The translations under genes were made by a program, and so were the position numbers. 50,445 bases of DNA from a virus: positions 1 to 50,445 of the IMG/VR virus record IMGVR_UViG_3300036858_000014; one strand, written 5' to 3'. The notes beneath the pieces were generated by a model that made no database searches, had not been told where the DNA came from, and saw only the letters and a list, made by a program, of their open reading frames with translations. This document shows, one piece after another, positions 1 to 50,445 of the stretch. Position 1 is the first letter of the stretch, and the number at the start of each line of letters is the position of its first letter.

Positions 1-127
1 CCCGCGCAACGGGGGCAGTACGGGCGCTGTAACCTGTCTGGAATTTGAGCAGCGGTACGTTTTTAGCGGCGATGATATGCGGGCGCGTACCCTGATCGAC
101 ATATGTCCAGATTTTTTTGTGTATCCC
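1..127. repeat. Terminal direct overlap, left copy
   Basis: These 127 bases are identical to 50319-50445. The length and the in-frame continuation of the gene at 331 across the join indicate an assembly overlap of a circular (or circularly permuted) molecule rather than a biological terminal repeat. Confidence 0.97.
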
Positions 128-331
128 GGTCGGTTCTATACGGATAGTCTGTAACGTTCGCTGGCGGATTTTGACCGCCTTAAAGCGCGGTTTATGCGTC
201 CACTGCCTAACGACTTTTTCATGTTCGGCAAGTAACTCGTTAGCCGTGTCGTTTAGCGTAATCGCCATTTCACGGTCAGCAGCATTCTTTTGTTTGCGGA
301 TGATGCGGGCAAACTGTAGTTTGGTGGGCAT
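1..331 (-). CDS. HK97 gp10-like neck/tail-completion protein (N-terminal part; continues at 50445)
   Basis: Joined with 50146-50445 across the circular closure, this gives an uninterrupted 167-residue protein (504 nt after removing the 127-bp overlap). The middle region reads YVDQGTRPHIIAAKN followed by HPGTEARKF. That is the hallmark of the HK97 gp10 family, which sits at the head-tail interface and helps terminate or attach the tail. The start is ATG at 331. No good Shine-Dalgarno precedes it: the sequence just upstream is the T-run of an intrinsic terminator (335-359), so its translation or transcription may be specially controlled. The next gene in this direction is the tail tube, as expected for this family. 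Confidence 0.85.
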   Translation of the reverse strand, partial: MPTKLQFARIIRKQKNAADREMAITLNDTANELLAEHEKVVRQWTHKPRFKAVKIRQRTLQTIRIEPTGIHKKIWTYVDQGTRPHIIAAKNVPLLKFQTGYSARTAPVAR

Positions 332-334
332 GGG

Positions 335-359
335 AAATAAAAACGCCCCTTTCGGAGCG
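335..359 (-). terminator. Intrinsic terminator inside the late operon
   Basis: On the minus strand CGCTCC, a GAAA tetraloop and GGGGCG form a 6-bp stem with one G-U pair. It is followed by TTTTTATTT. The wobble pair makes the hairpin strand-specific. It lies between the glycosyltransferase ending at 380 and the neck gene starting at 331, so it would separate head from tail transcription unless it is read through. Confidence 0.8.
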
Positions 360-379
360 CCTCTGTTTATCTTTGTGGG

Positions 380-1036
380 TTAATCCCAGTCGTATTTTAA
401 ACTTATCAACTGGTTAATAAACGTAATCCTATCACGCGCAAGGTCTGTCCGCATGTTTACAGTGATGTCTCGAATGTAAATAGGATGATCTACTTTAACG
501 GGCTCTGTATATGTTTGAATTAGCGCCCGTTGAAATGCCCAATCCTCACCACCTATTTCAAAATCCGCATCATACCCCCCTGCGCTTATCCAACTCTGTT
601 TATGGAATAGCATTGTGGCTTGACATACATTCTTGCGTGTAACCATCCCCGGCGGTGGAGCTATAATCGTTTCGCCTTTTTCTATCCAATTACCGTATAT
701 CCACTTATCCTCTTGATACCCTTCATAGAGATATTTTATGCCGTCTGGTAGTAATTGGTCATCAGCATCTAATGGCACAATTAAATCCATTGCTGCCCGA
801 TGCACTCCTAAATTACGCGCATACACTACACCGCTATGAAACGGGAGTTCAATGTATTCAATATGGTGATGTTGTTTTGTAAAATGTGCGACGGTTTCAC
901 GGGTGTAATCATGAGAACAATCATCAATGATAAGGATTTGGGCTGCATTAGCGCTTAATGCACTATCAATAGCACGCCCTATCATACCTCCCATACAATA
1001 TGTCGGGATAATTACCGTTACTGGATAGGGTGTCAT
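380..1036 (-). CDS. Family 2 (GT-A) glycosyltransferase
   Basis: This 218-residue protein has the GT2 pattern: TVIIPTY near residue 7, IIDDCSHDYT near 37, the metal-binding DADD at 90-93, and GGEDWAF near 160. GT2 enzymes transfer a sugar from a nucleotide-sugar donor. The ATG at 1036 is chosen because ATGA overlaps the stop of the upstream gene and a G-rich Shine-Dalgarno run (AGGGGGG) lies in front; the open frame extends further upstream into that gene. It is the last gene before the terminator at 335-359. Acceptor and donor cannot be told from sequence. Confidence 0.85.
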   Translation of the reverse strand: MTPYPVTVIIPTYCMGGMIGRAIDSALSANAAQILIIDDCSHDYTRETVAHFTKQHHHIEYIELPFHSGVVYARNLGVHRAAMDLIVPLDADDQLLPDGIKYLYEGYQEDKWIYGNWIEKGETIIAPPPGMVTRKNVCQATMLFHKQSWISAGGYDADFEIGGEDWAFQRALIQTYTEPVKVDHPIYIRDITVNMRTDLARDRITFINQLISLKYDWD

Positions 1037-2175
1037 AACTTGCCCCCCTGCCCTAATGCGGAATATTTGACTATCCGCCACGCTTCTATTTCCCCGCGCG
1101 TTATGCCAAGCGGATTACCCACGTCAGACGGTTGTAACAAATCGCGCGGCATAGGGTCACGGTCGGTCGTAAAGCGGTCAAGACGTTGATCCCACAAGTT
1201 GCACAACGTTTGCGATACCTTGCTATTGGCAAGGCGCGTAAGTGCCATCTCAAAACGATGATCTATAAAACCGTTTACCAGCGGATAGCCCGCCAGATAG
1301 TACACATCAACACTTTCGGGCGGATACTGCCAGTTAATCATATTGCAGTCGCACAAGCGCACTTGGAATATCCCTAACTGGCTGTCTACGCTGCGTATCG
1401 CGGCGGCGGTAGATGTGCTTGTGGCATTCCCTAGCCCGCAGTTTGAGCAGCTATAAGCGTTATCCTGTATCACAAAGGCCTGTGAAGTATCCGTATAGAC
1501 GCGGTACACGTCACAAGCAGTAATGAAATCGTTCGGGTTACTGGTATTCGCTGTGTTGATGGTTTCGTAGTTGTTGTTATCGTACAGATACGGTAGCTTC
1601 CAAATGGACGGCTGTACGCCTAGCGCCCGGTGAAAGCGTATCGTCGCGGTGTTACCTGACTTCGTAACCCGCGCGGGTTCGATTTGCCACTGCTCATTTG
1701 CCGCGCTCTCTGCCCCGTCTGCAACGCGAAAGAACGCCTGAATTTCAGCAGCGTCAACAGTGGTTGTAACCGTTACCGTTGCTAAGTCTAGAATACCATC
1801 CCCATCGCTATCAGAATACGCAACAGCAGCATCCGCTTGGATAACGGTTGTCGCGCGTTGACCGTAGGCTTGCACATATCCCCATTGGGTGCGTAATTTC
1901 TGAAGCTGGTAGGGGGAGGCGTTGTTAATTGGAATCCGTTCACCGACATACACCGGACGGGGGAAATAGCCTAAGTAGGTCGATAGCAGTTCCCACGCCT
2001 GATTAAGCGTACTGGTGATTTCGTCGCGCGGCGGTTGCGTGTAGACGGGTTTCCCGCCTTCTTTAAGGGGAACGCCCGCGCCCAACACCTGATTAAAGCG
2101 CCAAATGTTTTCACCCATGACCCGCTGCCACATGTTAAGGGTGTTATAGGTAGGAATATGAAATGAGACAGCCAT
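1033..2175 (-). CDS. Probable head-tail connector/adaptor protein
   Basis: This is a 380-residue protein without a catalytic signature that I recognise. The N-terminal third (WRFNQVLGAG, VYTQPPRDEI, PVYVGERIPI) looks like an assembly protein. A short DSDGDGILDL segment near 120-130 resembles an acidic calcium-binding loop, and several cysteines (SCSNCG, RLCDCN) cluster in the middle. It is translationally coupled to the glycosyltransferase downstream and precedes the neck protein, a position usually held by head-completion proteins. The assignment rests mainly on position. Confidence 0.5.
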   Translation of the reverse strand: MAVSFHIPTYNTLNMWQRVMGENIWRFNQVLGAGVPLKEGGKPVYTQPPRDEITSTLNQAWELLSTYLGYFPRPVYVGERIPINNASPYQLQKLRTQWGYVQAYGQRATTVIQADAAVAYSDSDGDGILDLATVTVTTTVDAAEIQAFFRVADGAESAANEQWQIEPARVTKSGNTATIRFHRALGVQPSIWKLPYLYDNNNYETINTANTSNPNDFITACDVYRVYTDTSQAFVIQDNAYSCSNCGLGNATSTSTAAAIRSVDSQLGIFQVRLCDCNMINWQYPPESVDVYYLAGYPLVNGFIDHRFEMALTRLANSKVSQTLCNLWDQRLDRFTTDRDPMPRDLLQPSDVGNPLGITRGEIEAWRIVKYSALGQGGKL

Positions 2176-2177
2176 AG

Positions 2178-4181
2178 TTACGCCTTAACCGCATTCGCTA
2201 ATGTGTCGTGTGGGTCAGTCATGACTTCCCGCCAGTTATGCCCTTCAGTGTATTGCAGATGTTCCCAGTCACGTACATCAATCACCATCTGACGACTTGC
2301 GGACGGGTTGTATACGTAGGGTGTATTCGACACCCTACCCATTACCCCGAACTGGTCAGTACGGCGGCCTGTATATTCAATCACGACACTACGCCGTATC
2401 GTCTTTTTGATGCTCGGCAGGATTTCGTGAATAAGCTCATAGACGCGCTGTTTAAAGGTGTGATGCTCTCTAACCCATGCCGCGCCCGCTTGTGCGATTG
2501 CAGCCCGCTTGACAGCGTTTTCAGGGGCAAGCCAGAAGCGCACCTTGTTTTGGAGATCAATGAAATCATCCCATGTCACATAATGGACGCCCGCTTGCAA
2601 GCCCGTGAGTTCATCAATATCCGTAACCACCTGATGCAAAAGTAACCCGCCGCCGCAAGCAAGGGTTTCAAAGAAACGGTTCGATACGAAGCCGCGATGT
2701 TCACGGTACTGGTTATCCCCGATTACAAGGGCAGCATTTGCCATCACGCCCCATGAACGCCTAAAGTCATAGGTGGTATCAAGTGCTTCGCGGCCTATCC
2801 TATCCCACATATCCCCATAGATACCGATGTTAATCCCCTCTTTTTCGAGGTCAATCAGGGCAAACCCTAAATCAGCGCGGGCTTGACTGTAACAACTGCC
2901 CATAAACACCGCATCATGCGCGGGCATGGTCGTATCAATAACGTCAGGTTGCTCATGCCCAATTTGCCAGTATGCAGCGGGTATCCCTAACTCCTGATAC
3001 TTGGGGAGCAAGTGCGGATTAACGACCAGCTGCAAGTCTATCTCGCGTAACAGTTGGGTAATCTCGCCCCTTGTGAGCGACCATTCCCACACATCCCCAT
3101 TCCAGTTTACCCAAACGGCGTTGGGGATACGCATCCGCAGCCGGACAAGCATCGGGGCTGTGACCACATCCGCGCCGTGAAACTGGCTGATAACCAAGTG
3201 CGGTTTAAAGTCCGCTAACGCCGTGCCTAAAATCGCTTCCAATTCATCATGCTTGACCGCAACTTGACGGTTATCTGAGTCGCCGTAGTACAGTCCTAAG
3301 TAATCAAACTGGTGAACAATAAACCGTTCCTGTAAGGCTTTTAGCAGCCCATTCTTTTGCGCCCGCGCGGTAGCATGGTGCTTGCCCGGTTCAAAGATGG
3401 GCAGGTAAAACACCCTTAATTGCATCGCGTCCTGATTATCAATCGCGGGGGATGGTTGCACTTGTGCGCCATTCGGGAAGAGTCGGTAAAACTCGTGACT
3501 GTCCCCATGTCCACCCGGAACGAACTCAGGACTTCCACCGTTGACTTGGCGTAAGGTATCTGCCGCAACATAATCATGGATCGTGCATCCCGAAACGGCG
3601 TCAACTGTATAACCCAACTCCCAAATATTGGAGGATAAAAGATTGTCACCCGCGTAAGTACGTGCTTTGAACGCTTGCTCTGCATACCCCCTCCACCAGT
3701 TAACCTTATCGCCTAACCACTTGCGAAACATCCCGACTTGCGCGTACACAATGCCCTTCTGTTCACCGTTGACGATACCCATTTGATAGGCCACATCATA
3801 CTTACCAGCGGGTTTATCGCGGTTGTCAGCAAATGCGACCGCGCCACATGTAGGGGTGTTTTCAAGGTGTACGAGGGCGCGTACAATACCGTTATCCATG
3901 AACTGAATATCGTCATTCGCAAGGATTACGTATTTCCCCTGCGCTGCATGGGCGCCTTCCGTAAAGGCATCGATTGCGCCTCTGAGTTCGCCGTGTTCGA
4001 TAAGGTGTAGATCAGGTTGCGACTTGCACCATTCAATTGTGCCGTCTGTACTGCCCCCGTCAACAATCACAAACTCATACGGAATACCGTCAGGGATGCG
4101 AACGCGGGCGCTGGTGAGCATTTGCTGTAACAGCGTTAGGCGGTTATATGTTCCAGAGACGATACTAATCAACGGTTGCAT
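2178..4181 (-). CDS. Two-domain glycosyltransferase (GT2 plus CgeB-like GT-B)
   Basis: This 667-residue protein appears to be a fusion. Residues 1-210 form a GT-A domain, with ISIVSGTYNR at the start, DGGSTDGT at 41-48 and NDD at 89-91. Residues from about 270 onward look like a GT-B domain of the CgeB kind, with NRFFETLACGGG near 560, then HYVTWDD. Two active sites would let one polypeptide add two sugars in sequence. The start at 4181 uses a TAATG overlap with the upstream gene and a GGAG site 8 bases upstream. Only general sugar transfer can be claimed. Confidence 0.8.
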   Translation of the reverse strand: MQPLISIVSGTYNRLTLLQQMLTSARVRIPDGIPYEFVIVDGGSTDGTIEWCKSQPDLHLIEHGELRGAIDAFTEGAHAAQGKYVILANDDIQFMDNGIVRALVHLENTPTCGAVAFADNRDKPAGKYDVAYQMGIVNGEQKGIVYAQVGMFRKWLGDKVNWWRGYAEQAFKARTYAGDNLLSSNIWELGYTVDAVSGCTIHDYVAADTLRQVNGGSPEFVPGGHGDSHEFYRLFPNGAQVQPSPAIDNQDAMQLRVFYLPIFEPGKHHATARAQKNGLLKALQERFIVHQFDYLGLYYGDSDNRQVAVKHDELEAILGTALADFKPHLVISQFHGADVVTAPMLVRLRMRIPNAVWVNWNGDVWEWSLTRGEITQLLREIDLQLVVNPHLLPKYQELGIPAAYWQIGHEQPDVIDTTMPAHDAVFMGSCYSQARADLGFALIDLEKEGINIGIYGDMWDRIGREALDTTYDFRRSWGVMANAALVIGDNQYREHRGFVSNRFFETLACGGGLLLHQVVTDIDELTGLQAGVHYVTWDDFIDLQNKVRFWLAPENAVKRAAIAQAGAAWVREHHTFKQRVYELIHEILPSIKKTIRRSVVIEYTGRRTDQFGVMGRVSNTPYVYNPSASRQMVIDVRDWEHLQYTEGHNWREVMTDPHDTLANAVKA

Positions 4182-4414
4182 TAGACCGTCTCCGGTAGCG
4201 GGTTTAAAAACATTTCCCAAGACAAGAGATATACCCTGTCCATATCCTCAATGCTCATAGATGTGCTACCTATACCGTCATAACGATAAAACTTACACGC
4301 CCTCACAAACTCATCAGCGTTCAATCCCAGTAACGCACATGCCGCAATCTCGCAAAAATTTAGCAAGGATTGGCGGGTAGTGGAGATATAATCTTCTAGC
4401 GGTATGTACATCAT
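4181..4414 (-). CDS. Hypothetical small protein (77 aa)
   Basis: The start MMYIPLEDY overlaps the stop of the upstream lipoprotein gene (TGATG), and the stop overlaps the next glycosyltransferase start (TAATG). This double coupling supports it as a real gene. It is a soluble, Cys-containing protein, mostly helical by composition, with no motif I can name. Confidence 0.65.
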   Translation of the reverse strand: MMYIPLEDYISTTRQSLLNFCEIAACALLGLNADEFVRACKFYRYDGIGSTSMSIEDMDRVYLLSWEMFLNPLPETV

Positions 4415-4566
4415 CAGTAACACGCTGGCGGGCAAGGCCGCCCCTCTATCGCACATCCCGGCGGTGGCGTAATGCACGGCGACGGGGTTGGGCGTATCGG
4501 ATAGGTGCAAGCGGGTAGCAGAATGAGAACCGTGATAACGAAGGCGCGTAGGGTTGCTTTGTTCAT
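4414..4566 (-). CDS. Small Pro/Cys-rich lipoprotein (50 aa)
   Basis: The ATG at 4566 overlaps the stop of the methyltransferase gene (ATGA). The product begins MNKATLRAF, followed by a hydrophobic stretch ending in a lipobox LLPAC (cysteine at residue 19). The short tail is rich in proline and cysteine. It should be a membrane-anchored lipoprotein. Rz1-type outer spanins and superinfection-exclusion lipoproteins have this size and composition, but its place in a glycan cassette far from the lysis genes argues against a plain spanin. Confidence 0.65.
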   Translation of the reverse strand: MNKATLRAFVITVLILLPACTYPIRPTPSPCITPPPGCAIEGRPCPPACY

Positions 4567-5318
4567 TTCGCTGTTGTCTTTCGCTTACGTGTCGCTTTCG
4601 GTTTCGTATCGACTGCAATCCCCTTTGCTGCAATCTTACGCGGGGCAGTATCTACCGCAACGGGCGCTTGATGTATCTTGTTCGGTTGTGTAATCAATAG
4701 TCCGCAATCGCTCGGTTCAATGAGGTACGTTTCGTATTCAATCCCGGCGGCATCATACCCCGCAACAACCCGTTCACCGACGATAGGGTGCAAGGCATCA
4801 TGGGCAACCAGTACACCGCCTGTAATCAACACACGTGGCGCTTCTAAGCCTATCGCTTCGCACGTCACCTCATCATGCCACAAATCCTCAAAGAGCAAAT
4901 GTACGCTGTCGTCGGGTAGACTCTTAAGGTATTCCAGAGCATCGGTATGCACAGGGGTAATGTACGCGCGTAAGTCGTCAGGGATATAACTACCGCTAGA
5001 CTCTTGCGTATCAACGGTAATAACCCGCCCCGCGCCGCCGCGCTTGTGGCAAGCCAGCGCCATATGTGCTGCTGATGCACCGTACTGCGTACCAAGTTCT
5101 ACAATGTTACCTGTCACCTCAAGCGCCCGGACAAGGGCGTAAAGTACCTGTCCCTCCACGCCAAAGAGTGAGCCGATAGGGAACATGCCGCGCCCGTTAT
5201 CCCATCCGGTAAAATAATCTTCACGGGCGTAAGCGATTAGCGCGGCGGCGTCAAGGTCAAGCTGTTTCGCAATCGCGATTAGGGCTTGTTCAAGATTCAT
5301 GCTTTGCTGTGTTGTCAT
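4563..5318 (-). CDS. Class I SAM-dependent methyltransferase-like protein
   Basis: This 251-residue protein has a Rossmann methyltransferase core. Motif I, NIVELGTQYGASAAH, is at 71-85, followed by VITVDTQ, then LLFEDLWHDEVT, and GGVLVAHDA late in the fold. This is closest in style to the Methyltransf_24/cephalosporin-hydroxylase group often found beside glycosyltransferases. The last 40 residues form a Lys/Arg-rich tail. ATGA overlap with the upstream glycosyltransferase supports the start. A likely role is methylating a sugar or glycan. Confidence 0.7.
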   Translation of the reverse strand: MTTQQSMNLEQALIAIAKQLDLDAAALIAYAREDYFTGWDNGRGMFPIGSLFGVEGQVLYALVRALEVTGNIVELGTQYGASAAHMALACHKRGGAGRVITVDTQESSGSYIPDDLRAYITPVHTDALEYLKSLPDDSVHLLFEDLWHDEVTCEAIGLEAPRVLITGGVLVAHDALHPIVGERVVAGYDAAGIEYETYLIEPSDCGLLITQPNKIHQAPVAVDTAPRKIAAKGIAVDTKPKATRKRKTTAK

Positions 5319-6094
5319 TCAATAACATCCTTCCCCCAATACGGATGATCTTGCATCCAATCCGGCAGGTAGTCGCGCGGGTCAACGGGTTCAGGATTCC
5401 AAAACCGCTTGCTTACCGGATGAACATCAACAACCTCATTATGCTCATACTTGCTCATGAAATCAGGGCGCAATTCGGACTGATGCCCATGTCCACCTGC
5501 CCACTTGTACCGCTGATATTCAACCGGAACGGCATAACCGAAGTGGCAAATATGGCGCTTTTCACCCGTTTCACCACGCGGGATATACGACTGCCCTATG
5601 CGTTGATAGAACTCATTCGAGGCTTTTGGGTAGGTAATGCGCTGCGGCATCTGTCCATCGTTCACAATCGCGCGGTTGAATGAGCGCCAAAAGTGGACAA
5701 ATGGTACAAGCCAATGCCGCCGTCCTTCCCGCATCGCAACGTCATAATTCTGGAACGCGAGTTGCGCCAGCGCCGGATTCCACACCTCATCACTATCGAC
5801 ACTTAAGATTATGTCGGCATCGGGTGCAAACGTGTAAATGGCGTCCCGGTGTTCGCCCTCTAATCGCCAGTCGCCTTGCACCCACCGCAGTTTATCCCCC
5901 GCCGCTTGACGGGCTATCGCGTACAATTCACGCGGGTTGTCAGGACATGGCACAGCCGTTTGCTGATTACCGTTGTGCGAGGGGCGCTCGGCGTACAGAA
6001 TATGAAACTCATCTACAGCGTACAGCAGTGACCGAATAGCGGCGGCAAGATAGGGTTTACCGTAATGCAGCGGCATGAAAGCGATGGTTTTCAT
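5315..6094 (-). CDS. Glycosyltransferase, GT2-like
   Basis: This 259-residue protein begins MKTIAFMPLHYGKPYL and carries IILSVDSDEVW with the acidic DSDE metal site at 100-103, typical of GT-A enzymes of the GT2-like superfamily. The ATG at 6094 overlaps the stop of the small membrane gene upstream (ATGA), which decides the start over the longer open frame. The downstream methyltransferase is coupled in the same way. Substrate unknown. Confidence 0.75.
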   Translation of the reverse strand: MKTIAFMPLHYGKPYLAAAIRSLLYAVDEFHILYAERPSHNGNQQTAVPCPDNPRELYAIARQAAGDKLRWVQGDWRLEGEHRDAIYTFAPDADIILSVDSDEVWNPALAQLAFQNYDVAMREGRRHWLVPFVHFWRSFNRAIVNDGQMPQRITYPKASNEFYQRIGQSYIPRGETGEKRHICHFGYAVPVEYQRYKWAGGHGHQSELRPDFMSKYEHNEVVDVHPVSKRFWNPEPVDPRDYLPDWMQDHPYWGKDVIE

Positions 6095-6255
6095 GCCGAT
6101 TTGCGCCAACTGCTAATAAAGGGCATCATCAAAGCCCCGCCAAAAGCAGCAAATCCTGTTATTGTAGGGTTAGCGCCACTACTGTATATCGCTGCTAAAA
6201 CAACAATGCCCACGATAAACATGATAATATTTGCTATCGTTTTTGCTGTCATCAT
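6091..6255 (-). CDS. Small two-segment membrane protein (54 aa)
   Basis: The start MMTAKTIANI is preceded by GGGGGA and overlaps the upstream stop (ATGA). A hydrophobic segment covers about 7-24 and a second, weaker one about 32-48, with a basic end (SWRKSA). It is translationally coupled on both sides inside the glycan cassette. It could anchor or assist membrane-bound sugar transfer, but that is only inference. Confidence 0.6.
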   Translation of the reverse strand: MMTAKTIANIIMFIVGIVVLAAIYSSGANPTITGFAAFGGALMMPFISSWRKSA

Positions 6256-6602
6256 TCCCCCTGTTTTGCTGTCAAAATATCCACAATCTCGCCTAGCCAA
6301 CTTACTTGCTCTCGTAACGCCTGTATCTGCATACAGAAGTCGGGTGATTTTGTCGCCAGTTCCACAGCCCACTCGTTGAGTAGGTCATAGTAGAATGCCG
6401 CATGTACGATGATTGACTTGCGCGTCGGGTTGTCGTTGAGCATCGCTAATGTGCTATCGTGCGCTGCTACCGTCTTGCCGACAATCTCGCCCTTGCGTAA
6501 TTCACTCATTACCAGCGCCATGTTCGCAGTCGTTTGCAAAGTGATAAGCATCGGTTTTAGGATGCGGAAGGGTACGCGGTTAAGTGGCATATTAGATGTC
6601 AT
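6252..6602 (-). CDS. Hypothetical protein (116 aa)
   Basis: The start at 6602 (MTSNMPLNR) lies inside the last codons of the upstream gene, and the stop overlaps the small membrane gene. It is a soluble, helix-rich protein with no recognised motif. Its conserved spacing within the glycan cassette is the main evidence that it is real. Confidence 0.6.
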   Translation of the reverse strand: MTSNMPLNRVPFRILKPMLITLQTTANMALVMSELRKGEIVGKTVAAHDSTLAMLNDNPTRKSIIVHAAFYYDLLNEWAVELATKSPDFCMQIQALREQVSWLGEIVDILTAKQGE

Positions 6603-6861
6603 AGGCATTCCAGACTTCGACATGTTGCCCGTATAGTACGCTGTCTGGATTGTTGTTGTGAACAAGCATAGATAAACCGCAGGCTAAATCAGCGCGAACT
6701 AAAGGCGCTAAAAAATGGTCAAAATTGAGTAATGATTCAAAACACTGATAGGCTTTATACCATTCCGCAAACTCAAAACGCCGTACAATAGCGCGAATGA
6801 TTCGCCGCTGCTGCATAGCGTTAATAGCTTTTACGGTGTGCTTGTTTTCGTATTCCACCAT
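6592..6861 (-). CDS. Hypothetical protein (89 aa)
   Basis: It starts immediately after the stop of the upstream glycosyltransferase, with GAGGGGG in that gene's last codons acting as ribosome site. The first half is rich in basic and aromatic residues (QQRRIIRAIVRRFEF). No family recognised. Confidence 0.6.
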   Translation of the reverse strand: MVEYENKHTVKAINAMQQRRIIRAIVRRFEFAEWYKAYQCFESLLNFDHFLAPLVRADLACGLSMLVHNNNPDSVLYGQHVEVWNAYDI

Positions 6862-7629
6862 CTATAACGCCCCCTCTACCCAACTGCGAAACGGTTTCTC
6901 AATGCATAAAAACTCATACAGCGCCGCGCCATAACTACTCACATCCATATCCCGCGCTTTCAGTAGCCCATCGGGTAGCTGGTTATACGTACCGCGCATA
7001 AAGTGGTGCTGTCCAAACGGGCTAGGGTCTACCATTGACTCAGCATACAGCGGCATTCGATACGCGGCGGCTATCGCCCATCGTAACGGCGCAATCGTGG
7101 CAACGTTATCATGCTGGTGAATGTGAAGCATAATCCGCGCACTCAGCAAAGCATTGTGGCGGTTATCACCCCATGTATTCCCCGCGACGTTAACATGTAA
7201 GCCGCGCTCATGTAGGTTTTGCAGCATGTTACCGCGCCGCCATGCTTGGCTGTAGCCTAAGAAAATCGCGTCATGTTGCCATGACACCGCGCCGCCGGGG
7301 TTCAAACCGGGATGGCTGCCTAACGGTACAAACCGCGCGCCGATTTTCCGCGCGTGCCATGCGTCAGAAGTCCACTTTTCAGCAACACCGGGCGGGCATG
7401 GGTCGGACGCTGCCTCCCATTCCAACTGCCACCAAATCAGTCGTGCTTGTGCTTGTGACCAGTCGCCCCATTCGCCGTTACGCGGGGCTATCACATAGCA
7501 TTTGCTAGGGTCGTGAATGTCCATTTCGTCAATGTAACAAACGGGATACCCTGACAACTCCGCAAGGCGAAAGAAATCATTGTACGGGTCGTATTGGTAG
7601 CGTGTGCGAACGAATGTAACGTCAGTCAT
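6862..7629 (-). CDS. Glycosyltransferase-like protein (GT-B/CgeB type)
   Basis: This 255-residue protein resembles the C-terminal half of the large glycosyltransferase at 2178-4181. It has an N-terminal Rossmann-like part, DAIFLGYSQAWRR in the linker, and a C-terminal nucleotide-sugar half with a LHIHQHDNV strand and ALYEFLCIE near 235. GT-B enzymes of this kind have no DXD motif, so catalytic residues cannot be pointed out with confidence. It overlaps the tiny membrane gene upstream by 8 bases. Confidence 0.6.
   Translation of the reverse strand: MTDVTFVRTRYQYDPYNDFFRLAELSGYPVCYIDEMDIHDPSKCYVIAPRNGEWGDWSQAQARLIWWQLEWEAASDPCPPGVAEKWTSDAWHARKIGARFVPLGSHPGLNPGGAVSWQHDAIFLGYSQAWRRGNMLQNLHERGLHVNVAGNTWGDNRHNALLSARIMLHIHQHDNVATIAPLRWAIAAAYRMPLYAESMVDPSPFGQHHFMRGTYNQLPDGLLKARDMDVSSYGAALYEFLCIEKPFRSWVEGAL
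7270..7285. repeat. Dispersed palindrome site 1 (GTCAT-GTTGCC-ATGAC)
   Basis: This is a perfect 5+5 bp inverted repeat with the same arms and 6-base centre as six other sites in the genome. It lies inside the coding region of the GT-B-like gene. Confidence 0.6.
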
Positions 7630-7792
7630 TTTTACGAGAAAATAAAAGCATAAAACTGCCTATTGATAATGCAGCACATAGCCATAAAAGGAACTTATCG
7701 AAATGGATACTTGTCGATATATTAACTGATGCCCACCATGCCCACAGACTGAGTATAATAAGTACAAGCACGCCTATAACTATGTTCCTCAC
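7622..7792 (-). CDS. Small membrane protein with GTG start (56 aa)
   Basis: The GTG start overlaps the upstream stop (GTGA), and the stop lies just inside the following glycosyltransferase. The product has two hydrophobic segments, about 3-22 and 35-52, with a short basic tail (SRKND). The tight coupling on both sides and clear membrane character support it despite its size. Function unknown. Confidence 0.65.
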   Translation of the reverse strand: MRNIVIGVLVLIILSLWAWWASVNISTSIHFDKFLLWLCAALSIGSFMLLFSRKND

Positions 7793-7992
7793 ACTTCCCC
7801 CTCGTACTCTTGCCGTAGCGTGCGCGTCTTGGTATCAGCTACCAAGTGATACCGCGCCCCCGGCGGTAATGCGTTCCACGTTTCAGCGTTGACGCCTAAG
7901 ATAACAAATGTGTCATCATCTACGGCGGGCGCTTCCGGTTCATCCGGTTCACCGCTTAGGCTGTTGAGATAATCCTTTTCGTTCGGTGTCAT
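7789..7992 (-). CDS. Small acidic hypothetical protein (67 aa)
   Basis: It begins MTPNEKDYLN, is rich in Glu, Asp and Pro between residues 14 and 27, and has a more basic C-terminal half. A GGGGGAG run just before the start serves as ribosome site. It is flanked by two tiny membrane genes. No family recognised. Confidence 0.6.
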   Translation of the reverse strand: MTPNEKDYLNSLSGEPDEPEAPAVDDDTFVILGVNAETWNALPPGARYHLVADTKTRTLRQEYEGEV

Positions 7993-8121
7993 CTACCCTC
8001 TCCCCCACTTCTTACTTGCCAGCATCCGAAACATGCCCGCTAGGAATAGCGATACACCGACTACACCTGTTACGCAGCCAAGCGAGTACGCGCCTAGGAG
8101 TGCAACTGTGTTACTGTCCAT
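7993..8121 (-). CDS. Tiny membrane protein (42 aa)
   Basis: The ATG at 8121 lies in the end of the upstream gene, behind AGGATGGG. One Gly/Val-rich hydrophobic segment spans about residues 5-31, followed by a basic tail (ASKKWGRG). The stop TAG abuts the next ATG. Position and coupling argue for a real gene. Confidence 0.6.
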   Translation of the reverse strand: MDSNTVALLGAYSLGCVTGVVGVSLFLAGMFRMLASKKWGRG

Positions 8122-8380
8122 AATCCCATCCTGTGTACTTGTGCGCTAACATCGCTAACCCCGCTGATGCAATCGTTGCGACCACATCCAAGCGGGTTAC
8201 AGCTATCGACAACACGACGGATACCCAAAACGCCGTACAGACAATACACTCAAGCAGCTTTAAGCCTACCCGCTGGTCAAGGTTGCGCAGGTGTATGAAC
8301 ATGCCAAAAAGCCCGTGCGTTTTCGTGAGCGCGTGGGCAAGATACCATGTAGCGAGTGCTTGTGTAACGAGGATTTCCAA
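8111..8380 (-). CDS. DUF1360-like membrane protein (89 aa)
   Basis: The protein has a conserved-looking ECIVCTAFWVSVVL core between two hydrophobic segments. The Cys-x2-Cys followed by an aromatic/Trp membrane helix is typical of the DUF1360 phage and sporulation membrane proteins. The fold suggests an integral membrane protein with a small cysteine site. Its role is unknown. It starts 4 bases after the upstream glycosyltransferase stop. Confidence 0.55.
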   Translation of the reverse strand: MEILVTQALATWYLAHALTKTHGLFGMFIHLRNLDQRVGLKLLECIVCTAFWVSVVLSIAVTRLDVVATIASAGLAMLAHKYTGWDYGQ

Positions 8381-8384
8381 CGGG

Positions 8385-9287
8385 TTATGCTGTCCGTTTT
8401 TGTGCTGTCTGCGCTAATTGTAACACAGTATCCAAATCAGGCGCAATAGGCGCGGTCGGTGACAGCGGTTTCCACAAATTAGGCTTGGCTTCGTAGTCAC
8501 GCTTATCAACCCACAGTGTAGCACCATGCCCAACGCGCGGGTACTTTTTGCCGCTGATTAAACCGACCTCGTGACGCGGCGGATACAGCGCTTGCACCTC
8601 GATAGCCCCTTCAAAGTAGGTATTGGCTATTTGTCCGGTCGCTACGGTAGAACTTCCACAGCACATGTCAGCATATCTCCCATACTTGGCTTGTAAACGG
8701 TCGTAATGATTGCGAACAAAGGTTTCTTGATGAGGGTTCTTTTGGTGATTGGTCGCACTTGCGCCTAAATGTATTCGGTAGTTGACCAGCGGTTTTGCAA
8801 CCCGCTTGACGCGTAACCCGGCAAGGTGGAGACGGATATACAAGTCCTCATCTTCCCCGCCGCGCATGGTTTCATCAAATCCCCCGACAGCTTCAAAAGC
8901 CAACCGGGGGAGTAACGTTGTGATGATGTGCGCCATACCGTCTCGAATGATATGAAACCCTTCGTTTGCATAGCGCACAGTATCGCCTACTTGCCAGTCT
9001 GTGTACACATACCGATTACCGCCCCCACTCGCCAGCCATGCCCCTACCGTTTCGTCAAGAAACCCCGGCGCTAATGTATCGTCAGCGTCAAGGAATACGA
9101 TAAACGGCGCGGTTGATTGTGCAACCCCTGTATTCCGCGCCCATGCCGCGCCTTGTTCACGGCTGTCGTAAACGACTTGCACGTCAACCGAATAGGTTTG
9201 GTTACAGGCGCTGGCGATTGCATCGTCAACGACCGCATAATGATGCGGCGCGACGGGAATGATAATGCTGGCGAGTGAGCTGGGCAT
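8385..9287 (-). CDS. Family 2 (GT-A) glycosyltransferase
   Basis: This 300-residue GT2 enzyme has ASIIIPVAPHHY at the N terminus, FIVFLDADDTL with the metal site at 67-70, and GGEDEDLYIRL at 143-153, the usual acidic catalytic region. The C-terminal 100 residues are an extension without clear homology. It is the first gene of the glycan cassette and lies 4 bases after the major capsid gene, so it should be expressed with the capsid. Confidence 0.88.
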   Translation of the reverse strand: MPSSLASIIIPVAPHHYAVVDDAIASACNQTYSVDVQVVYDSREQGAAWARNTGVAQSTAPFIVFLDADDTLAPGFLDETVGAWLASGGGNRYVYTDWQVGDTVRYANEGFHIIRDGMAHIITTLLPRLAFEAVGGFDETMRGGEDEDLYIRLHLAGLRVKRVAKPLVNYRIHLGASATNHQKNPHQETFVRNHYDRLQAKYGRYADMCCGSSTVATGQIANTYFEGAIEVQALYPPRHEVGLISGKKYPRVGHGATLWVDKRDYEAKPNLWKPLSPTAPIAPDLDTVLQLAQTAQKRTA

Positions 9288-9291
9288 CGGT

Positions 9292-10779
9292 TTAGCTTAC
9301 GGGCTGATAGGCGTTTGGTGAATAGTACGGGCCGTTGGCATTGAAGTAGCGCCCGCCGTTAAGGTGATAGGCGGCATCTGGATACGGATCACGCCCATAC
9401 AGGAATCCCGGCAGCGAGTAGTTCACGTTGTCAATACGCGCGGCTAACCAAGGCGTGCGCATAATCAGACGCGGGCGGGCGGCGATATAGGCTTCGACGC
9501 ACATCCCCGTTTGCCGATGGGTCATAGCATAAAACCCGCCGTTCATCGTGCGATAGGCCAGTGGGTTATAGACATCACGAAACTCTTGGATGTCTGAGTT
9601 TTCCAAATCAAACCCTTCAAGATAGGTGACTTGACGCCCCATTGCGGTTAGCGGAATGAAGTAGATAGATGAGCTAAAGCCCTGCCCTAGCGTGGTCTGT
9701 TCAATCGCGCGGGTTGTCACAACGGGCAAGCGCATACCGTTCACCCATAGGAAGTTACCCGTTCGCATTTCATCACGCATCTGTACCTGCATATCAGCCG
9801 ATACGTTCAAGCGTTCGCCGTCATTGTTTGTCACCGCACAGCCATTGGTTAAATAGCTGCAAGGCCAAATGCTGGTCAGTTTCCAGAACAAGTCAGGATG
9901 CATCGCCAGTACCCAATTCACGGGTGCAATGTTGCTGTCATCCGCCAGCGCAATCAATTGGTACATGATACCTGCGACAATATCAGTGATACTACCGCTT
10001 TGCACCGTACCTCCGACATCGGCATTACCCCAATTAAAAATGGTAGACCGTGCAGCCGCGCAAGTGTTGCCTTCCACGTCAACAACCGTATTGGTAATCA
10101 AACGGTCAAAACCGTTAAATTCCCGAATGAACCCCAACTCGGCATTGTTACCTGTGTTCGCAGTTGACCCGTGAAACAAGGTACGCATCAACACGCGGCT
10201 CATGTGTACACCCAAGCTAAACAGCGCCAAGCCAAGCGTGGTGTTTGGGTTTTGCGCCCGCTGCAATACGTCAGGAATCAGCGGAAACAAGTCGGGACGG
10301 TTCACCAGATTGCGATTCACATCGCTGTTGTTAATCCGCCCGCCTGTTTTTGCAAGGTTCGCTTGGCGTACCTTAATGAAGAAATCGGCAAACGTCGCGC
10401 GGGTAGTACACAGTTTGACCTCCCCCGCCGTCGGTGCATCACCGCAGTAATCGGTAGCATTCGTACCGCTGCCTGCCTTGACACCGCTGATAATGTCGTA
10501 TTCAGGGTTGTCAATGTTGGTTACGCCGCGATACAGTGCCGACAAAAACTGTCCTGCGGTCGGCATAACAAACGCGGCGAACATGTCCGCATCCGCGCCG
10601 GGGCGGGTGAACAAGCCGGGTACGTTCTGGTTTTGAAAGAACCCATGCGGTACTTGGATGTTCGGGCTTGGTGACAACACATCGTGCTTTTGGCCTACGT
10701 TGAGCATCCCGGCGTCGAGGAGCTTTTGGTACGCCTCAACCGGGATTTCAACACCGTCAATTTTGATTACATCACTCAT
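9292..10779 (-). CDS. Major capsid protein (HK97-type)
   Basis: This 495-residue protein follows the protease-scaffold gene, the classic HK97-type order. It has no signal peptide or enzyme motif, has a Gly/Asn/Pro-rich C terminus, and contains long strands and loops such as NWVLAMHPDLFWKL and FIPLTAMGR that recall the P-domain of phage capsids. A strong AGGAG site lies 8 bases before the ATG, fitting high expression. The identification combines position, size and composition. Length is larger than the HK97 prototype, so extra surface domains are possible. Confidence 0.85.
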   Translation of the reverse strand: MSDVIKIDGVEIPVEAYQKLLDAGMLNVGQKHDVLSPSPNIQVPHGFFQNQNVPGLFTRPGADADMFAAFVMPTAGQFLSALYRGVTNIDNPEYDIISGVKAGSGTNATDYCGDAPTAGEVKLCTTRATFADFFIKVRQANLAKTGGRINNSDVNRNLVNRPDLFPLIPDVLQRAQNPNTTLGLALFSLGVHMSRVLMRTLFHGSTANTGNNAELGFIREFNGFDRLITNTVVDVEGNTCAAARSTIFNWGNADVGGTVQSGSITDIVAGIMYQLIALADDSNIAPVNWVLAMHPDLFWKLTSIWPCSYLTNGCAVTNNDGERLNVSADMQVQMRDEMRTGNFLWVNGMRLPVVTTRAIEQTTLGQGFSSSIYFIPLTAMGRQVTYLEGFDLENSDIQEFRDVYNPLAYRTMNGGFYAMTHRQTGMCVEAYIAARPRLIMRTPWLAARIDNVNYSLPGFLYGRDPYPDAAYHLNGGRYFNANGPYYSPNAYQPVS

Positions 10780-10799
10780 GTTTATACTCCTAATCCCGG

Positions 10800-12083
10800 T
10801 TACTTGACTTCCAACGGTACATTCATACCGGGGAACATCGGGTCATACTCGACGGGTAGCTGTTCTTTCAGCTTGTTCTTATCCGCTTCACTTAGTTTGG
10901 TTTCCGGCGCTTCACTCGCACGGCGCGGCGCGTCCCCTAGTTTCGCGGTCAGGGCTGCAATTTGCGCCGTCAAATCCTTGACCTGCTTTTCGAGGGTCAT
11001 ATTCTTTTCAGACTGCGCTTTCGCGCTGGTGGTTTGTGCAGTGACAAGGGTAAGCAGCTCGCCTTGCCCTTCGATCAACTGTCCGACTAGCTCCCCAAGC
11101 GCTTTTGTGGCGCGGGTATCTTCTGAAACCTGCTGCTGTGCATCGGCGTCTACAAAATCCTTGTAGTTCACCCCGGCCTCTTTGATCTTTTCGCTTTGTT
11201 CTCGCAACTGGTCAATGCGGCTTACCGCGTCCTTGCCCATCACGAGTTCAAGCGCCGCCGCTTGCTCTGGCGTAATCTGCTGCATATCTTTTACCTCATA
11301 TTCAGTAAACGGATTCGCCGCAACCAACGGCGGCGGCAAAGTAGAAATCTCAAAGGTGTTGATGACCTTATATTGACCATCTTCAAAAGCCCACTTTGGA
11401 AATGTGAACCCATGCGAAAGCGGCGTGTCGCGCCCTTTCGTGGTGTAGTAATCGACCGCGCGTTTAGCCTCCGGGGTATCGTCAAACGTACCGACCGCAC
11501 ATACGAAATTGCCGACAGCGAATACTTGCGTGGCTTGCCCGTGTTTCGTGCCGGGGATATGCCCTAGCCACAATTCCGGCATGGGTACAAACCCCATGTT
11601 AACGCGCTTGAGATAGCCATCCCACGCCTTGTCCGTAATGATCTCGCCGTCTCTATCCTCAAAGTTATTGGAAAACACAGCGAACCAATGCGGCGTCTTG
11701 TCTTTCGTCCGGTATACGGTGAACGCATTGGACTGCTTTTGCTCACGTCCCAAAAGGCGTTTTACCAACTTGCCGACAAACCCCTCTTTTTCAGGGGTAA
11801 GCGCCACTTGCCCGCTGTCCATTTCGCCAACGGCGGGTTCGATGATGACAACCGGAATAGGGTCTACATCCGTCAGCGGCGGCGGGGTTTCCCATCGGTC
11901 ACAATAGCCCGTCGGGAGAATGGTTTCAGGCCAGCTTTGCACAATCAAACAGCTATCCCCATACTCGCCATTCGCACAAAAGAAACGGCAGTTTGCGCAC
12001 GCCTTTCCTTTTGTGATTGACAGTGGGATATAGTTTGTTTCCGCTTGTGTCAAGGGTGAAGTCATCTTCACTTGTTCATCCAT
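10800..12083 (-). CDS. Prohead protease fused to scaffold domain
   Basis: This 427-residue protein has three parts. Residues 28-63 hold a cysteine cluster (ACANCRFFC, then CLIVQ and GYCDRWE; Cys 29, 32, 36, 45, 61), a possible metal site. Residues about 120-265 look like a serine prohead protease: LGH with His175, PLSHGF with Ser223, and a late ANPFTEYE segment. Residues 270-427 are charged coiled coil, as in scaffolds. Protease-scaffold fusions shape the procapsid and are then cleaved. The gene sits between portal and capsid genes as expected. Confidence 0.8.
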   Translation of the reverse strand: MDEQVKMTSPLTQAETNYIPLSITKGKACANCRFFCANGEYGDSCLIVQSWPETILPTGYCDRWETPPPLTDVDPIPVVIIEPAVGEMDSGQVALTPEKEGFVGKLVKRLLGREQKQSNAFTVYRTKDKTPHWFAVFSNNFEDRDGEIITDKAWDGYLKRVNMGFVPMPELWLGHIPGTKHGQATQVFAVGNFVCAVGTFDDTPEAKRAVDYYTTKGRDTPLSHGFTFPKWAFEDGQYKVINTFEISTLPPPLVAANPFTEYEVKDMQQITPEQAAALELVMGKDAVSRIDQLREQSEKIKEAGVNYKDFVDADAQQQVSEDTRATKALGELVGQLIEGQGELLTLVTAQTTSAKAQSEKNMTLEKQVKDLTAQIAALTAKLGDAPRRASEAPETKLSEADKNKLKEQLPVEYDPMFPGMNVPLEVK

Positions 12084-12397
12084 TAATAAAACCTTTCGCG
12101 CGACTCTTCAAGCTGCTCATGGCGGTTATCGATCCATACAAAGCGAATGACAATCTCATCTTTAAATGGCGATAGATTCACACTGTCTAATGTGTCGCTA
12201 TTGGTCGCATAGAAAAAATTCCCCGTAACCCACCAGCGACGATAAAACACGCCACCTTGTACGAGAATGCCGATAACTTTGCGGTTGAGCATCCAAGGAT
12301 AAACCGTTTGCCATGTATCGTTTTGAACAGACGCGACAAAATCACCGACTGTCATTTCAATTGGATGACGCCAGTCATAAGTTGTGTCAGTATCCAC
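12083..12397 (-). CDS. Hypothetical protein (104 aa) between portal and protease
   Basis: It is rich in Trp, Tyr and Phe (WQTVYPWML, FYRRWWVTGNFFY), with no signal peptide. It overlaps the portal gene by 11 bases and touches the protease-scaffold gene, so it belongs to the head module. It may be a small morphogenesis factor, but I do not recognise a family. Confidence 0.6.
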   Translation of the reverse strand: MDTDTTYDWRHPIEMTVGDFVASVQNDTWQTVYPWMLNRKVIGILVQGGVFYRRWWVTGNFFYATNSDTLDSVNLSPFKDEIVIRFVWIDNRHEQLEESRERFY

Positions 12398-14474
12398 CTT
12401 TTGCCCGCCCTGTTGTTTTCTCTAACTCACATTTGCAGTTATACCCGCCACATTTCAATGCACTTGATTTTGGCATGATATGCGCGTGCCATTCTTTATA
12501 CCGATGCTTTTGCCCGTTCAAACGGCGGCAGTCGTCGCAGTGTTCCGTATCCCCATACTTCCAAATATACATGCCGTTTGCATCGGCACTCAACACCCCG
12601 GCATCATAGAACTCTTGCAGCGACTTATTCGACCACATCGCCGCCCGCATGTCAGGCGTGCCGATGAATACCCCATCGGCACCGAATATCTTGTTCGCCG
12701 CATCGGATACATAGCTGCTGTTTGCCGCGAGTAATCCTGCAATCGTTTCTTTTTCATCAGTCGGTAAATCAGCATAGCTTTCGACTTCAACCCCGCCCGC
12801 CGCTAGCCCGTCTAGGTAAGCCGCGCGTCCATAGGTATTCAGTGCAGAACGCATACGGATACCAAAAGACGCTTTGCTAACCGTGCCTTCGGCGGCGTCC
12901 TGCATAATCAGTTCTACGTTTCGGGTGTATTCGTCACGGGTGTCGGTGTATGCCTTGACATCACGATAGGCGTTCCCCCGTCTGCCCATGTGAGCATCAA
13001 TGTAGGATGCGAATCGTAACGTGCGATTAGCTGTTCCATCGTCAGTCGTTCCCCGTTGTCGAGGTACGGTGTCGGTGTTGGGTGTCTGGTTATCAGCGGT
13101 TGTTTCGGCAGTGGGCGGCGTAACGTTCGGGTCAATAGGTGTTTCATCATCCGCAATAAGTACATCATCACTACCCTCTTTCGGGTCACTGGACGGCAAA
13201 CGAATTTGCCCGTCGCTATCCATCAGGACATCACCGAACTCCGCCACATTGTTAGCTAGTAACTGCAATGCCGTTTCGTCGTCAATAAGGCCGGATGATT
13301 TGAGCGATGTAGCGATACCTGCCCATAAACTTGCTTGCTCGGCCTTCTGTTTATCCCCATCCGCGTCTTGATGCTTGAATTGAAATTCGAGATACGGGGG
13401 TAAGACTGTCCAATTTACAAAGCGCGTGAGCATTTGCAGGATGTAGCCAAACATCTTGCCTTGCCCCTTTTGCGCCAAGATAATCGACTGTGTACCCGTG
13501 CCTAAGCCCTGTCCCGTAAGAGGCCAAATGTCTTGTGGGTCAACACCAAGCGCAAGGGCTAACTTATTGACGTGTAGATCAATAAACTCTTTTTGACTAA
13601 AGCCTTCAGGTACGGTGCTAAAGGGAATGGTTTTGGCGTCAACGGGTTTTTCAGGATCAAGTGAATTAAGCACCAGCGTCTTGTGCCAAATGCTTGCCCC
13701 TACCGCTTGCCTATCGGCTTCATAACTGCGCTTGATATTTGTCCACTGCTTTTCCGTAATGCCGCTGAGTGCCAAAATACCGGACGGCGGCAAATCAGAC
13801 AGCATTTCGTAATCGTGCCGATTGAGAAACACGTCAACGAATGCCTCTTGTGCATACCGCGAGAGCGCACAAAAGCCGTTCCCGTACCCGCGTCGGTACG
13901 GGGTACTCAAATCTGCCCACCGCCAGACGCGCGACGTATGCATTCGGTGCATACTGCCGTCTTCCTCATTCCAGTACACAACCGGATATTCGTTTACCGG
14001 GGTTGCAACGCACGATAAACTGTCGAGTACGTTAACGGCTATCACCTTACCCGTTAAGGCGCGGTCAGCTTTGCCGCCGCCGACGATTTCAACAACGCCG
14101 CCGAAATCCTGATGCACAAAATCCCAAAGCAGTTTACCAATAAACGATTCCCACCCGTTCCCCATGTCGGCATATTGCAGCACGTCTTGATAATATTCGA
14201 CGTTGCGTTTGCCTTTGACCTCCCAAGGTGTGGCTTGCACCTTTTTAATCAGCGCTGCTACCGCCCCCTGCCAGAGCGAGTTGCCAAGCGTGTAGGACAA
14301 TTGACGCAAATGCAAATCACGCACGCGCAAACCCCATGTTGGCAGCGGGTCAGAATGCGTCACCACGTCATACCACATACCGCCGTCACCGACGCCGTAT
14401 GCGTAGTCTTTGCTTAAATTCAGGTCAGCCGTTTGTACGGATTGCCGGATTACACGCGGGTCATAAGTGGTCAT
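12387..14474 (-). CDS. Portal protein fused to MuF-like minor head domain
   Basis: This 695-residue protein has an N-terminal portal region (about 1-430) with LALALGVDPQDIWPL, a segment common in HK97/SPP1-type portals. A low-complexity Thr/Pro/Asp linker follows near 440-475. The C-terminal part (about 480-695) ends with YGDTEHCDDCRRLNG, then KSSALKCGGYNCKCEL, the cysteine pattern of the Phage_Mu_F family. Portals form the DNA gateway; MuF proteins are injected or interior head proteins. Such fusions occur in phages. The terminase lies 3 bases upstream. Confidence 0.88.
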   Translation of the reverse strand: MTTYDPRVIRQSVQTADLNLSKDYAYGVGDGGMWYDVVTHSDPLPTWGLRVRDLHLRQLSYTLGNSLWQGAVAALIKKVQATPWEVKGKRNVEYYQDVLQYADMGNGWESFIGKLLWDFVHQDFGGVVEIVGGGKADRALTGKVIAVNVLDSLSCVATPVNEYPVVYWNEEDGSMHRMHTSRVWRWADLSTPYRRGYGNGFCALSRYAQEAFVDVFLNRHDYEMLSDLPPSGILALSGITEKQWTNIKRSYEADRQAVGASIWHKTLVLNSLDPEKPVDAKTIPFSTVPEGFSQKEFIDLHVNKLALALGVDPQDIWPLTGQGLGTGTQSIILAQKGQGKMFGYILQMLTRFVNWTVLPPYLEFQFKHQDADGDKQKAEQASLWAGIATSLKSSGLIDDETALQLLANNVAEFGDVLMDSDGQIRLPSSDPKEGSDDVLIADDETPIDPNVTPPTAETTADNQTPNTDTVPRQRGTTDDGTANRTLRFASYIDAHMGRRGNAYRDVKAYTDTRDEYTRNVELIMQDAAEGTVSKASFGIRMRSALNTYGRAAYLDGLAAGGVEVESYADLPTDEKETIAGLLAANSSYVSDAANKIFGADGVFIGTPDMRAAMWSNKSLQEFYDAGVLSADANGMYIWKYGDTEHCDDCRRLNGQKHRYKEWHAHIMPKSSALKCGGYNCKCELEKTTGRAKGGY

Positions 14475-14477
14475 GTA

Positions 14478-15803
14478 TTAATACCGTAGATGCCATGTGA
14501 GATAACGCAATGCATCGAGGCAGTGGTCATCTACTTTAAGCGGTTTAGGTTCACCAATAGAGGCTTGCGTACCGGGATTGTAACGATAGCTTTGAAATTC
14601 ACGTATCAGGTTAACGCAACGCGGATGGATTTTAAGCTGTCTTACACCGTTGCCATCGCATACCAAACGACGTAGGTTTTTGATGCCTTCAGATACGGTA
14701 TGCGTTGCACCCGTCGCATTTAACCCCATTGACCATAGCCGTGCTTTTAATTCCGCCGCGCTGCTATCCACATAAGCGAGGGTTGGGTGCTGATACGGAA
14801 GCGCCATTACGTTTTGCACGCTGGCATCGGTGAGTTCGTTTGTAACCACGTATTCATAGAACACATTAACACCGCCCGTTGGGGTAATATTTGCCAACAA
14901 AAATACGCGCGGGTGATAACTCTCTGTACCAACGCCCTGTCCTGCGCTATACCCATCGTCAACACCCCACTCTATAGGCCAGTCGGGATTATATTCCGCG
15001 TCGGCAGTGACGTTATGCTCAACACTGAAGTTGTCATAAATCACGCCTTCCGCTTGCACCCAACGGCCTAACACAAGACGCTCATATTGCATCCCGGTTA
15101 ACCGTTCAAGGTTTGCAAGGTATTCGGGCGGGTTATGCGGGTTGTCTTTCGCGCTACTGTAGTAAACCGATGCTTCCCTGCCGATGATCAAACGCTGGTT
15201 AATCCAGTGCAAGGGGCTATCAGGATTTGTCATGAGAATGATTTGCCGATATTCGCCCACAGGGGAGCGCATACGGGCAATAATTTCGTTATAGTCTTGC
15301 TCGGTGAACGCGGTCGCTTCCTCAAACAGACAGATGCTTAACCCGCCATCCCCGCCGATAGACCGCACGCTTTCGCGCTGATCATCGTCATTCATCCCAC
15401 CCCAATACAGCGTACCCCCGTTGGCATACGCAAACTGGCGGTCAGATTTCTTCTTTTCGGCGATTGCGGTGTTACGCTTCATCACCGACTGCCACATAAA
15501 CGGGACAATCGACTTGCCCGCCCATTCCTGCGCTTTACGCATCATAAGACCCGTTGCGCCGGGGTAGCGTTGCATATAGCGGTTGACCAGTTCCAAGCCA
15601 AGGCGCGACTTACCGCCCCCTGCCGACCCTGTTAGCAGAATAACAGGCGAACGATCCTCAAGCGCGGGTAGCTGCCACGCGAGAGGGGTATAACCGTCAT
15701 TCGGTACTGTTGGTATTGCCGTTAAGTTGGTGCTGATGTGTTGCACCAACGAGTCGAACAAAGTCAGCTTGGATTGCGCTAAGTGCGCTGCTGTCTGATA
15801 CAT
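14478..15803 (-). CDS. terL: Terminase large subunit
   Basis: This 441-residue packaging ATPase/nuclease has Walker A GSAGGGKS at 59-66, Walker B LSICLFEEA at about 155-163, and coupling motif IILMTNP at 188-194. The RNase-H-like nuclease acidic residues are visible as GVDDGYSAG (Asp282/283), AYVDSSAAEL (Asp346) and VDDHCLDALRYL (Asp425/426/430). All key residues are present, so it should be active. The start at 15803 overlaps the small subunit gene by 107 bases; no ATG lies between it and Walker A. Confidence 0.95.
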   Translation of the reverse strand: MYQTAAHLAQSKLTLFDSLVQHISTNLTAIPTVPNDGYTPLAWQLPALEDRSPVILLTGSAGGGKSRLGLELVNRYMQRYPGATGLMMRKAQEWAGKSIVPFMWQSVMKRNTAIAEKKKSDRQFAYANGGTLYWGGMNDDDQRESVRSIGGDGGLSICLFEEATAFTEQDYNEIIARMRSPVGEYRQIILMTNPDSPLHWINQRLIIGREASVYYSSAKDNPHNPPEYLANLERLTGMQYERLVLGRWVQAEGVIYDNFSVEHNVTADAEYNPDWPIEWGVDDGYSAGQGVGTESYHPRVFLLANITPTGGVNVFYEYVVTNELTDASVQNVMALPYQHPTLAYVDSSAAELKARLWSMGLNATGATHTVSEGIKNLRRLVCDGNGVRQLKIHPRCVNLIREFQSYRYNPGTQASIGEPKPLKVDDHCLDALRYLTWHLRY

Positions 15804-16356
15804 TCCGTCTCACGCTATCTAACATCGCACTCATGAGCAGTATTGCTTGCTCTGCAGTAATGGCGCGTTCCTTCTGAAAATCAATCTTATGCACGGTTTC
15901 GACCAGCTTACGGCGCTGCTCTAGCTTGTCGCGTATCTCTTGTTCAGTCGCGTAATGCAGCACCCGTCTGTCGATGATGTCGCGCATTTCGGCAAGCAAG
16001 ATAACACACTTGCCGTAGTCATCTTTATGGAACGCCATTTGCATGTCAATAACCGACTTGCGAATCGCTTTCCACGCCTCCCCGCTTTCCTCTGTGTCAA
16101 GCGCCTCAAAGTTGCTGAGTAGCAGCGCGTCAATAAGGTTAATGTCATGTCGTAATGACAGCAGTTCAGGGTCGCTAGACGCATCCTGATATGCACTTAG
16201 CAGCTTGTCGGGTAAGTACTTGCTATAGCGTAGGTGTTTCGTCTGCGGCAACGCTAACCCGTTGGGTGTTTTGCCGCCATGTATTCGACAACGCCCGTTA
16301 GCCATCGCAGGCGCTTTACAGGGTTCACCGTTTCGTCGTTTCGCTCCACATTCCAT
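15697..16356 (-). CDS. terS: Terminase small subunit
   Basis: This 219-residue protein begins with a small zinc-finger-like module (CGAKRRNGEPCKAPAM, then GRCRIHGGKTPNG), the HGG-type N terminus seen in many phage small terminases. A helical region suited to DNA recognition and oligomerisation follows. It lies directly upstream of the large subunit, with a long overlap that suggests coupled translation. Confidence 0.8.
   Translation of the reverse strand: MECGAKRRNGEPCKAPAMANGRCRIHGGKTPNGLALPQTKHLRYSKYLPDKLLSAYQDASSDPELLSLRHDINLIDALLLSNFEALDTEESGEAWKAIRKSVIDMQMAFHKDDYGKCVILLAEMRDIIDRRVLHYATEQEIRDKLEQRRKLVETVHKIDFQKERAITAEQAILLMSAMLDSVRRNVSDSSALSAIQADFVRLVGATHQHQLNGNTNSTE
16144..16159. repeat. 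Dispersed palindrome site 2 (GTCAT-GTCGTA-ATGAC)
   Basis: Perfect arms, flanked by T and A as in the 18-bp consensus. It lies inside the terminase small-subunit gene. Confidence 0.65.
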
Positions 16357-16381
16357 AAGGGTTATATACTTCTATAGGGGT

Positions 16382-16729
16382 TTATGTCGGTATCGCATTA
16401 ATGTTAAACTGTCGAATGCCTATTTTCGTCTCGCTCGGATTGGTCAGCGTAGCAGTCGCGTACACCGTACACAGCCCCGCCGCAACCATCGTGAATTTTG
16501 CCCGTACCGCGTCACTACTCACGCCCGCATTTGTACCTTGCTGCGATGTGAACACCGCATCCGTTCCCGCGTCTTTGGTTGCCAGACTGGTTTCTGCTGA
16601 TGTCCATGTAACTGTCGATACGGACTGACCGGGATGCGATTGTAACCACGCAAGAAACGACAATTCAGCAAAGATAGACTCACCAACCGTCGCTTCGATA
16701 ATCTGTTCAGGCGTTATCGTCAGGGTCAT
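16382..16729 (-). CDS. Ig-like virion-associated domain protein
   Basis: This 115-residue all-beta protein contains VTWTSAETSLATKDAG and a terminal strand pattern VYATATLTNPSE that look like a bacterial Ig-like domain. Phages use such single-domain proteins as capsid or tail decorations. It overlaps the upstream gene by 23 bases. The fold call comes from composition and strand pattern only. Confidence 0.45.
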   Translation of the reverse strand: MTLTITPEQIIEATVGESIFAELSFLAWLQSHPGQSVSTVTWTSAETSLATKDAGTDAVFTSQQGTNAGVSSDAVRAKFTMVAAGLCTVYATATLTNPSETKIGIRQFNINAIPT

Positions 16730-16958
16730 AAAACACCGGGTTACTTAATGGGTCAAAATACAGGGGGTTACGGGTTGCAAGATACCGAACCGGATTGGAT
16801 TGCGGGTCTACGATAACGTTATTCGCCAGCGGGTCGATATACAGCGGATTGCGTTCGGGTAAATAGTACACATCGGTTTCACCCACAAACGGGATGGCAC
16901 TAAACGCATGGGTACCGACTAGCCCCGGTAATCCGATAACGTCAAGATAGCCACTCAT
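16707..16958 (-). CDS. Short protein with NPLYxDPL repeats (83 aa)
   Basis: After a glycine-rich start, the protein repeats a 10-11-residue unit: RNPLYIDPLANNV, then VDPQSNPVRYL, RNPLYFDPLSNPV and FYDPDDN. Alternating Asn-Pro, aromatic and Asp-Pro residues suggest a rigid repetitive beta structure, as in fibre shafts. It is ATGA-coupled to the fibre-like protein upstream. I know no named family for it. Confidence 0.55.
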   Translation of the reverse strand: MSGYLDVIGLPGLVGTHAFSAIPFVGETDVYYLPERNPLYIDPLANNVIVDPQSNPVRYLATRNPLYFDPLSNPVFYDPDDNA

Positions 16959-17920
16959 GCGGTGTCAGCGCTTACAACAGGTTCTGCGGATGCGTCGGTG
17001 GTCAGCGTTTGCGTGTACAGTGCCGTGCTGTCATCCGCCTCGTATACCGTTAAGGTTGTGCCGACAATCGCGCTCCGATTTGCCAGCCGTGCGACCACGC
17101 CTAAGAGGCTACGCCCTGTTTTGGAATCCCCGTCTGCACTAGCCGCTGCATTCGTAAACGAACGCCGGATAAGATTATCGGCTATCTGGTTACGTAATGT
17201 TGCACTGATCTCTGTGAGTGACCGGGTAGCGCTTGACCAAACCGCTGCTGCAATAGCAAGGGCTGTTGGTGGTGTGGTGTAATCCGATGATGCGAGGCGA
17301 CTGCTCACGGCGGCATCAATCCGCCCTGTCACCGTAGGGGTTAACCCGACATCACTTAAGGCGGTATCAACTTCCGTATTGACTTGCGCGGCGGTCAAGG
17401 TGCTTAACCCGCTTTGTACCGCTGTCACACCTGCTCCACTTAACGCATAGCCCGTTTTGTCATTGTTGGTCGAAACCGTGACCCCGTTGGTTACGGCAGT
17501 TGTTGTGCCGATACTGCTAGCAGCTTTTGCATAACCATTGCCATCGTAATCGGATTCGAGGTTATCAGCGGCGGTTGTATCGCCACTCACTGCCGTTACG
17601 TTGACCGGAATATCGGTGTTCTCAGCCGGATACAACACTAACACGGTTGTTTTGGCGTTCACGCTGCTGGTTTTGACAATCACCGCAACCGTATCGGCAT
17701 TCATTTCAGCCGATGAAATATCTAAAAAATATATGCCACTAGCAGTCGCTATCTCAGTGGCTTCGTTGGTGCAATCGGCAAACGTACCCCCGTCGAGCGA
17801 GACTTCACTATCCAACCCCGCCGCGCCTGTGACCAAATCGCCTTCTTGGTCATAAATGGCAAAGGTGACACGAAAGGCGGTATTTTTGATGGGAATTGGT
17901 TTCGCGTCTGATGCAGCCAT
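16955..17920 (-). CDS. Fibre/decoration-like protein (321 aa)
   Basis: Residues 1-105 form a beta-rich domain (FRVTFAIYDQEGDLVTGA; SLDGGTFADCTNEATEI; GIYFLDISSAEMNADT) seen at the N terminus of phage fibre or decoration proteins. Residues about 130-250 are Thr/Ser/Ala-rich with NNDKTGYALSG, typical of trimeric fibre shafts. A final domain (SAIVGTTLTVYEADDS) is beta-rich. It probably belongs to the virion surface. No catalytic residues seen. Confidence 0.6.
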   Translation of the reverse strand: MAASDAKPIPIKNTAFRVTFAIYDQEGDLVTGAAGLDSEVSLDGGTFADCTNEATEIATASGIYFLDISSAEMNADTVAVIVKTSSVNAKTTVLVLYPAENTDIPVNVTAVSGDTTAADNLESDYDGNGYAKAASSIGTTTAVTNGVTVSTNNDKTGYALSGAGVTAVQSGLSTLTAAQVNTEVDTALSDVGLTPTVTGRIDAAVSSRLASSDYTTPPTALAIAAAVWSSATRSLTEISATLRNQIADNLIRRSFTNAAASADGDSKTGRSLLGVVARLANRSAIVGTTLTVYEADDSTALYTQTLTTDASAEPVVSADTA

Positions 17921-18543
17921 TAAAACGTCCTTACGCGGCGATAGTTACTCATGTACGGTACATACTGCCCCCGTATTTGTGGGGGTTGCGGGGTATACGC
18001 CCCGCCGTTCCACTGATCTATGCGGATTGTCGTATCAGGTAATGTAAACGATACATCACCCGCGCCGCTGTAGGTCGCATCAGTGGTACTCCCGATGAAT
18101 ACAAACGGGTTCGCGCCTGTTTTATACCATGAACTCAGTTCCGTACCGTACAACCGAATACCGATCCAATCACCTGCACTCACCTCCTGATTAGCGGCTT
18201 GCAACACAACCGCCGTTACAGGTGCGTCAATACGAATAAGCGCAATCGTATCCGTGCCTGCATTACGGGTGTAGCGTACTGCGTACCCGGTAAGCGTTAC
18301 AATACTCCCAATGTTTTGCACCCGCACCCCTAAATCGGTACTCGTGCCAACGCCGGGAAGCGTTGTAATCGGCATCGCCGCCCATGCATCCGCCCAATTC
18401 TCAGGGGTGTAGATACACACAGCAGGCGCAACACTTGCCGCTAACTGATTACTGGTAATCGTTGCTGTACCTGCGAGGTTCGTATAATTCGCACCAAGCG
18501 AAGCACGGTTGAAATCGTCTACTAAAGGCGGGTTAAAAGCCAC
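17920..18543 (-). CDS. Concanavalin-like lectin/adhesin domain protein
   Basis: This 207-residue protein begins DDFNRASLGANYTNLAG, the start of a laminin-G/concanavalin-like jelly-roll fold, and continues with the alternating strands of that fold (GVRVQNIGS, GYAVRYTRNAG, IGIRLYGTELSSWY). Such domains bind sugars or decorate virions. The start is GTG at 18543 behind GAAGGG. It is the first gene of the late operon after the promoter-terminator pair at 18619-18699. Confidence 0.65.
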   Translation of the reverse strand: MAFNPPLVDDFNRASLGANYTNLAGTATITSNQLAASVAPAVCIYTPENWADAWAAMPITTLPGVGTSTDLGVRVQNIGSIVTLTGYAVRYTRNAGTDTIALIRIDAPVTAVVLQAANQEVSAGDWIGIRLYGTELSSWYKTGANPFVFIGSTTDATYSGAGDVSFTLPDTTIRIDQWNGGAYTPQPPQIRGQYVPYMSNYRRVRTF

Positions 18544-18618
18544 ACAATACCCTTCCCCGTCCCGGCTAGGACAGCACGATAGCCGGGAGAGGCTTCTAAG
18601 GGAGAAGATGATGTTGCA

Positions 18619-18652
18619 ACAAAAAAAGCGATTACGGGGGAGGTAATCGCTT
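18619..18652 (-). terminator. Strong intrinsic terminator at the head of the late operon
   Basis: A perfect 10-bp stem (AAGCGATTAC with GTAATCGCTT, 7-base loop) is followed on the minus strand by seven Ts. It ends the upstream early transcript, but it also lies only about 10-45 bases downstream of the start predicted for the promoter at 18670-18699, so late transcription must pass it. Confidence 0.9.
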
Positions 18653-18669
18653 ATCGCTGCTAAGTATAG

Positions 18670-18699
18670 ATAATACCGCTATTATGCGAGGAAAGTCAA
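18670..18699 (-). promoter_or_regulatory. Putative late promoter
   Basis: TTGACT (18699-18694), an 18-base spacer and TATTAT (18675-18670) form a strong sigma70-type promoter on the minus strand. No other strong promoter is seen before the head genes, so it is the best candidate for the long late operon. Confidence 0.75.
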
Positions 18700-18702
18700 G
18701 TT

Positions 18703-19131
18703 TCAGTCAATTAACTTTAGCGAGGCCGCTTCATTCTGCGCTTGGATATAATACTGCCGCGCCACGTTGATAAACTCGCTGTTCAGCACATCCCGTACAT
18801 ACATAAACGTAATCGTCGGATAGCCGTTTTTTTGCATCGCCCCGGCTATTGCCTGATACAACACCATCCCATACAAGCCCTCTTTAACCTTTTCGCCGTT
18901 TCGGATAATTGGCTGTCGATACTTTAACTCTAGCTTAAGCATGGTATCTTCCATCGGAAGCAGTTTGGGGATAAACGGCGTCTTCGTGGCTTGCACTTCA
19001 GTCGCGCGGCTGCTTGCGTTCGTCTGTACCACGCTGTGCAGACCAGCGGCCTTTTTGCTGCTGTCAGCTAAATGGTCAACTTGAACAGCACGAACGTCTA
19101 GTGATAAGTCAGGGGTATGATCATAGGGCAT
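18703..19131 (-). CDS. Hypothetical protein just upstream of the late promoter (142 aa)
   Basis: The start MPYDHTPDL at 19131 is chosen because GAGGTGA precedes it and because a longer frame would run through the promoter at 19157-19186. The protein has a polar N-terminal half and a helical C-terminal half (GLYGMVLYQAIAGAMQKNG). No family recognised. It occupies the position that lambda Q holds relative to the late promoter, so a role in late control is possible but unproven. Confidence 0.6.
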   Translation of the reverse strand: MPYDHTPDLSLDVRAVQVDHLADSSKKAAGLHSVVQTNASSRATEVQATKTPFIPKLLPMEDTMLKLELKYRQPIIRNGEKVKEGLYGMVLYQAIAGAMQKNGYPTITFMYVRDVLNSEFINVARQYYIQAQNEAASLKLID

Positions 19132-19156
19132 TTTGGCGTCACCTCTAAATGCCCCT

Positions 19157-19186
19157 AGTATAATACGGTTATTACAAATCAAGCAA
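19157..19186 (-). promoter_or_regulatory. Promoter for the gene at 18703-19131
   Basis: Minus-strand TTGCTT, an 18-base spacer and TATACT. It lies 26 bases before the ATG at 19131. Confidence 0.55.
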
Positions 19187-19191
19187 GTTAC

Positions 19192-19458
19192 CTACACATC
19201 CCACGTATGCCGATACCAGCGCACCCCTAAACGATAAACGGTTGGCTTTACTTCAAAGTGCGTATTCACATAGTGCGCTAACCGCTTCAAATCCCCCTCT
19301 AGCGGTTTCCAATGGCACTCAAACGGGCGTCTATCGTCATAGTATGAGAACACCATTGAGACATCACCGCTACCGTGTGAACCGAACGTAAATGCATCCG
19401 CTTGTTTCAGGTAGTCGAGAATGTCGTCTACAGTCAGTTCTAGCCACGAAGTCGCCAT
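19192..19458 (-). CDS. Hypothetical protein (88 aa)
   Basis: A small soluble protein beginning MATSWLELTVDDI and rich in aromatic residues toward the end (YRLGVRWYRHTWDV). It is the last member of the early cluster before the separate promoter at 19157. No family recognised. Confidence 0.6.
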   Translation of the reverse strand: MATSWLELTVDDILDYLKQADAFTFGSHGSGDVSMVFSYYDDRRPFECHWKPLEGDLKRLAHYVNTHFEVKPTVYRLGVRWYRHTWDV

Positions 19459-19461
19459 CCC

Positions 19462-19800
19462 CTATTCCTTCCCTAATCGCCGTTTCATCAATTCATACGC
19501 GGCCTGTATCGCCTCGTCCACATCGTAGTGCGTATCATTCATGGTATAACCGCCGCAATTCAGAACACCGTACTCATCTACCCAAGTAATCGGCGCGTCC
19601 GCTACCGTCCACCCTTCTTTAGCGCACAGTTCACGCCACAACGGACGCAAGGTTGGCTCATGTTGGGCGATACGCAATGCGGCATACTCATTGTGATAAT
19701 GGTCTATTGCAAGTTCGCAGTCGATAATGGTTCTCCGTAACTTTTCAATGGCTGCATGAATGGCGTTACAGGTTGCGTCATAGGTTGTGCTGTTTTCCAT
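19462..19800 (-). CDS. Hypothetical protein (112 aa)
   Basis: The first half is helical, possibly coiled coil (IHAAIEKLRRTIIDCELAID). The second half holds ITWVDEYGVLNCGGYTMND. It lies 3 bases upstream of the next gene. No family recognised. Confidence 0.6.
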   Translation of the reverse strand: MENSTTYDATCNAIHAAIEKLRRTIIDCELAIDHYHNEYAALRIAQHEPTLRPLWRELCAKEGWTVADAPITWVDEYGVLNCGGYTMNDTHYDVDEAIQAAYELMKRRLGKE

Positions 19801-19808
19801 ACTATCCC

Positions 19809-20030
19809 CTACTCCAACCCCGGATACGCCCGCATATCCGCACCGTCTACCAGCGCCGCATTGCGCGACGGGTAGCCCTGCCAGCTTTGGATAGCGTCTA
19901 GTGGATAAATAACTGTACCGTCATGATCTGTGTAGACGTACAAAAACTTATCCATAATGGATACTAATAATCTACTTTGCGCCTCATGCGTAATCAGGTT
20001 GCCAGATACAGGCGTGATGAGTAGAAACAT
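19809..20030 (-). CDS. Hypothetical protein (73 aa)
   Basis: It starts MFLLITPVSG, 4 bases after the regulator gene's stop. An alternative internal start (MDKFLYVYTD) would give a shorter protein. It has no membrane segment beyond the hydrophobic N-terminal strand. Function unknown. Confidence 0.5.
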   Translation of the reverse strand: MFLLITPVSGNLITHEAQSRLLVSIMDKFLYVYTDHDGTVIYPLDAIQSWQGYPSRNAALVDGADMRAYPGLE

Positions 20031-20034
20031 GGTT

Positions 20035-20559
20035 TTATTTACCCCCTATTGCATTGCACTGTGGGCAGGGGTTGCCTGCAATGACTGAATCGCAACCGCA
20101 ATAACGGCATTGGGTAGTCTTGCCCGATGGTACAAAATGCGTATCAATTTCACCGTTGCATAATTCGTCCATTGTCATTCCAAACACCGCCGCTAACTTG
20201 CGAACGGTTTTCATTTGCGGTTCATGGTTCTGAACCTCTAAGTTGTTGATACTACCCTGCCCTACACCTAGTTTTTTGGCTAAATCCCATTGTGACCAAT
20301 TACGCTGTAAACGGTACGCCCGCACTCGTTTACCGAATGTCATTTCCTGTGCAGGTAATTCAATCCCGAAAACTGACACATCCACACCGAGCGCGTCTGC
20401 ATACCGCTGAACCGTTTTGAACTGCGGACGGGTATCACGTAATTCCATATAGGCTACACTGCTAGGGTCAACGTTTAACCGTTTAGCAAGCTGCATTTGT
20501 GATAACCCAAGCCGCGTACGCACTTCTCGTAATTGTTGCCCAAACGTTTTCTCTGTCAT
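20035..20559 (-). CDS. Double XRE-type regulator with zinc ribbon
   Basis: This 174-residue protein has two complete Cro/CI-type helix-turn-helix domains in tandem. The first spans about 7-64 (LSQMQLAKRLNVDPSSVAYM), the second about 74-132 (WSQWDLAKKLGVGQGSINNL). A C-terminal ribbon carries Cys 151, 154, 156, 165 and 168. One polypeptide could contact two half-sites by itself, making it a good candidate for binding one of the palindromes in this genome. It is the only CI-like repressor candidate seen. Confidence 0.85.
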   Translation of the reverse strand: MTEKTFGQQLREVRTRLGLSQMQLAKRLNVDPSSVAYMELRDTRPQFKTVQRYADALGVDVSVFGIELPAQEMTFGKRVRAYRLQRNWSQWDLAKKLGVGQGSINNLEVQNHEPQMKTVRKLAAVFGMTMDELCNGEIDTHFVPSGKTTQCRYCGCDSVIAGNPCPQCNAIGGK

Positions 20560-20564
20560 TATCC

Positions 20565-20780
20565 CTACTTACCTCCCCCAACTAACTCTATACATTCATT
20601 GCGGGTGTACCCCTCACTTCTGACACATTCCATCACAGCGGCATTACGACACTCAAAAGTGGTACTGCATATCTGATCTGTCGCAAGGGCATATATATAC
20701 CATGCTACTAAGCCAATCAGCACTAAAACTGCAAAAGCCGCCATAACCATTGCTGTTTTGAAAAGCCAATCACCCATCAT
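20565..20780 (-). CDS. Small membrane protein with Cys-rich ectodomain, copy A
   Basis: This 71-residue protein has one hydrophobic segment (about 7-32) and a C-terminal domain with CSTTFECRNAAVMECV and YTRNECIELVGGGK. The same C-terminal plan occurs in the next gene upstream. Four cysteines could form two disulfides outside the membrane. Small phage membrane proteins of this shape often act in superinfection exclusion, but that is inference. Confidence 0.7.
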   Translation of the reverse strand: MMGDWLFKTAMVMAAFAVLVLIGLVAWYIYALATDQICSTTFECRNAAVMECVRSEGYTRNECIELVGGGK

Positions 20781-20782
20781 CC

Positions 20783-20998
20783 CTACTTACCCCCTCCGAT
20801 TAACTCTATGCATTCTTCACGGGTATACCGTTCGTCCTTCATGCACAATTCAACTTGCTCATTACGACAATAATAGGTCATCATCTCATCAGTTGAACTA
20901 CATGGATTGCTAATTACATGAAACAAAAGCAACCCTAACGCCACAAGAACGAAAACGATAATCAGTGCAAACCCCTTTTCTAATATCCAGTCAAACAT
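20783..20998 (-). CDS. Small membrane protein with Cys-rich ectodomain, copy B
   Basis: This 71-residue paralogue of the neighbouring gene has a hydrophobic segment at about 8-28, then CSSTDEMMTYYCRNEQVELC and YTREECIELIGGGK. The ends of the two proteins align without gaps, and the genes are 2 bases apart, so they arose by tandem duplication. The membrane segments have diverged more than the cysteine domain, which suggests the ectodomain is the selected part. Confidence 0.7.
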   Translation of the reverse strand: MFDWILEKGFALIIVFVLVALGLLLFHVISNPCSSTDEMMTYYCRNEQVELCMKDERYTREECIELIGGGK

Positions 20999-21001
20999 TG
21001 C

Positions 21002-21586
21002 TCATTCTCCCCTTAGCTTCATTAACTCATCTATCAGTTCATCCAATTTCGCGGGCGACAATTTCGCCGCCAGCTTTGCCGCATTCAGCGGCATATTCGA
21101 CATAGATAGGCTTACCGTTGCCCTACCCCCAACTTCCCCGCCAATCTCTGCCTCTAACCGCGCCGCGCTCCACCCGTTTGCTATCGCCAGTGCGAGCCAG
21201 TCGTGTAACACCGTATCGTCTTTAATGCGCGTAATCCTCTGGAAATGGGCAAACGACAGCGTATCCGCATCCAGCGCCGCCTTATACCGTTCACGCCATG
21301 TCGCGTCGAAACGGCGGCACACAACCGCGCAATTGCGAACCGTGCCGTTTGCGTACCGTTCCATGTACTGCGATGCATCTTCACCCCATACCGCCTCCCC
21401 TGCTATCCACGCATCCCCGACCCACCACTGCACACTCTTTTCAACAGTGGTTAGCCAGTGTAACCCGTTTCCCCATGCGGCTAACGTGATGCCGGGGCGT
21501 AGCGATAGCGTGTAGGGCGTGAGTTCAAAGTGAGCGAGCGGGGAGGGCTTTGTCATTTCGTCATGACATTGAATAGCGGTAGTCAT
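21002..21586 (-). CDS. LmbU-like DNA-binding protein
   Basis: This 194-residue protein contains VQWWVGDAWIAGEAVWGE followed by LSFAHFQRITRIKDD and LAIANGWSAARLEAEI. This order (WWxGD, Glu-rich turn, LSFxH, late GWS) matches LmbU-type regulators and related plasmid/phage proteins of actinobacteria and other bacteria. A role in gene regulation or plasmid maintenance is likely. The match is by motif memory only. Confidence 0.5.
   Translation of the reverse strand: MTTAIQCHDEMTKPSPLAHFELTPYTLSLRPGITLAAWGNGLHWLTTVEKSVQWWVGDAWIAGEAVWGEDASQYMERYANGTVRNCAVVCRRFDATWRERYKAALDADTLSFAHFQRITRIKDDTVLHDWLALAIANGWSAARLEAEIGGEVGGRATVSLSMSNMPLNAAKLAAKLSPAKLDELIDELMKLRGE
21552..21567. repeat. Dispersed palindrome site 3 (GTCAT-TTCGTC-ATGAC)
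   Basis: Its full 18-bp sequence is the reverse complement of site 7 at 42226. It lies at the very start of the LmbU-like gene, just after its ATG. Confidence 0.7.
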
Positions 21587-21852
21587 TCGTCTTTCGCCTT
21601 ACGCTTGATAGCGGGTTCAGTTTCACCATAAGCGGTGTGTGTCAAGAGAACCACTAAGACAGCGGCAATAATGATAACCACAGCACCTAAACCACCGAAA
21701 ACACGGCCTAATACGTCAATTATGACGGCCAGTGTTACCGCAATAATGCCTAGCCCTCCCATACCGATAACTACAGATGTCAGCGCTACTAAAAACGCCC
21801 GCAACAAACGCGGCAAGCGTAACCACTGGAAACGAACATATTCTTTTGTCAT
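21583..21852 (-). CDS. Two-segment membrane protein (89 aa)
   Basis: A basic N terminus is followed by two long hydrophobic segments (about 16-45 and 52-71) joined by a short Gly-rich turn, then a charged tail (AIKRKAKDE). It is ATGA-coupled to the genes on both sides. It could be a holin-like or exclusion protein, but it lies in the early block, which favours a host-membrane function. Confidence 0.6.
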   Translation of the reverse strand: MTKEYVRFQWLRLPRLLRAFLVALTSVVIGMGGLGIIAVTLAVIIDVLGRVFGGLGAVVIIIAAVLVVLLTHTAYGETEPAIKRKAKDE

Positions 21853-22157
21853 TCTGTCACCCCATAAGCGTGTAACGCGCGAAAGGTATAATCTTCTAAA
21901 ACGATCAACGCATCATCTATGCTGTATACGACATCCACCTGCCCATTCCATTTGCTATGCCATTCCTTTTCATCCTCAGTGAGCTTGGCTTTAGGCATCT
22001 TGACTTCCATAAGCAGGTTATAGCCTTTCCATGATACGAGTAAATCCGGTACACCTTTGGCGCTCAACTGCTGTACTACCGCGCCCATAGCTACTAGCGC
22101 GTCGATAATCGCCCGTTCGTTTGCATCCCGTTTTGCCGCGCGTCTATTCAGACTCAT
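21849..22157 (-). CDS. VRR-NUC-type nuclease
   Basis: This 102-residue protein has the minimal VRR-NUC fold. GVPDLLVSWKGYNLLMEVKM provides the PD...ExK metal-binding residues, and a conserved-looking ALxxxEKEWHSKW-type region follows. VRR-NUC proteins cut branched or Holliday-junction DNA and are common in phage replication modules. It fits the recombination role of the Rad52-like protein at 32087-32782. Confidence 0.8.
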   Translation of the reverse strand: MSLNRRAAKRDANERAIIDALVAMGAVVQQLSAKGVPDLLVSWKGYNLLMEVKMPKAKLTEDEKEWHSKWNGQVDVVYSIDDALIVLEDYTFRALHAYGVTE

Positions 22158-22371
22158 CTTGCACCCCTAGCAACGCTGCTAACTCGCGTTCTGTTACAAG
22201 TAACTCGTTGTAACTTATCCTATATTCGTCTGCGTAATAGGATGCGTCGTAAGCAAGCCAAGCCTTGCGAAACCTATCACTTGCCGCCCGCAACGCGGCC
22301 AACTCGCGTTCTAACTGCACAATACGCGCTTCCGCCTCAAGTGGTTTGTGCTTGAACAGGTTGTTATCCAT
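22144..22371 (-). CDS. Coiled-coil hypothetical protein (75 aa)
   Basis: The start MDNNLFKHK at 22371 overlaps the upstream stop. The N-terminal half is a heptad-like helix (ARIVQLERELAALRAASDRF). It probably oligomerises. No family recognised. Confidence 0.55.
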   Translation of the reverse strand: MDNNLFKHKPLEAEARIVQLERELAALRAASDRFRKAWLAYDASYYADEYRISYNELLVTERELAALLGVQDESE

Positions 22372-22594
22372 TGTCTTTTGCCTCGCTCCGCAGTCTGTTT
22401 TCATCAGTAATTGCAATGGCATCTAAAATAATGCAGTCCTCATTGTGCCAATCGCCAGCATGTCCACAGTGCGGGCATCCATCATCTAGGCCACGCGCCC
22501 AATAGCGGTCTAAAAGATCAACCGCATGGGTAATCGTGGCGTGGAGCAATACCCTATCCCGTGATTGTGCTAGTGTTCTTGATTGATTATCCAT
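22364..22594 (-). CDS. Small zinc-finger-like protein (76 aa)
   Basis: CPHCGHAGDWHNEDC offers two Cys and two His/Cys ligands, a likely zinc knuckle, within a short helical protein. It overlaps neighbours on both sides. Such proteins in early phage operons often bind nucleic acid or host proteins; the target is unknown. Confidence 0.6.
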   Translation of the reverse strand: MDNQSRTLAQSRDRVLLHATITHAVDLLDRYWARGLDDGCPHCGHAGDWHNEDCIILDAIAITDENRLRSEAKDNG

Positions 22595-22811
22595 GTCGCG
22601 CCGCCTCCTCGTTTAGTCCCGCCAGTCCGTTTAGCTTGTCGATACCCTCTTGCCACGTCTCCCATTGGGTTACAACGTGGCGTGTTACATCGTATAACGT
22701 GCCGTCGCCTTCAAACCACAGCCCTAGCTCGTAATGGTCGTTCTTATCCAATGCATAGGCGCTCTTCTGGAAACGGGCAAAAGCTTCGTAAAGCTCAATT
22801 AGAGACTTCAT
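22587..22811 (-). CDS. Hypothetical protein (74 aa)
   Basis: A small acidic helical protein beginning MKSLIELYEAFARF, just downstream of the ParR-like gene. No motif recognised. Confidence 0.55.
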   Translation of the reverse strand: MKSLIELYEAFARFQKSAYALDKNDHYELGLWFEGDGTLYDVTRHVVTQWETWQEGIDKLNGLAGLNEEAARHG

Positions 22812-22813
22812 GA

Positions 22814-23212
22814 TTATTCATCCCCTCGTGCTTGGCGTTGACGTTCGATAAACGACTTAGCAAAGCTGGCAGCAAACGGTGATACATCCCCACCGTCAAA
22901 CTCGTTATCATCAGGTGTGGAACTTTGAACCCTAAAACCGCCCTTACGAACCTCGCGCAAAAGGTCTTTAGCGAAATCCTCAAATAGCCCTTGAATAGCG
23001 TTCAAGGATATGCCGTTTAACTCGCGTGTGTACATTTCGGGCGTCTTGCCATTGGTTCGTAAAATTGCATCCTGCGCAATCGCCTTGAACGTAAACCCTT
23101 TTTCAATGAGACGGTCAATAGCTGCCAGCGTATCAATTTCCACTTGACCGCTGGCAGGATTGAGGCGCATTGTAAAATAACGCGCCTCACTTGTCTTTTC
23201 ACGTTTTGCCAT
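22814..23212 (-). CDS. ParR-like partner of the actin-like ATPase
   Basis: This 132-residue protein begins immediately after the ParM-like gene. Its N-terminal part (ARYFTMRLNPASGQVEIDTL, then KGFTFKAIAQDAI) suits a strand-helix-helix DNA-binding fold. Its C terminus is charged and flexible (DDNEFDGGD), as in ParR proteins that cap the actin filament. The assignment relies mainly on gene order (parM then parR), since ParR sequences are poorly conserved. The start at 23212 has GGGG 7 bases upstream. Confidence 0.5.
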   Translation of the reverse strand: MAKREKTSEARYFTMRLNPASGQVEIDTLAAIDRLIEKGFTFKAIAQDAILRTNGKTPEMYTRELNGISLNAIQGLFEDFAKDLLREVRKGGFRVQSSTPDDNEFDGGDVSPFAASFAKSFIERQRQARGDE

Positions 23213-24243
23213 TACCACGCCCCTACCAAGCGCATAAGCGCTCCGACCTTTGCAAGCCCAAACACGTTAGCGAATTTCATCAAATCGCGGTTCTGTTCTG
23301 CGAAGATGAAATCAATACGCGGGTAGGATTGCACCAGCGCGTCATGAATCAGCGCCGCGCCGCCGCCCGTAAGCAGGATGTTGTCGAAGTTTGCCGCGCC
23401 GCCCGCTTCTTCGATGATCTGAATCACATCGTTGACCAGCGCTTGCATCACCGCGCCCGCTTCTTCTTGGCAGTCAATGGTGATGTTACCGAATTTGTAG
23501 CGCCCATTGAGAATAGCATCCTCAACACGGCGAATATCCAAATCGCCAGCATCACGAAATAACGTCCGGTTGTTTGCCCGCAACATGCTTTCAAAATCGT
23601 TGGTCATGTTGATAACGCCCGCGCGGGTAGACTTCAAACTGAGGGTGTCGATATTGCCGCCGGGGTCAACTGCTGCCACGTCCGTTGTATGTCCGCCGCA
23701 GTCAAGAACTAACGTTGTCACGTCGCGCAACGGATTCTTTTTGCGTTCCTCCCCACGTTCCGTCAAAGTGTAGTGTGAATAGCCCGCAATCGGTTCATCG
23801 GCTGTCATCACCTCGCGCACCTGATAGGTAAATTCGCCGTTGCGCGTTTCCACCTGCCAGATACCCTTTGCAGATAACACAATATCCCGCGCGTATTCCA
23901 CATCACCGGGGGCGTGTGAAGCAAACAAAGTGATGTTGCCCATATCCCGCGAAAACGTTTCACTGAGGGCGCAGGCAAGGGCAAACCCGTAATACTGCTG
24001 CGTGTATCGCGCCGCGCCGCGTGGTTTTTCTTTGAGCGTATAACGCCGCGCAGCATCACCAAATGCTAACGGTTGCCCATTCACGCGCAAGATACCGCTA
24101 GGCGGCTTGCCATTGCCACAAGCCCGCCGCCAGTCCGCTTCACTCAGCATCGCCAGCGCATGTCGCGCATCTGCATACTTGTGCTGTTTTGGAAAAAACC
24201 ACTTCCAACGGGCATTCCCAAAGTCTAAAACAAAATCAACCAT
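23212..24243 (-). CDS. parM: ParM/Alp-type actin-like segregation ATPase
   Basis: This 343-residue protein has the actin/Hsp70 ATP site: FVLDFGNARWKW at 4-15 (phosphate 1), LVLDCGGHTTDVA at 178-190 (phosphate 2) and LLTGGGAALI at 290-299 (adenosine). ParM filaments push plasmid copies apart through a ParR-centromere complex. The start at 24243 is set by AAAGGAC upstream; the frame extends 11 codons further without a ribosome site. It has its own promoter (24300-24328) and short repeats in the leader that could be the centromere. It implies stable, unintegrated inheritance. Confidence 0.88.
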   Translation of the reverse strand: MVDFVLDFGNARWKWFFPKQHKYADARHALAMLSEADWRRACGNGKPPSGILRVNGQPLAFGDAARRYTLKEKPRGAARYTQQYYGFALACALSETFSRDMGNITLFASHAPGDVEYARDIVLSAKGIWQVETRNGEFTYQVREVMTADEPIAGYSHYTLTERGEERKKNPLRDVTTLVLDCGGHTTDVAAVDPGGNIDTLSLKSTRAGVINMTNDFESMLRANNRTLFRDAGDLDIRRVEDAILNGRYKFGNITIDCQEEAGAVMQALVNDVIQIIEEAGGAANFDNILLTGGGAALIHDALVQSYPRIDFIFAEQNRDLMKFANVFGLAKVGALMRLVGAW

Positions 24244-24253
24244 ATATGTCCTT

Positions 24254-24300
24254 TCGATTATACGTTTATGGGTCATAAACTACGTTTACGCCCGTTTATA
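24254..24300. repeat. Candidate centromere/operator repeats upstream of the ParM-like gene
   Basis: Between the promoter and the ParM start, the element TAAACG (or ATAAACGTA) appears three times on the minus strand, two in one direction within ACGTTTATG and ACGTTTACG contexts. Plasmid ParM operons carry their ParR-binding centromere at this very place, so this is the first site to test. Confidence 0.4.
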
Positions 24301-24328
24301 TTATCGGTCAATATGGCTGATTTGTCAA
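24300..24328 (-). promoter_or_regulatory. Promoter of the ParM-like operon
   Basis: TTGACA, a 17-base spacer and GATAAT on the minus strand. Just upstream (24336-24362) a GTCCATA/TATGGAC inverted repeat with a 13-base gap could hold an operator. Confidence 0.8.
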
Positions 24329-24367
24329 GTTACAGCGTCCATACTATCCGTTGCATTATGGACGCCC

Positions 24368-24592
24368 CTACGCCCCTACCCTACGCCCTGCTTCCCGCTG
24401 CTTTGCACCCTTGCCAATTGTTGTTAGCAGTTGGTACACCCGCGACTCGCTCACGCCGTAGCGGAATGCGATGTCAGCGATGGTGTCGCCACGTCTGACG
24501 GCGTTCCACATGAGCCGCGCTTTCATAGCAGCGGTTAGGTGTCGATAGCTAATCCAGTTGCGGTAGCGGGTTTCACGTTCTGATCTATTCAT
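24368..24592 (-). CDS. Small helix-turn-helix protein (74 aa)
   Basis: The segment RGDTIADIAFRYGVSESRVYQLL near residues 38-60 is a textbook helix-turn-helix, close to sigma-factor region 4 or resolvase-type HTH. A basic C terminus (KQREAGRRVG) follows. It ends beside the inverted repeat and promoter of the ParM operon and may regulate it. Both the first and second ATG of ATGATG are possible starts. Confidence 0.7.
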   Translation of the reverse strand: MNRSERETRYRNWISYRHLTAAMKARLMWNAVRRGDTIADIAFRYGVSESRVYQLLTTIGKGAKQREAGRRVGA

Positions 24593-24812
24593 CATCCGTC
24601 TCCCAGTCACCTAACGCATAATCTTCACCGCGTTCTATGCTTCGCCCTAATCCCGCCCGCCCGTTGGCTAACCGTCTCATCATGAGCTGAAAGTTCTTTT
24701 GACGACAATCCAGCTCGATACAATGCCAACCGTGTGAAAAATCCCATATCATTACGACATGACAATGCGGGCAGGTAGGCGGTTGCTGTTGATCGTTAAT
24801 CGTGTGAAACAT
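24585..24812 (-). CDS. Zinc-ribbon protein (75 aa)
   Basis: CPHCHVVMIWD and WHCIELDC give a C-x2-C...C-x5-C zinc site typical of small ribbons. The remainder is charged. It overlaps the ASCH gene upstream by 61 bases in another frame and the HTH gene downstream by 8 bases. Confidence 0.6.
   Translation of the reverse strand: MFHTINDQQQPPTCPHCHVVMIWDFSHGWHCIELDCRQKNFQLMMRRLANGRAGLGRSIERGEDYALGDWETDDE
24748..24763. repeat. Dispersed palindrome site 4 (ATCAT-TACGAC-ATGAC, one mismatch)
   Basis: Read on the minus strand it is GTCAT-GTCGTA-ATGAT, one base away from site 2. It lies at the junction of the ASCH and zinc-ribbon genes. Confidence 0.5.
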
Positions 24813-25294
24813 AGCTGCTCCCCTTTCACTAGCTCAAATTCCAAAACCCACGCTTGATAGCGCTCGGCAGGGCGGGTTGCTAAAGTAGGTCGTACACCTT
24901 GCCAGATAATCGCCCCGGTATCGTAGTCGGGAATAATAGGCGTGATAACGCTTTTATCGTGCATTTTCACCCATGCAATAAAAAAGTCACTGGCGGTTTG
25001 AAACCCTTCCGCCTCCACGTCGGCATCGCTAATCTCGCGTACATCCTCCCGCCGGATGCTGAGAATGCGAATACGCGCTACGGCTGCCTTACCGCGCCCC
25101 GGTTGGACGGCGTAGGTTTTTTCAGGCTCAAATGAAATTGATGTTGCGTGAACAATGCGGTTGTTTGCCGCGCGTACAATGTCGTGTCTACCGTCATAGT
25201 AGAGCGAGTCCAAATATTCACCCGGCTTCACTAATCGCCGCGTTTGGCTTTTCTCCCCTGTCAAAACCTTTTCCCACGTATGTTGAAAAATCAT
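24752..25294 (-). CDS. ASCH-domain protein
   Basis: This 180-residue protein contains WEKVLTGEKSQTRRL near the N terminus and VARIRILSIRREDVREISD near 85-105, then FFIAWVKMHD. This is the ASCH pattern, a PUA-like fold that binds RNA or modified nucleotides. Phage ASCH proteins are suspected regulators of translation or RNA. The ATG at 25294 is preferred because GAGGA lies 6 bases upstream. Confidence 0.75.
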   Translation of the reverse strand: MIFQHTWEKVLTGEKSQTRRLVKPGEYLDSLYYDGRHDIVRAANNRIVHATSISFEPEKTYAVQPGRGKAAVARIRILSIRREDVREISDADVEAEGFQTASDFFIAWVKMHDKSVITPIIPDYDTGAIIWQGVRPTLATRPAERYQAWVLEFELVKGEQLCFTRLTINSNRLPARIVMS

Positions 25295-25345
25295 CGTCAT
25301 TCCTCTTTACTAAGCCGCCTCTAAATCGACGCGGCTATAAAACCC

Positions 25346-25579
25346 TTAGTTGCTACCATCCCGCGCGTTTTTGCGCGGTTCTGACGCCGATTTGAGGCGT
25401 TCTAGCATTGCCTCAGTGTACGGAAGCGCGTATAACTGTGCATCAATCGCTTTCGGTGTAGCCATCTTGCCGCGCTTCTCACTGCGGATAACCGCCATCT
25501 CAGCAGCGGTATACCAACCACCCCGCCAGCGGTAGGCCACGATTGCGACGGCGGGTGTGTGCCATGTGCTGTAGCTCAT
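25346..25579 (-). CDS. Hypothetical protein (77 aa)
   Basis: It is rich in Trp and Tyr at the start (STWHTPAVAIVAYRWRGGWY) and basic at the end. It is ATGA-coupled to the HNH-like gene upstream. Its last codons coincide with a GC-rich hairpin (CCGCGC/GCGCGG). No family recognised. Confidence 0.55.
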   Translation of the reverse strand: MSYSTWHTPAVAIVAYRWRGGWYTAAEMAVIRSEKRGKMATPKAIDAQLYALPYTEAMLERLKSASEPRKNARDGSN

Positions 25580-26337
25580 CTTGTACTCTCCCCATAAATT
25601 ACCCGCCAGCCATCCGCTAGCATTTCGTCGCGTACTTGTTTCACGATAGACCGACTCACATCTACCGCCGCTGGCAGTTCTACACCGTGCGACCCGCGCC
25701 GCATGTTTTCACTAGCACTGATCACGCGCAATTGGGCGTACTGCCAGTGGTAATCTATCCACAGCGCTTCCAAATCCTTTGGCATGAGAATCGTGTGACT
25801 GTTATCCCCACCGGATTGCAAAACCACCGTATCCACGTTGACGCGGTAGCGCTGCATAAACGTCTCGGCAATCCAGCGAAACGTATGCGGCGGCGCGTGG
25901 TCTACGTGTGACGTGTTTGGGGTAAGGTACTCGCCCGTTAATTCGCAAATCGGATTTGGGTTATTTGCGAAATACGCCGTTCGGTAGACCAGAACCCCCG
26001 CCGCAATCGCTTGACGGCAGGCTTGCAAAAACCGCGCCTTGTGCGTTGGGGCGCGTAAGCACTTGTTAAAGCTGAAATCCGTTCGTGTGCCATCGCGCCG
26101 GATAACTGCAAACTGTTTTTGTTTAAACGTCGGGTTGATCTCAACACAAAAGCCTTTTACACCCGCGCCTATCTTCTCACTGGCATGAGGGTGCATGGCG
26201 AGTACATCCTCCATAAAGTCGGCATCATCCGGCGCTAATGTATCCCCCGCGTGATAGCTGTTGAGGATGCTCCGAATCGCATCCCCTAGCGCCGCTTTAC
26301 TGGTGAACACATACCCATCTATGACATACTCGCTCAT
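25576..26337 (-). CDS. DUF3223/DCL-like protein with HNH-like segment
   Basis: This 253-residue protein has an N-terminal part like DUF3223/DCL proteins (SKAALGDAIRSILNSY, LAMHPHASEKIGAGVKGF, RDGTRTDFSFNKC). A middle HNH-like stretch has CELTGEYLTPNTSHVDHAPP, where His-Val-Asp-His could bind metal. Related phage proteins are thought to be nucleases. It sits directly after the primase-helicase, so a replication or DNA-processing role is reasonable. Confidence 0.65.
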   Translation of the reverse strand: MSEYVIDGYVFTSKAALGDAIRSILNSYHAGDTLAPDDADFMEDVLAMHPHASEKIGAGVKGFCVEINPTFKQKQFAVIRRDGTRTDFSFNKCLRAPTHKARFLQACRQAIAAGVLVYRTAYFANNPNPICELTGEYLTPNTSHVDHAPPHTFRWIAETFMQRYRVNVDTVVLQSGGDNSHTILMPKDLEALWIDYHWQYAQLRVISASENMRRGSHGVELPAAVDVSRSIVKQVRDEMLADGWRVIYGESTR

Positions 26338-28223
26338 TTGCTATTGTCCTTATCCATCCACTTGAGACGCGAGAATAACACCGGGATTTCAATCTCATTA
26401 CCCGTCAATTCCGCCATTGTGTTTTTAAGGCAGCGCCCGGTTAGAATGCCAACCTTGCCGCGCCCGTGTGGGTCATCATAGCTTACGCGCTTGCCATCCT
26501 CGAATTTTGGCACAAATGCAAATACAAAATTGGCTTGCTGGTCACTCAAAAATTGCATCATACTGGCTTCCAACTTGCCGCCCGTCTTGGCAAGTTCGGC
26601 ATCATCTTTACGCATCTGCGAATTGACAAACCCCACCAGATTGTTATCCCGGCAAACATCTTTGAGTTTGTTAATGGCGGTTTCAATCCACACGCGCCCG
26701 TTTTCCGTACCGTTTTGTAACCACAGCAGTTGGGCAAAATCAATCCACACCGCCTGAATACGGATGCCATTGCGTAGCTCCCGCTGGCAAATGGCGTCGA
26801 TTGTCGCGCATAACTGCTCAACCGATAAGCCGGGGTTTTTGATATAGAACGCCCGCCCCGGTCTACGCATTAGGTTAGAAGCGTGGTTACAGCTTGCCGC
26901 AACCTGATTCATGCTTAACGGTTTGCCGCTGGTGGTTTTAAGATTAAACTCTTGCTCGGCTTGGGAGAGGCGGTGTTTCTGCCAGTCGTTAAAAAACGCC
27001 CCGCCTTGCCGCTGTACCGCCCGCGCTGCTAATTCAATCGCGTTCTGTTTTTTATCGACCCATTCCGGCGTGTACACAATGCTGTGAATGCCCATGTCTT
27101 GATAGGCTTCCCATCCGGTTTCAAACCCGATGGTCTTTGTACCGCCGCTGATGCTGGCGAAATAGATCAGTTTCCCCGGCGGGATGATTTCACCCATGCC
27201 GCCTTGCGAGTGCAGGAATTTAAACGGGTTAATCAGTGGCGCAGCAACGGGTTTTACAACGCCCGTTAATTCGTCAATGTAGGCTTGTAAGGCGTCGATA
27301 TCGCTGCAATACAAATCATCAATGTTGAATGACTCACCCGTCGGCAAAGCTAATTGTTCTGGCGGAAGCGCCCGTACTTCCAACGGTTTGCAGTCTTGAA
27401 AACGGGCAAGCGCTTGGTCGGTGTACAGCTTGCAAAAGTCGGCTAAATCCCCACCATCGCCTAATCCTAGGTCAATGGCAACGGCATCAACCCCGATGGC
27501 TTGAAACGCCTTGACCAATCCGAACGCGGCGTTTGTTCCGGTGAAATCGCAGTCAAGCGCGATTACAACCTTGCCGTTGTAATGCAGTTTAACTTGCTCT
27601 AACAACTCGCTTGAAAACGTTCCCGTTTCCCCGCTGGTGATGGTTGTCGCGGGTAATCCCCAGTATTGACCTGCGACAACCGATATTTCCCCGTTGCAGA
27701 ATACCAGCGGCGTGCCCTTGTCTAACGCCATTTTCGCCGCCCGTTCCAAGCCGTACCAGCATTTTTTGTAACCTAACTCACTCTTAAACGCAGGCTTTTG
27801 CCCGTCTGTAAAGCGAAAGCGCAGCCCGCCGCGCGTCTTAAACGGCATTGCCGGACGGCCTGAAATCGGTTCGATCTCACCCCAGTACCATTCCGCCAGC
27901 GTTTCATCCGGTACACCGTGTGCCTCTGCATAATCCTTGCGCGTGGTGTACTGCCGTTTGGTCGATGTCACCCGTTCAAACCGCCGCGCCGGGGTGATGT
28001 TTAAGTGCGCTGCCAGTTGGTACAGTGACCCTTTATAGGTTTCGTCCTTGTGGTCGATATACGTCCCGTGTTCACCATCCGCCGCAATCCGTACCACAAA
28101 CGCATTACCGTCGCTACCTGTGCGGAAGGGGGACGCACCCCGCCATTGATCCCCTCGCTCATGCTTAAGCCCATGTGTGCGCTCTAATGCCGCCCGTACC
28201 ATATCCCACGTCGTTTGTGTCAT
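26334..28223 (-). CDS. TOPRIM primase fused to DnaB-like helicase
   Basis: This 629-residue protein has a TOPRIM primase domain at about 168-265 (LVFCNGEISVVAG with Glu179; VIALDCDFTG with Asp224 and Asp226). A RecA-like helicase domain follows from about 340, with Walker B AVWIDFAQLL at 491-500 (Asp495) and a late FVNSQMRKDD segment. The Walker A position reads ASISGGTKT (356-364) instead of the usual GKT/S, so ATPase strength is uncertain. It should unwind and prime at the fork. It is coupled to the initiator gene by a 4-base overlap. Confidence 0.85.
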   Translation of the reverse strand: MTQTTWDMVRAALERTHGLKHERGDQWRGASPFRTGSDGNAFVVRIAADGEHGTYIDHKDETYKGSLYQLAAHLNITPARRFERVTSTKRQYTTRKDYAEAHGVPDETLAEWYWGEIEPISGRPAMPFKTRGGLRFRFTDGQKPAFKSELGYKKCWYGLERAAKMALDKGTPLVFCNGEISVVAGQYWGLPATTITSGETGTFSSELLEQVKLHYNGKVVIALDCDFTGTNAAFGLVKAFQAIGVDAVAIDLGLGDGGDLADFCKLYTDQALARFQDCKPLEVRALPPEQLALPTGESFNIDDLYCSDIDALQAYIDELTGVVKPVAAPLINPFKFLHSQGGMGEIIPPGKLIYFASISGGTKTIGFETGWEAYQDMGIHSIVYTPEWVDKKQNAIELAARAVQRQGGAFFNDWQKHRLSQAEQEFNLKTTSGKPLSMNQVAASCNHASNLMRRPGRAFYIKNPGLSVEQLCATIDAICQRELRNGIRIQAVWIDFAQLLWLQNGTENGRVWIETAINKLKDVCRDNNLVGFVNSQMRKDDAELAKTGGKLEASMMQFLSDQQANFVFAFVPKFEDGKRVSYDDPHGRGKVGILTGRCLKNTMAELTGNEIEIPVLFSRLKWMDKDNSK

Positions 28224-29197
28224 AGCCCTAGTTCCTCCGGGTTAAACTCGCTTACGTCCCAACCAGATAGATCAAAGGGCTTGCTAGCGGTGGTTGATTC
28301 GGGTAAGGCCAAGCGACTTCTCAACCAATCCCCATGCTGAGAGGGCATATCAAGCGGGCTAATCGATTTCTTCCAGCTTAAGGCGGCGCGGGTAAACGTT
28401 GCCAGTGAAGCAAAATCATCAGGTTTACACTGAATGCGCGTAAGCTCATCTAACGTTTCAATATATTGCAAGGCGCGTGATTTAGGCATCTCCGTAATGG
28501 ATGTGTAAACTGATGCATCACCCCATGCAGCCATTAGCGCTACCAGATCAAGGCTGTACCTTGCCGTGTATCGCTCAACATGCTCATACGTCCAATCGCG
28601 GTAATGTTTTGGAAATGGTTTTTCAGCCCGCGAGGTTGGCTTTGAAGATGGCTTTGAAGATGGCTTTGATTCAGTGTGTTCAACAACACCGGTACTGGTT
28701 TGTTCAACAACACCTTGCATAGTGTTGTCAGACACACCGCCAGTTTGTTCAACAACACTAGCAGAACCGTACCGCTTTTCTTGCATTTTCTGCCGTGCTT
28801 TAGCGGTTTGCTGGCGGCGGTTGGATTCGTTCATATCGGTACGGGCGATAAGTTCACCCCACTTAATCCCGGTATCGTGCAATTCCCACGCCTGCCCGTC
28901 CTCAGTAGCTTTCCCTTCCCGCGTAAGAAACCCAAATGTAACAAGGCTTTCGAGGGCGGTGATAATGGCGTGTTTGCCAAGCCCGCAACCCTGATAACGT
29001 TTGCCATCAGCAGTCGTAAATCCGTTTTCAAACATGGTTAGACTGATAGCGCCTTGCCGCTTTTTAATTTTGTCTTGCCACCCCATAATATGGCGGGTAG
29101 CGAAAAGTAGGACGCGCAATTCGCTATTGGTTAGGTAAGGCATCGCCTGATCTATAAACGCATTAGGCGTCTGAAATGTGTTCGGAACGATAGTCAT
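28220..29197 (-). CDS. Lambda-O-like replication initiator
   Basis: This 325-residue protein has an N-terminal winged-helix domain of phage replication proteins (NAFIDQAMPYLTNSELRVLL; GLGKHAIITALESLVTFGFL). A repetitive linker (residues about 145-185: VVEQT/VVEHT units and a SKPSSKPSSKPT run) separates it from a helical C-terminal domain (about 195-325) suited to loading the helicase encoded next. As in lambda O, the linker DNA carries repeats that look like initiator-binding iterons. Confidence 0.75.
   Translation of the reverse strand: MTIVPNTFQTPNAFIDQAMPYLTNSELRVLLFATRHIMGWQDKIKKRQGAISLTMFENGFTTADGKRYQGCGLGKHAIITALESLVTFGFLTREGKATEDGQAWELHDTGIKWGELIARTDMNESNRRQQTAKARQKMQEKRYGSASVVEQTGGVSDNTMQGVVEQTSTGVVEHTESKPSSKPSSKPTSRAEKPFPKHYRDWTYEHVERYTARYSLDLVALMAAWGDASVYTSITEMPKSRALQYIETLDELTRIQCKPDDFASLATFTRAALSWKKSISPLDMPSQHGDWLRSRLALPESTTASKPFDLSGWDVSEFNPEELGL
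28638..28758. repeat. Candidate replication origin: iterons inside the initiator gene
   Basis: TGTTCAACAACAC occurs exactly three times (28677-28689, 28701-28713, 28746-28758), with an inverted degenerate copy near 28720-28733. Beside them lies a 12-bp tandem repeat GGCTTTGAAGAT (28638-28661, third partial copy to 28673). Repeats inside the initiator gene are the lambda-type origin layout. The coding repeats (VVEQT, SKPS) alone could also explain them. Confidence 0.5.
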
Positions 29198-29454
29198 TCT
29201 TGCACCGCCTTATGCTTCTCAATCGCATCAGCAACCATCTCGCCCATAATGTTCACCTGTCCAATAAACGTATCCCGCTGGTCATTACTCAACATGGTTA
29301 TGAATGCGAAGTCATGTAACCAGTGGTCAAAATGGCGCAGGACGAATAGCAGATTGTCAGCGCGTAACGCGTTCCCGAAGGCATCACCCCATTCTTGGAA
29401 CGTCGGGTAATCTTCCCCGCTAAACTGACCGAAGTATTGAAAGTCCGTTTGCAT
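29194..29454 (-). CDS. Hypothetical protein (86 aa)
   Basis: An acidic, aromatic-rich protein (FQYFGQFSGEDYPTFQEW; HFDHWLHDFAF) behind AAAGGAT, coupled to the initiator gene by a 4-base overlap. No motif recognised. It may assist initiation given its place. Confidence 0.55.
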   Translation of the reverse strand: MQTDFQYFGQFSGEDYPTFQEWGDAFGNALRADNLLFVLRHFDHWLHDFAFITMLSNDQRDTFIGQVNIMGEMVADAIEKHKAVQE

Positions 29455-29558
29455 ATCCTTTAATCCTCTTCACTAACCGTTAACTTGCTTTCCTGTCCAC
29501 ACTGCGTTACAATTCCGTTTGTACTTACTTTTCGTCTATTGTCCGTTCGTTCCCCCTT

Positions 29559-29586
29559 GCCCGCTGACCGCCGCCAGCGGGCTTTT
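29559..29586 (+). terminator. Plus-strand intrinsic terminator in the replication block
   Basis: GCCCGCTG and CAGCGGGC form a perfect 8-bp stem with an 8-base loop, followed on the plus strand by TTTTGTTTT. There is no plus-strand gene upstream of it, so it probably stops antisense transcription; on the minus strand it lacks a T-run. Confidence 0.7.
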
Positions 29587-29598
29587 GTTTTGCGTGGA

Positions 29599-30132
29599 CT
29601 AGGTGTTTAGTGCACTACTGCCGTTGTCGTAAATATCCTCAATTTCATCTACCCATTTGCGAACAATCGCCAGAAATGGTTCATGAGGGATGTGCATCGC
29701 ATCACGTGCTTGGTGTAAAAACGTGGAACGACTGCTATCTACTAAATCACGCCACTCTTGACCCGCAGGCCACGCGCCCGGTTCAGCTTGAGCATTCGCT
29801 TGGGCTAGGCATTCTTGCGCCTTGTTAACAACAGCGGCATAAAGCCAACGAAATGTGAGCGCCATTTCCGCCGCCAGTGCGTCCCGTTCGGCGCGTAAGG
29901 CGGCAAGGTCTTGTTTGTCTTCGTTCGGCGCTGATGCCATAAGGTACTGCGCTGTTAAGTCATAACCGCTGTCAGACAGATACACACCTAAATCTAAGTC
30001 CTCTACCAGCAAGCCCTTGTCGAGCAAAGACTTATCTTCAGGTGTTTTTGCGCGTACTTTATGATGACCTGTCATAAGGTTGTAAAGCGATTCGCGCTCA
30101 TACCCTGATAATTCGTTCCATGTGATTGTCAT
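29599..30132 (-). CDS. Hypothetical protein with winged-helix-like N terminus (177 aa)
   Basis: The first 70 residues (LLDKGLLVEDLDLGVYLSDSGYDLTAQYL) resemble a winged-helix end, a pattern echoed in the gene at 30368-30667 (EYHISEAGTQYL). A helical central part (LAALRAERDALAAEMAL) and a C-terminal helical domain follow. AAAGGGAGAG precedes the ATG. The leader upstream is structured (30165-30239) and may control it. Confidence 0.55.
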   Translation of the reverse strand: MTITWNELSGYERESLYNLMTGHHKVRAKTPEDKSLLDKGLLVEDLDLGVYLSDSGYDLTAQYLMASAPNEDKQDLAALRAERDALAAEMALTFRWLYAAVVNKAQECLAQANAQAEPGAWPAGQEWRDLVDSSRSTFLHQARDAMHIPHEPFLAIVRKWVDEIEDIYDNGSSALNT

Positions 30133-30164
30133 CTCATTCTCTCCCTTTCATTGGGTAAATAAAA

Positions 30165-30239
30165 ACCCCGTTGCTAGAGGCACTTGGCACAAGGATTCAC
30201 CGCCGCAAACGGTTAGCCATGCGCCCCTAGAAATGGGGT
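30165..30239 (-). ncRNA. Structured leader RNA / attenuator candidate
   Basis: On the minus strand ACCCC pairs with GGGGT at the two ends of a 75-base block. CTAGGGGC pairs with GCCTCTAG inside it, and TGGC/GCCA and ACCG/CGGT form inner stems. The outer stem is followed by TTTTTATTT, so the whole can act as a terminator. It lies between the promoter at 30311-30339 and the gene at 29599-30132. An alternative CCCC/GGGG hairpin competes with the outer stem. I cannot match it to a named riboswitch. Confidence 0.5.
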
Positions 30240-30310
30240 CTTTAACATACTTACACGCCTTTTCCTTTTACGTCCTTGCGGGGACGGTGTTCTTTTATTC
30301 CACGAAAATC

Positions 30311-30339
30311 AGTATACCACACACGGGCGCAAAATGCAA
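30311..30339 (-). promoter_or_regulatory. Promoter of the structured leader
   Basis: TTGCAT, a 17-base spacer and TATACT with an extended -10 TGG, minus strand. The predicted transcript has a leader of about 170 bases before the next ATG, starting with a small CGTCC/GGACG hairpin. Confidence 0.7.
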
Positions 30340-30367
30340 TGCGTGTTACGTTTTTCATACGATACGG

Positions 30368-30667
30368 TTACGTTTGTGCCTCTAAATCCCTTAGATACTG
30401 AGTACCCGCTTCGCTGATGTGATACTCATTAATCGCCCGCCATTGTCCATTACGCTTGACGTAATCTAGTGTGCGATATTCAAATAACCCCTTGCCGCAT
30501 AGCGAGACGCACGTTTGCCAGCGAATACTTACTTTGCCGCATTCATGGTGCTGTGGCATAAACCAACCTCGCTCAATGCTACGCCCGAAATAGAACAGAT
30601 AGGCGTCGTGCTTGGCATGGTAATCCGCTTGCTCTAAGGCGTCTAATTCAGATTTTGACAGTTTCAT
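30368..30667 (-). CDS. Winged-helix-like small protein (99 aa)
   Basis: The start MKLSKSELDALEQ at 30667 overlaps the upstream stop (ATGA). GLFEYRTLDYVKRNGQWRAI followed by EYHISEAGTQYLRDLEA looks like the last helix and wing of a winged-helix domain. It may bind nucleic acid. Function unknown. Confidence 0.6.
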   Translation of the reverse strand: MKLSKSELDALEQADYHAKHDAYLFYFGRSIERGWFMPQHHECGKVSIRWQTCVSLCGKGLFEYRTLDYVKRNGQWRAINEYHISEAGTQYLRDLEAQT

Positions 30668-30897
30668 GCTTCCACCTCGCAATCAAGTTCATACGCACTG
30701 ACATCCCCATACCGTCCCGTTAACGCACTAGCTACCGCGTCGTAATCGTGCATCACCTCGTGCTTTTCTTGCGGCGTCAACGCTACCCAGAACGGCGCGT
30801 CCGCCATGTAATCGACAAGTAGGTCGAGCATATCGCCCGCCGTTCCTTGTTCACAGGCGGCGTAGTCGCGTCGCCATGTGGTGATGTTGCGGTTCAT
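30664..30897 (-). CDS. Hypothetical protein (77 aa)
   Basis: The start MNRNITTWRRDY at 30897 is set by AAAGGAC upstream. It is an acidic helical protein with no motif I recognise. A copy of the dispersed palindrome lies 28-43 bases before its ATG, where it could control this gene. Confidence 0.6.
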   Translation of the reverse strand: MNRNITTWRRDYAACEQGTAGDMLDLLVDYMADAPFWVALTPQEKHEVMHDYDAVASALTGRYGDVSAYELDCEVEA

Positions 30898-30924
30898 TGT
30901 TGTGTCCTTTCGTGCGTAAATGCT

Positions 30925-30940
30925 GTCATGTTGAAATGAC
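30925..30940. repeat. Dispersed palindrome site 5 (GTCAT-GTTGAA-ATGAC)
   Basis: Perfect arms with T/A flanks. It is intergenic, between the stop of the gene at 30945 and the ribosome site of the gene at 30897, so coding constraint cannot explain it. Confidence 0.75.
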
Positions 30941-30944
30941 AACG

Positions 30945-31235
30945 TTAGCGCTTCATATCCCCGTCGCAGGTGTAGCCCATGCGTACCCGATACATCATCC
31001 CCTCGCGGCTAATACCGACAAACCGTGCCGCCGCACGAATAGAGCGAAACTTGCGCCCGTTCCATTCGCATTCGTACCCCGGATACCCCATGTCATCATC
31101 ACAGGTGTAGCCCGCTAGCAGCCGCGCCCGCATAACAGACTGTGTAACCCCGTTGGCACGGGCGGCGGCATTGTAGCTAGGATAGTCAATGCCGTTCCAT
31201 CGGCACGGGATAGGTGAACGGAAGGCGCTAGTCAT
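30945..31235 (-). CDS. Protein of two tandem NUMOD-like repeats (96 aa)
   Basis: The protein is almost wholly two copies of a 40-residue unit: CRWNGIDYPSYNAAARANGV...GYTCDDDM and CEWNGRKFRSIRAAARFVGI...GYTCDGDM. The unit resembles the small DNA-binding repeats (NUMOD/helix-turn-helix type) at the ends of homing endonucleases, but no nuclease domain is present. The ATG at 31235 overlaps the upstream small gene by 8 bases. Confidence 0.65.
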   Translation of the reverse strand: MTSAFRSPIPCRWNGIDYPSYNAAARANGVTQSVMRARLLAGYTCDDDMGYPGYECEWNGRKFRSIRAAARFVGISREGMMYRVRMGYTCDGDMKR

Positions 31236-31353
31236 GATATTGAATCTTGATACCAAACATCGGGATAGGGCATATATACACTGTTCGATTTTTGGTATCG
31301 ATATACGCTCCTATCCACAAATCGTACCATCGGAAAAACAGACTGATTTTCAT
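31228..31353 (-). CDS. Small phage protein (41 aa)
   Basis: ATG at 31353 follows GAGGGGA. The product (MKISLFFRWYDLWIGAYID, then YICPIPMFGIKIQYH) matches a style of tiny phage proteins with a FYDLWxGxYxD start and an xYICPxPMxxxKIQ end that I recall from several phages. Function unknown. Coupled to the repeat protein downstream. Confidence 0.65.
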   Translation of the reverse strand: MKISLFFRWYDLWIGAYIDTKNRTVYICPIPMFGIKIQYHD

Positions 31354-31479
31354 CTTATCCCCTCGTTTCTAGAAATGGTCTAAAAGCCTGCAAAACGCGC
31401 GTTTTTAGCACTAAAAGCAAAATCAATAGCTGTTCGTACCATTCCGCGCGTTTTTGTGCCTACGAAAATCGACAGCGCC

Positions 31480-31722
31480 CTATTCTAGCGCCTCTGGTCT
31501 GTAGAAAAATTCCGGCATTGAATCCTCAAAGAAGTAGTAGCGCTCGTAACTGGTGTATGCGCCCGCATTTACTGCCATGATAACGCCGTCCTGTTGCCAC
31601 TTTCTGAGATGTCGGTTTGCCGTACTGAGTGAAACCCCAAGAGCAATAGATACCCACCATGAGTTAATGCGTGGGTAGTCCATAATGAGATTAAGCAGAA
31701 TTTCGTCTAGATCATATTTCAT
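31480..31722 (-). CDS. Winged helix-turn-helix protein (80 aa)
   Basis: The start MKYDLDEILLN at 31722 has AGGAACG upstream. WWVSIALGVSLSTANRHLRKW is a helix-turn-helix, and QDGVIMAVNAGAYTSYERYY forms the wing. It is a likely DNA-binding regulator in the early operon. The 126-base gap downstream holds an AAAACGCG/CGCGTTTT palindrome. Confidence 0.65.
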   Translation of the reverse strand: MKYDLDEILLNLIMDYPRINSWWVSIALGVSLSTANRHLRKWQQDGVIMAVNAGAYTSYERYYFFEDSMPEFFYRPEALE

Positions 31723-31783
31723 CGTTCCTGCGCTCCTAACGGGCATTTTTATTCAGCCCGAATGCGGAATTTCGGCATTCTAG

Positions 31784-32044
31784 TTAATACGTTAAACTGA
31801 TAAGGTACTGTTGTTCTTCGTACCGCTCCATAGCCCACATCATGTCATTGACCTGTTTTAGCGGTTTGCCAAAAATAATGTCGTCTTTTGGCATCGTCAT
31901 GATAATTTGGTAAATCCGTTCGGTTACAGGCTCCATTGCGCTGTAACGGTACTCATTGTTGTAAATATTGGTTAGGTGCTTAATCAACCGCGCAACCTTA
32001 CGCCGTTTACCATTATGTCCTGTGTATCGTTTATAGTTCATCAT
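31784..32044 (-). CDS. Hypothetical protein (86 aa)
   Basis: A basic N terminus (YKRYTGHNGKRRKVARLIKHL) precedes a helical acidic half. TAGGAGC lies before ATGATG. The GAATGC/GCATTC inverted repeat downstream (about 31758-31780) separates it from the HTH gene. No family recognised. Confidence 0.55.
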   Translation of the reverse strand: MMNYKRYTGHNGKRRKVARLIKHLTNIYNNEYRYSAMEPVTERIYQIIMTMPKDDIIFGKPLKQVNDMMWAMERYEEQQYLISLTY

Positions 32045-32086
32045 TCTATGCTCCTAATGGGCGGTCTAGCACCGCCCTGCTACGTG

Positions 32087-32782
32087 TTAAAGTGGTATGT
32101 CCTGCTGAATATCAGTGACGTTTAGATAACCTTTTGCATCCGGCGCGGCGCTTACCCATGCGGGCGGGTCTAGTGCGTACTCCCCCGGCTTTGCCCATGC
32201 GTCAACGTTGTAACCAGCTTTGCGAAGGCGGTCACGGCTAAAGTCGGTAATGAAGCTGCTAGGGTTTTTAGTATCTTCAAAGATCAGATAAGGCTTCTTT
32301 TGGGCGTTCAAGCGGACTGTCAATTTTGTGCAAACAAACCGCACATCATCGCCAGTAATCTCGCCCGTTGTCTTATCGACTTGCCGCGTTTGCTGCTGAG
32401 TCTGCCGTTGCGGTTTCTGCCCTTTGCCCAAGTCGAGTAGATAGCGTCCAATCCCGAATAGCCGCGCGGCGCGTTTCAAGGCGTCGGTAGCTGCCGACTT
32501 TTCAGCTTCATTTGCTTCGCTACCCGTCTTGGTAATCCGAACGCTTTCCATCCCAACGCCGTCGCGCCATACACCTTTCACGGTTAGGCGTCCGGATTGG
32601 ATTACAGAACCGTCGCGCCATACAGGTTGCCCTAGTAGTTCCCACGTCCAGCTAGGGTCTACCGCGTCGAGACGGTCTGTAATCGCCCGTTCACGAATGT
32701 AAGTACGCCCGTCGCGTTCTTCGTGGTCACTCGCATCAAACTGCGCTGTCAGCAGTTGCACATCTTCGTGAGTGAGTGTCAT
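32087..32782 (-). CDS. Rad52-like single-strand annealing protein
   Basis: This 231-residue protein matches the Rad52/22-type annealing fold. ITDRLDAVDPSWTWELLG near 35-50, GRLTVKGVWRDGVGM near 65-80 and EAEKSAATDALKRAARLFGIGRYL near 95-118 are characteristic. Such proteins (Sak/DdrA-like) coat single strands and anneal complementary ones during recombination-dependent phage replication. The C-terminal 90 residues (after a Gln-rich linker) are likely a partner-binding tail. Confidence 0.85.
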   Translation of the reverse strand: MTLTHEDVQLLTAQFDASDHEERDGRTYIRERAITDRLDAVDPSWTWELLGQPVWRDGSVIQSGRLTVKGVWRDGVGMESVRITKTGSEANEAEKSAATDALKRAARLFGIGRYLLDLGKGQKPQRQTQQQTRQVDKTTGEITGDDVRFVCTKLTVRLNAQKKPYLIFEDTKNPSSFITDFSRDRLRKAGYNVDAWAKPGEYALDPPAWVSAAPDAKGYLNVTDIQQDIPL

Positions 32783-32979
32783 TATTTGTTAGCCTTTCCG
32801 AATGGATTCCAGCCACGCTTGGCTTGCGGCTTCACATCCCCTAAAACCTGCGCCGCTTGCTGCATACGCGCGTAATCGTCGTTGACATCTTCCGATGGGC
32901 GCGTTTCGACAGTTTCGCCCTTGTTCGGTTTCGACAGTTTCAAGTAGCCTTCAAGCGGTGTTTTGTACTTGCTCATCAT
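32782..32979 (-). CDS. Small basic hypothetical protein (65 aa)
   Basis: A polar, Lys-rich protein (LSKPNKGETVETRPSEDV; ending KRGWNPFGKANK) without a clear fold. GGGGAGAG lies before the start, and the gene overlaps the annealing protein by one base. It may be an accessory of that protein. Confidence 0.55.
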   Translation of the reverse strand: MMSKYKTPLEGYLKLSKPNKGETVETRPSEDVNDDYARMQQAAQVLGDVKPQAKRGWNPFGKANK

Positions 32980-32997
32980 CTCTCCCCTTTATACTGT

Positions 32998-33216
32998 TTA
33001 CCCGCCCGTGCGCGGCGGCGGTAGGATAGAACCGTAGTTGCCAGTGGTGCTGTCTTTAATCTGCGGGAACATCGCTACTTCAAAGTTGCGCCATGCTTCC
33101 CACATGTTCCAATAGGCTTGCTTCTGTTCATCGGTCATATCGTCGTAGACATGACAGCGTAATGCGGCAAGCGCGGTGTTCGTGACATTGAAATGAACAT
33201 TATATTTATCGTCCAC
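32998..33216 (-). CDS. First gene of the leftward early operon (72 aa)
   Basis: A GTG at 33216 preceded by AAAGGA (6-base spacing) is the best start, giving a protein that begins MDDKYNVHFNVTN and ends with a Pro-rich tail. The open frame extends upstream through the divergent promoter region, which argues against a longer product. It is helical with several Trp and Met residues. Function unknown; being first after the control region, it may be an early effector. Confidence 0.6.
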   Translation of the reverse strand: MDDKYNVHFNVTNTALAALRCHVYDDMTDEQKQAYWNMWEAWRNFEVAMFPQIKDSTTGNYGSILPPPRTGG

Positions 33217-33247
33217 AGCTATTCCTTTCGTTAATCGGATACCCATT

Positions 33248-33276
33248 AGTTTAGCACTACTATTGACTGCTGTCAA
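33248..33276 (-). promoter_or_regulatory. Leftward early promoter
   Basis: TTGACA (33276-33271), 17-base spacer, TAAACT (33253-33248) with an extended TGC -10, minus strand. Its -35 box forms one arm of a TTGAC-TGCT-GTCAA palindrome. Confidence 0.8.
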
Positions 33277-33291
33277 CAGATTTGTTATACT
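33263..33291 (+). promoter_or_regulatory. Rightward early promoter
   Basis: TTGACT (33263-33268), 17-base spacer, TATACT (33286-33291). Its -35 box is the other arm of the same palindrome, so one bound protein would block both promoters. Confidence 0.85.
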
Positions 33292-33319
33292 CAGCACAAC
33301 ATCAATGAAAGGATGACTG

Positions 33320-33517
33320 ATGGCAACATTAATTGATCTACCAACCGCCGCCCGTATACTGGGGATTTCGCGCCAAGCCGTTTGGGGGTTGGTCAAGCGG
33401 AAACGACTAACCGAACACCGCGCCGCCGCGCCGCATCTGCCAAGCCGTTTTCAATATATGGTCGATAGGGCGGAAGTGGAAAAGCGGCTGGAAACGGCGC
33501 AAGAGAGCACCCCTTAA
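33320..33517 (+). CDS. Excisionase/MerR-like helix-turn-helix protein (65 aa)
   Basis: LPTAARILGISRQAVWGLVKRKRL at residues 7-30 is the helix-turn-helix of excisionase/MerR-type small regulators, and VDRAEVEKRLE follows as the usual end of the fold. The ATG has AAAGGA 6 bases upstream. As first gene of the rightward operon beside the shared palindrome, it may act like Cro or as an architectural regulator. There is no integrase for a true excisionase to assist. Confidence 0.75.
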   Translation: MATLIDLPTAARILGISRQAVWGLVKRKRLTEHRAAAPHLPSRFQYMVDRAEVEKRLETAQESTP

Positions 33518-33528
33518 TTATTGGGGTA

Positions 33529-33557
33529 TTGACTGCGGTAAACATAAATGCTATCAT
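33529..33557 (+). promoter_or_regulatory. Second rightward promoter
   Basis: TTGACT, 17-base spacer, TATCAT with extended TGC. The block TATTGACTGCnGTnAAC is shared with the first promoter, which suggests the same regulator binds both. Confidence 0.75.
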
Positions 33558-33590
33558 GGTATTCATAGACAGCACACAGGAGAGAACGAG

Positions 33591-33857
33591 ATGAGCAACG
33601 TAATGACCAACATCGCAACAATCGGCAAGCCAAACAAGTATAACAAAGACTGGACATATTCATTCTACAATGGCGGCACAGATGAACAGTTCGTTCGTGG
33701 TTTTGAAACCCGCAAAGCCGCCGTCGCCGCGCTAAAAGAAGCTCACCCAACAGCTAACGTTATGAGCAATGGTGACTACAACCGTGAGAGCGGATACGGT
33801 CGCACACAAGCGCGGCGTAGTCAGTGCGTCTATACAAGCTACGCTACAAACGGTTAA
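33591..33857 (+). CDS. Hypothetical protein (88 aa)
   Basis: AGGAGAG precedes the ATG. The protein is polar and rich in Tyr and Asn (KPNKYNKDWTYSFYNGGT), with a RKAAVAALKEAHPTANV helix. No family recognised. It is the first gene after the second rightward promoter and so probably very early. Confidence 0.6.
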   Translation: MSNVMTNIATIGKPNKYNKDWTYSFYNGGTDEQFVRGFETRKAAVAALKEAHPTANVMSNGDYNRESGYGRTQARRSQCVYTSYATNG

Positions 33858-33914
33858 ACCATCATCTAAGCAGGGGCGCGACTGCACAACGCGCTAGATA
33901 AGAAACGAGGGGTT

Positions 33915-34214
33915 ATGGCATTCCAACCGCGTACTGTAATTGAGACTTCGATTGAAAAAGTGGTCAAGGCTTTTCGGGGGCGTCCTGTGCAATTCCATAT
34001 GCCTACCAGCATCGAGGAAATGGTAGGGCTGGAAATCATCTACAAAAACGATCATGCATGGGGTTATCCTGTGCGGTTGGTCGGTGTAGTGATTGACTAC
34101 CGCAAACGGGGCGAAGGTGTGTTCCAAGTGCAGGTTAAGTCGAATGAAAGTAACTTACCGCATTGGGTTAGCGAAGATGATTTTGTAGGCTATGTAGGGC
34201 AGGTGCAATCATGA
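33915..34214 (+). CDS. Hypothetical protein (99 aa)
   Basis: CGAGGGG lies before the ATG. A helical start (IEKVVKAFRG) leads into a beta-rich, SH3-like body (LEIIYKNDHAWGYPVRLVGVVIDYRKRGEGVFQVQVK would be its strands, read in pieces). It is coupled to the next gene by ATGA. Function unknown. Confidence 0.55.
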   Translation: MAFQPRTVIETSIEKVVKAFRGRPVQFHMPTSIEEMVGLEIIYKNDHAWGYPVRLVGVVIDYRKRGEGVFQVQVKSNESNLPHWVSEDDFVGYVGQVQS

Positions 34215-34462
34215 CGCCCGCCGGAACATTCTGCGATGACTCCCGTGACTGGCTACGCCGTCATCATGACATGACGGTAGCGCGCAATCGGTTGCAATCT
34301 CTGATTGACGAACTGGAGAATACGCAAGCGCACAAGCGATTAGAACCGCCTATCGTTTATCGAACGGATAACAGCGCAGCGGATGATGCCGAGTGGGAAG
34401 CGCGGCAAGAGCAGCGGTTGCAAGCGGGGGAAGGCAATTTAGCAGAGAAGTACGGGGGATAG
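34211..34462 (+). CDS. Hypothetical protein (83 aa)
   Basis: A charged helical protein (VARNRLQSLIDELEN) with an acidic, Gln/Glu-rich C-terminal half. It is coupled on both sides. It contains palindrome site 6 in its first codons. Confidence 0.55.
   Translation: MTPAGTFCDDSRDWLRRHHDMTVARNRLQSLIDELENTQAHKRLEPPIVYRTDNSAADDAEWEARQEQRLQAGEGNLAEKYGG
34260..34275. repeat. Dispersed palindrome site 6 (GTCAT-CATGAC-ATGAC)
   Basis: Perfect arms; the centre CATGAC adds a further overlapping half-site. It lies in coding sequence. Confidence 0.55.
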
Positions 34463-34463
34463 G

Positions 34464-34685
34464 ATGACAGCGAGGAAGTATGTAGATATTGGGTGTGACA
34501 TTTGCCAAGATTGGGCAGAAGGCGACGCTAAAACCGTTCAAGGCGCAAGGCGAAATGTTAGGCGCTATTACGGGTGGCGGTATCTTAAGGTAAATGGGCG
34601 CATGATGGATTTGTGTAGTGCCTGTGCATGTGACGTGAAAGACGGCAAAGTCGCTATCCAAAAAGATGATAGCACTACCGACTAG
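34464..34685 (+). CDS. Small zinc-binding protein (73 aa)
   Basis: CDICQDW near residue 11 and CSACAC near 52 provide a four-cysteine zinc site. The middle is basic (QGARRNVRRYYGWRYLKV). It could bind nucleic acid or a host protein. It follows the previous gene by one base. Confidence 0.6.
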   Translation: MTARKYVDIGCDICQDWAEGDAKTVQGARRNVRRYYGWRYLKVNGRMMDLCSACACDVKDGKVAIQKDDSTTD

Positions 34686-34751
34686 CACCACCCGCGCGGC
34701 GGGCGCGGCGATAACCCGCCATATCCAATTTAGCTATAGGAGAAAACGACA

Positions 34752-35228
34752 ATGAGTGACAAACCGATTATCTACACCGAACCGGAAAACGAACGCGACA
34801 ACCCGCACAATGTACCGCTGGAGTCGTTAGATGAGATCATCTACGGCGGCAAGCCAGCGGCGCTAGGCGACGGTGATACGGCTATCTACGCATGGTTTGG
34901 CAACGGATGGAAAGGTGAAATTGTGTCAGCTGAGATGCATACGCCTGATGTAACCGTTGTCGGTTGCAAGCGTTGCCACGTCGAGGCGGCGGTAGCAGCG
35001 GGGCTGTGCGCGGGGTGCTGTGAGGCACGGTTAACAGAAGCACGATCTGTAATTGCCCCGTTCGGTTATGCATGGTATATGTGGACTACTGAACAGATGG
35101 ATAAATCACAAGGGTTTAGTAACTGGTTTCACAATGAATTTGCCGACGCCGAAAAGGTAGAGAAGTTGTTTCGGGATGCTGATGCTTTTATCTTGAGTAT
35201 CTCAGAATCACCACGCAAAACAGAATAA
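34752..35228 (+). CDS. Hypothetical protein with zinc knuckle (158 aa)
   Basis: TAGGAGAA precedes the ATG. An acidic N terminus (YTEPENERDNPHNV) is followed by a central CKRCHVEAAVAAGLCAGCC zinc-like site and a helical C-terminal half rich in Trp and Phe. No family recognised. It is followed by a hairpin at 35243-35266. Confidence 0.6.
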   Translation: MSDKPIIYTEPENERDNPHNVPLESLDEIIYGGKPAALGDGDTAIYAWFGNGWKGEIVSAEMHTPDVTVVGCKRCHVEAAVAAGLCAGCCEARLTEARSVIAPFGYAWYMWTTEQMDKSQGFSNWFHNEFADAEKVEKLFRDADAFILSISESPRKTE

Positions 35229-35239
35229 CCCCCTCAATC

Positions 35240-35266
35240 AAAAACACCCCCGTAACAAGGGGTGTT
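35240..35266 (-). terminator. Hairpin terminator, minus orientation
   Basis: AACACCCC and GGGGTGTT form an 8-bp stem (8-base loop). The T-run is on the minus strand only, so it stops leftward transcription antisense to the rightward operon; rightward it is a plain hairpin between two genes. Confidence 0.6.
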
Positions 35267-35287
35267 CAGACTATATAAAGGTGAAAC

Positions 35288-35620
35288 ATGAATCCCGAAC
35301 GAAACGACATAGAAGAATCCGAACATAAAGCTTTAGACAGTGCAATAGATGGGTTGCGTAAGGCGCTACATTTACAGTTAGGTGTGATGCAAAGAACCAT
35401 AAATTCGCCTGACATATTTGAACATGCTCACGAAATTGACCAGTCAAGCTACTTGGTTGCAAAGATGTTAGAACAAATCAGGATGGTTATCGTTAGTCCT
35501 AGAATCGATGCTTGGATTAGAGAACGCCAAAAGATTAGGGCATTAGAAGTGCAGGAGGTGATTTCTCGTTTTGATTTGGATAAGTTAAAACCCCTATTGG
35601 ATACCGACAAACCTGAATGA
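35288..35620 (+). CDS. Helical hypothetical protein (110 aa)
   Basis: AAAGGTG lies before the ATG. The protein is almost wholly helical and charged (LDSAIDGLRKALHLQLGVMQ; RERQKIRALEVQEVISRF). No family recognised. It is closed by a strong bidirectional terminator. Confidence 0.6.
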   Translation: MNPERNDIEESEHKALDSAIDGLRKALHLQLGVMQRTINSPDIFEHAHEIDQSSYLVAKMLEQIRMVIVSPRIDAWIRERQKIRALEVQEVISRFDLDKLKPLLDTDKPE

Positions 35621-35623
35621 TTT

Positions 35624-35652
35624 AAAAAGGACGCTGATTAGGCGTCCTTTTC
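35624..35652 (+). terminator. Bidirectional terminator between converging genes
   Basis: AGGACGC and GCGTCCT (7-base loop) with five As before and a TTTTCTTTT tract after. It ends the rightward transcript and the leftward gene at 35719. Confidence 0.9.
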
Positions 35653-35718
35653 TTTTCGCGCTCTTTGCACTACCGCAACCCCGCTAGCCACGCGCCCGCT
35701 GCCAGCGTTGAGTCGTCA

Positions 35719-35955
35719 TTAGACACCTGCCATCTGTGCAACCATTGCACGGTACTTGTTCGCCATTTCAGCGTCACTAATCAGACGCCCCCACTCAGCG
35801 TCACTCAGCGTCACATCGTGCAAGGTGCAACCCGGCGTCTTGCATGTGCCGATGTAGCTAGGGGTGCGCGTTGACTTGGGATGCAGCGATTGCAGGTAGT
35901 AGTCTAAACGGTTGTTGCAATCCGGGCAAAACTCGTTCATAATTGGGCTTGTCAT
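35719..35955 (-). CDS. Small zinc-finger-like protein (78 aa)
   Basis: The start MTSPIMNEFCPDC at 35955 is set by AAGGAG upstream; the open frame extends upstream without a site. CPDCNNRLDYY near residue 10 and CKTPGC near 38 form a four-cysteine zinc site. It is a lone minus-strand gene inside the rightward block. Function unknown. Confidence 0.6.
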   Translation of the reverse strand: MTSPIMNEFCPDCNNRLDYYLQSLHPKSTRTPSYIGTCKTPGCTLHDVTLSDAEWGRLISDAEMANKYRAMVAQMAGV

Positions 35956-36075
35956 TGAATGTATTCTCCTTACTAAAACGGGCTGCCTCTGCAACGGGCG
36001 GCTCGTTTGCATGTCTATACTTTTATAGTAGCGCAAGGTGGGGTAGAGAAGTAAAAGCAAATTGTGAATTTTTCG

Positions 36076-36110
36076 TGACGAAAGTAAATTAGCTACAAAT
36101 GTGCTATAAT
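36076..36110 (+). promoter_or_regulatory. Promoter of the antirepressor gene
   Basis: Extended -10 TGCTATAAT (36102-36110) lacks a clear -35 box. A TTTCG-TGA-CGAAA palindrome (about 36071-36083) lies where a -35 would be, so an activator or repressor may bind there. The leader holds a CCCCGCGCGGGG hairpin at 36130-36141. Confidence 0.55.
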
Positions 36111-36177
36111 AGAGTCACCAAAAAGAAACCCCGCGCGGGGCAAACCGCCGGGGTGTGAGACACAAAGGAACGATCTA

Positions 36178-36765
36178 ATGTCTACAGATAGTATAACACT
36201 ACCCTCGTATTCAGACAACCTAGACCCTATGCAACGCCGCGAAATTGCCCGCGCTGAAATGGCGCAATTTGAGGGGCTAGGCAAATTCATGTATTTACTT
36301 CACAGTCCCTATGTTCGCAAGTTGCGCTTACCAGATAAGACAGTTGTGCATTCCGCAATTGACGTTATCGGCATCCTATCAGACTCAGAGAATGAGCCGC
36401 GCAAGCTGTGGAACGACACGAAAAAGCGCCTCCTAAAACAGGATGAAGATATGTCCGAAAAAATCGGACATATTGCTTTGCCGCTGTGGAACGACACGAA
36501 AAAGCGCCTCCGCCCTACGGATGTCATGACTTCAAGCGGACTAGTCATTCTGGTATTTGAACTCCACACGAAAACATCAAACAAGGTTAGGCATGGGATA
36601 GCAGGCGTGTTTGATCGTTACGCATCAGAACACCACGAAGCGATTCTGGCAGAACTTGAACGCACTACCGGATGGGCAGGGACGCGCATTCGATTGGAGA
36701 TGCAAGAGATTTACGAACCGGGGGATTATGACAATCCGGTACAGCCGCCGGGATGTCCTGAATAA
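36178..36765 (+). CDS. Bro-N-like antirepressor with internal repeat
   Basis: This 195-residue protein resembles Bro-N antirepressors: VHSAIDVIGILSDSENEPRKLWNDTKKRL near 55-85 corresponds to the family's D-V-hydrophobic...YWxxLKxRL region, and EKIGHIAL then RPTDVM to its later part. The unit LWNDTKKRL occurs twice, 26 residues apart, from a 29-bp exact DNA repeat; the second copy sits where relatives have a DGK-type turn. AAAGGAA lies before the ATG. A role against a repressor such as the double-XRE protein is plausible. Confidence 0.65.
   Translation: MSTDSITLPSYSDNLDPMQRREIARAEMAQFEGLGKFMYLLHSPYVRKLRLPDKTVVHSAIDVIGILSDSENEPRKLWNDTKKRLLKQDEDMSEKIGHIALPLWNDTKKRLRPTDVMTSSGLVILVFELHTKTSNKVRHGIAGVFDRYASEHHEAILAELERTTGWAGTRIRLEMQEIYEPGDYDNPVQPPGCPE
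36405..36433. repeat. 29-bp direct repeat, copy 1
   Basis: Identical to 36483-36511 (offset 78 bases, in frame). Between the copies lies a perfect 10-bp inverted repeat (ATATGTCCGA / TCGGACATAT, 36449-36473, 5-base A loop). Confidence 0.95.
36483..36511. repeat. 29-bp direct repeat, copy 2
   Basis: Second copy of the 36405-36433 repeat, encoding LWNDTKKRL again inside the antirepressor gene. Confidence 0.95.
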
Positions 36766-36837
36766 CTGGTTGTCGTTTGGTCAACCAGTCGAACTGTGTG
36801 AAATTGTCACACAGTTGTTTTGTTTAACAGAACAACT
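36765..36837 (+). promoter_or_regulatory. Three tandem inverted repeats after the antirepressor gene
   Basis: Repeat 1 (36765-36789) has 8-bp arms ACTGGTTG/CAACCAGT. Repeat 2 (36792-36816) has 10-bp arms AACTGTGTGA/TCACACAGTT. Repeat 3 (36813-36837) has 7-bp arms AGTTGTT/AACAACT. Repeats 2 and 3 share four bases, so their hairpins exclude each other. They could be operators or an RNA switch. Confidence 0.65.
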
Positions 36838-36845
36838 GACACACA

Positions 36846-36880
36846 AAAAGAGCGTGGGCTTTTGCGGCCTGCGCTCTTTT
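36846..36880 (+). terminator. Bidirectional terminator
   Basis: AAAAGAGCG and CGCTCTTTT form a 9-bp stem with an inner GGC/GCC pair, flanked by A and T tracts. It separates the antirepressor gene from the converging gene at 36894. Confidence 0.85.
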
Positions 36881-36893
36881 GCGTTGCTAAGGG

Positions 36894-37142
36894 TTAGTAT
36901 TCAGGGTAAATTTTTCGGGCGCTGTTACCGTAAACCCGATACCCGTATTCCCGTTCATGGCATCCCGCTTCGTGGTTAAACACTGAATACCATACTACGC
37001 CGTCAGCTTTGCCAAAAGCTATCTCTAGCGCGGCGCGGGCTGCACGCGGGGTTAAGCGGTCAAATCCGTTTACGTTCACTTGTTGGCTAAATGTCCGGTA
37101 TTCAGGGCGCGTAACGGTTTTGGTAGCAGTGACTTGTATCAT
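36894..37142 (-). CDS. Hypothetical protein (82 aa)
   Basis: It begins MIQVTATKTVTRPEYRTF behind AGAGAGAACGAG. A helix LTPRAARAALEIAFGKADG is followed by a short beta part with FNHEAGCHEREYGY. No family recognised. Two palindromes overlap its promoter, so it is probably tightly regulated. Confidence 0.55.
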   Translation of the reverse strand: MIQVTATKTVTRPEYRTFSQQVNVNGFDRLTPRAARAALEIAFGKADGVVWYSVFNHEAGCHEREYGYRVYGNSARKIYPEY

Positions 37143-37156
37143 CTCGTTCTCTCTTT

Positions 37157-37196
37157 CTGTTTAACTATATAAACAGTATAGTTCATTTTTATGAAC
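37157..37196 (-). promoter_or_regulatory. Promoter with two operator-like palindromes
   Basis: CTGTTTA/TAAACAG (37157-37176) and GTTCAT/ATGAAC (37181-37196) flank and overlap a weak promoter (TTCATA, 17-base spacer, TTATAT) reading toward the gene at 36894-37142. A third palindrome CCCCTAAT/ATTAGGGG lies at 37203-37219. Confidence 0.5.
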
Positions 37197-37232
37197 ACTA
37201 CACCCCTAATAATTAGGGGTTAGCCCCTAAAT

Positions 37233-37262
37233 AAAAGAGACGTGTTTTTGTCACGCCTCTTT
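37233..37262 (-). terminator. Bidirectional terminator
   Basis: AGAGGCGTG and CACGTCTCT pair over 9 bp (one G-U) with a 7-base loop. Minus-strand TTTTATTT follows. It closes the short unit that starts near 37358. Confidence 0.8.
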
Positions 37263-37352
37263 CACATATACGATGTGCTATAAAATCCTACTGTCAGTAT
37301 GTCGGTTAGGAGACTAGCCGCGTTTTCCCCCGTTTATTCTGATCTATCCGAT
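37262..37352 (-). ncRNA. Candidate small RNA C
   Basis: An extended -10 promoter (TGTTATAGT, 37359-37367) points into about 90-120 bases without an open frame, ending at the terminator 37233-37262. The transcript would begin with a TCTAT/ATAGA hairpin and contain CGG/CCG pairing. No -35 box is clear, so this is the weakest of the small units. Confidence 0.35.
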
Positions 37353-37375
37353 AGACTAACTATAACACCGGAATC

Positions 37376-37399
37376 AAAAGAGCGCCACTAGGACGCCCT
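37376..37399 (-). terminator. Intrinsic terminator after the tRNA-like unit
   Basis: AGGGCG and CGCTCT (one G-U pair) with a 9-base loop, followed by TTTT on the minus strand. Confidence 0.75.
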
Positions 37400-37460
37400 T
37401 CTGACGGATATAGGAGACGCTTGGCGACTCACACGGGTGAACCCGTCATTTCATCCGATA

Positions 37461-37531
37461 AGCGCAGTGATGGAATCGAACCATCCTACCAAGCATACGA
37501 TCTTGCGCCTTCACCAGACGGCAAACTGCAC
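37461..37531 (-). tRNA. tRNA-like gene with abnormal anticodon arm
   Basis: The minus strand folds as a tRNA: acceptor GTGCAGT/ACTGCGC (one G-U), U8, D arm GCC/GGC with GG in the loop, T stem GATGG/CCATC with loop TTCGATT. The anticodon arm is one base short overall: CAAG/CTTG leaves an 8-base loop ATCGTATG, or five pairs with an A-G mismatch leave 6. If U33 is the T before CGT, the anticodon would be CGU (Thr). CCA is not encoded. It could be degenerate, a frameshift suppressor or a tRNA mimic. Confidence 0.5.
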
Positions 37532-37540
37532 TCCACTATC

Positions 37541-37584
37541 ATCATACCCCATAATGCATTACCGCGCCAATAAAGACGCGGTAA
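37541..37584 (-). promoter_or_regulatory. Promoter and operator of the tRNA-like unit
   Basis: TTGGCG (37570-37565), 18-base spacer, TATGAT (37546-37541), minus strand; the predicted start is at the tRNA-like 5' end. The -35 box lies inside a perfect TTACCGCG/CGCGGTAA inverted repeat (37559-37584). Confidence 0.5.
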
Positions 37585-37662
37585 CTCCCGAAAAGGGGCA
37601 GGTAAAGGTTCGCACTACCGCCGTTATGTTTCGCGTCCCACGCGCGGCTAGGGACGATGGCG

Positions 37663-38154
37663 CTAGGTGCGCTTGTAGCCTAGCACAGGCCAGTCTTTTT
37701 TCACGGCTTGGCTGTACACCGCCTCGTTACTCTTAATGCTGGTAACAAGGGTGAGGATTGAAATAATCGCGGTGTTAAGGAAGTCGAACCCGGCACTTAG
37801 TTCGCTGTCGAAACCATACCGCCGCGCAACCAATACCAGCGAAACAAGGATAGCCGCAACGGTGTATTTCAGGATTTCGCCGCTGACTTTAGAGAGGGGC
37901 GGGATACGCTTCAAAACACTGACAATGGATGTCGTGATAGGCGCTGATAGCATCGCCGCCGCAATCGCAATAAAGGCGTTTAGCAGTGTCACACCAACGG
38001 CGTCTTCTGGCGGTACTTCTGGGAACGGGTCGGCGGGCGTAGGAACGGGCGTCACTTCCGGCGCGGGTGTTTCGGTGCTTTCCTGTGCAAGTGCAAACGT
38101 GGGTAGCAGTAGGAAGCATAGCGAGAGGAGTAAGAGGGCGAGTCGTAGTTTCAT
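37663..38154 (-). CDS. Holin-like membrane protein with signal sequence (163 aa)
   Basis: The start MKLRLALLLL at 38154 is set by AAAGGAC 8 bases upstream. A signal peptide ends near ALAQ (residue 24). A Pro/Thr/Glu linker follows (about 25-52), then three hydrophobic segments (about 55-80, 98-115, 125-142) and a basic tail. A hydrophobic three-span protein beside a glycosidase is a good holin candidate; the exported linker is unusual for holins. Confidence 0.6.
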   Translation of the reverse strand: MKLRLALLLLSLCFLLLPTFALAQESTETPAPEVTPVPTPADPFPEVPPEDAVGVTLLNAFIAIAAAMLSAPITTSIVSVLKRIPPLSKVSGEILKYTVAAILVSLVLVARRYGFDSELSAGFDFLNTAIISILTLVTSIKSNEAVYSQAVKKDWPVLGYKRT

Positions 38155-38164
38155 AGTTAGTCCT

Positions 38165-39313
38165 TTACAATTCGGTTTCTGCGGTTTCATCAAGTCGATT
38201 CAAGATGTCGATTACATTTGCAACCCGGCGGTTAGCGGCGCTTAAGTCCGTCATGGCGTCGGCTATCATGGCGCGTATCTGCGCTTTTGTATCCGGCGTC
38301 GGCATCGGCTCATCGGGCGGTTCTGGCGGCGGCGGGGGATTAGGGTCACTCGCATACAGCATACGCGGGATAGCGGTATCTGCAATGTTGTAATTCACCC
38401 AGTCGGGATTTTGCCCATAACCGAAGATTAACGCCGCTTCCACGTCAAATAGTTGGTTCGCATCTACCCAAGCCATCTGTTTTACATAGGCTGTGTTTCT
38501 ATCCCATTGAGGCCACCAGTCCTTCCACTGCGGTTCAAGCGTTTTAAAACCGTTGACACTACCGCCGTTATGCTTCAAGCTGTTGAGCCATACGCCTATG
38601 TCACTTGTGTAATCAAAACTGGTTTCGGTGTAGATAACGCGCGGGCGCTTGATGCCGTTACGATCACACCATGCGTATAAAAACCGATGCCGTCCAATGT
38701 GAAAACAGGTTGCTTTCTCAATCTCAGCACGGGTAGGCCAGTTCTCAGGCGGGATTAGGTTTTTACCCTTCCCTTTCAATTCCGGTTTATTAGGGTCAAC
38801 ACCCGCGTTGTCAGGATACCCGCCGTAAGTTCCAGACGTAGCAGCGCCGCCCGCGTAAGCATGTAACCCCACGATAACGAACTGCGGAAAATCCGCCGCT
38901 AGTTTAAGCAAGTCTTTAGCGCGGTCAAAATCAGGGGTATCATATGTTCCGGTAGCAGGGTTTAGCACGATAACAGGCTGTTTATTCTCGATACCGTATC
39001 GCGCCAAGTCGTATTCCCATTGGATAATCTCAGCCCCTAAACCGCTTTCATTATGCCCGTGAACAATACAGCCGTTATCTGAAATTGGCTTGCTAATCCG
39101 TAAGAAGTCTTTAGCCCCTACACGCTTATGCAGTTCACCATCAGGCCATTGTCTAACAATTACCGTCATGTTTGGAAATGCACGTTTACAGGCGTAGGCA
39201 GTTGGGGCGCGGTCGCCATAGAATAGAATGGCGGGGGATTTCATAGCAGCAACGTGGTTAAACAGCACGTTTTCATCGTCGGGGTTTAGGACGTTTAAAC
39301 CTAGTTTGGTCAT
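38165..39313 (-). CDS. TIM-barrel glycosidase, candidate endolysin
   Basis: This 382-residue protein has a glycoside hydrolase (clan A-like) layout. VHGHNESGLG places Asn-Glu at 88-89 as acid/base, and RVIYTETSFDY places Glu230 as nucleophile; strands such as FVIVGLHAYAGG lie between. A Pro-rich linker (about 323-340) joins a C-terminal helical tail, perhaps a wall or tail anchor. With the holin-like gene 10 bases downstream, lysis is the likely role. No signal peptide is seen. Confidence 0.6.
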   Translation of the reverse strand: MTKLGLNVLNPDDENVLFNHVAAMKSPAILFYGDRAPTAYACKRAFPNMTVIVRQWPDGELHKRVGAKDFLRISKPISDNGCIVHGHNESGLGAEIIQWEYDLARYGIENKQPVIVLNPATGTYDTPDFDRAKDLLKLAADFPQFVIVGLHAYAGGAATSGTYGGYPDNAGVDPNKPELKGKGKNLIPPENWPTRAEIEKATCFHIGRHRFLYAWCDRNGIKRPRVIYTETSFDYTSDIGVWLNSLKHNGGSVNGFKTLEPQWKDWWPQWDRNTAYVKQMAWVDANQLFDVEAALIFGYGQNPDWVNYNIADTAIPRMLYASDPNPPPPPEPPDEPMPTPDTKAQIRAMIADAMTDLSAANRRVANVIDILNRLDETAETEL

Positions 39314-39341
39314 ATGGCATCACCTATTCCTATACACGCCC

Positions 39342-39350
39342 ATTATAGCA
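39342..39350 (-). promoter_or_regulatory. Extended -10 promoter of the lysis genes
   Basis: TGCTATAAT on the minus strand with GTGTGC just before, nearly identical to the antirepressor promoter at 36102-36110. No clear -35 box. Confidence 0.55.
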
Positions 39351-39370
39351 CACTCTAGCACCAGAAACAC

Positions 39371-39394
39371 AAAAGCGCCCGTTAAGGCGCCTTT
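39371..39394 (-). terminator. Terminator of small RNA A
   Basis: GCGCC/GGCGC, extended by AAAG/TTTT pairing, then TTTTGTG on the minus strand. Confidence 0.8.
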
Positions 39395-39484
39395 GTGTCA
39401 GTCTTGGCTCTGCAGCCCAGCTATCATCCATTGTGATAACCATCGTGAGGCCTACTACCGAACTTGTGATCGGGTTCAGTCTCA
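39371..39484 (-). ncRNA. Candidate small RNA A
   Basis: About 110 bases between a good promoter (39491-39520) and a good terminator, with no open frame. Local stems visible on the minus strand include CCGA/TCGG, TATCA/TGATA and GGCT/AGCC. Its compact unit resembles regulatory RNAs or decoys. Confidence 0.5.
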
Positions 39485-39490
39485 AACACC

Positions 39491-39520
39491 ATTATAAACA
39501 CAAAAGCGCGAGCTTTGCAA
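39491..39520 (-). promoter_or_regulatory. Promoter of small RNA A
   Basis: TTGCAA, 18-base spacer, perfect TATAAT, minus strand. It overlaps the terminator of small RNA B, so the two units are back to back. Confidence 0.65.
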
Positions 39521-39530
39521 CCCGCGCCTT
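39499..39530 (-). terminator. Terminator of small RNA B
   Basis: GCGCG/CGCGC extended by AAG/TTT with a 12-base loop, then TTTTGTGTTT on the minus strand. Confidence 0.75.
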
Positions 39531-39594
39531 GTGCTTTGCAGACCCATCAGGAAGGAGTTATAGGACGTTCCCACACATTAGACGCCCTATCGAC
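39503..39594 (-). ncRNA. Candidate small RNA B
   Basis: About 95 bases from the promoter at 39601-39629 to the terminator. Near its 5' end ATAGGGCGT pairs with ACGTCCTAT (9 bp, one G-U) around a 13-base loop. No open frame. Confidence 0.55.
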
Positions 39595-39600
39595 ATACAC

Positions 39601-39629
39601 AGTATAACGTGGGTTGCGGCGGGGTGCAA
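39601..39629 (-). promoter_or_regulatory. Promoter of small RNA B
   Basis: TTGCAC, 17-base spacer, TATACT, minus strand. It diverges from the plus-strand promoter at 39644. Confidence 0.7.
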
Positions 39630-39643
39630 GTAAAATCTACATC

Positions 39644-39672
39644 TTGCAATTGTTTACAATAGGTGCTATTAT
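39644..39672 (+). promoter_or_regulatory. Promoter of the plus-strand three-gene cassette
   Basis: TTGCAA, 17-base spacer, TATTAT with extended TGC, 30 bases before the first ATG. Confidence 0.8.
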
Positions 39673-39701
39673 GGAGTATCTACTAATTAAGGAGAGTCAT
39701 A

Positions 39702-39962
39702 ATGCATGTAAACGGTGTTGATCTTAAGGTTACAAGGTTGAATGCAAAATGCGGCTATGTCCACTATGAAACAGCGTTTGGCGTTGACGCAAAACCAATT
39801 CATAACAGCGTAGCACAGGCGCTCAAAGCAAAACATTGGGCAGTCACGATGATACGGGAAATTAAGCCATCGGAATTACACCCTCAAAAAACAATCTATT
39901 GGGTACTAGATTACGCGCCCGATTCTGACACATTGCAAAAGCAGATTGATGAATTGACATGA
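39702..39962 (+). CDS. Cassette gene 1, hypothetical (86 aa)
   Basis: AAGGAGA precedes the ATG. A small mixed protein (MHVNGVDLKVTRLNAKCGYV; later IREIKPSELHP) with no recognised family. It overlaps the next gene by 4 bases. Promoter and terminator around the group suggest a moron carried among late genes. Confidence 0.6.
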   Translation: MHVNGVDLKVTRLNAKCGYVHYETAFGVDAKPIHNSVAQALKAKHWAVTMIREIKPSELHPQKTIYWVLDYAPDSDTLQKQIDELT

Positions 39963-40246
39963 CGACAGAAATACACGGTGTCCGTTTCACCGATCACGAC
40001 TGGCAACTTGTCACCGACTACGCCGCCCGCGTCAACATGGCACCACAGCAATGGCTAGTGAACGTGGTTATCGGTGAACGGTTTCGTAGTTGGGGGGAAA
40101 CTTGGCAGGGGATAAAAGCGCGGGGTAATCCAACGTTCGGTAAACCAGCGCAACCGGGCAAGCGCTGCCGTTGTGACGTGTTCAAGGGCGACGGTATCGA
40201 CCAGTGTGAAACGTGCGGCTTGCCGCTTATGGAAAGGGGAGAATGA
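39959..40246 (+). CDS. Cassette gene 2, zinc-finger-like (95 aa)
   Basis: Coupled by ATGA to gene 1. The C terminus carries KRCRCDVFKGDGIDQCETCG, a four-cysteine zinc site, after a helical N-terminal half (WQLVTDYAARVNMAPQQWL). It may bind nucleic acid or a host factor. Confidence 0.6.
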   Translation: MTTEIHGVRFTDHDWQLVTDYAARVNMAPQQWLVNVVIGERFRSWGETWQGIKARGNPTFGKPAQPGKRCRCDVFKGDGIDQCETCGLPLMERGE

Positions 40247-40248
40247 CA

Positions 40249-40464
40249 ATGAAGATCAATAAACATCCGATTATCGTAAAGATCATTAGCCAACGTTGTA
40301 CTGGCTATGAGTTTAAGCCAGACTACTCAGCATCCATCATTGAGAACGTTGGGGAGGATGCAAACGGGACGAAATACCGTTTTACAACTGAACACAGACG
40401 CCGCAACGACGATGAGATGGGTACTGCATTGATGATTGATCGACACGATTACGTGATGATCTAA
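40249..40464 (+). CDS. Cassette gene 3, hypothetical (71 aa)
   Basis: Start MKINKHPIIVKI at 40249, 7 bases after GGGGAG; an ATG at 40243 (MTMK) overlapping the previous stop is also possible. A beta-rich short protein. Its stop overlaps the stop of the converging gene at 40461. Confidence 0.55.
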   Translation: MKINKHPIIVKIISQRCTGYEFKPDYSASIIENVGEDANGTKYRFTTEHRRRNDDEMGTALMIDRHDYVMI

Positions 40465-41075
40465 TCCACGCCCTTCTGGCTCTCAGTTTCGATAGCCGCC
40501 CCGTTTTGCAGAGGCGGCTTTTTTGTCGCATCGGCTAGGATGGCTTTTGCGACCTCGCCCGTAATCTTCGGCGGCGGGGTGCTTTGCAGCAGCATAGCCG
40601 CAATGTGTTCTTTCACGACCAAGCCCACGTCAGCGGGCAGCTTGTCAAGGCGTTCTAAGAGTTCATCGGTACGGCGCTTAAAGAACGCTTCTAAATCCAC
40701 AATGTTCGTAGACAACACGCCCAACGTTTCAGCAACCGCGTTATTATGATCTCGAAAGGACTTTTCCAACGTTACAAGGTTGTTGGATACCTGACTGGCT
40801 AACACGCCTTGCGCCTCAATCGCGCCTATGTTTTGGGCGCTTGTGCGTTCCATGCTGGCGATAACCTTTTCAAGCGATTTGAGGGCGGCAATGTTTTCAC
40901 TGTACAATGCTAGCAGCATTTTGGTTTCTTCGTTATTGCGGAGGGCTTCAGAATTTGCGTTTTTAATCGTCTGAATCAGAGCATAGATGATAAGCCCGGT
41001 AATACCTGAAAGGATGGCAAAGCCTGACGCCTTACCTAGCGCGTCTAGTAACTGAGGGGATAGCAAGTTTTCCAT
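40461..41075 (-). CDS. Membrane-anchored coiled-coil protein (204 aa)
   Basis: One hydrophobic segment (about 16-37) is followed by a long heptad-patterned coiled coil (about 45-160: LKSLEKVIASMERTSAQNI; LERLDKLPADVG) and a polar tail. The shape resembles spanin-like or tail-associated lysis proteins. It has its own promoter (41107-41135) and lies one step upstream of the lysis pair. Confidence 0.6.
   Translation of the reverse strand: MENLLSPQLLDALGKASGFAILSGITGLIIYALIQTIKNANSEALRNNEETKMLLALYSENIAALKSLEKVIASMERTSAQNIGAIEAQGVLASQVSNNLVTLEKSFRDHNNAVAETLGVLSTNIVDLEAFFKRRTDELLERLDKLPADVGLVVKEHIAAMLLQSTPPPKITGEVAKAILADATKKPPLQNGAAIETESQKGVD
40495..40524 (+). terminator. Plus-strand terminator of the cassette
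   Basis: GCCGCC and GGCGGC (12-base loop) followed by six Ts. It lies inside the 3' end of the converging membrane gene. Confidence 0.85.
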
Positions 41076-41106
41076 AGATAGTCCAGTGTAATGTAATCAC
41101 ACCGCT

Positions 41107-41135
41107 ATTATAATAAATATATGTTATCTTGTCAT
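41107..41135 (-). promoter_or_regulatory. Promoter of the coiled-coil membrane gene
   Basis: ATGACA, 17-base spacer, perfect TATAAT, minus strand, in a very A/T-rich gap. Confidence 0.75.
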
Positions 41136-41150
41136 GTTTCATATTTCTAA

Positions 41151-41447
41151 CTAGTCGCATCCGCAATCGTTTAACCGCTGCTTAAGGTCGGCAATCTGCA
41201 CTTGCGCGGCGTCTAGCGCTTGATCTTTTTCGAGGTTATCCGCTTGAAGTTGGGCTATCAAATCAAAGAATACCTTGCGCTGTTCGCCTGTGTCGGTTTT
41301 CTTTTTACCGACACTGTTAAATACGCGACGCACAACAGCGGGTGCTATCCATCCCGCAATAAGGGTAATCACTGCCCCTAGAATAGTGGCGACTTGCGCG
41401 GGTTCAAACGTGATGATCGGTGTTTGTTGCATGGTCATAGGGTGCAT
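41151..41447 (-). CDS. Membrane protein with C-terminal coiled coil (98 aa)
   Basis: One hydrophobic segment (about 15-36), a basic stretch (RRVFNSVGKKK) and a helical coil (LIAQLQADNLEKDQALDAAQ) ending in CGCD. It has the same general plan as the neighbour at 40461. Several ATGs near the start leave the exact N terminus open. Possible holin or spanin-like partner. Confidence 0.6.
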   Translation of the reverse strand: MHPMTMQQTPIITFEPAQVATILGAVITLIAGWIAPAVVRRVFNSVGKKKTDTGEQRKVFFDLIAQLQADNLEKDQALDAAQVQIADLKQRLNDCGCD

Positions 41448-41772
41448 AGGCTAGTAAAACGACGATTACCGCGATTTGAGTGGCGTAGCTAATGGTAGCG
41501 GCCTTGCCTCTATCCGGTAGACTCCAGATGTAAATAATCCGGTATAGATATGCGAACATCAGCGGTAGCAAATGCCGCGCCTGATAGCGTTCTGGAACGC
41601 GAAAACCGATAGCCAGAATAGACGATAGCATGAGGATACCGCCTATCAGTTGACGCGGGATGGTGAAAGCACCAAAGACAAATTGGTTGTCAAGCAAGCT
41701 GTCGAAAGCGACAAAGAAACCGTAGACCGCCTGCCCTAGCAAGTATAGATAGGTGATGAGTCGTAGTGTCAT
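41404..41772 (-). CDS. Four-span membrane protein (122 aa)
   Basis: Hydrophobic segments cover about 4-23, 33-57, 66-85 and 92-110, with short loops. No conserved motif. It overlaps the coiled-coil membrane gene by 44 bases. Position after tail genes and before lysis genes makes a holin or antiholin role possible. Confidence 0.6.
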   Translation of the reverse strand: MTLRLITYLYLLGQAVYGFFVAFDSLLDNQFVFGAFTIPRQLIGGILMLSSILAIGFRVPERYQARHLLPLMFAYLYRIIYIWSLPDRGKAATISYATQIAVIVVLLAYAPYDHATNTDHHV

Positions 41773-41833
41773 ATCCGTATTATATGCGATTGTGGTAAAA
41801 TGGAAATGAGAGACGGTTAGAGAGGGGATAGAG

Positions 41834-42184
41834 ATGAACGATACAGAGTTGATGCAACTGGATAGGGAAGTAGCAAAAGCTGGCGGTTTAGACGTTAGCG
41901 AGTATTATGCATGGGCGCACGTAGTAAACAGTGAGTTTAAGCGGTTGCCTAAATACAGTACAGATTTGCGAGACGCCATTACTTTGGCGGGTGAACACTA
42001 TTTTGTTTTGCATCAAAACCCGCAACTTGAAGACCCTGAAAGATTATGGGAGTGCCAAATAGGACTAAATACAAAATTCGGTACAGGTAGCACCCCCGCG
42101 CTTGCAATTTGCCGTGCTTATCTGAACATGAAAGCAGACTATAACGCTAAGGTTTTGCCATCGCATAATTTAATTACTTCGTGA
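41834..42184 (+). CDS. Hypothetical plus-strand gene (116 aa)
   Basis: GAGGGGA precedes the ATG. It resembles short phage proteins of the DUF2591 style in its plan: a helical N terminus (MQLDREVAKAGGLDVSEYY), then DAITLAGEHYFVLHQNPQ and late TPALAICRAYLNMKAD. It is a lone gene converging on the tail gene at 42243. Confidence 0.55.
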   Translation: MNDTELMQLDREVAKAGGLDVSEYYAWAHVVNSEFKRLPKYSTDLRDAITLAGEHYFVLHQNPQLEDPERLWECQIGLNTKFGTGSTPALAICRAYLNMKADYNAKVLPSHNLITS

Positions 42185-42187
42185 TAA

Positions 42188-42224
42188 GCGTTAGTCGTAC
42201 AATAGGTTGTTATCCGACTAATGC
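42188..42224. terminator. Long stem-loop between converging genes
   Basis: GCGTTAGTCG and CGACTAATGC pair over 10 bp (one G-U) with a 17-base loop. No T-run, so termination is uncertain. It is directly next to palindrome site 7. Confidence 0.5.
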
Positions 42225-42225
42225 T

Positions 42226-42241
42226 GTCATGACGAAATGAC
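42226..42241. repeat. Dispersed palindrome site 7 (GTCAT-GACGAA-ATGAC)
   Basis: Perfect arms, T/A flanks, intergenic between the stops of two converging genes. Identical in inverse orientation to site 3. Confidence 0.75.
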
Positions 42242-42242
42242 A

Positions 42243-43421
42243 CTACCCCACGCGCCATCGCGCCGCGCGTAAGGGTTGACCAAATATCACCGGGCGATTA
42301 TTGCGCGCCCCAACTGCGGCCTCATTTGTAATATCGTCATACCCATAAAAACGAACCTGCTGTGCTTCAGCATCGTAATCAATTGCGTTGATGTAGGTCT
42401 GGCGAGGGTCATCAAAACTAGGAAATGTGTACCCCACTAAGCTATCTTGAATCTGGATAACTCTATCCGGCCTGACTAACCAAGGATGAACCAATCCCCC
42501 GGTAACATAACGAGGGCGCATCCCATCGCTAACATAGGCATAGTATTCAACGCTGGTATTTGTCGGGCGGTAATACAATCGACGTGTACCGGTTGCAAAA
42601 TTAGTTGGCTCAACACCGACTACCCAAGGGACGCCCGAACCATCACCGCACTGTGCATTACTATCCAAACTATCCCATACCGTTTTACCGGGGCTATCTC
42701 CCGTTGCGCGGGATGCTGTGTTGGTTGTTACACCGCCTGTATTGGCATTGTCAAAAAACGTCGTACCGTTCGATAGTGCAGACAATCGCGCAAGTACGAA
42801 AGCGCTGTAAGTCTGGCTTACGCTGGAACTGCTAAAGAACAGTTGCCACTTGAGCGTTTGATAGATGCCAATAAGTTCTACAGATAACTCAAATTGCGCC
42901 CCCGGTGTAACCTCAGTTGACGATTGCGGGAACGATTGCGTATTGAGAATCTTATCGCCTAGCGCCGTTGGTTGTGCGCCTGTACCGCCCCAATGAAAAC
43001 CATATTCCGCACTGCCCTGCTTAATGCCGTACAGGTTTTGACTGGTTAGATTTTGCACAGCAGTCGTAACCGCTTGCACGCTGGTGCTTGTTGATGAGTA
43101 TACCTGCAAACTGTTATACATTTCGTCAAGCGAGATGGTAGTTGTGATGCCGCCATTGCTTAATGAAATGCGGTTAATCAATCCCTCGAATATCGGTTCA
43201 GCAGGGTTATCCACGTAGACCTGTACGAAGTTGCCAATGTAGGTCACAAGGAAATCATAGGCATCGGATACAGATGAGGGTTGCACCGTGCATGAGGCAG
43301 TATCAAACCAACCGTTTGCGCTAATCGTATGGCGGTAATTCGATACTAGAAAGCGCTTGAGATACTCGCTACCCCGGCGCGGTTTATTGTAAATGTTGAT
43401 GATATGAGGGGGAATAGTCAT
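42243..43421 (-). CDS. Tail-tip hub-like protein (392 aa)
   Basis: The N-terminal 110 residues (ISANGWFDTASCTVQPSS, LVTYIGNFVQVYVDNP, GLINRISLSNGGITTTISLD) have the split-barrel look of tail hub proteins of siphoviruses. The rest is beta-rich with no enzyme motif. It is coupled to the upstream tail gene by a 4-base overlap and follows the tape measure by one gene, the usual hub position. Confidence 0.6.
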   Translation of the reverse strand: MTIPPHIINIYNKPRRGSEYLKRFLVSNYRHTISANGWFDTASCTVQPSSVSDAYDFLVTYIGNFVQVYVDNPAEPIFEGLINRISLSNGGITTTISLDEMYNSLQVYSSTSTSVQAVTTAVQNLTSQNLYGIKQGSAEYGFHWGGTGAQPTALGDKILNTQSFPQSSTEVTPGAQFELSVELIGIYQTLKWQLFFSSSSVSQTYSAFVLARLSALSNGTTFFDNANTGGVTTNTASRATGDSPGKTVWDSLDSNAQCGDGSGVPWVVGVEPTNFATGTRRLYYRPTNTSVEYYAYVSDGMRPRYVTGGLVHPWLVRPDRVIQIQDSLVGYTFPSFDDPRQTYINAIDYDAEAQQVRFYGYDDITNEAAVGARNNRPVIFGQPLRAARWRVG

Positions 43422-45154
43422 ACGTCACGCAGCCCTGACCAACGCGGGATAATATTCACGCGCACCGTATATGTGAAATCAGGGCGTGAACGGTAGTTAT
43501 CTGCGGGGTCTTCCATGCCTACAAAATAGAGACGGTTGTTGACTTGTGGTAATAGGGTTACAGGTGAGCCTTGCGTGTTTGTTGGATAGGGTGCGCTGTC
43601 GTAAGCGGTTGCACCATCCTTATCCACTAGATAACAAGCATACTGCGGACGCCCGCGCGAAAGATAACCAGTCGTGTCGCTAATGATGTCAGAATTGCCT
43701 AACCCGCTATCATTGGTCGCAATAAAACATACCTCGTCTTTGGGAATGAGAATAAGGTCAAGCACATCCAAGGTTGCAACACCACTAGCACGGGATGCTC
43801 TTAAGGCAATAGCGATAGATTGTACTGTATTATCAACATCAATCCCGTACCCTTCCATTCCTACCGTAGTACGGTCATCTGATAGCGGGATAGACAGAAT
43901 GCCCATATAGCTTAAGTACCAGTCGGTAGCGGCTCCTGCGGATACTGTTGGATTAGTCGATTGAAGTCTGATAGTTTGGCGAACAGCAGCATAACTTACC
44001 TCTAAATACATGGAAATATTACCAAACGCCCCTGCATTTTGACGCCCTCGAATAAACGCGACATATTCGCCGCGTAAAATATGGATGTCAGCAGCGTAGT
44101 AATCACCAGCAAAATTTAACCGTATCTGATCAGTAGCGGTGGCGAAAGATGTACGGCTAAAATAGCGTGTACCTAATGTGTTATTCGATAAGTTTCCCGC
44201 CCCGCTGGTAGCGCTGGTTTGTCGCGTGGTATCTGTCCCCATACCCGCATCACCCGCATTAAATTGCGCTATTGGGATACGAAATGACTGCTGCAAGTCA
44301 GCGCGACCAGAACCCGCATTAGCGCGGTTGACTACTGTTGTTGGCTTGGTAGATCGTCCGCACATCAGAATGTATGGCGCGTTATCACCCGTTAAATCCA
44401 CAAAAGCCAATGCGGGCGCGTCACCGGGGATTAGATTTGCTGGAATGTCAACATAGTTATTTGTTACCGTAACATTCAATGTTGTCGGATTTAATTCGGT
44501 ACGATTGTTCAGTGTCTTTTGCACCAGTGCATCCGAGCCGCGCCCCAAGTCCGCAACGTTGACATTAAAATTCCGCATGTTTCCGTCGCGCGTGTAATAT
44601 GACCACTTCTTAGGGTTATCACCCGGCGCAAGCCCGCGCCAATACGCCTCGCGTTCAATCGTCATGGTAATGTCGCGCACAGGTTGCGCAAGATCGTCAG
44701 GGTCATCTACTGCATACTCAATCGTGCGAATAAGAGCGTAGCGCGGCCCCGGCTCACCAACGATTTGGTGCTTCAGATAGACGGGCTGAATCTGGTTAAA
44801 GTCAATATAGAAGGCACTGGCTTGGGCTACAAACCAGTCTAATTGTCGCATCAGATTGTTTAAGGTCAGGAACGACCCCGGTGCAATTGTCAAGCGCAGT
44901 GTTTCGGTTACGTCTGTATCACTAACCACAATTGGATAACGCCCCGGTACGAGTGAGCTGTCCAACCACGCGCCGCCGTTTTTGATGCTTGGGCGTTGCG
45001 GGCTAAAACCACCCTCTGCTAGTACGCAAAATCCGGCTGGGTCTGCCAAGTCAAGCACAATAACGCCTAGCTCTGCACTGGCAGTATCACCGGGCGTCTT
45101 TTCAACTCCCCATATGATCTTAAGTTCGTAGTGGTCGCCAACTGGTGTAGGCAT
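43418..45154 (-). CDS. Distal tail / minor tail protein (578 aa)
   Basis: The protein directly follows the tape measure, where the distal tail protein is found. It is beta-rich throughout, with an N-terminal domain (YELKIIWGVEKTPGDTASAE), a central part (VRDITMTIEREAYWRGLAP) that often closes tail-tip ring domains, and a jelly-roll-like second half. No catalytic motif seen. Named from position and fold style. Confidence 0.6.
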   Translation of the reverse strand: MPTPVGDHYELKIIWGVEKTPGDTASAELGVIVLDLADPAGFCVLAEGGFSPQRPSIKNGGAWLDSSLVPGRYPIVVSDTDVTETLRLTIAPGSFLTLNNLMRQLDWFVAQASAFYIDFNQIQPVYLKHQIVGEPGPRYALIRTIEYAVDDPDDLAQPVRDITMTIEREAYWRGLAPGDNPKKWSYYTRDGNMRNFNVNVADLGRGSDALVQKTLNNRTELNPTTLNVTVTNNYVDIPANLIPGDAPALAFVDLTGDNAPYILMCGRSTKPTTVVNRANAGSGRADLQQSFRIPIAQFNAGDAGMGTDTTRQTSATSGAGNLSNNTLGTRYFSRTSFATATDQIRLNFAGDYYAADIHILRGEYVAFIRGRQNAGAFGNISMYLEVSYAAVRQTIRLQSTNPTVSAGAATDWYLSYMGILSIPLSDDRTTVGMEGYGIDVDNTVQSIAIALRASRASGVATLDVLDLILIPKDEVCFIATNDSGLGNSDIISDTTGYLSRGRPQYACYLVDKDGATAYDSAPYPTNTQGSPVTLLPQVNNRLYFVGMEDPADNYRSRPDFTYTVRVNIIPRWSGLRDV

Positions 45155-47715
45155 TAACCAATCCCCCTTACAGCGCGACTAATCGCATTTGCGGCGCTCA
45201 TGCCTTGCGCCCCGTTACTAATGTTTTGCATGATGTTGAGCATATAGTTGTTCGTTGTCATTGGGCTAGGGCTTGCACCCCCTCCCATCATTGTATCTGG
45301 TAATGGGGCGGTTGCGCCACTCCCCCCGAACGCGGTAGTCGTTCCCGCCGCGCCTGTGTTGATTGCAGCGAACGCCCCGGTTGCTTGCCCTTGAAACGTG
45401 GTGCTTGCTAGCCCTGCATTTGTAAACGCGGTTTCGAGGGTTTCAAGCCATGTAATGACAAACGGGAAATTTTCATCAGCACTAGTTTTGACGAGGGAGA
45501 AATCATCAACGATGGTATTGCCGCTTACGACGGTTGTAATCGTGTCGCCTAGTCCTTCCATCGCATCGCCCGCGCTTTGTGCATTCAAGGATATACTGCT
45601 ATCCATGATATTCGCGCCCTGCTGCATTTGGGTAATCGCGGTAATGAAATCCTGATTACTCGCCATTGCTGCTAAAGCGGCGGCGCTTGCCGCGTCTTGC
45701 GCGTCAACGGTTGCGCCTGCAATAGCGCTTGACGCATCCGCTATTTGCTGTGCTGTAACCAGTTGGGTCGATAGATCATCACCCGCTGCGCTGGCTTGGG
45801 CGCTGCCTGCTACCGTACCGCCTATCGCGGTCGATAGATCATCCTCAGCAGCACGAGACACACTGGCAGCGGCAAGCGTTACAGCGGTATCGATTTGCTG
45901 TTGTAAGGCTTCGGTGTTAATCCCCAACTCAACAGGGACTTCAACCTGTGCTGCTAGCGCAGGATTGATTGCAGTAGCAACACCGCCCAAGAATCCCAAA
46001 CTGTCAGCACCGCTTACGGTTGTTGTCGCTTGCCCTGCCCCGCTAACGATGTTCTGTGCTTGTGCTGTGTTACCCGCGTCAATAGCGCTGTTAACGGCAG
46101 TACTTGCAATTTGTCCAATGGTTTCAGGGTCAACACCCCGCGCCATTGCTTGGCTAATCAGGTCGGTTACTTCGTCAGCGTTGGCAACCTGCAAATCAAA
46201 CTCAAGCTGCTGCGCTCCTAGTCGCGCGATTTCTGCACGGGTAGAGGTTGCATCTTTGCCAAGTAATTCCTGTAAGCCCGCAATGACTTCTAGAAATTGA
46301 ATGATAAAATTACCAAATACACCTTCCAGCTTCGTGAACTCATCATCAAAACCAAGCGGTTCAAGTCCTATTTTAATGGCTTCACTTAACGTAGACCCGG
46401 CCTGAATTTCGTCAACGGTTGTTTGTACGGCAGTTTTAATCGCTTCCAGTTTGCCATCCAAATCAATCGCATCTGATGACAGCAGATTACCCGCTTCAAC
46501 GTTAATGGTATTGAATAGTTCGGTAAACGCTACGCCTAAGTTATCGTTTAGAAACGTGGAGATTTCAGCTGCACGGCCTTCAATCTGGTCAAATGTAATA
46601 GCCGTTGGGTCAAGCCCAAACACACTACCCATGAAATCTTCGGTTTGTGTACCGAAGATATTCGCTAATGCGGCCTGCTGTTCGCCCGCTTGGGTCTGGT
46701 CATTCATCCCCTGAATAGCGCTAATGACGCCATTAAAGAACTCAACGCCCGTCAGTTCACCCGCTTGGAATGCCGCCGCCTCATCTGCTAACCCTAAGTT
46801 AGCAAGACTCTCTTGCGCGGCGGTTTCTTCAGGGTTGCTAACACGGATTTGGAACTCACGGAATAGATCGGCTACCCTGTCGGTGTTATCAAAACCCGCT
46901 TCTAGACCACTGTTGAATAGGCTTAAGACTTCATCAGCCGTTGCACCGAAGTTTGAAAATGTAGAACTGTATTCAATGAGCGAGTCTAGAAAATCGTCGC
47001 GTCTGTTTGCCCCGCCCACTACACCCGCCGCGATGATGTCACTGGCCTCAGTTGCATTTTCTGCCAACCCATTTAAGACCAGTGCGTTTTGTGCAACGGC
47101 GATTTGGGCAAGGTCGGCATCTTGACCCATTGCTGTGAACGCATCCCGCGCGGCTAACGCACCATAAGCTGCATTGTTCAGTTCATCGGCTTCAACACCA
47201 ATAGACTTGAGTTGATTGATGAATACCGCCGCTTCCTCAGTGCTCTCAAAGAATGCGTCAGTAAACAACTGCTGTGCAAGTGCTAAATCTTCAGGGTTAA
47301 ACTCACCCGTTGGGATACTCAGTAACCCCTCGGCGCGTTGGTTGCCTAACACCTGTCCTACACCGGGAAGGTTAGCCAGTGTGTCAATGATACCCGTTAG
47401 ATTCGCAGGAACGTTTAGCGCAAGATTAATAACCGATAGATTGCGAATTTGTTCAAGTAAATCCTGTACCTCTTGCACTTCGGTATCATCAGCGTTGACC
47501 TTAACCTCAGGCGTTTCGCTGCCTAAGTCGTCAATGGCACGCGCGGCGCTGGCAATTTCGCCATTGTCAACGTTAACCTTAACGTCAACCGTACCGCCTA
47601 AATCGTCAAGCGCCTTGTCCATCCGGTTTGCATCGGCAATCACCGAATCATAGGCGCTATCCCATTTGCTGGTATCTAAGACAACTTCCGCGCCCGCTTG
47701 TGGTAATTTCGCCAT
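45154..47715 (-). CDS. Tail tape measure protein (853 aa)
   Basis: The longest gene of the tail module, helical and rich in Ala, Gln, Asn and Thr, with few hydrophobic membrane segments. It begins MAKLPQAGAEVVLDTSKWDSA and shows long repeating heptad-like stretches. At about 1.5 angstrom per residue, it predicts a tail near 125-130 nm. No peptidase or lytic domain is visible. TAATG couples it to the chaperone frame upstream. Confidence 0.85.
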   Translation of the reverse strand: MAKLPQAGAEVVLDTSKWDSAYDSVIADANRMDKALDDLGGTVDVKVNVDNGEIASAARAIDDLGSETPEVKVNADDTEVQEVQDLLEQIRNLSVINLALNVPANLTGIIDTLANLPGVGQVLGNQRAEGLLSIPTGEFNPEDLALAQQLFTDAFFESTEEAAVFINQLKSIGVEADELNNAAYGALAARDAFTAMGQDADLAQIAVAQNALVLNGLAENATEASDIIAAGVVGGANRRDDFLDSLIEYSSTFSNFGATADEVLSLFNSGLEAGFDNTDRVADLFREFQIRVSNPEETAAQESLANLGLADEAAAFQAGELTGVEFFNGVISAIQGMNDQTQAGEQQAALANIFGTQTEDFMGSVFGLDPTAITFDQIEGRAAEISTFLNDNLGVAFTELFNTINVEAGNLLSSDAIDLDGKLEAIKTAVQTTVDEIQAGSTLSEAIKIGLEPLGFDDEFTKLEGVFGNFIIQFLEVIAGLQELLGKDATSTRAEIARLGAQQLEFDLQVANADEVTDLISQAMARGVDPETIGQIASTAVNSAIDAGNTAQAQNIVSGAGQATTTVSGADSLGFLGGVATAINPALAAQVEVPVELGINTEALQQQIDTAVTLAAASVSRAAEDDLSTAIGGTVAGSAQASAAGDDLSTQLVTAQQIADASSAIAGATVDAQDAASAAALAAMASNQDFITAITQMQQGANIMDSSISLNAQSAGDAMEGLGDTITTVVSGNTIVDDFSLVKTSADENFPFVITWLETLETAFTNAGLASTTFQGQATGAFAAINTGAAGTTTAFGGSGATAPLPDTMMGGGASPSPMTTNNYMLNIMQNISNGAQGMSAANAISRAVRGIG

Positions 47716-48041
47716 TATTTCCTGCGTCCGTTCCCTTGTTTAGCCCGTTTCTCGGCTTCTTTTTGGCGCTCATACGCGCGTACACCCGCCTGAAAGTTTT
47801 GCACCCAAATGTGCGCAGTCATCATGGCGCGGTCATCGCGCGGTAAGCGGTAGTAATCGCCCGGCGGAATACCCCATTCCTTAGCCGTTTGCATTTCGAT
47901 TGCGCCAAAATCGCTACTAAACTGGGCTTGCTTGGGTTTCGGGTGCTGGCTTGGGTGTCTTAACTCGCCCGTTAGATACTTGTCGAGGGGGCTTTTGTTC
48001 ATTTTGTAGTCGAAAAATGCGGATGCCATCCGCAATTTCAC
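47715..48041 (-). CDS. Tail assembly chaperone, gpT-like frameshift extension
   Basis: This frame continues the gpG-like gene after a +1 shift. Its useful part ends EWGIPPGDYYRLPRDDRAMM, typical of the T half of tail chaperones. The internal ATGs lack ribosome sites, so it is probably made as a fusion. Candidate slip points on the minus strand are TTT-CGA at 48015-48010 and CCC-CCT at 47991-47986. The fused protein would recruit the tape measure. Confidence 0.75.
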   Translation of the reverse strand: MKLRMASAFFDYKMNKSPLDKYLTGELRHPSQHPKPKQAQFSSDFGAIEMQTAKEWGIPPGDYYRLPRDDRAMMTAHIWVQNFQAGVRAYERQKEAEKRAKQGNGRRK

Positions 48042-48525
48042 CCCCTGTCAGCGGGAGCAAGGTATGACCCGCCCGCACTACCGCCCCCACGTCTTGCACG
48101 GTGAGCAAAATAGCGTGTTTAAGTGTTGCCGCCCATTCGTTCGTAGGCATCGGAACAATGCCGCGCTTCATTTCGACTACACGCGCGTAAATCTTGACCA
48201 GATTGTCACGCCCCATCGGGCTATCAACGAATCCCGCAAAGAACATATCCGTTATGTACTCCGAAATGAGCGCTTCGTGCTCCGCTTTTGCAACCGCGAA
48301 AGCGTCGGTTTGTTCACCGCTGCCCTGCTGACCGGGAAATAGCGCCTCATCGTCAGCAATTGCGGTCGCAAAGTCTTGCGGATTCGGTTCTGGATACTGT
48401 TTTCTACCCGCCTTGCGTAGGTTTTGCTGGTCGGCTAGGGTCATTGGGTTGACCCATAACACCACGCCCGTTGACGTGGTGATTTCAGTAGCCCCCGGTA
48501 AAGGGGGCAATAACGTTTCGCTCAT
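47917..48525 (-). CDS. Tail assembly chaperone, gpG-like (202 aa)
   Basis: The N-terminal part LLPPLPGATEITTSTGVVLWVNP and NPMTLADQQNLRKAG suits the G chaperone that follows the tail tube. It is preceded by AGAGGA and lies 18 bases after the tube gene. It overlaps the downstream frame by 125 bases, the hallmark arrangement of frameshifted tail chaperones. The stop-containing version should be the more abundant product. Confidence 0.8.
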   Translation of the reverse strand: MSETLLPPLPGATEITTSTGVVLWVNPMTLADQQNLRKAGRKQYPEPNPQDFATAIADDEALFPGQQGSGEQTDAFAVAKAEHEALISEYITDMFFAGFVDSPMGRDNLVKIYARVVEMKRGIVPMPTNEWAATLKHAILLTVQDVGAVVRAGHTLLPLTGGEIADGIRIFRLQNEQKPPRQVSNGRVKTPKPAPETQASPV

Positions 48526-48543
48526 TGTGCTGTCCTCTTTCGA

Positions 48544-50133
48544 TTAGATACCCGGTTCAAGCTTCCCGATAAAGGCGTAAGTCTCGTGAACTTCGCCGCC
48601 CGTGAGTGCAAAGTTGATGTTCGGTGTTGGGGCGATACTGTTAATCCCAAAGTTACCGGGGCTGGTATATCCCCCGATGACTTCCCACTGCCCACCGCCG
48701 CCTGATACGTCGCGCAACACACGGCTGTTACCGTTGCTGTTGGTCTGTACCATCCATAACATCGTACCTTTATAGCCTGCAAATTTCAAATCTGCCACTG
48801 AACCACTGCCCGAATCGGCAAATGTCACCAGTTCAAATAGCGGCAAACTCCCGCTTAAACGGAAGTTGTCTTTCAACGTGCGGTAGACCAGCCCGGTCGC
48901 AGTGCCAATGTAGGCATCACCCGGTACGCCCGGACGCATCGCAACCACGTTGAAATTCGCAGTCACCGCCGCGCCACCGACCGCAGTCCGCACCGTGACA
49001 AGGGTTAGCGTTTGGGTTGCGCCGTTGTCACGAATGAGTACCGCCGCGCCACTTGCACCAACTGCCATCCCGGTTGTTTTATCGCTAAAGCTGATGCTGT
49101 TAAGGGTCTGAGTTGTCAGCCCGCCAGACGAAAGTGCCGTCCAAGACAACCCCGCGTCAGTCGATTTGTAGATATACCCGTTGGCAGCGCAAGCGTAAAC
49201 CGTCTGACTATCGGTTGCGAACAAGGCGCGCGGGTAATTCGGGGCTGTAAAGCCAGTGGTTGACAAGCTCCAAGGATTAACCGCCCCCGTCTGAATATCC
49301 TCAAATGCAGCGTAAGCTACACCTGCTGTCGGCAGTGCGACCAGCGCGGTTTCACGTCCGTTAAGGTTCACCCGTACCACGTCCAAAGCGTCAGCATTCG
49401 GCGCGGCGTTGATGTAGTTACCGCTTACGGTTGTTGTCCAATTTGTACCGCCGTCTTCAGTGAACAGAAAACGGGCGGTTGCAATCGATTGATAACCCGG
49501 TGTGCTGTCGCGGTCGGTCACTGCCCAAAAGCGCCGTGTGCCATCGCTTTCGCTCCCGAAACAATCGCCCACACATTTCACGCTGTCAACATTAATCACC
49601 TTATTGATAGCGAAGTCGGATACTGTACCGGATAAGTCAGCATGGCGCAGTTTCATCCATGTACTTAACGTGGGTGAAAAGGTTGTATCAAACGTCCGCA
49701 TGATGTCATCAACCGCACCGCCGCCCTCTGCAAACTTTGCAATGGGGTTATCGAACGCGGTACTAGTCACGTTGCCATCATCGTATTCAAGCCCAACGTT
49801 ATAGTTGAGGATGCTCAAATTACCACAGCGCTGTAAAACCACAAGGTCAAATGGACAGTTGCCAATGGCGTTTTGCAGATACATACGCGGTAAATCAGGG
49901 CGGATTGATATTGTTGTTGTAAACGGCGCGGGGTCGCCTGATTTGAACGCGCCTAAATAGACGGTATTTCCAAACGCGTCTAACCCAAAGCGCTGCTCAA
50001 CATCCGCCGCGCCGCCTGTTGGCCCGTCTACAGCTGCGCCGTCTTGGTCAAATACGCGCCACTTATTTCCCGGCCCACCGGGGCGAATGAAAGTAGCGGT
50101 AAACTCCCGTGCATTTTGAAATGGAACACTCAT
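48544..50133 (-). CDS. Tail tube protein with beta-propeller-like repeats (529 aa)
   Basis: Located between neck protein and chaperones, the tube position. The first ~190 residues are a plausible tube domain. From about 200 to 480 there are BNR/YCF48-like blades: FTEDGGTNWTTTVSG, GYIYKSTDAGLSWTALSSGG, then AVLIRDNGATQTLTL, each with the Asp-box-like S/D-x-D-x-G-x-x-W core. Such a propeller would decorate the tail outside. AGGAG precedes the ATG. Alternatively the gene encodes only a decoration and the tube is elsewhere. Confidence 0.65.
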   Translation of the reverse strand: MSVPFQNAREFTATFIRPGGPGNKWRVFDQDGAAVDGPTGGAADVEQRFGLDAFGNTVYLGAFKSGDPAPFTTTISIRPDLPRMYLQNAIGNCPFDLVVLQRCGNLSILNYNVGLEYDDGNVTSTAFDNPIAKFAEGGGAVDDIMRTFDTTFSPTLSTWMKLRHADLSGTVSDFAINKVINVDSVKCVGDCFGSESDGTRRFWAVTDRDSTPGYQSIATARFLFTEDGGTNWTTTVSGNYINAAPNADALDVVRVNLNGRETALVALPTAGVAYAAFEDIQTGAVNPWSLSTTGFTAPNYPRALFATDSQTVYACAANGYIYKSTDAGLSWTALSSGGLTTQTLNSISFSDKTTGMAVGASGAAVLIRDNGATQTLTLVTVRTAVGGAAVTANFNVVAMRPGVPGDAYIGTATGLVYRTLKDNFRLSGSLPLFELVTFADSGSGSVADLKFAGYKGTMLWMVQTNSNGNSRVLRDVSGGGGQWEVIGGYTSPGNFGINSIAPTPNINFALTGGEVHETYAFIGKLEPGI

Positions 50134-50145
50134 GTTGCAATACTC

Positions 50146-50445
50146 CTAGCGGTTTGCTTTTGTATAACCACGTTCGATAGCCGCTTGCATTCGTTCATCT
50201 AGCGGCGGGTCTAACTCATCTAACAAGGTTTCTGAAAACTTGCGGGCTTCTGTACCGGGATGTTTCACAACTGTCTTTTGAACCCATGCCCCGCTTGCCG
50301 TTCCCGTCCCTACATTTGCCCGCGCAACGGGGGCAGTACGGGCGCTGTAACCTGTCTGGAATTTGAGCAGCGGTACGTTTTTAGCGGCGATGATATGCGG
50401 GCGCGTACCCTGATCGACATATGTCCAGATTTTTTTGTGTATCCC
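50146..50445 (-). CDS. HK97 gp10-like neck protein (C-terminal part of the gene at 1-331)
   Basis: Second piece of the gene split by the arbitrary circle opening. It reads from the shared overlap region to a TAG at 50148-50146, ending RMQAAIERGYTKANR. Joined to 331-1 it makes one 167-residue protein. Confidence 0.85.
   Translation of the reverse strand, partial: GIHKKIWTYVDQGTRPHIIAAKNVPLLKFQTGYSARTAPVARANVGTGTASGAWVQKTVVKHPGTEARKFSETLLDELDPPLDERMQAAIERGYTKANR
50319..50445. repeat. Terminal direct overlap, right copy
   Basis: Identical to 1-127. The length of 127 is a common assembler word size, supporting a closed circle or circularly permuted phage. Confidence 0.97.

Follow-up and report, generated by a model that had tools for sequence, protein, structure and literature searches.

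A glycosyltransferase-rich locus between the major capsid and neck genes in a lineage of metagenomic phages

Which genes accompany the sugar enzymes in the head region of this phage genome? The window—the whole stretch of DNA analyzed, 50,445 bp of the IMG/VR record IMGVR_UViG_3300036858_000014—opens with a direct terminal repeat of 127 bp (1–127) identical, base for base, to positions 50319–50445. It therefore represents a complete genome of 50,318 bp, circular or terminally redundant, in which the leftmost gene of the record runs on at its right end, across the circular join. The late operon lies on the minus strand. It begins with the terminase large subunit (14478–15803; phrog_2 at 3.3e-35, PF04466), a probable portal with a Mu gpF-like C-terminal part (12387–14474; a weak PF04233 match and homologues in four related records), a probable capsid maturation protease/scaffold (10800–12083; named from its position and a homologue in the related locus L021), and the major capsid protein (MCP; 9292–10779). 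A 7.1-kb cassette follows, then the neck (head–tail connector) gene (1033–2175), a glycosyltransferase (GT), a gp10-like head–tail connector spanning the circular join (1–331), the probable major tail tube protein (48544–50133; assigned by position and kept in relatives), a chaperone-like gene, and the tape measure protein (45154–47715; PF10145 at 4.9e-14, phrog_1272).

Some of these assignments are indirect. A family search with the MCP returned no match, and the AlphaFold model built from ten lineage members had a low pLDDT of 57, yet it matched HK97-fold capsids with a probability of 1.00; by this model, the protein upstream of the cassette is an HK97-fold MCP. The neck protein (alignment A5, 12 sequences) likewise matched no family, and the neck and portal assignments are based on synteny and weak matches. 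For the gp10-like connector, we used the translation across the join and a homologue at the same place in L010, with function assigned by synteny. At its C terminus, the probable tail tube protein has a BNR/YCF48-like propeller (PF14870, 1.9e-5); it is conserved across the lineage, with 28% identity to its counterpart in L010. Elsewhere in the window, a ParM/actin-like partition protein (23212–24276) and a double-HTH repressor-like protein (20035–20559) suggest a plasmid-like prophage state. A large ORF after the tail genes (38165–39313) has a C-terminal proline-rich linker and matches no family; by eye, it reads as glycoside-hydrolase-like.

The cassette, also on the minus strand, starts next to the MCP with a core GT2 glycosyltransferase (8385–9287; PF00535, PF10111) bearing a CCG motif and a small C-terminal module. 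A DUF1360-like small membrane protein (8111–8380), a small membrane protein (7993–8121), a soluble ORF (7789–7992), and another small membrane protein (7622–7792) come next, followed by a GT-B-like glycosyltransferase (6862–7629; alignment A12), two soluble ORFs (6592–6861 and 6252–6608), a fourth small membrane protein (6091–6255), and a remote GT-A-like glycosyltransferase with an invariant D-x-D-E (5315–6094). The remaining genes encode a class I S-adenosylmethionine (SAM) methyltransferase (4563–5318; Methyltransf_24, CmcI-like; PF13578 at E 1.5e-14) whose family has members in 11 related records, a proline-rich, 50-aa lipoprotein-like protein with the lipobox LLPAC (4414–4566), a 77-aa protein (4181–4414) whose ORF fills an apparent 232-bp gap, and a two-domain GT (2178–4181), another core gene, in which a GT-A (GT2) and a GT-B domain are followed by a short C-terminal extension. 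The lipoprotein is possibly an o-spanin unconnected to glycans, judging from its sequence. Directly after the neck gene lies a further GT2 (380–1036; PF00535 at E 3.5e-21; a longer alternative start at 1081), with an orthologue in the corresponding position of L021. No nucleotide-sugar enzyme was recognized among the scanned window ORFs.

The initial annotation of this DNA had described a nine-kilobase cassette (380–9287) with five GT-type genes, one of them two-domain, a methyltransferase, a lipoprotein, and several tiny membrane proteins, nearly all translationally coupled. That inventory holds, as does the coupling: consecutive ORFs overlap or lie 0–4 bp apart. The boundaries need correction, because the neck gene falls inside the range given; the uninterrupted cassette is 7.1 kb, and four of the five GTs, rather than all, lie between the MCP and the neck gene.

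How good is the evidence for each GT? The AlphaFold model of the two-domain enzyme (pLDDT 85, pTM 0.82) shows a GT-A domain followed by a GT-B domain, with matches to GT-A enzymes (SpsA, GalNAc-transferases) and GT-B enzymes (BshA), in agreement with its Pfam domains (PF00535 N-terminal, PF13524 C-terminal). The GT-B-like protein has no Pfam match of its own; its orthologue in record G005 does exceed the PF13524 cut-off. Nor does the D-x-D-E protein match Pfam by itself. An eleven-member profile of its family, compared with the GT2-containing family A11, gave 95% probability (E 3.7e-8), and GmaR, the closest relative of solved structure, scored no better than E 0.0027. A structure match between 5315–6109 and Crov588 was dropped, since Crov588 is a repeat protein and was matched at 13 weak places.

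Across the family of the GT2 at 8385–9287, the C terminus is conserved as CCG plus a module of the form KVWVEY..G...FGV.G..T...Y.V.G.GH..EVHV.D...F (for example, L074 18315–19442, L062 1455–2807, and L066 2407–3717); in some members, a helix-hairpin-helix-like or E3-binding domain closes the protein. The two-domain GTs of the window and of L021 finish with a comparable segment. Searches for a stand-alone copy returned fused copies alone, and the module had no PHROG or Pfam identity except at its HHH_5-like and E3_binding ends. In L061 (record G005), the GT2 core (11155–11937) and the module (11867–12256) lie in different, overlapping frames—a frameshift, real or assembly-derived.

We searched for relatives by DNA and protein. 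Queries with the MCP, two-domain GT, portal, and terminase found no close relative in phage records or viral_contigs, and MCP and portal searches of genome_contigs found none either. With the neck protein, and then neck and two-domain-GT alignments, as queries, we recovered 14 further IMG/VR records that encode the two-domain GT and a fifteenth in which only the neck was found. All are metagenomic, some are fragments, and their ORFs were called mechanically. Identity to the window is 23–29% for the MCP and 28–36% for the neck protein, which indicates that the group is deep. The initial annotation had proposed looking for the same gene order in related phages, and we found it: the gene order of L021 (record G010) is almost that of the window, and all nine records that have both MCP and neck genes (counting the window, and a closely related pair, G001 and G007) hold the two-domain GT and a second core GT2 between them. 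The GT-B and D-x-D-E enzymes are each present in eight of the nine intervals. The DUF1360-like protein is recognized by Pfam in eight, although two of these matches fall below the cut-off; in the interval of G010, it is recognized by similarity to its orthologue in the window. From these comparisons, we read the core of the locus as the two-domain GT, the second GT2, and the DUF1360-like membrane protein, usually joined by two more GTs.

Around this core the locus varies widely. The nine intervals measure 6.5, 7.1, 8.3, 10.7, 13.6, 17.9, 18.3, 24.6, and 28.5 kb, and genes on the strand of the operon take up most of their length. The larger loci share much the same gene order: MCP, D-x-D-E GT, GT-B, GT2, a further GT, RmlD-like, GT2, DUF1360, methyltransferases, two-domain GT, a NUDIX or fucose-synthase-like gene, GT2 with C-terminal module, and neck. 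Pfam searches of 129 proteins from eight intervals gave 29 matches to GT2, 13 to PF13524, 18 to Methyltransf_24, 10 to CmcI-like, and 8 to epimerase/RmlD families, where one protein may match several families. The variable part comprises methyltransferases, proteins resembling GDP-fucose synthase, RmlD, and NUDIX enzymes of the GDP-mannose mannosyl hydrolase kind—family-level names, because the curated NCBIfam cut-offs were unmet—and a possible sulfotransferase (G014) that scores below its Pfam cut-off. Such family-level nucleotide-sugar enzymes occur in relatives G001, G004, G005, and G014. Some intervals also hold genes or repeats of other kinds. That of G004 (L059, ~10472–18700) contains phosphonate-binding and transport-permease-type genes (PF12974 and PF00528 matches from the interval set, linked to G004 by visual inspection), along with nucleotidyltransferases and a C-methyltransferase. 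That of G013 (L064, 5156–7104 and 13092–13258) contains three clusters with a total of 13 CRISPR-like repeats, each ~29 nt long and spaced at ~61 bp, close to a TnpB-like ORF; one spacer occurs twice, and none matched the other lineage loci examined.

Are the sugar enzymes tied to the head genes or merely near them? In the nine records, 34 of 40 GT2 genes lie inside the MCP–neck interval, which makes up 23% of their DNA, and three of the six outside it directly follow the neck gene. This concentration is not chance; the binomial value of 1.5e-16 is overstated, because the sequences are related. The main splits in the MCP and neck trees recur in the trees of the four core GTs, with distance correlations of 0.78–0.97, although a single deep split accounts for part of this agreement. 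The core has thus largely been inherited with the head genes, as an old part of the head module and not a recent cargo gene.

What, then, does the locus do? It probably encodes the enzymes that build, stepwise, a glycan on the virion proteins of the phage itself—one of the functions that the initial annotation had considered and the best supported of them, because of the fixed place beside the MCP, the inheritance shared with the MCP and neck, and the precedent of the cluster O mycobacteriophages. The enzymes would be made late, together with the head proteins. One GT would start the glycan by adding a sugar to a surface-exposed residue of the capsid protein, the tail tube protein (a possible acceptor), or both, and the others, notably the GT-A and GT-B fusion, would lengthen the glycan with sugars from the host nucleotide-sugar pool; relatives would supply some enzymes for those nucleotide sugars themselves. 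Methyltransferases would cap the glycan. Varying methyltransferases, epimerases, and the possible sulfotransferase would make the coat differ among phages in a serotype-like manner, and such a coat could plausibly shield the particle from proteases, predators, neutralization, or decoy adsorption. Serines at the capsid C terminus, hinted at as glycan sites by the window, G009, and G010, failed as candidates across the lineage.

A point against virion glycosylation is the DUF1360-like core membrane protein, which would be superfluous if the process were purely cytoplasmic; others are the weak similarity of the GTs to those of mycobacteriophages and the absence of a recognized nucleotide-sugar enzyme among the scanned window ORFs. 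The DUF1360-like protein is also the main argument for retaining a membrane-linked reading, in which late modification of a host polysaccharide or glycolipid by the enzymes would block superinfection or the re-adsorption of progeny to debris. Several small membrane ORFs in the cassette would fit this, and two GTs have PHROG matches to GtrB-like O-antigen conversion families; those matches, however, span the generic GT-A core. Gtr-type membrane GTs carry C-terminal transmembrane segments, and none of the window GTs does. The GtrA flippase (PF04138) was found in 0 of 15 records, against 7 of 14 positive controls, and so was the Bac_transf sugar-phosphate transferase that initiates on a lipid carrier (PF02397; 9 of 14 controls positive), the initiator search covering the PF02397 type. 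Given these two absences, and with expression alongside the head genes being late for surface conversion, we regard host surface remodeling, the other function initially put forward, as unlikely.

The position of the cassette could itself reflect an old insertion hotspot tolerated in the late operon rather than a virion function. In that case, the MCP–neck junction would be a permissive site that gathers metabolic genes of various functions, some aimed at the host and only a part acting on the virion, and certain intervals do hold phosphonate-transporter-type (PF12974, PF00528), HNH/NUMOD, and pentapeptide-repeat genes as well as CRISPR-like arrays. Against this stand the constant core, its largely constant order, and its co-inheritance with the MCP and neck, which leave a cargo site quite improbable as the explanation. 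DNA is a known substrate of phage GTs, for instance those of T-even phages, and the enzymes might glycosylate modified bases in phage DNA, an outcome that the initial annotation had set against its own proposal. This we consider very improbable, because the thymidylate synthase/dCMP hydroxymethylase family (PF00303) was found in 0 of 11 records, with 9 of 14 controls positive; TET/JBP oxygenase (PF12851, Tet_JBP) gave no match, though no control was positive either. Companions of the sugar O-methyltransferase, RmlD-like, and fucose-synthase-like types would also better suit longer glycans than modified bases.

How does the locus compare with known systems? The initial label "unusual" is justified for phages as a whole, although cassettes of this kind have precedents. 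In cluster O mycobacteriophages, the head genes include, between portal and protease, a set of three GTs with an O-methyltransferase (PMC4351075), and two papers, both citing Freeman 2023, report that this cassette modifies capsid and tail tube (PMC11600133, PMC12619734). Like the present locus, Corndog gp35–38 and Firecracker gp33–36 place GTs and a methyltransferase contiguously within the structural operon. Theirs, however, is a four-gene block between portal and protease, without nucleotide-sugar enzymes or a two-domain GT, whereas the present locus lies between MCP and neck and is far larger. The window GTs are not orthologous to Firecracker gp34–36 or to Che8 gp108–110; similarity is weak and at the domain level, with a best BLASTP value against mycobacteriophage GTs of E 8e-4. 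Che8, of cluster F, offers a likeness in its three adjacent GTs linked to capsid glycosylation, but these sit at the far right end of the genome, outside the head operon, and its MCP and adaptor genes are ~12 bp apart. Caudovirales GX15bay (MK557849) carries an uninterrupted run of seven genes annotated as sugar enzymes, one of them a methyltransferase, immediately upstream of its terminase and portal genes; a window GT2 matches one of its GTs, but its block occupies another place in the operon and no shared head proteins were detected. The gtrABC O-antigen conversion modules also use phage GT2 enzymes, whereas the present locus lacks GtrA and GTs with C-terminal transmembrane segments and stands in the structural operon. 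Among eukaryotic giant viruses, chlorovirus PBCV-1 (A064R, A061L) and the mimivirus glycogene clusters build capsid or fibril glycans with multi-domain GTs, methyltransferases, and sugar-nucleotide enzymes (PMC9614988); their capsid is different, and the likeness drawn here is in the kinds of enzyme encoded. The present locus thus appears kin in kind to phage and giant-virus glycan cassettes, with enzymes that, by the tests made, are non-orthologous to the phage ones.

Taken at its fullest, and only tentatively, the picture may be one of a previously undescribed lineage (so called after a non-exhaustive literature search, and perhaps already described under another name) in which a glycan locus up to 28 kb long, capsule-like and diversifying fast, is fixed in the head module. 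It might lay down a methylated, possibly fucosylated or sulfated, capsid coat, with one GT tethered to the assembling particle by its C-terminal CCG and small-domain module (HHH-like or E3-binding ends in some members). To our knowledge, phage virion glycosylation is documented in few systems, mostly mycobacteriophages. If the proposal is true, a deep lineage with a constant but variable-length glycan locus in its head module would mean that making their own particle coats is a lasting strategy among phages. The locus would then be a phage counterpart of the giant-virus glycogene clusters, and its members would form a natural series in which to ask what the sugar coat of a phage is for.

Follow-up and report, generated by a model that had tools for sequence, protein, structure and literature searches.

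In the phage genome studied here, a 388-nt gap separates a 382-aa gene on the minus strand (38165–39313) from a plus-strand gene at 39702, and it houses two consecutive arrangements of promoter-like site, short intervening sequence and strong terminator, which we call units B and A. The locus raises the question of whether these are two small RNA genes in series, or whether their promoters and terminators have a different meaning. The window analysed is the whole IMG/VR record IMGVR_UViG_3300036858_000014 (50,445 bases), which carries an identical 127-bp direct repeat at its two ends (1–127 and 50319–50445); this terminal identity makes it probable that the record represents one complete, circular phage genome with a length of 50,318 bp. 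A simple gene caller assigns about 85% of it to coding sequence, with nearly all genes on the minus strand and the plus-strand genes in one block at 33.3–36.8 kb and a short one at 39.7–40.5 kb.

A terminase and a tail protein of the tape-measure type are recognisable in the genome, and the capsid, portal and primase-like proteins gave few or no matches in family and homology searches. No close relative was found among viral contigs queried with the terminase, capsid, primase-like, portal and 382-aa proteins, nor among phage and plasmid records, and a TerL scan of bacterial genomes returned four weak clostridial relatives whose distant terminases are too far removed for comparison. A minus-strand gene at 23212–24243 encodes a ParM/MreB-like actin, because of which the genome is possibly that of a phage-plasmid, with plasmid-type partition a possibility. 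At 33248–33291, two divergent promoter-like sites, the top two of the genome, overlap and adjoin a gene on the plus strand whose product has an HTH domain, and this region is likely a regulatory switch.

Anatomy of units A and B and their excess over chance

The preliminary description of this DNA placed two tandem small-RNA-type units without open frames at 39371–39629, and all the elements that it named are indeed present there on the minus strand. Read along that strand, the order within the gap is promoter B, ∼97 nt, terminator B, promoter A, ∼120 nt, terminator A and a further promoter-like site. Promoter B (TTGCAC-17-TATACT, 39601–39629, score 10.0) precedes a predicted RNA B of ∼97 nt (39498–39594), the 5′ end of which is deduced from the position of the −10 element. 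This RNA would contain a 9-bp stem with a 13-nt loop (39560–39590, arms 39590–39582 and 39568–39560) and the partly unpaired, CU-rich and Shine–Dalgarno-complementary stretch ACUCCUUCC (39550–39558), and would end at terminator B, a hairpin plus tail of −24.2 kcal/mol (39496–39536). Promoter A (TTGCAA-18-TATAAT, 39491–39520, score 12.2), which ranks 8th among the 249 promoter-like sites that the two strands together offer at scores above 7, places its −35 element inside the terminator B loop and its −10 element past the U tail of that terminator. The predicted RNA A of ∼120 nt (39363–39485) would end at terminator A (39366–39398, −23.5 kcal/mol), and a promoter-like site with an extended −10 element (39342–39370, score 9.8) lies directly before the 382-aa gene. 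Terminators B and A have the two lowest hairpin energies in the genome-wide list of hairpins with a U tail. Coding scores are negative for all ORFs of 20 codons or more that fall mostly inside the 388-nt gap, which bears out the claim that the units lack open frames; the same is true of the neighbouring gap that holds units C and D (described below), and a protein-coding reading of both gaps was rejected.

The 382-aa gene is a putative lysin by position only, and its product had no family match in profile and homology searches; an AF2 model of it was discarded at a pLDDT of 36. The next gene on the minus strand (37663–38154) encodes a 163-aa protein with four hydrophobic stretches, which is holin-like by these only and had no significant family match. 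From the position and the TM-rich neighbour, the two genes form a putative lysis pair.

To what extent does this arrangement exceed chance? A plain hexamer promoter scan found five sites where 4.8 were expected, which is no excess. When a promoter score of at least 9 and a terminator of −17 kcal/mol or below were required together, the genome yielded three minus-strand pairs and one plus-strand pair, against an average of 0.2 and no more than 1 for each strand when the genome was shuffled 20 times. A promoter lies 45–190 nt upstream of all three strong minus-strand terminators and of one of the two on the plus strand, and when the gap itself was shuffled 2000 times, both promoters A and B appeared at their observed scores and places in 0.2% of the shuffles. 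The RNA bodies without their terminators fold like shuffled sequence (z −0.85 for A and −0.27 for B), for which reason the ‘folded RNA’ named in the preliminary description carries no weight. The 9-bp stem of B is likewise unremarkable, with 37 of 499 sampled 61-nt minus-strand windows holding a stem of at least 9 bp. The excess over chance is therefore one of terminators and of promoter–terminator pairing, not of RNA-body folding. No relatives in which covariation or conservation of A and B could be compared were found in the viral contigs and phage records searched.

To calibrate the promoter–terminator scan, we applied it to phages whose short RNAs are known, with cut-offs of ≤ −12 for the terminator and ≥ 9 for the promoter. 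Lambda gave two flagged pairs and P22 four. Of the six, three are short RNAs already known: the annotated P22 oop and P22 late leader, and one lambda pair that, by its position, we take to be OOP. The annotated P22 sar and a23 were missed, as was lambda 6S at the position where we presume it to lie; in PAK_P3, both RNAs detected by RNA-seq were missed and one of 15 strong terminators was flagged. Given this mixed recovery across lambda, P22 and PAK_P3, a flag from the scan is a reasonable indication that a real short RNA is present, while the lack of a flag means little.

Candidate small RNA genes and competing readings

The likeliest reading, to which we assign a probability of about one half, is that A and B are two separate, independently transcribed small non-coding RNA genes of the phage. 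Its observed part consists of the sequence anatomy, the excess over chance and the absence of a coding signal, from which we infer the two transcripts and their action in trans by base-pairing. Host RNA polymerase would initiate at promoter B and produce an RNA of ∼97 nt that terminates at terminator B; a second start at promoter A, overlapping terminator B, would give an RNA of ∼120 nt that stops at terminator A, and transcription of A would end ahead of the putative lysis genes. Both RNAs would then act elsewhere through base-pairing, with ACUCCUUCC as the likeliest contact of RNA B, which may pair with Shine–Dalgarno regions and lower the translation of phage or host messages. Three points favour the RNA-gene reading: there are two units one after the other, the 382-aa gene has a separate promoter-like site before it, and the next gap (37143–37662) has the same layout with an RNA bearing a tRNA-like domain.

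Hexamers complementary to the Shine–Dalgarno sequence are rare in the genome, with 46 occurrences (31 on the plus strand and 15 on the minus strand) and 0.028 expected per 61 nt, and the body of B alone among units A–F bears one. The bases of this stretch are predicted to be partly unpaired (0.34–0.89), and against 72 phage start regions the mean pairing of body B beats 60 of 60 shuffles. As a post hoc observation on predicted pairing, this is suggestive of an anti-Shine–Dalgarno role for B. The best single duplexes are not clearly beyond shuffles, which did as well in 6 of 60 cases for B, 2 of 60 for A, 10 of 60 for D, 49 of 60 for C and 59 of 60 for F, and so no target is named for any unit.

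The same anatomy could be produced by terminated leaders, in which B and A stop early and an antiterminator permits late read-through into the 382-aa gene. Both units share a strand with the putative lysis genes and lie directly upstream of them, and in P22 the late promoter, a short leader and a terminator (P_late to t_late), all recovered by our scan, similarly precede the holin and endolysin. Lambda 6S is likewise a promoter, a short RNA and a strong terminator upstream of lysis genes, and a known antiterminator acts there as it does on the P22 late leader. These systems differ from A and B in being a single unit rather than two in series, and the leader reading is made unlikely by the presence of two serial units that each have their own promoter, by the additional promoter-like site that comes after terminator A, and by the recurrence of the same layout, there with a tRNA-like RNA, ahead of an unrelated gene of 82 aa. 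In addition, no antiterminator was recognised among the subset of proteins scanned, in a genome where most proteins are orphans.

It may instead be the terminators alone that matter, with T_B and T_A blocking tail-gene transcription and insulating the lysis genes, the promoters being chance matches and RNA genes being absent. No strong minus-strand terminator comes between the gene ending at 40461 and these two, and the generic promoter scan gave hits at the chance level; this account has some force but we still judge it improbable, since the shuffled gaps so seldom reproduce both promoters, and since a promoter stands upstream of four of the five strong terminators here as against one of 15 in PAK_P3. 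A and B could also belong to a phage RNA island in decay, as what is left of RNA genes, of the tRNA type or another, that have lost their function; this would fit with the neighbouring unit C, which is tRNA-like yet is called by neither ARAGORN nor RF00005. We give this account very little credence, as A and B themselves match no tRNA model under lax filters and have intact promoters and terminators.

Several more specific identities were tried and rejected. A matches the SraL model (Rfam RF01408) at 26.9 bits, below the gathering cut-off of 39, and the match vanishes without the terminator. Neither A nor B can be taken as a tRNA, with no match to the tRNA model even when filters are lax. Antisense pairing of B with unit D through an inverted repeat (I3) was set aside because the repeat lies mostly upstream of the predicted start of B. 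A common origin of units A–F was rejected as well, the best of the 15 pairs of bodies (C–F) being equalled by 15 of 300 shuffles.

If A and B are small RNA genes, they belong to a company that is larger than the preliminary description allowed when it called such RNAs rarely described: short phage RNAs are carried by lambda, P22 and PAK_P3 alike, and three reports treat them as an established kind (PMC4933390, PMC9964418, PMC12197685). The oop RNAs of lambda and P22 resemble A and B in being short, with their own promoter and a strong terminator at the end; lambda oop is a cis-antisense RNA (PMC12197685), whereas A and B overlap no opposite-strand gene among those called here. In PAK_P3, RNA-seq detected two intergenic RNAs of ∼100 nt in neighbouring gaps, in a report that also cites another pair of phage small RNAs (PMC4933390). 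These PAK_P3 RNAs, sRNA1 and sRNA2, are like the region of A and B in their length, in their adjacent intergenic locations and in that one of them is tRNA-like. They differ in having been detected by RNA-seq and in being sited among tRNA genes; there is no sequence match between them and A or B, and the PAK_P3 RNAs escape the promoter–terminator scan. Compared with the phage collection, A–D gave short partial matches only. The A/B feature is real but of a familiar kind. Mapped small RNAs are few among phages outside the model systems, and A and B would add two whose ends are sharply predicted and which lie next to putative lysis genes.

Putative tRNA-like RNAs in unit C, PAK_P3 and viral contigs

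The preliminary description further claimed two more such units at 37.23–37.58 kb. Both exist on the minus strand, but their promoters are weaker, being reached together in 4% of gap shuffles, and the first of them is more than a plain unit in that it has a tRNA-like domain. Promoter C (TTGGCG-18-TATGAT, 37541–37570, score 9.2) precedes a predicted RNA C (37365–37534) made up of the tRNA-like domain (37461–37533), 3′ hairpins and a terminator. Promoter D, with a weak −35 and an extended −10 element (37359–37388, score 7.7), overlaps terminator C and would drive RNA D (37230–37352, including its terminator) as a plain promoter–RNA–terminator unit.

The domain in unit C has a 9-bp acceptor-like stem at the predicted 5′ end, a D-arm whose loop reads UGGU, a canonical T-arm, and a 4-bp arm closing the 8-nt loop AUCGUAUG. 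ARAGORN made no calls on it, RF00005 gave no match, and the tRNA-Sec model scored 31.2 bits, below its gathering cut-off of 47, with an E-value of 0.026 per window. Short blastn matches were found in eight phage records, five of them within the T-arm of tRNA-Met. We regard the tRNA-like domain of unit C as degenerate.

A structural reading of PAK_P3 sRNA2 emerged from the control made for the analysis of A and B. This RNA was detected by RNA-seq, in a study that remarked on 11 nt of it matching tRNA T-loops (PMC4933390). Together with its 5′ flank (L007:26306–26425, corresponding to ∼86305–86424 of the PAK_P3 record), it folds into a tRNA-like shape that has a T-arm and an acceptor of 7 bp. 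It is conserved in PAK_P1-like phages, and a 181-base query over it gave matches in 162 Pseudomonas phage records. We aligned six sequences, namely PAK_P3 and five chosen from the matches listed, and checked the acceptor, anticodon-like and long helices, leaving out the T-arm helix. Two of the seven acceptor pairs change on both sides with pairing kept, and the seventh pair is broken in three of the six sequences. This covariation in six sequences argues that PAK_P3 sRNA2 is a tRNA-like molecule, one with a short anticodon-like arm.

The longest invariant blocks in the six sequences are GGATCGTAAGCC and GGTTCGATTCC, and unit C contains both in the same order, GGTTCGATTCC exactly and the core of GGATCGTAAGCC with one mismatch (8 of 9). 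Set against the features of sRNA2, unit C thus has the T-arm GGTTCGATTCC exactly, the short-arm loop AUCGUAAG at 8 of 9 positions and an acceptor-like stem of 9 bp; an overall sequence match between the two is absent. Because the T-loop is common to tRNAs, a kinship of unit C with sRNA2 is a lead, not proof.

A pattern scan of viral contigs for GATCGTAWG...GGTTCGANTCC returned 114 stretches, and ARAGORN was run on 24 of these loci in all. The pattern is not specific: 68 of the 114 have a 48-nt span, and the eight of these given to ARAGORN (L018, L019, L023, L025, L026, L029, L030 and L033) were all called tmRNA*. Another 15 have a 30-nt span and reduce to six distinct tRNA-like sequences (L024:4523–4593, L028:5295–5365, L047:3170–3240, L062:5489–5559, L095:9671–9741 and L112:8802–8872); on four of the 15, ARAGORN called tRNA-??? 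three times and tRNA-Thr (cgt) once. Where a normal anticodon arm would be, these six genes have GATCGTAAG, and the tRNA model gives one of the loci 31.7 bits. The loci were found by the motif, the presence of which in them proves nothing alone, and when unit C was aligned with the six, little was shared apart from what tRNAs have in general and the motif used for the search.

It is a rather doubtful proposition that unrelated phages share an undescribed kind of tRNA-like small RNA, in which only a short stem with AUCGUA(A/U)G is left of the anticodon arm and which would include unit C, PAK_P3 sRNA2 and its relatives, and the six IMG/VR genes. Such RNAs might act as decoys for host proteins that bind or cut tRNAs, and A and B would be RNAs encoded alongside them. 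The open-access literature searched yielded no paper on phage small RNAs of a tRNA-like type, and we consider the lead connecting unit C with PAK_P3 sRNA2 more interesting than the finding of A and B.

Two other candidate units lie farther away. Unit E, on the minus strand and absent from the preliminary description, would yield an RNA of ∼65 nt (36184–36120; 36120–36218 with its promoter) ending at a strong terminator, and its promoter ranks 5th of the 249. It is antisense to the leader and start of the gene at 36178–36765, an arrangement over a gene start that resembles P22 sar, located directly before ant. Unit F is a promoter–terminator pair on the plus strand (29437–29592), CU-rich and unstructured, in a gap between minus-strand genes.
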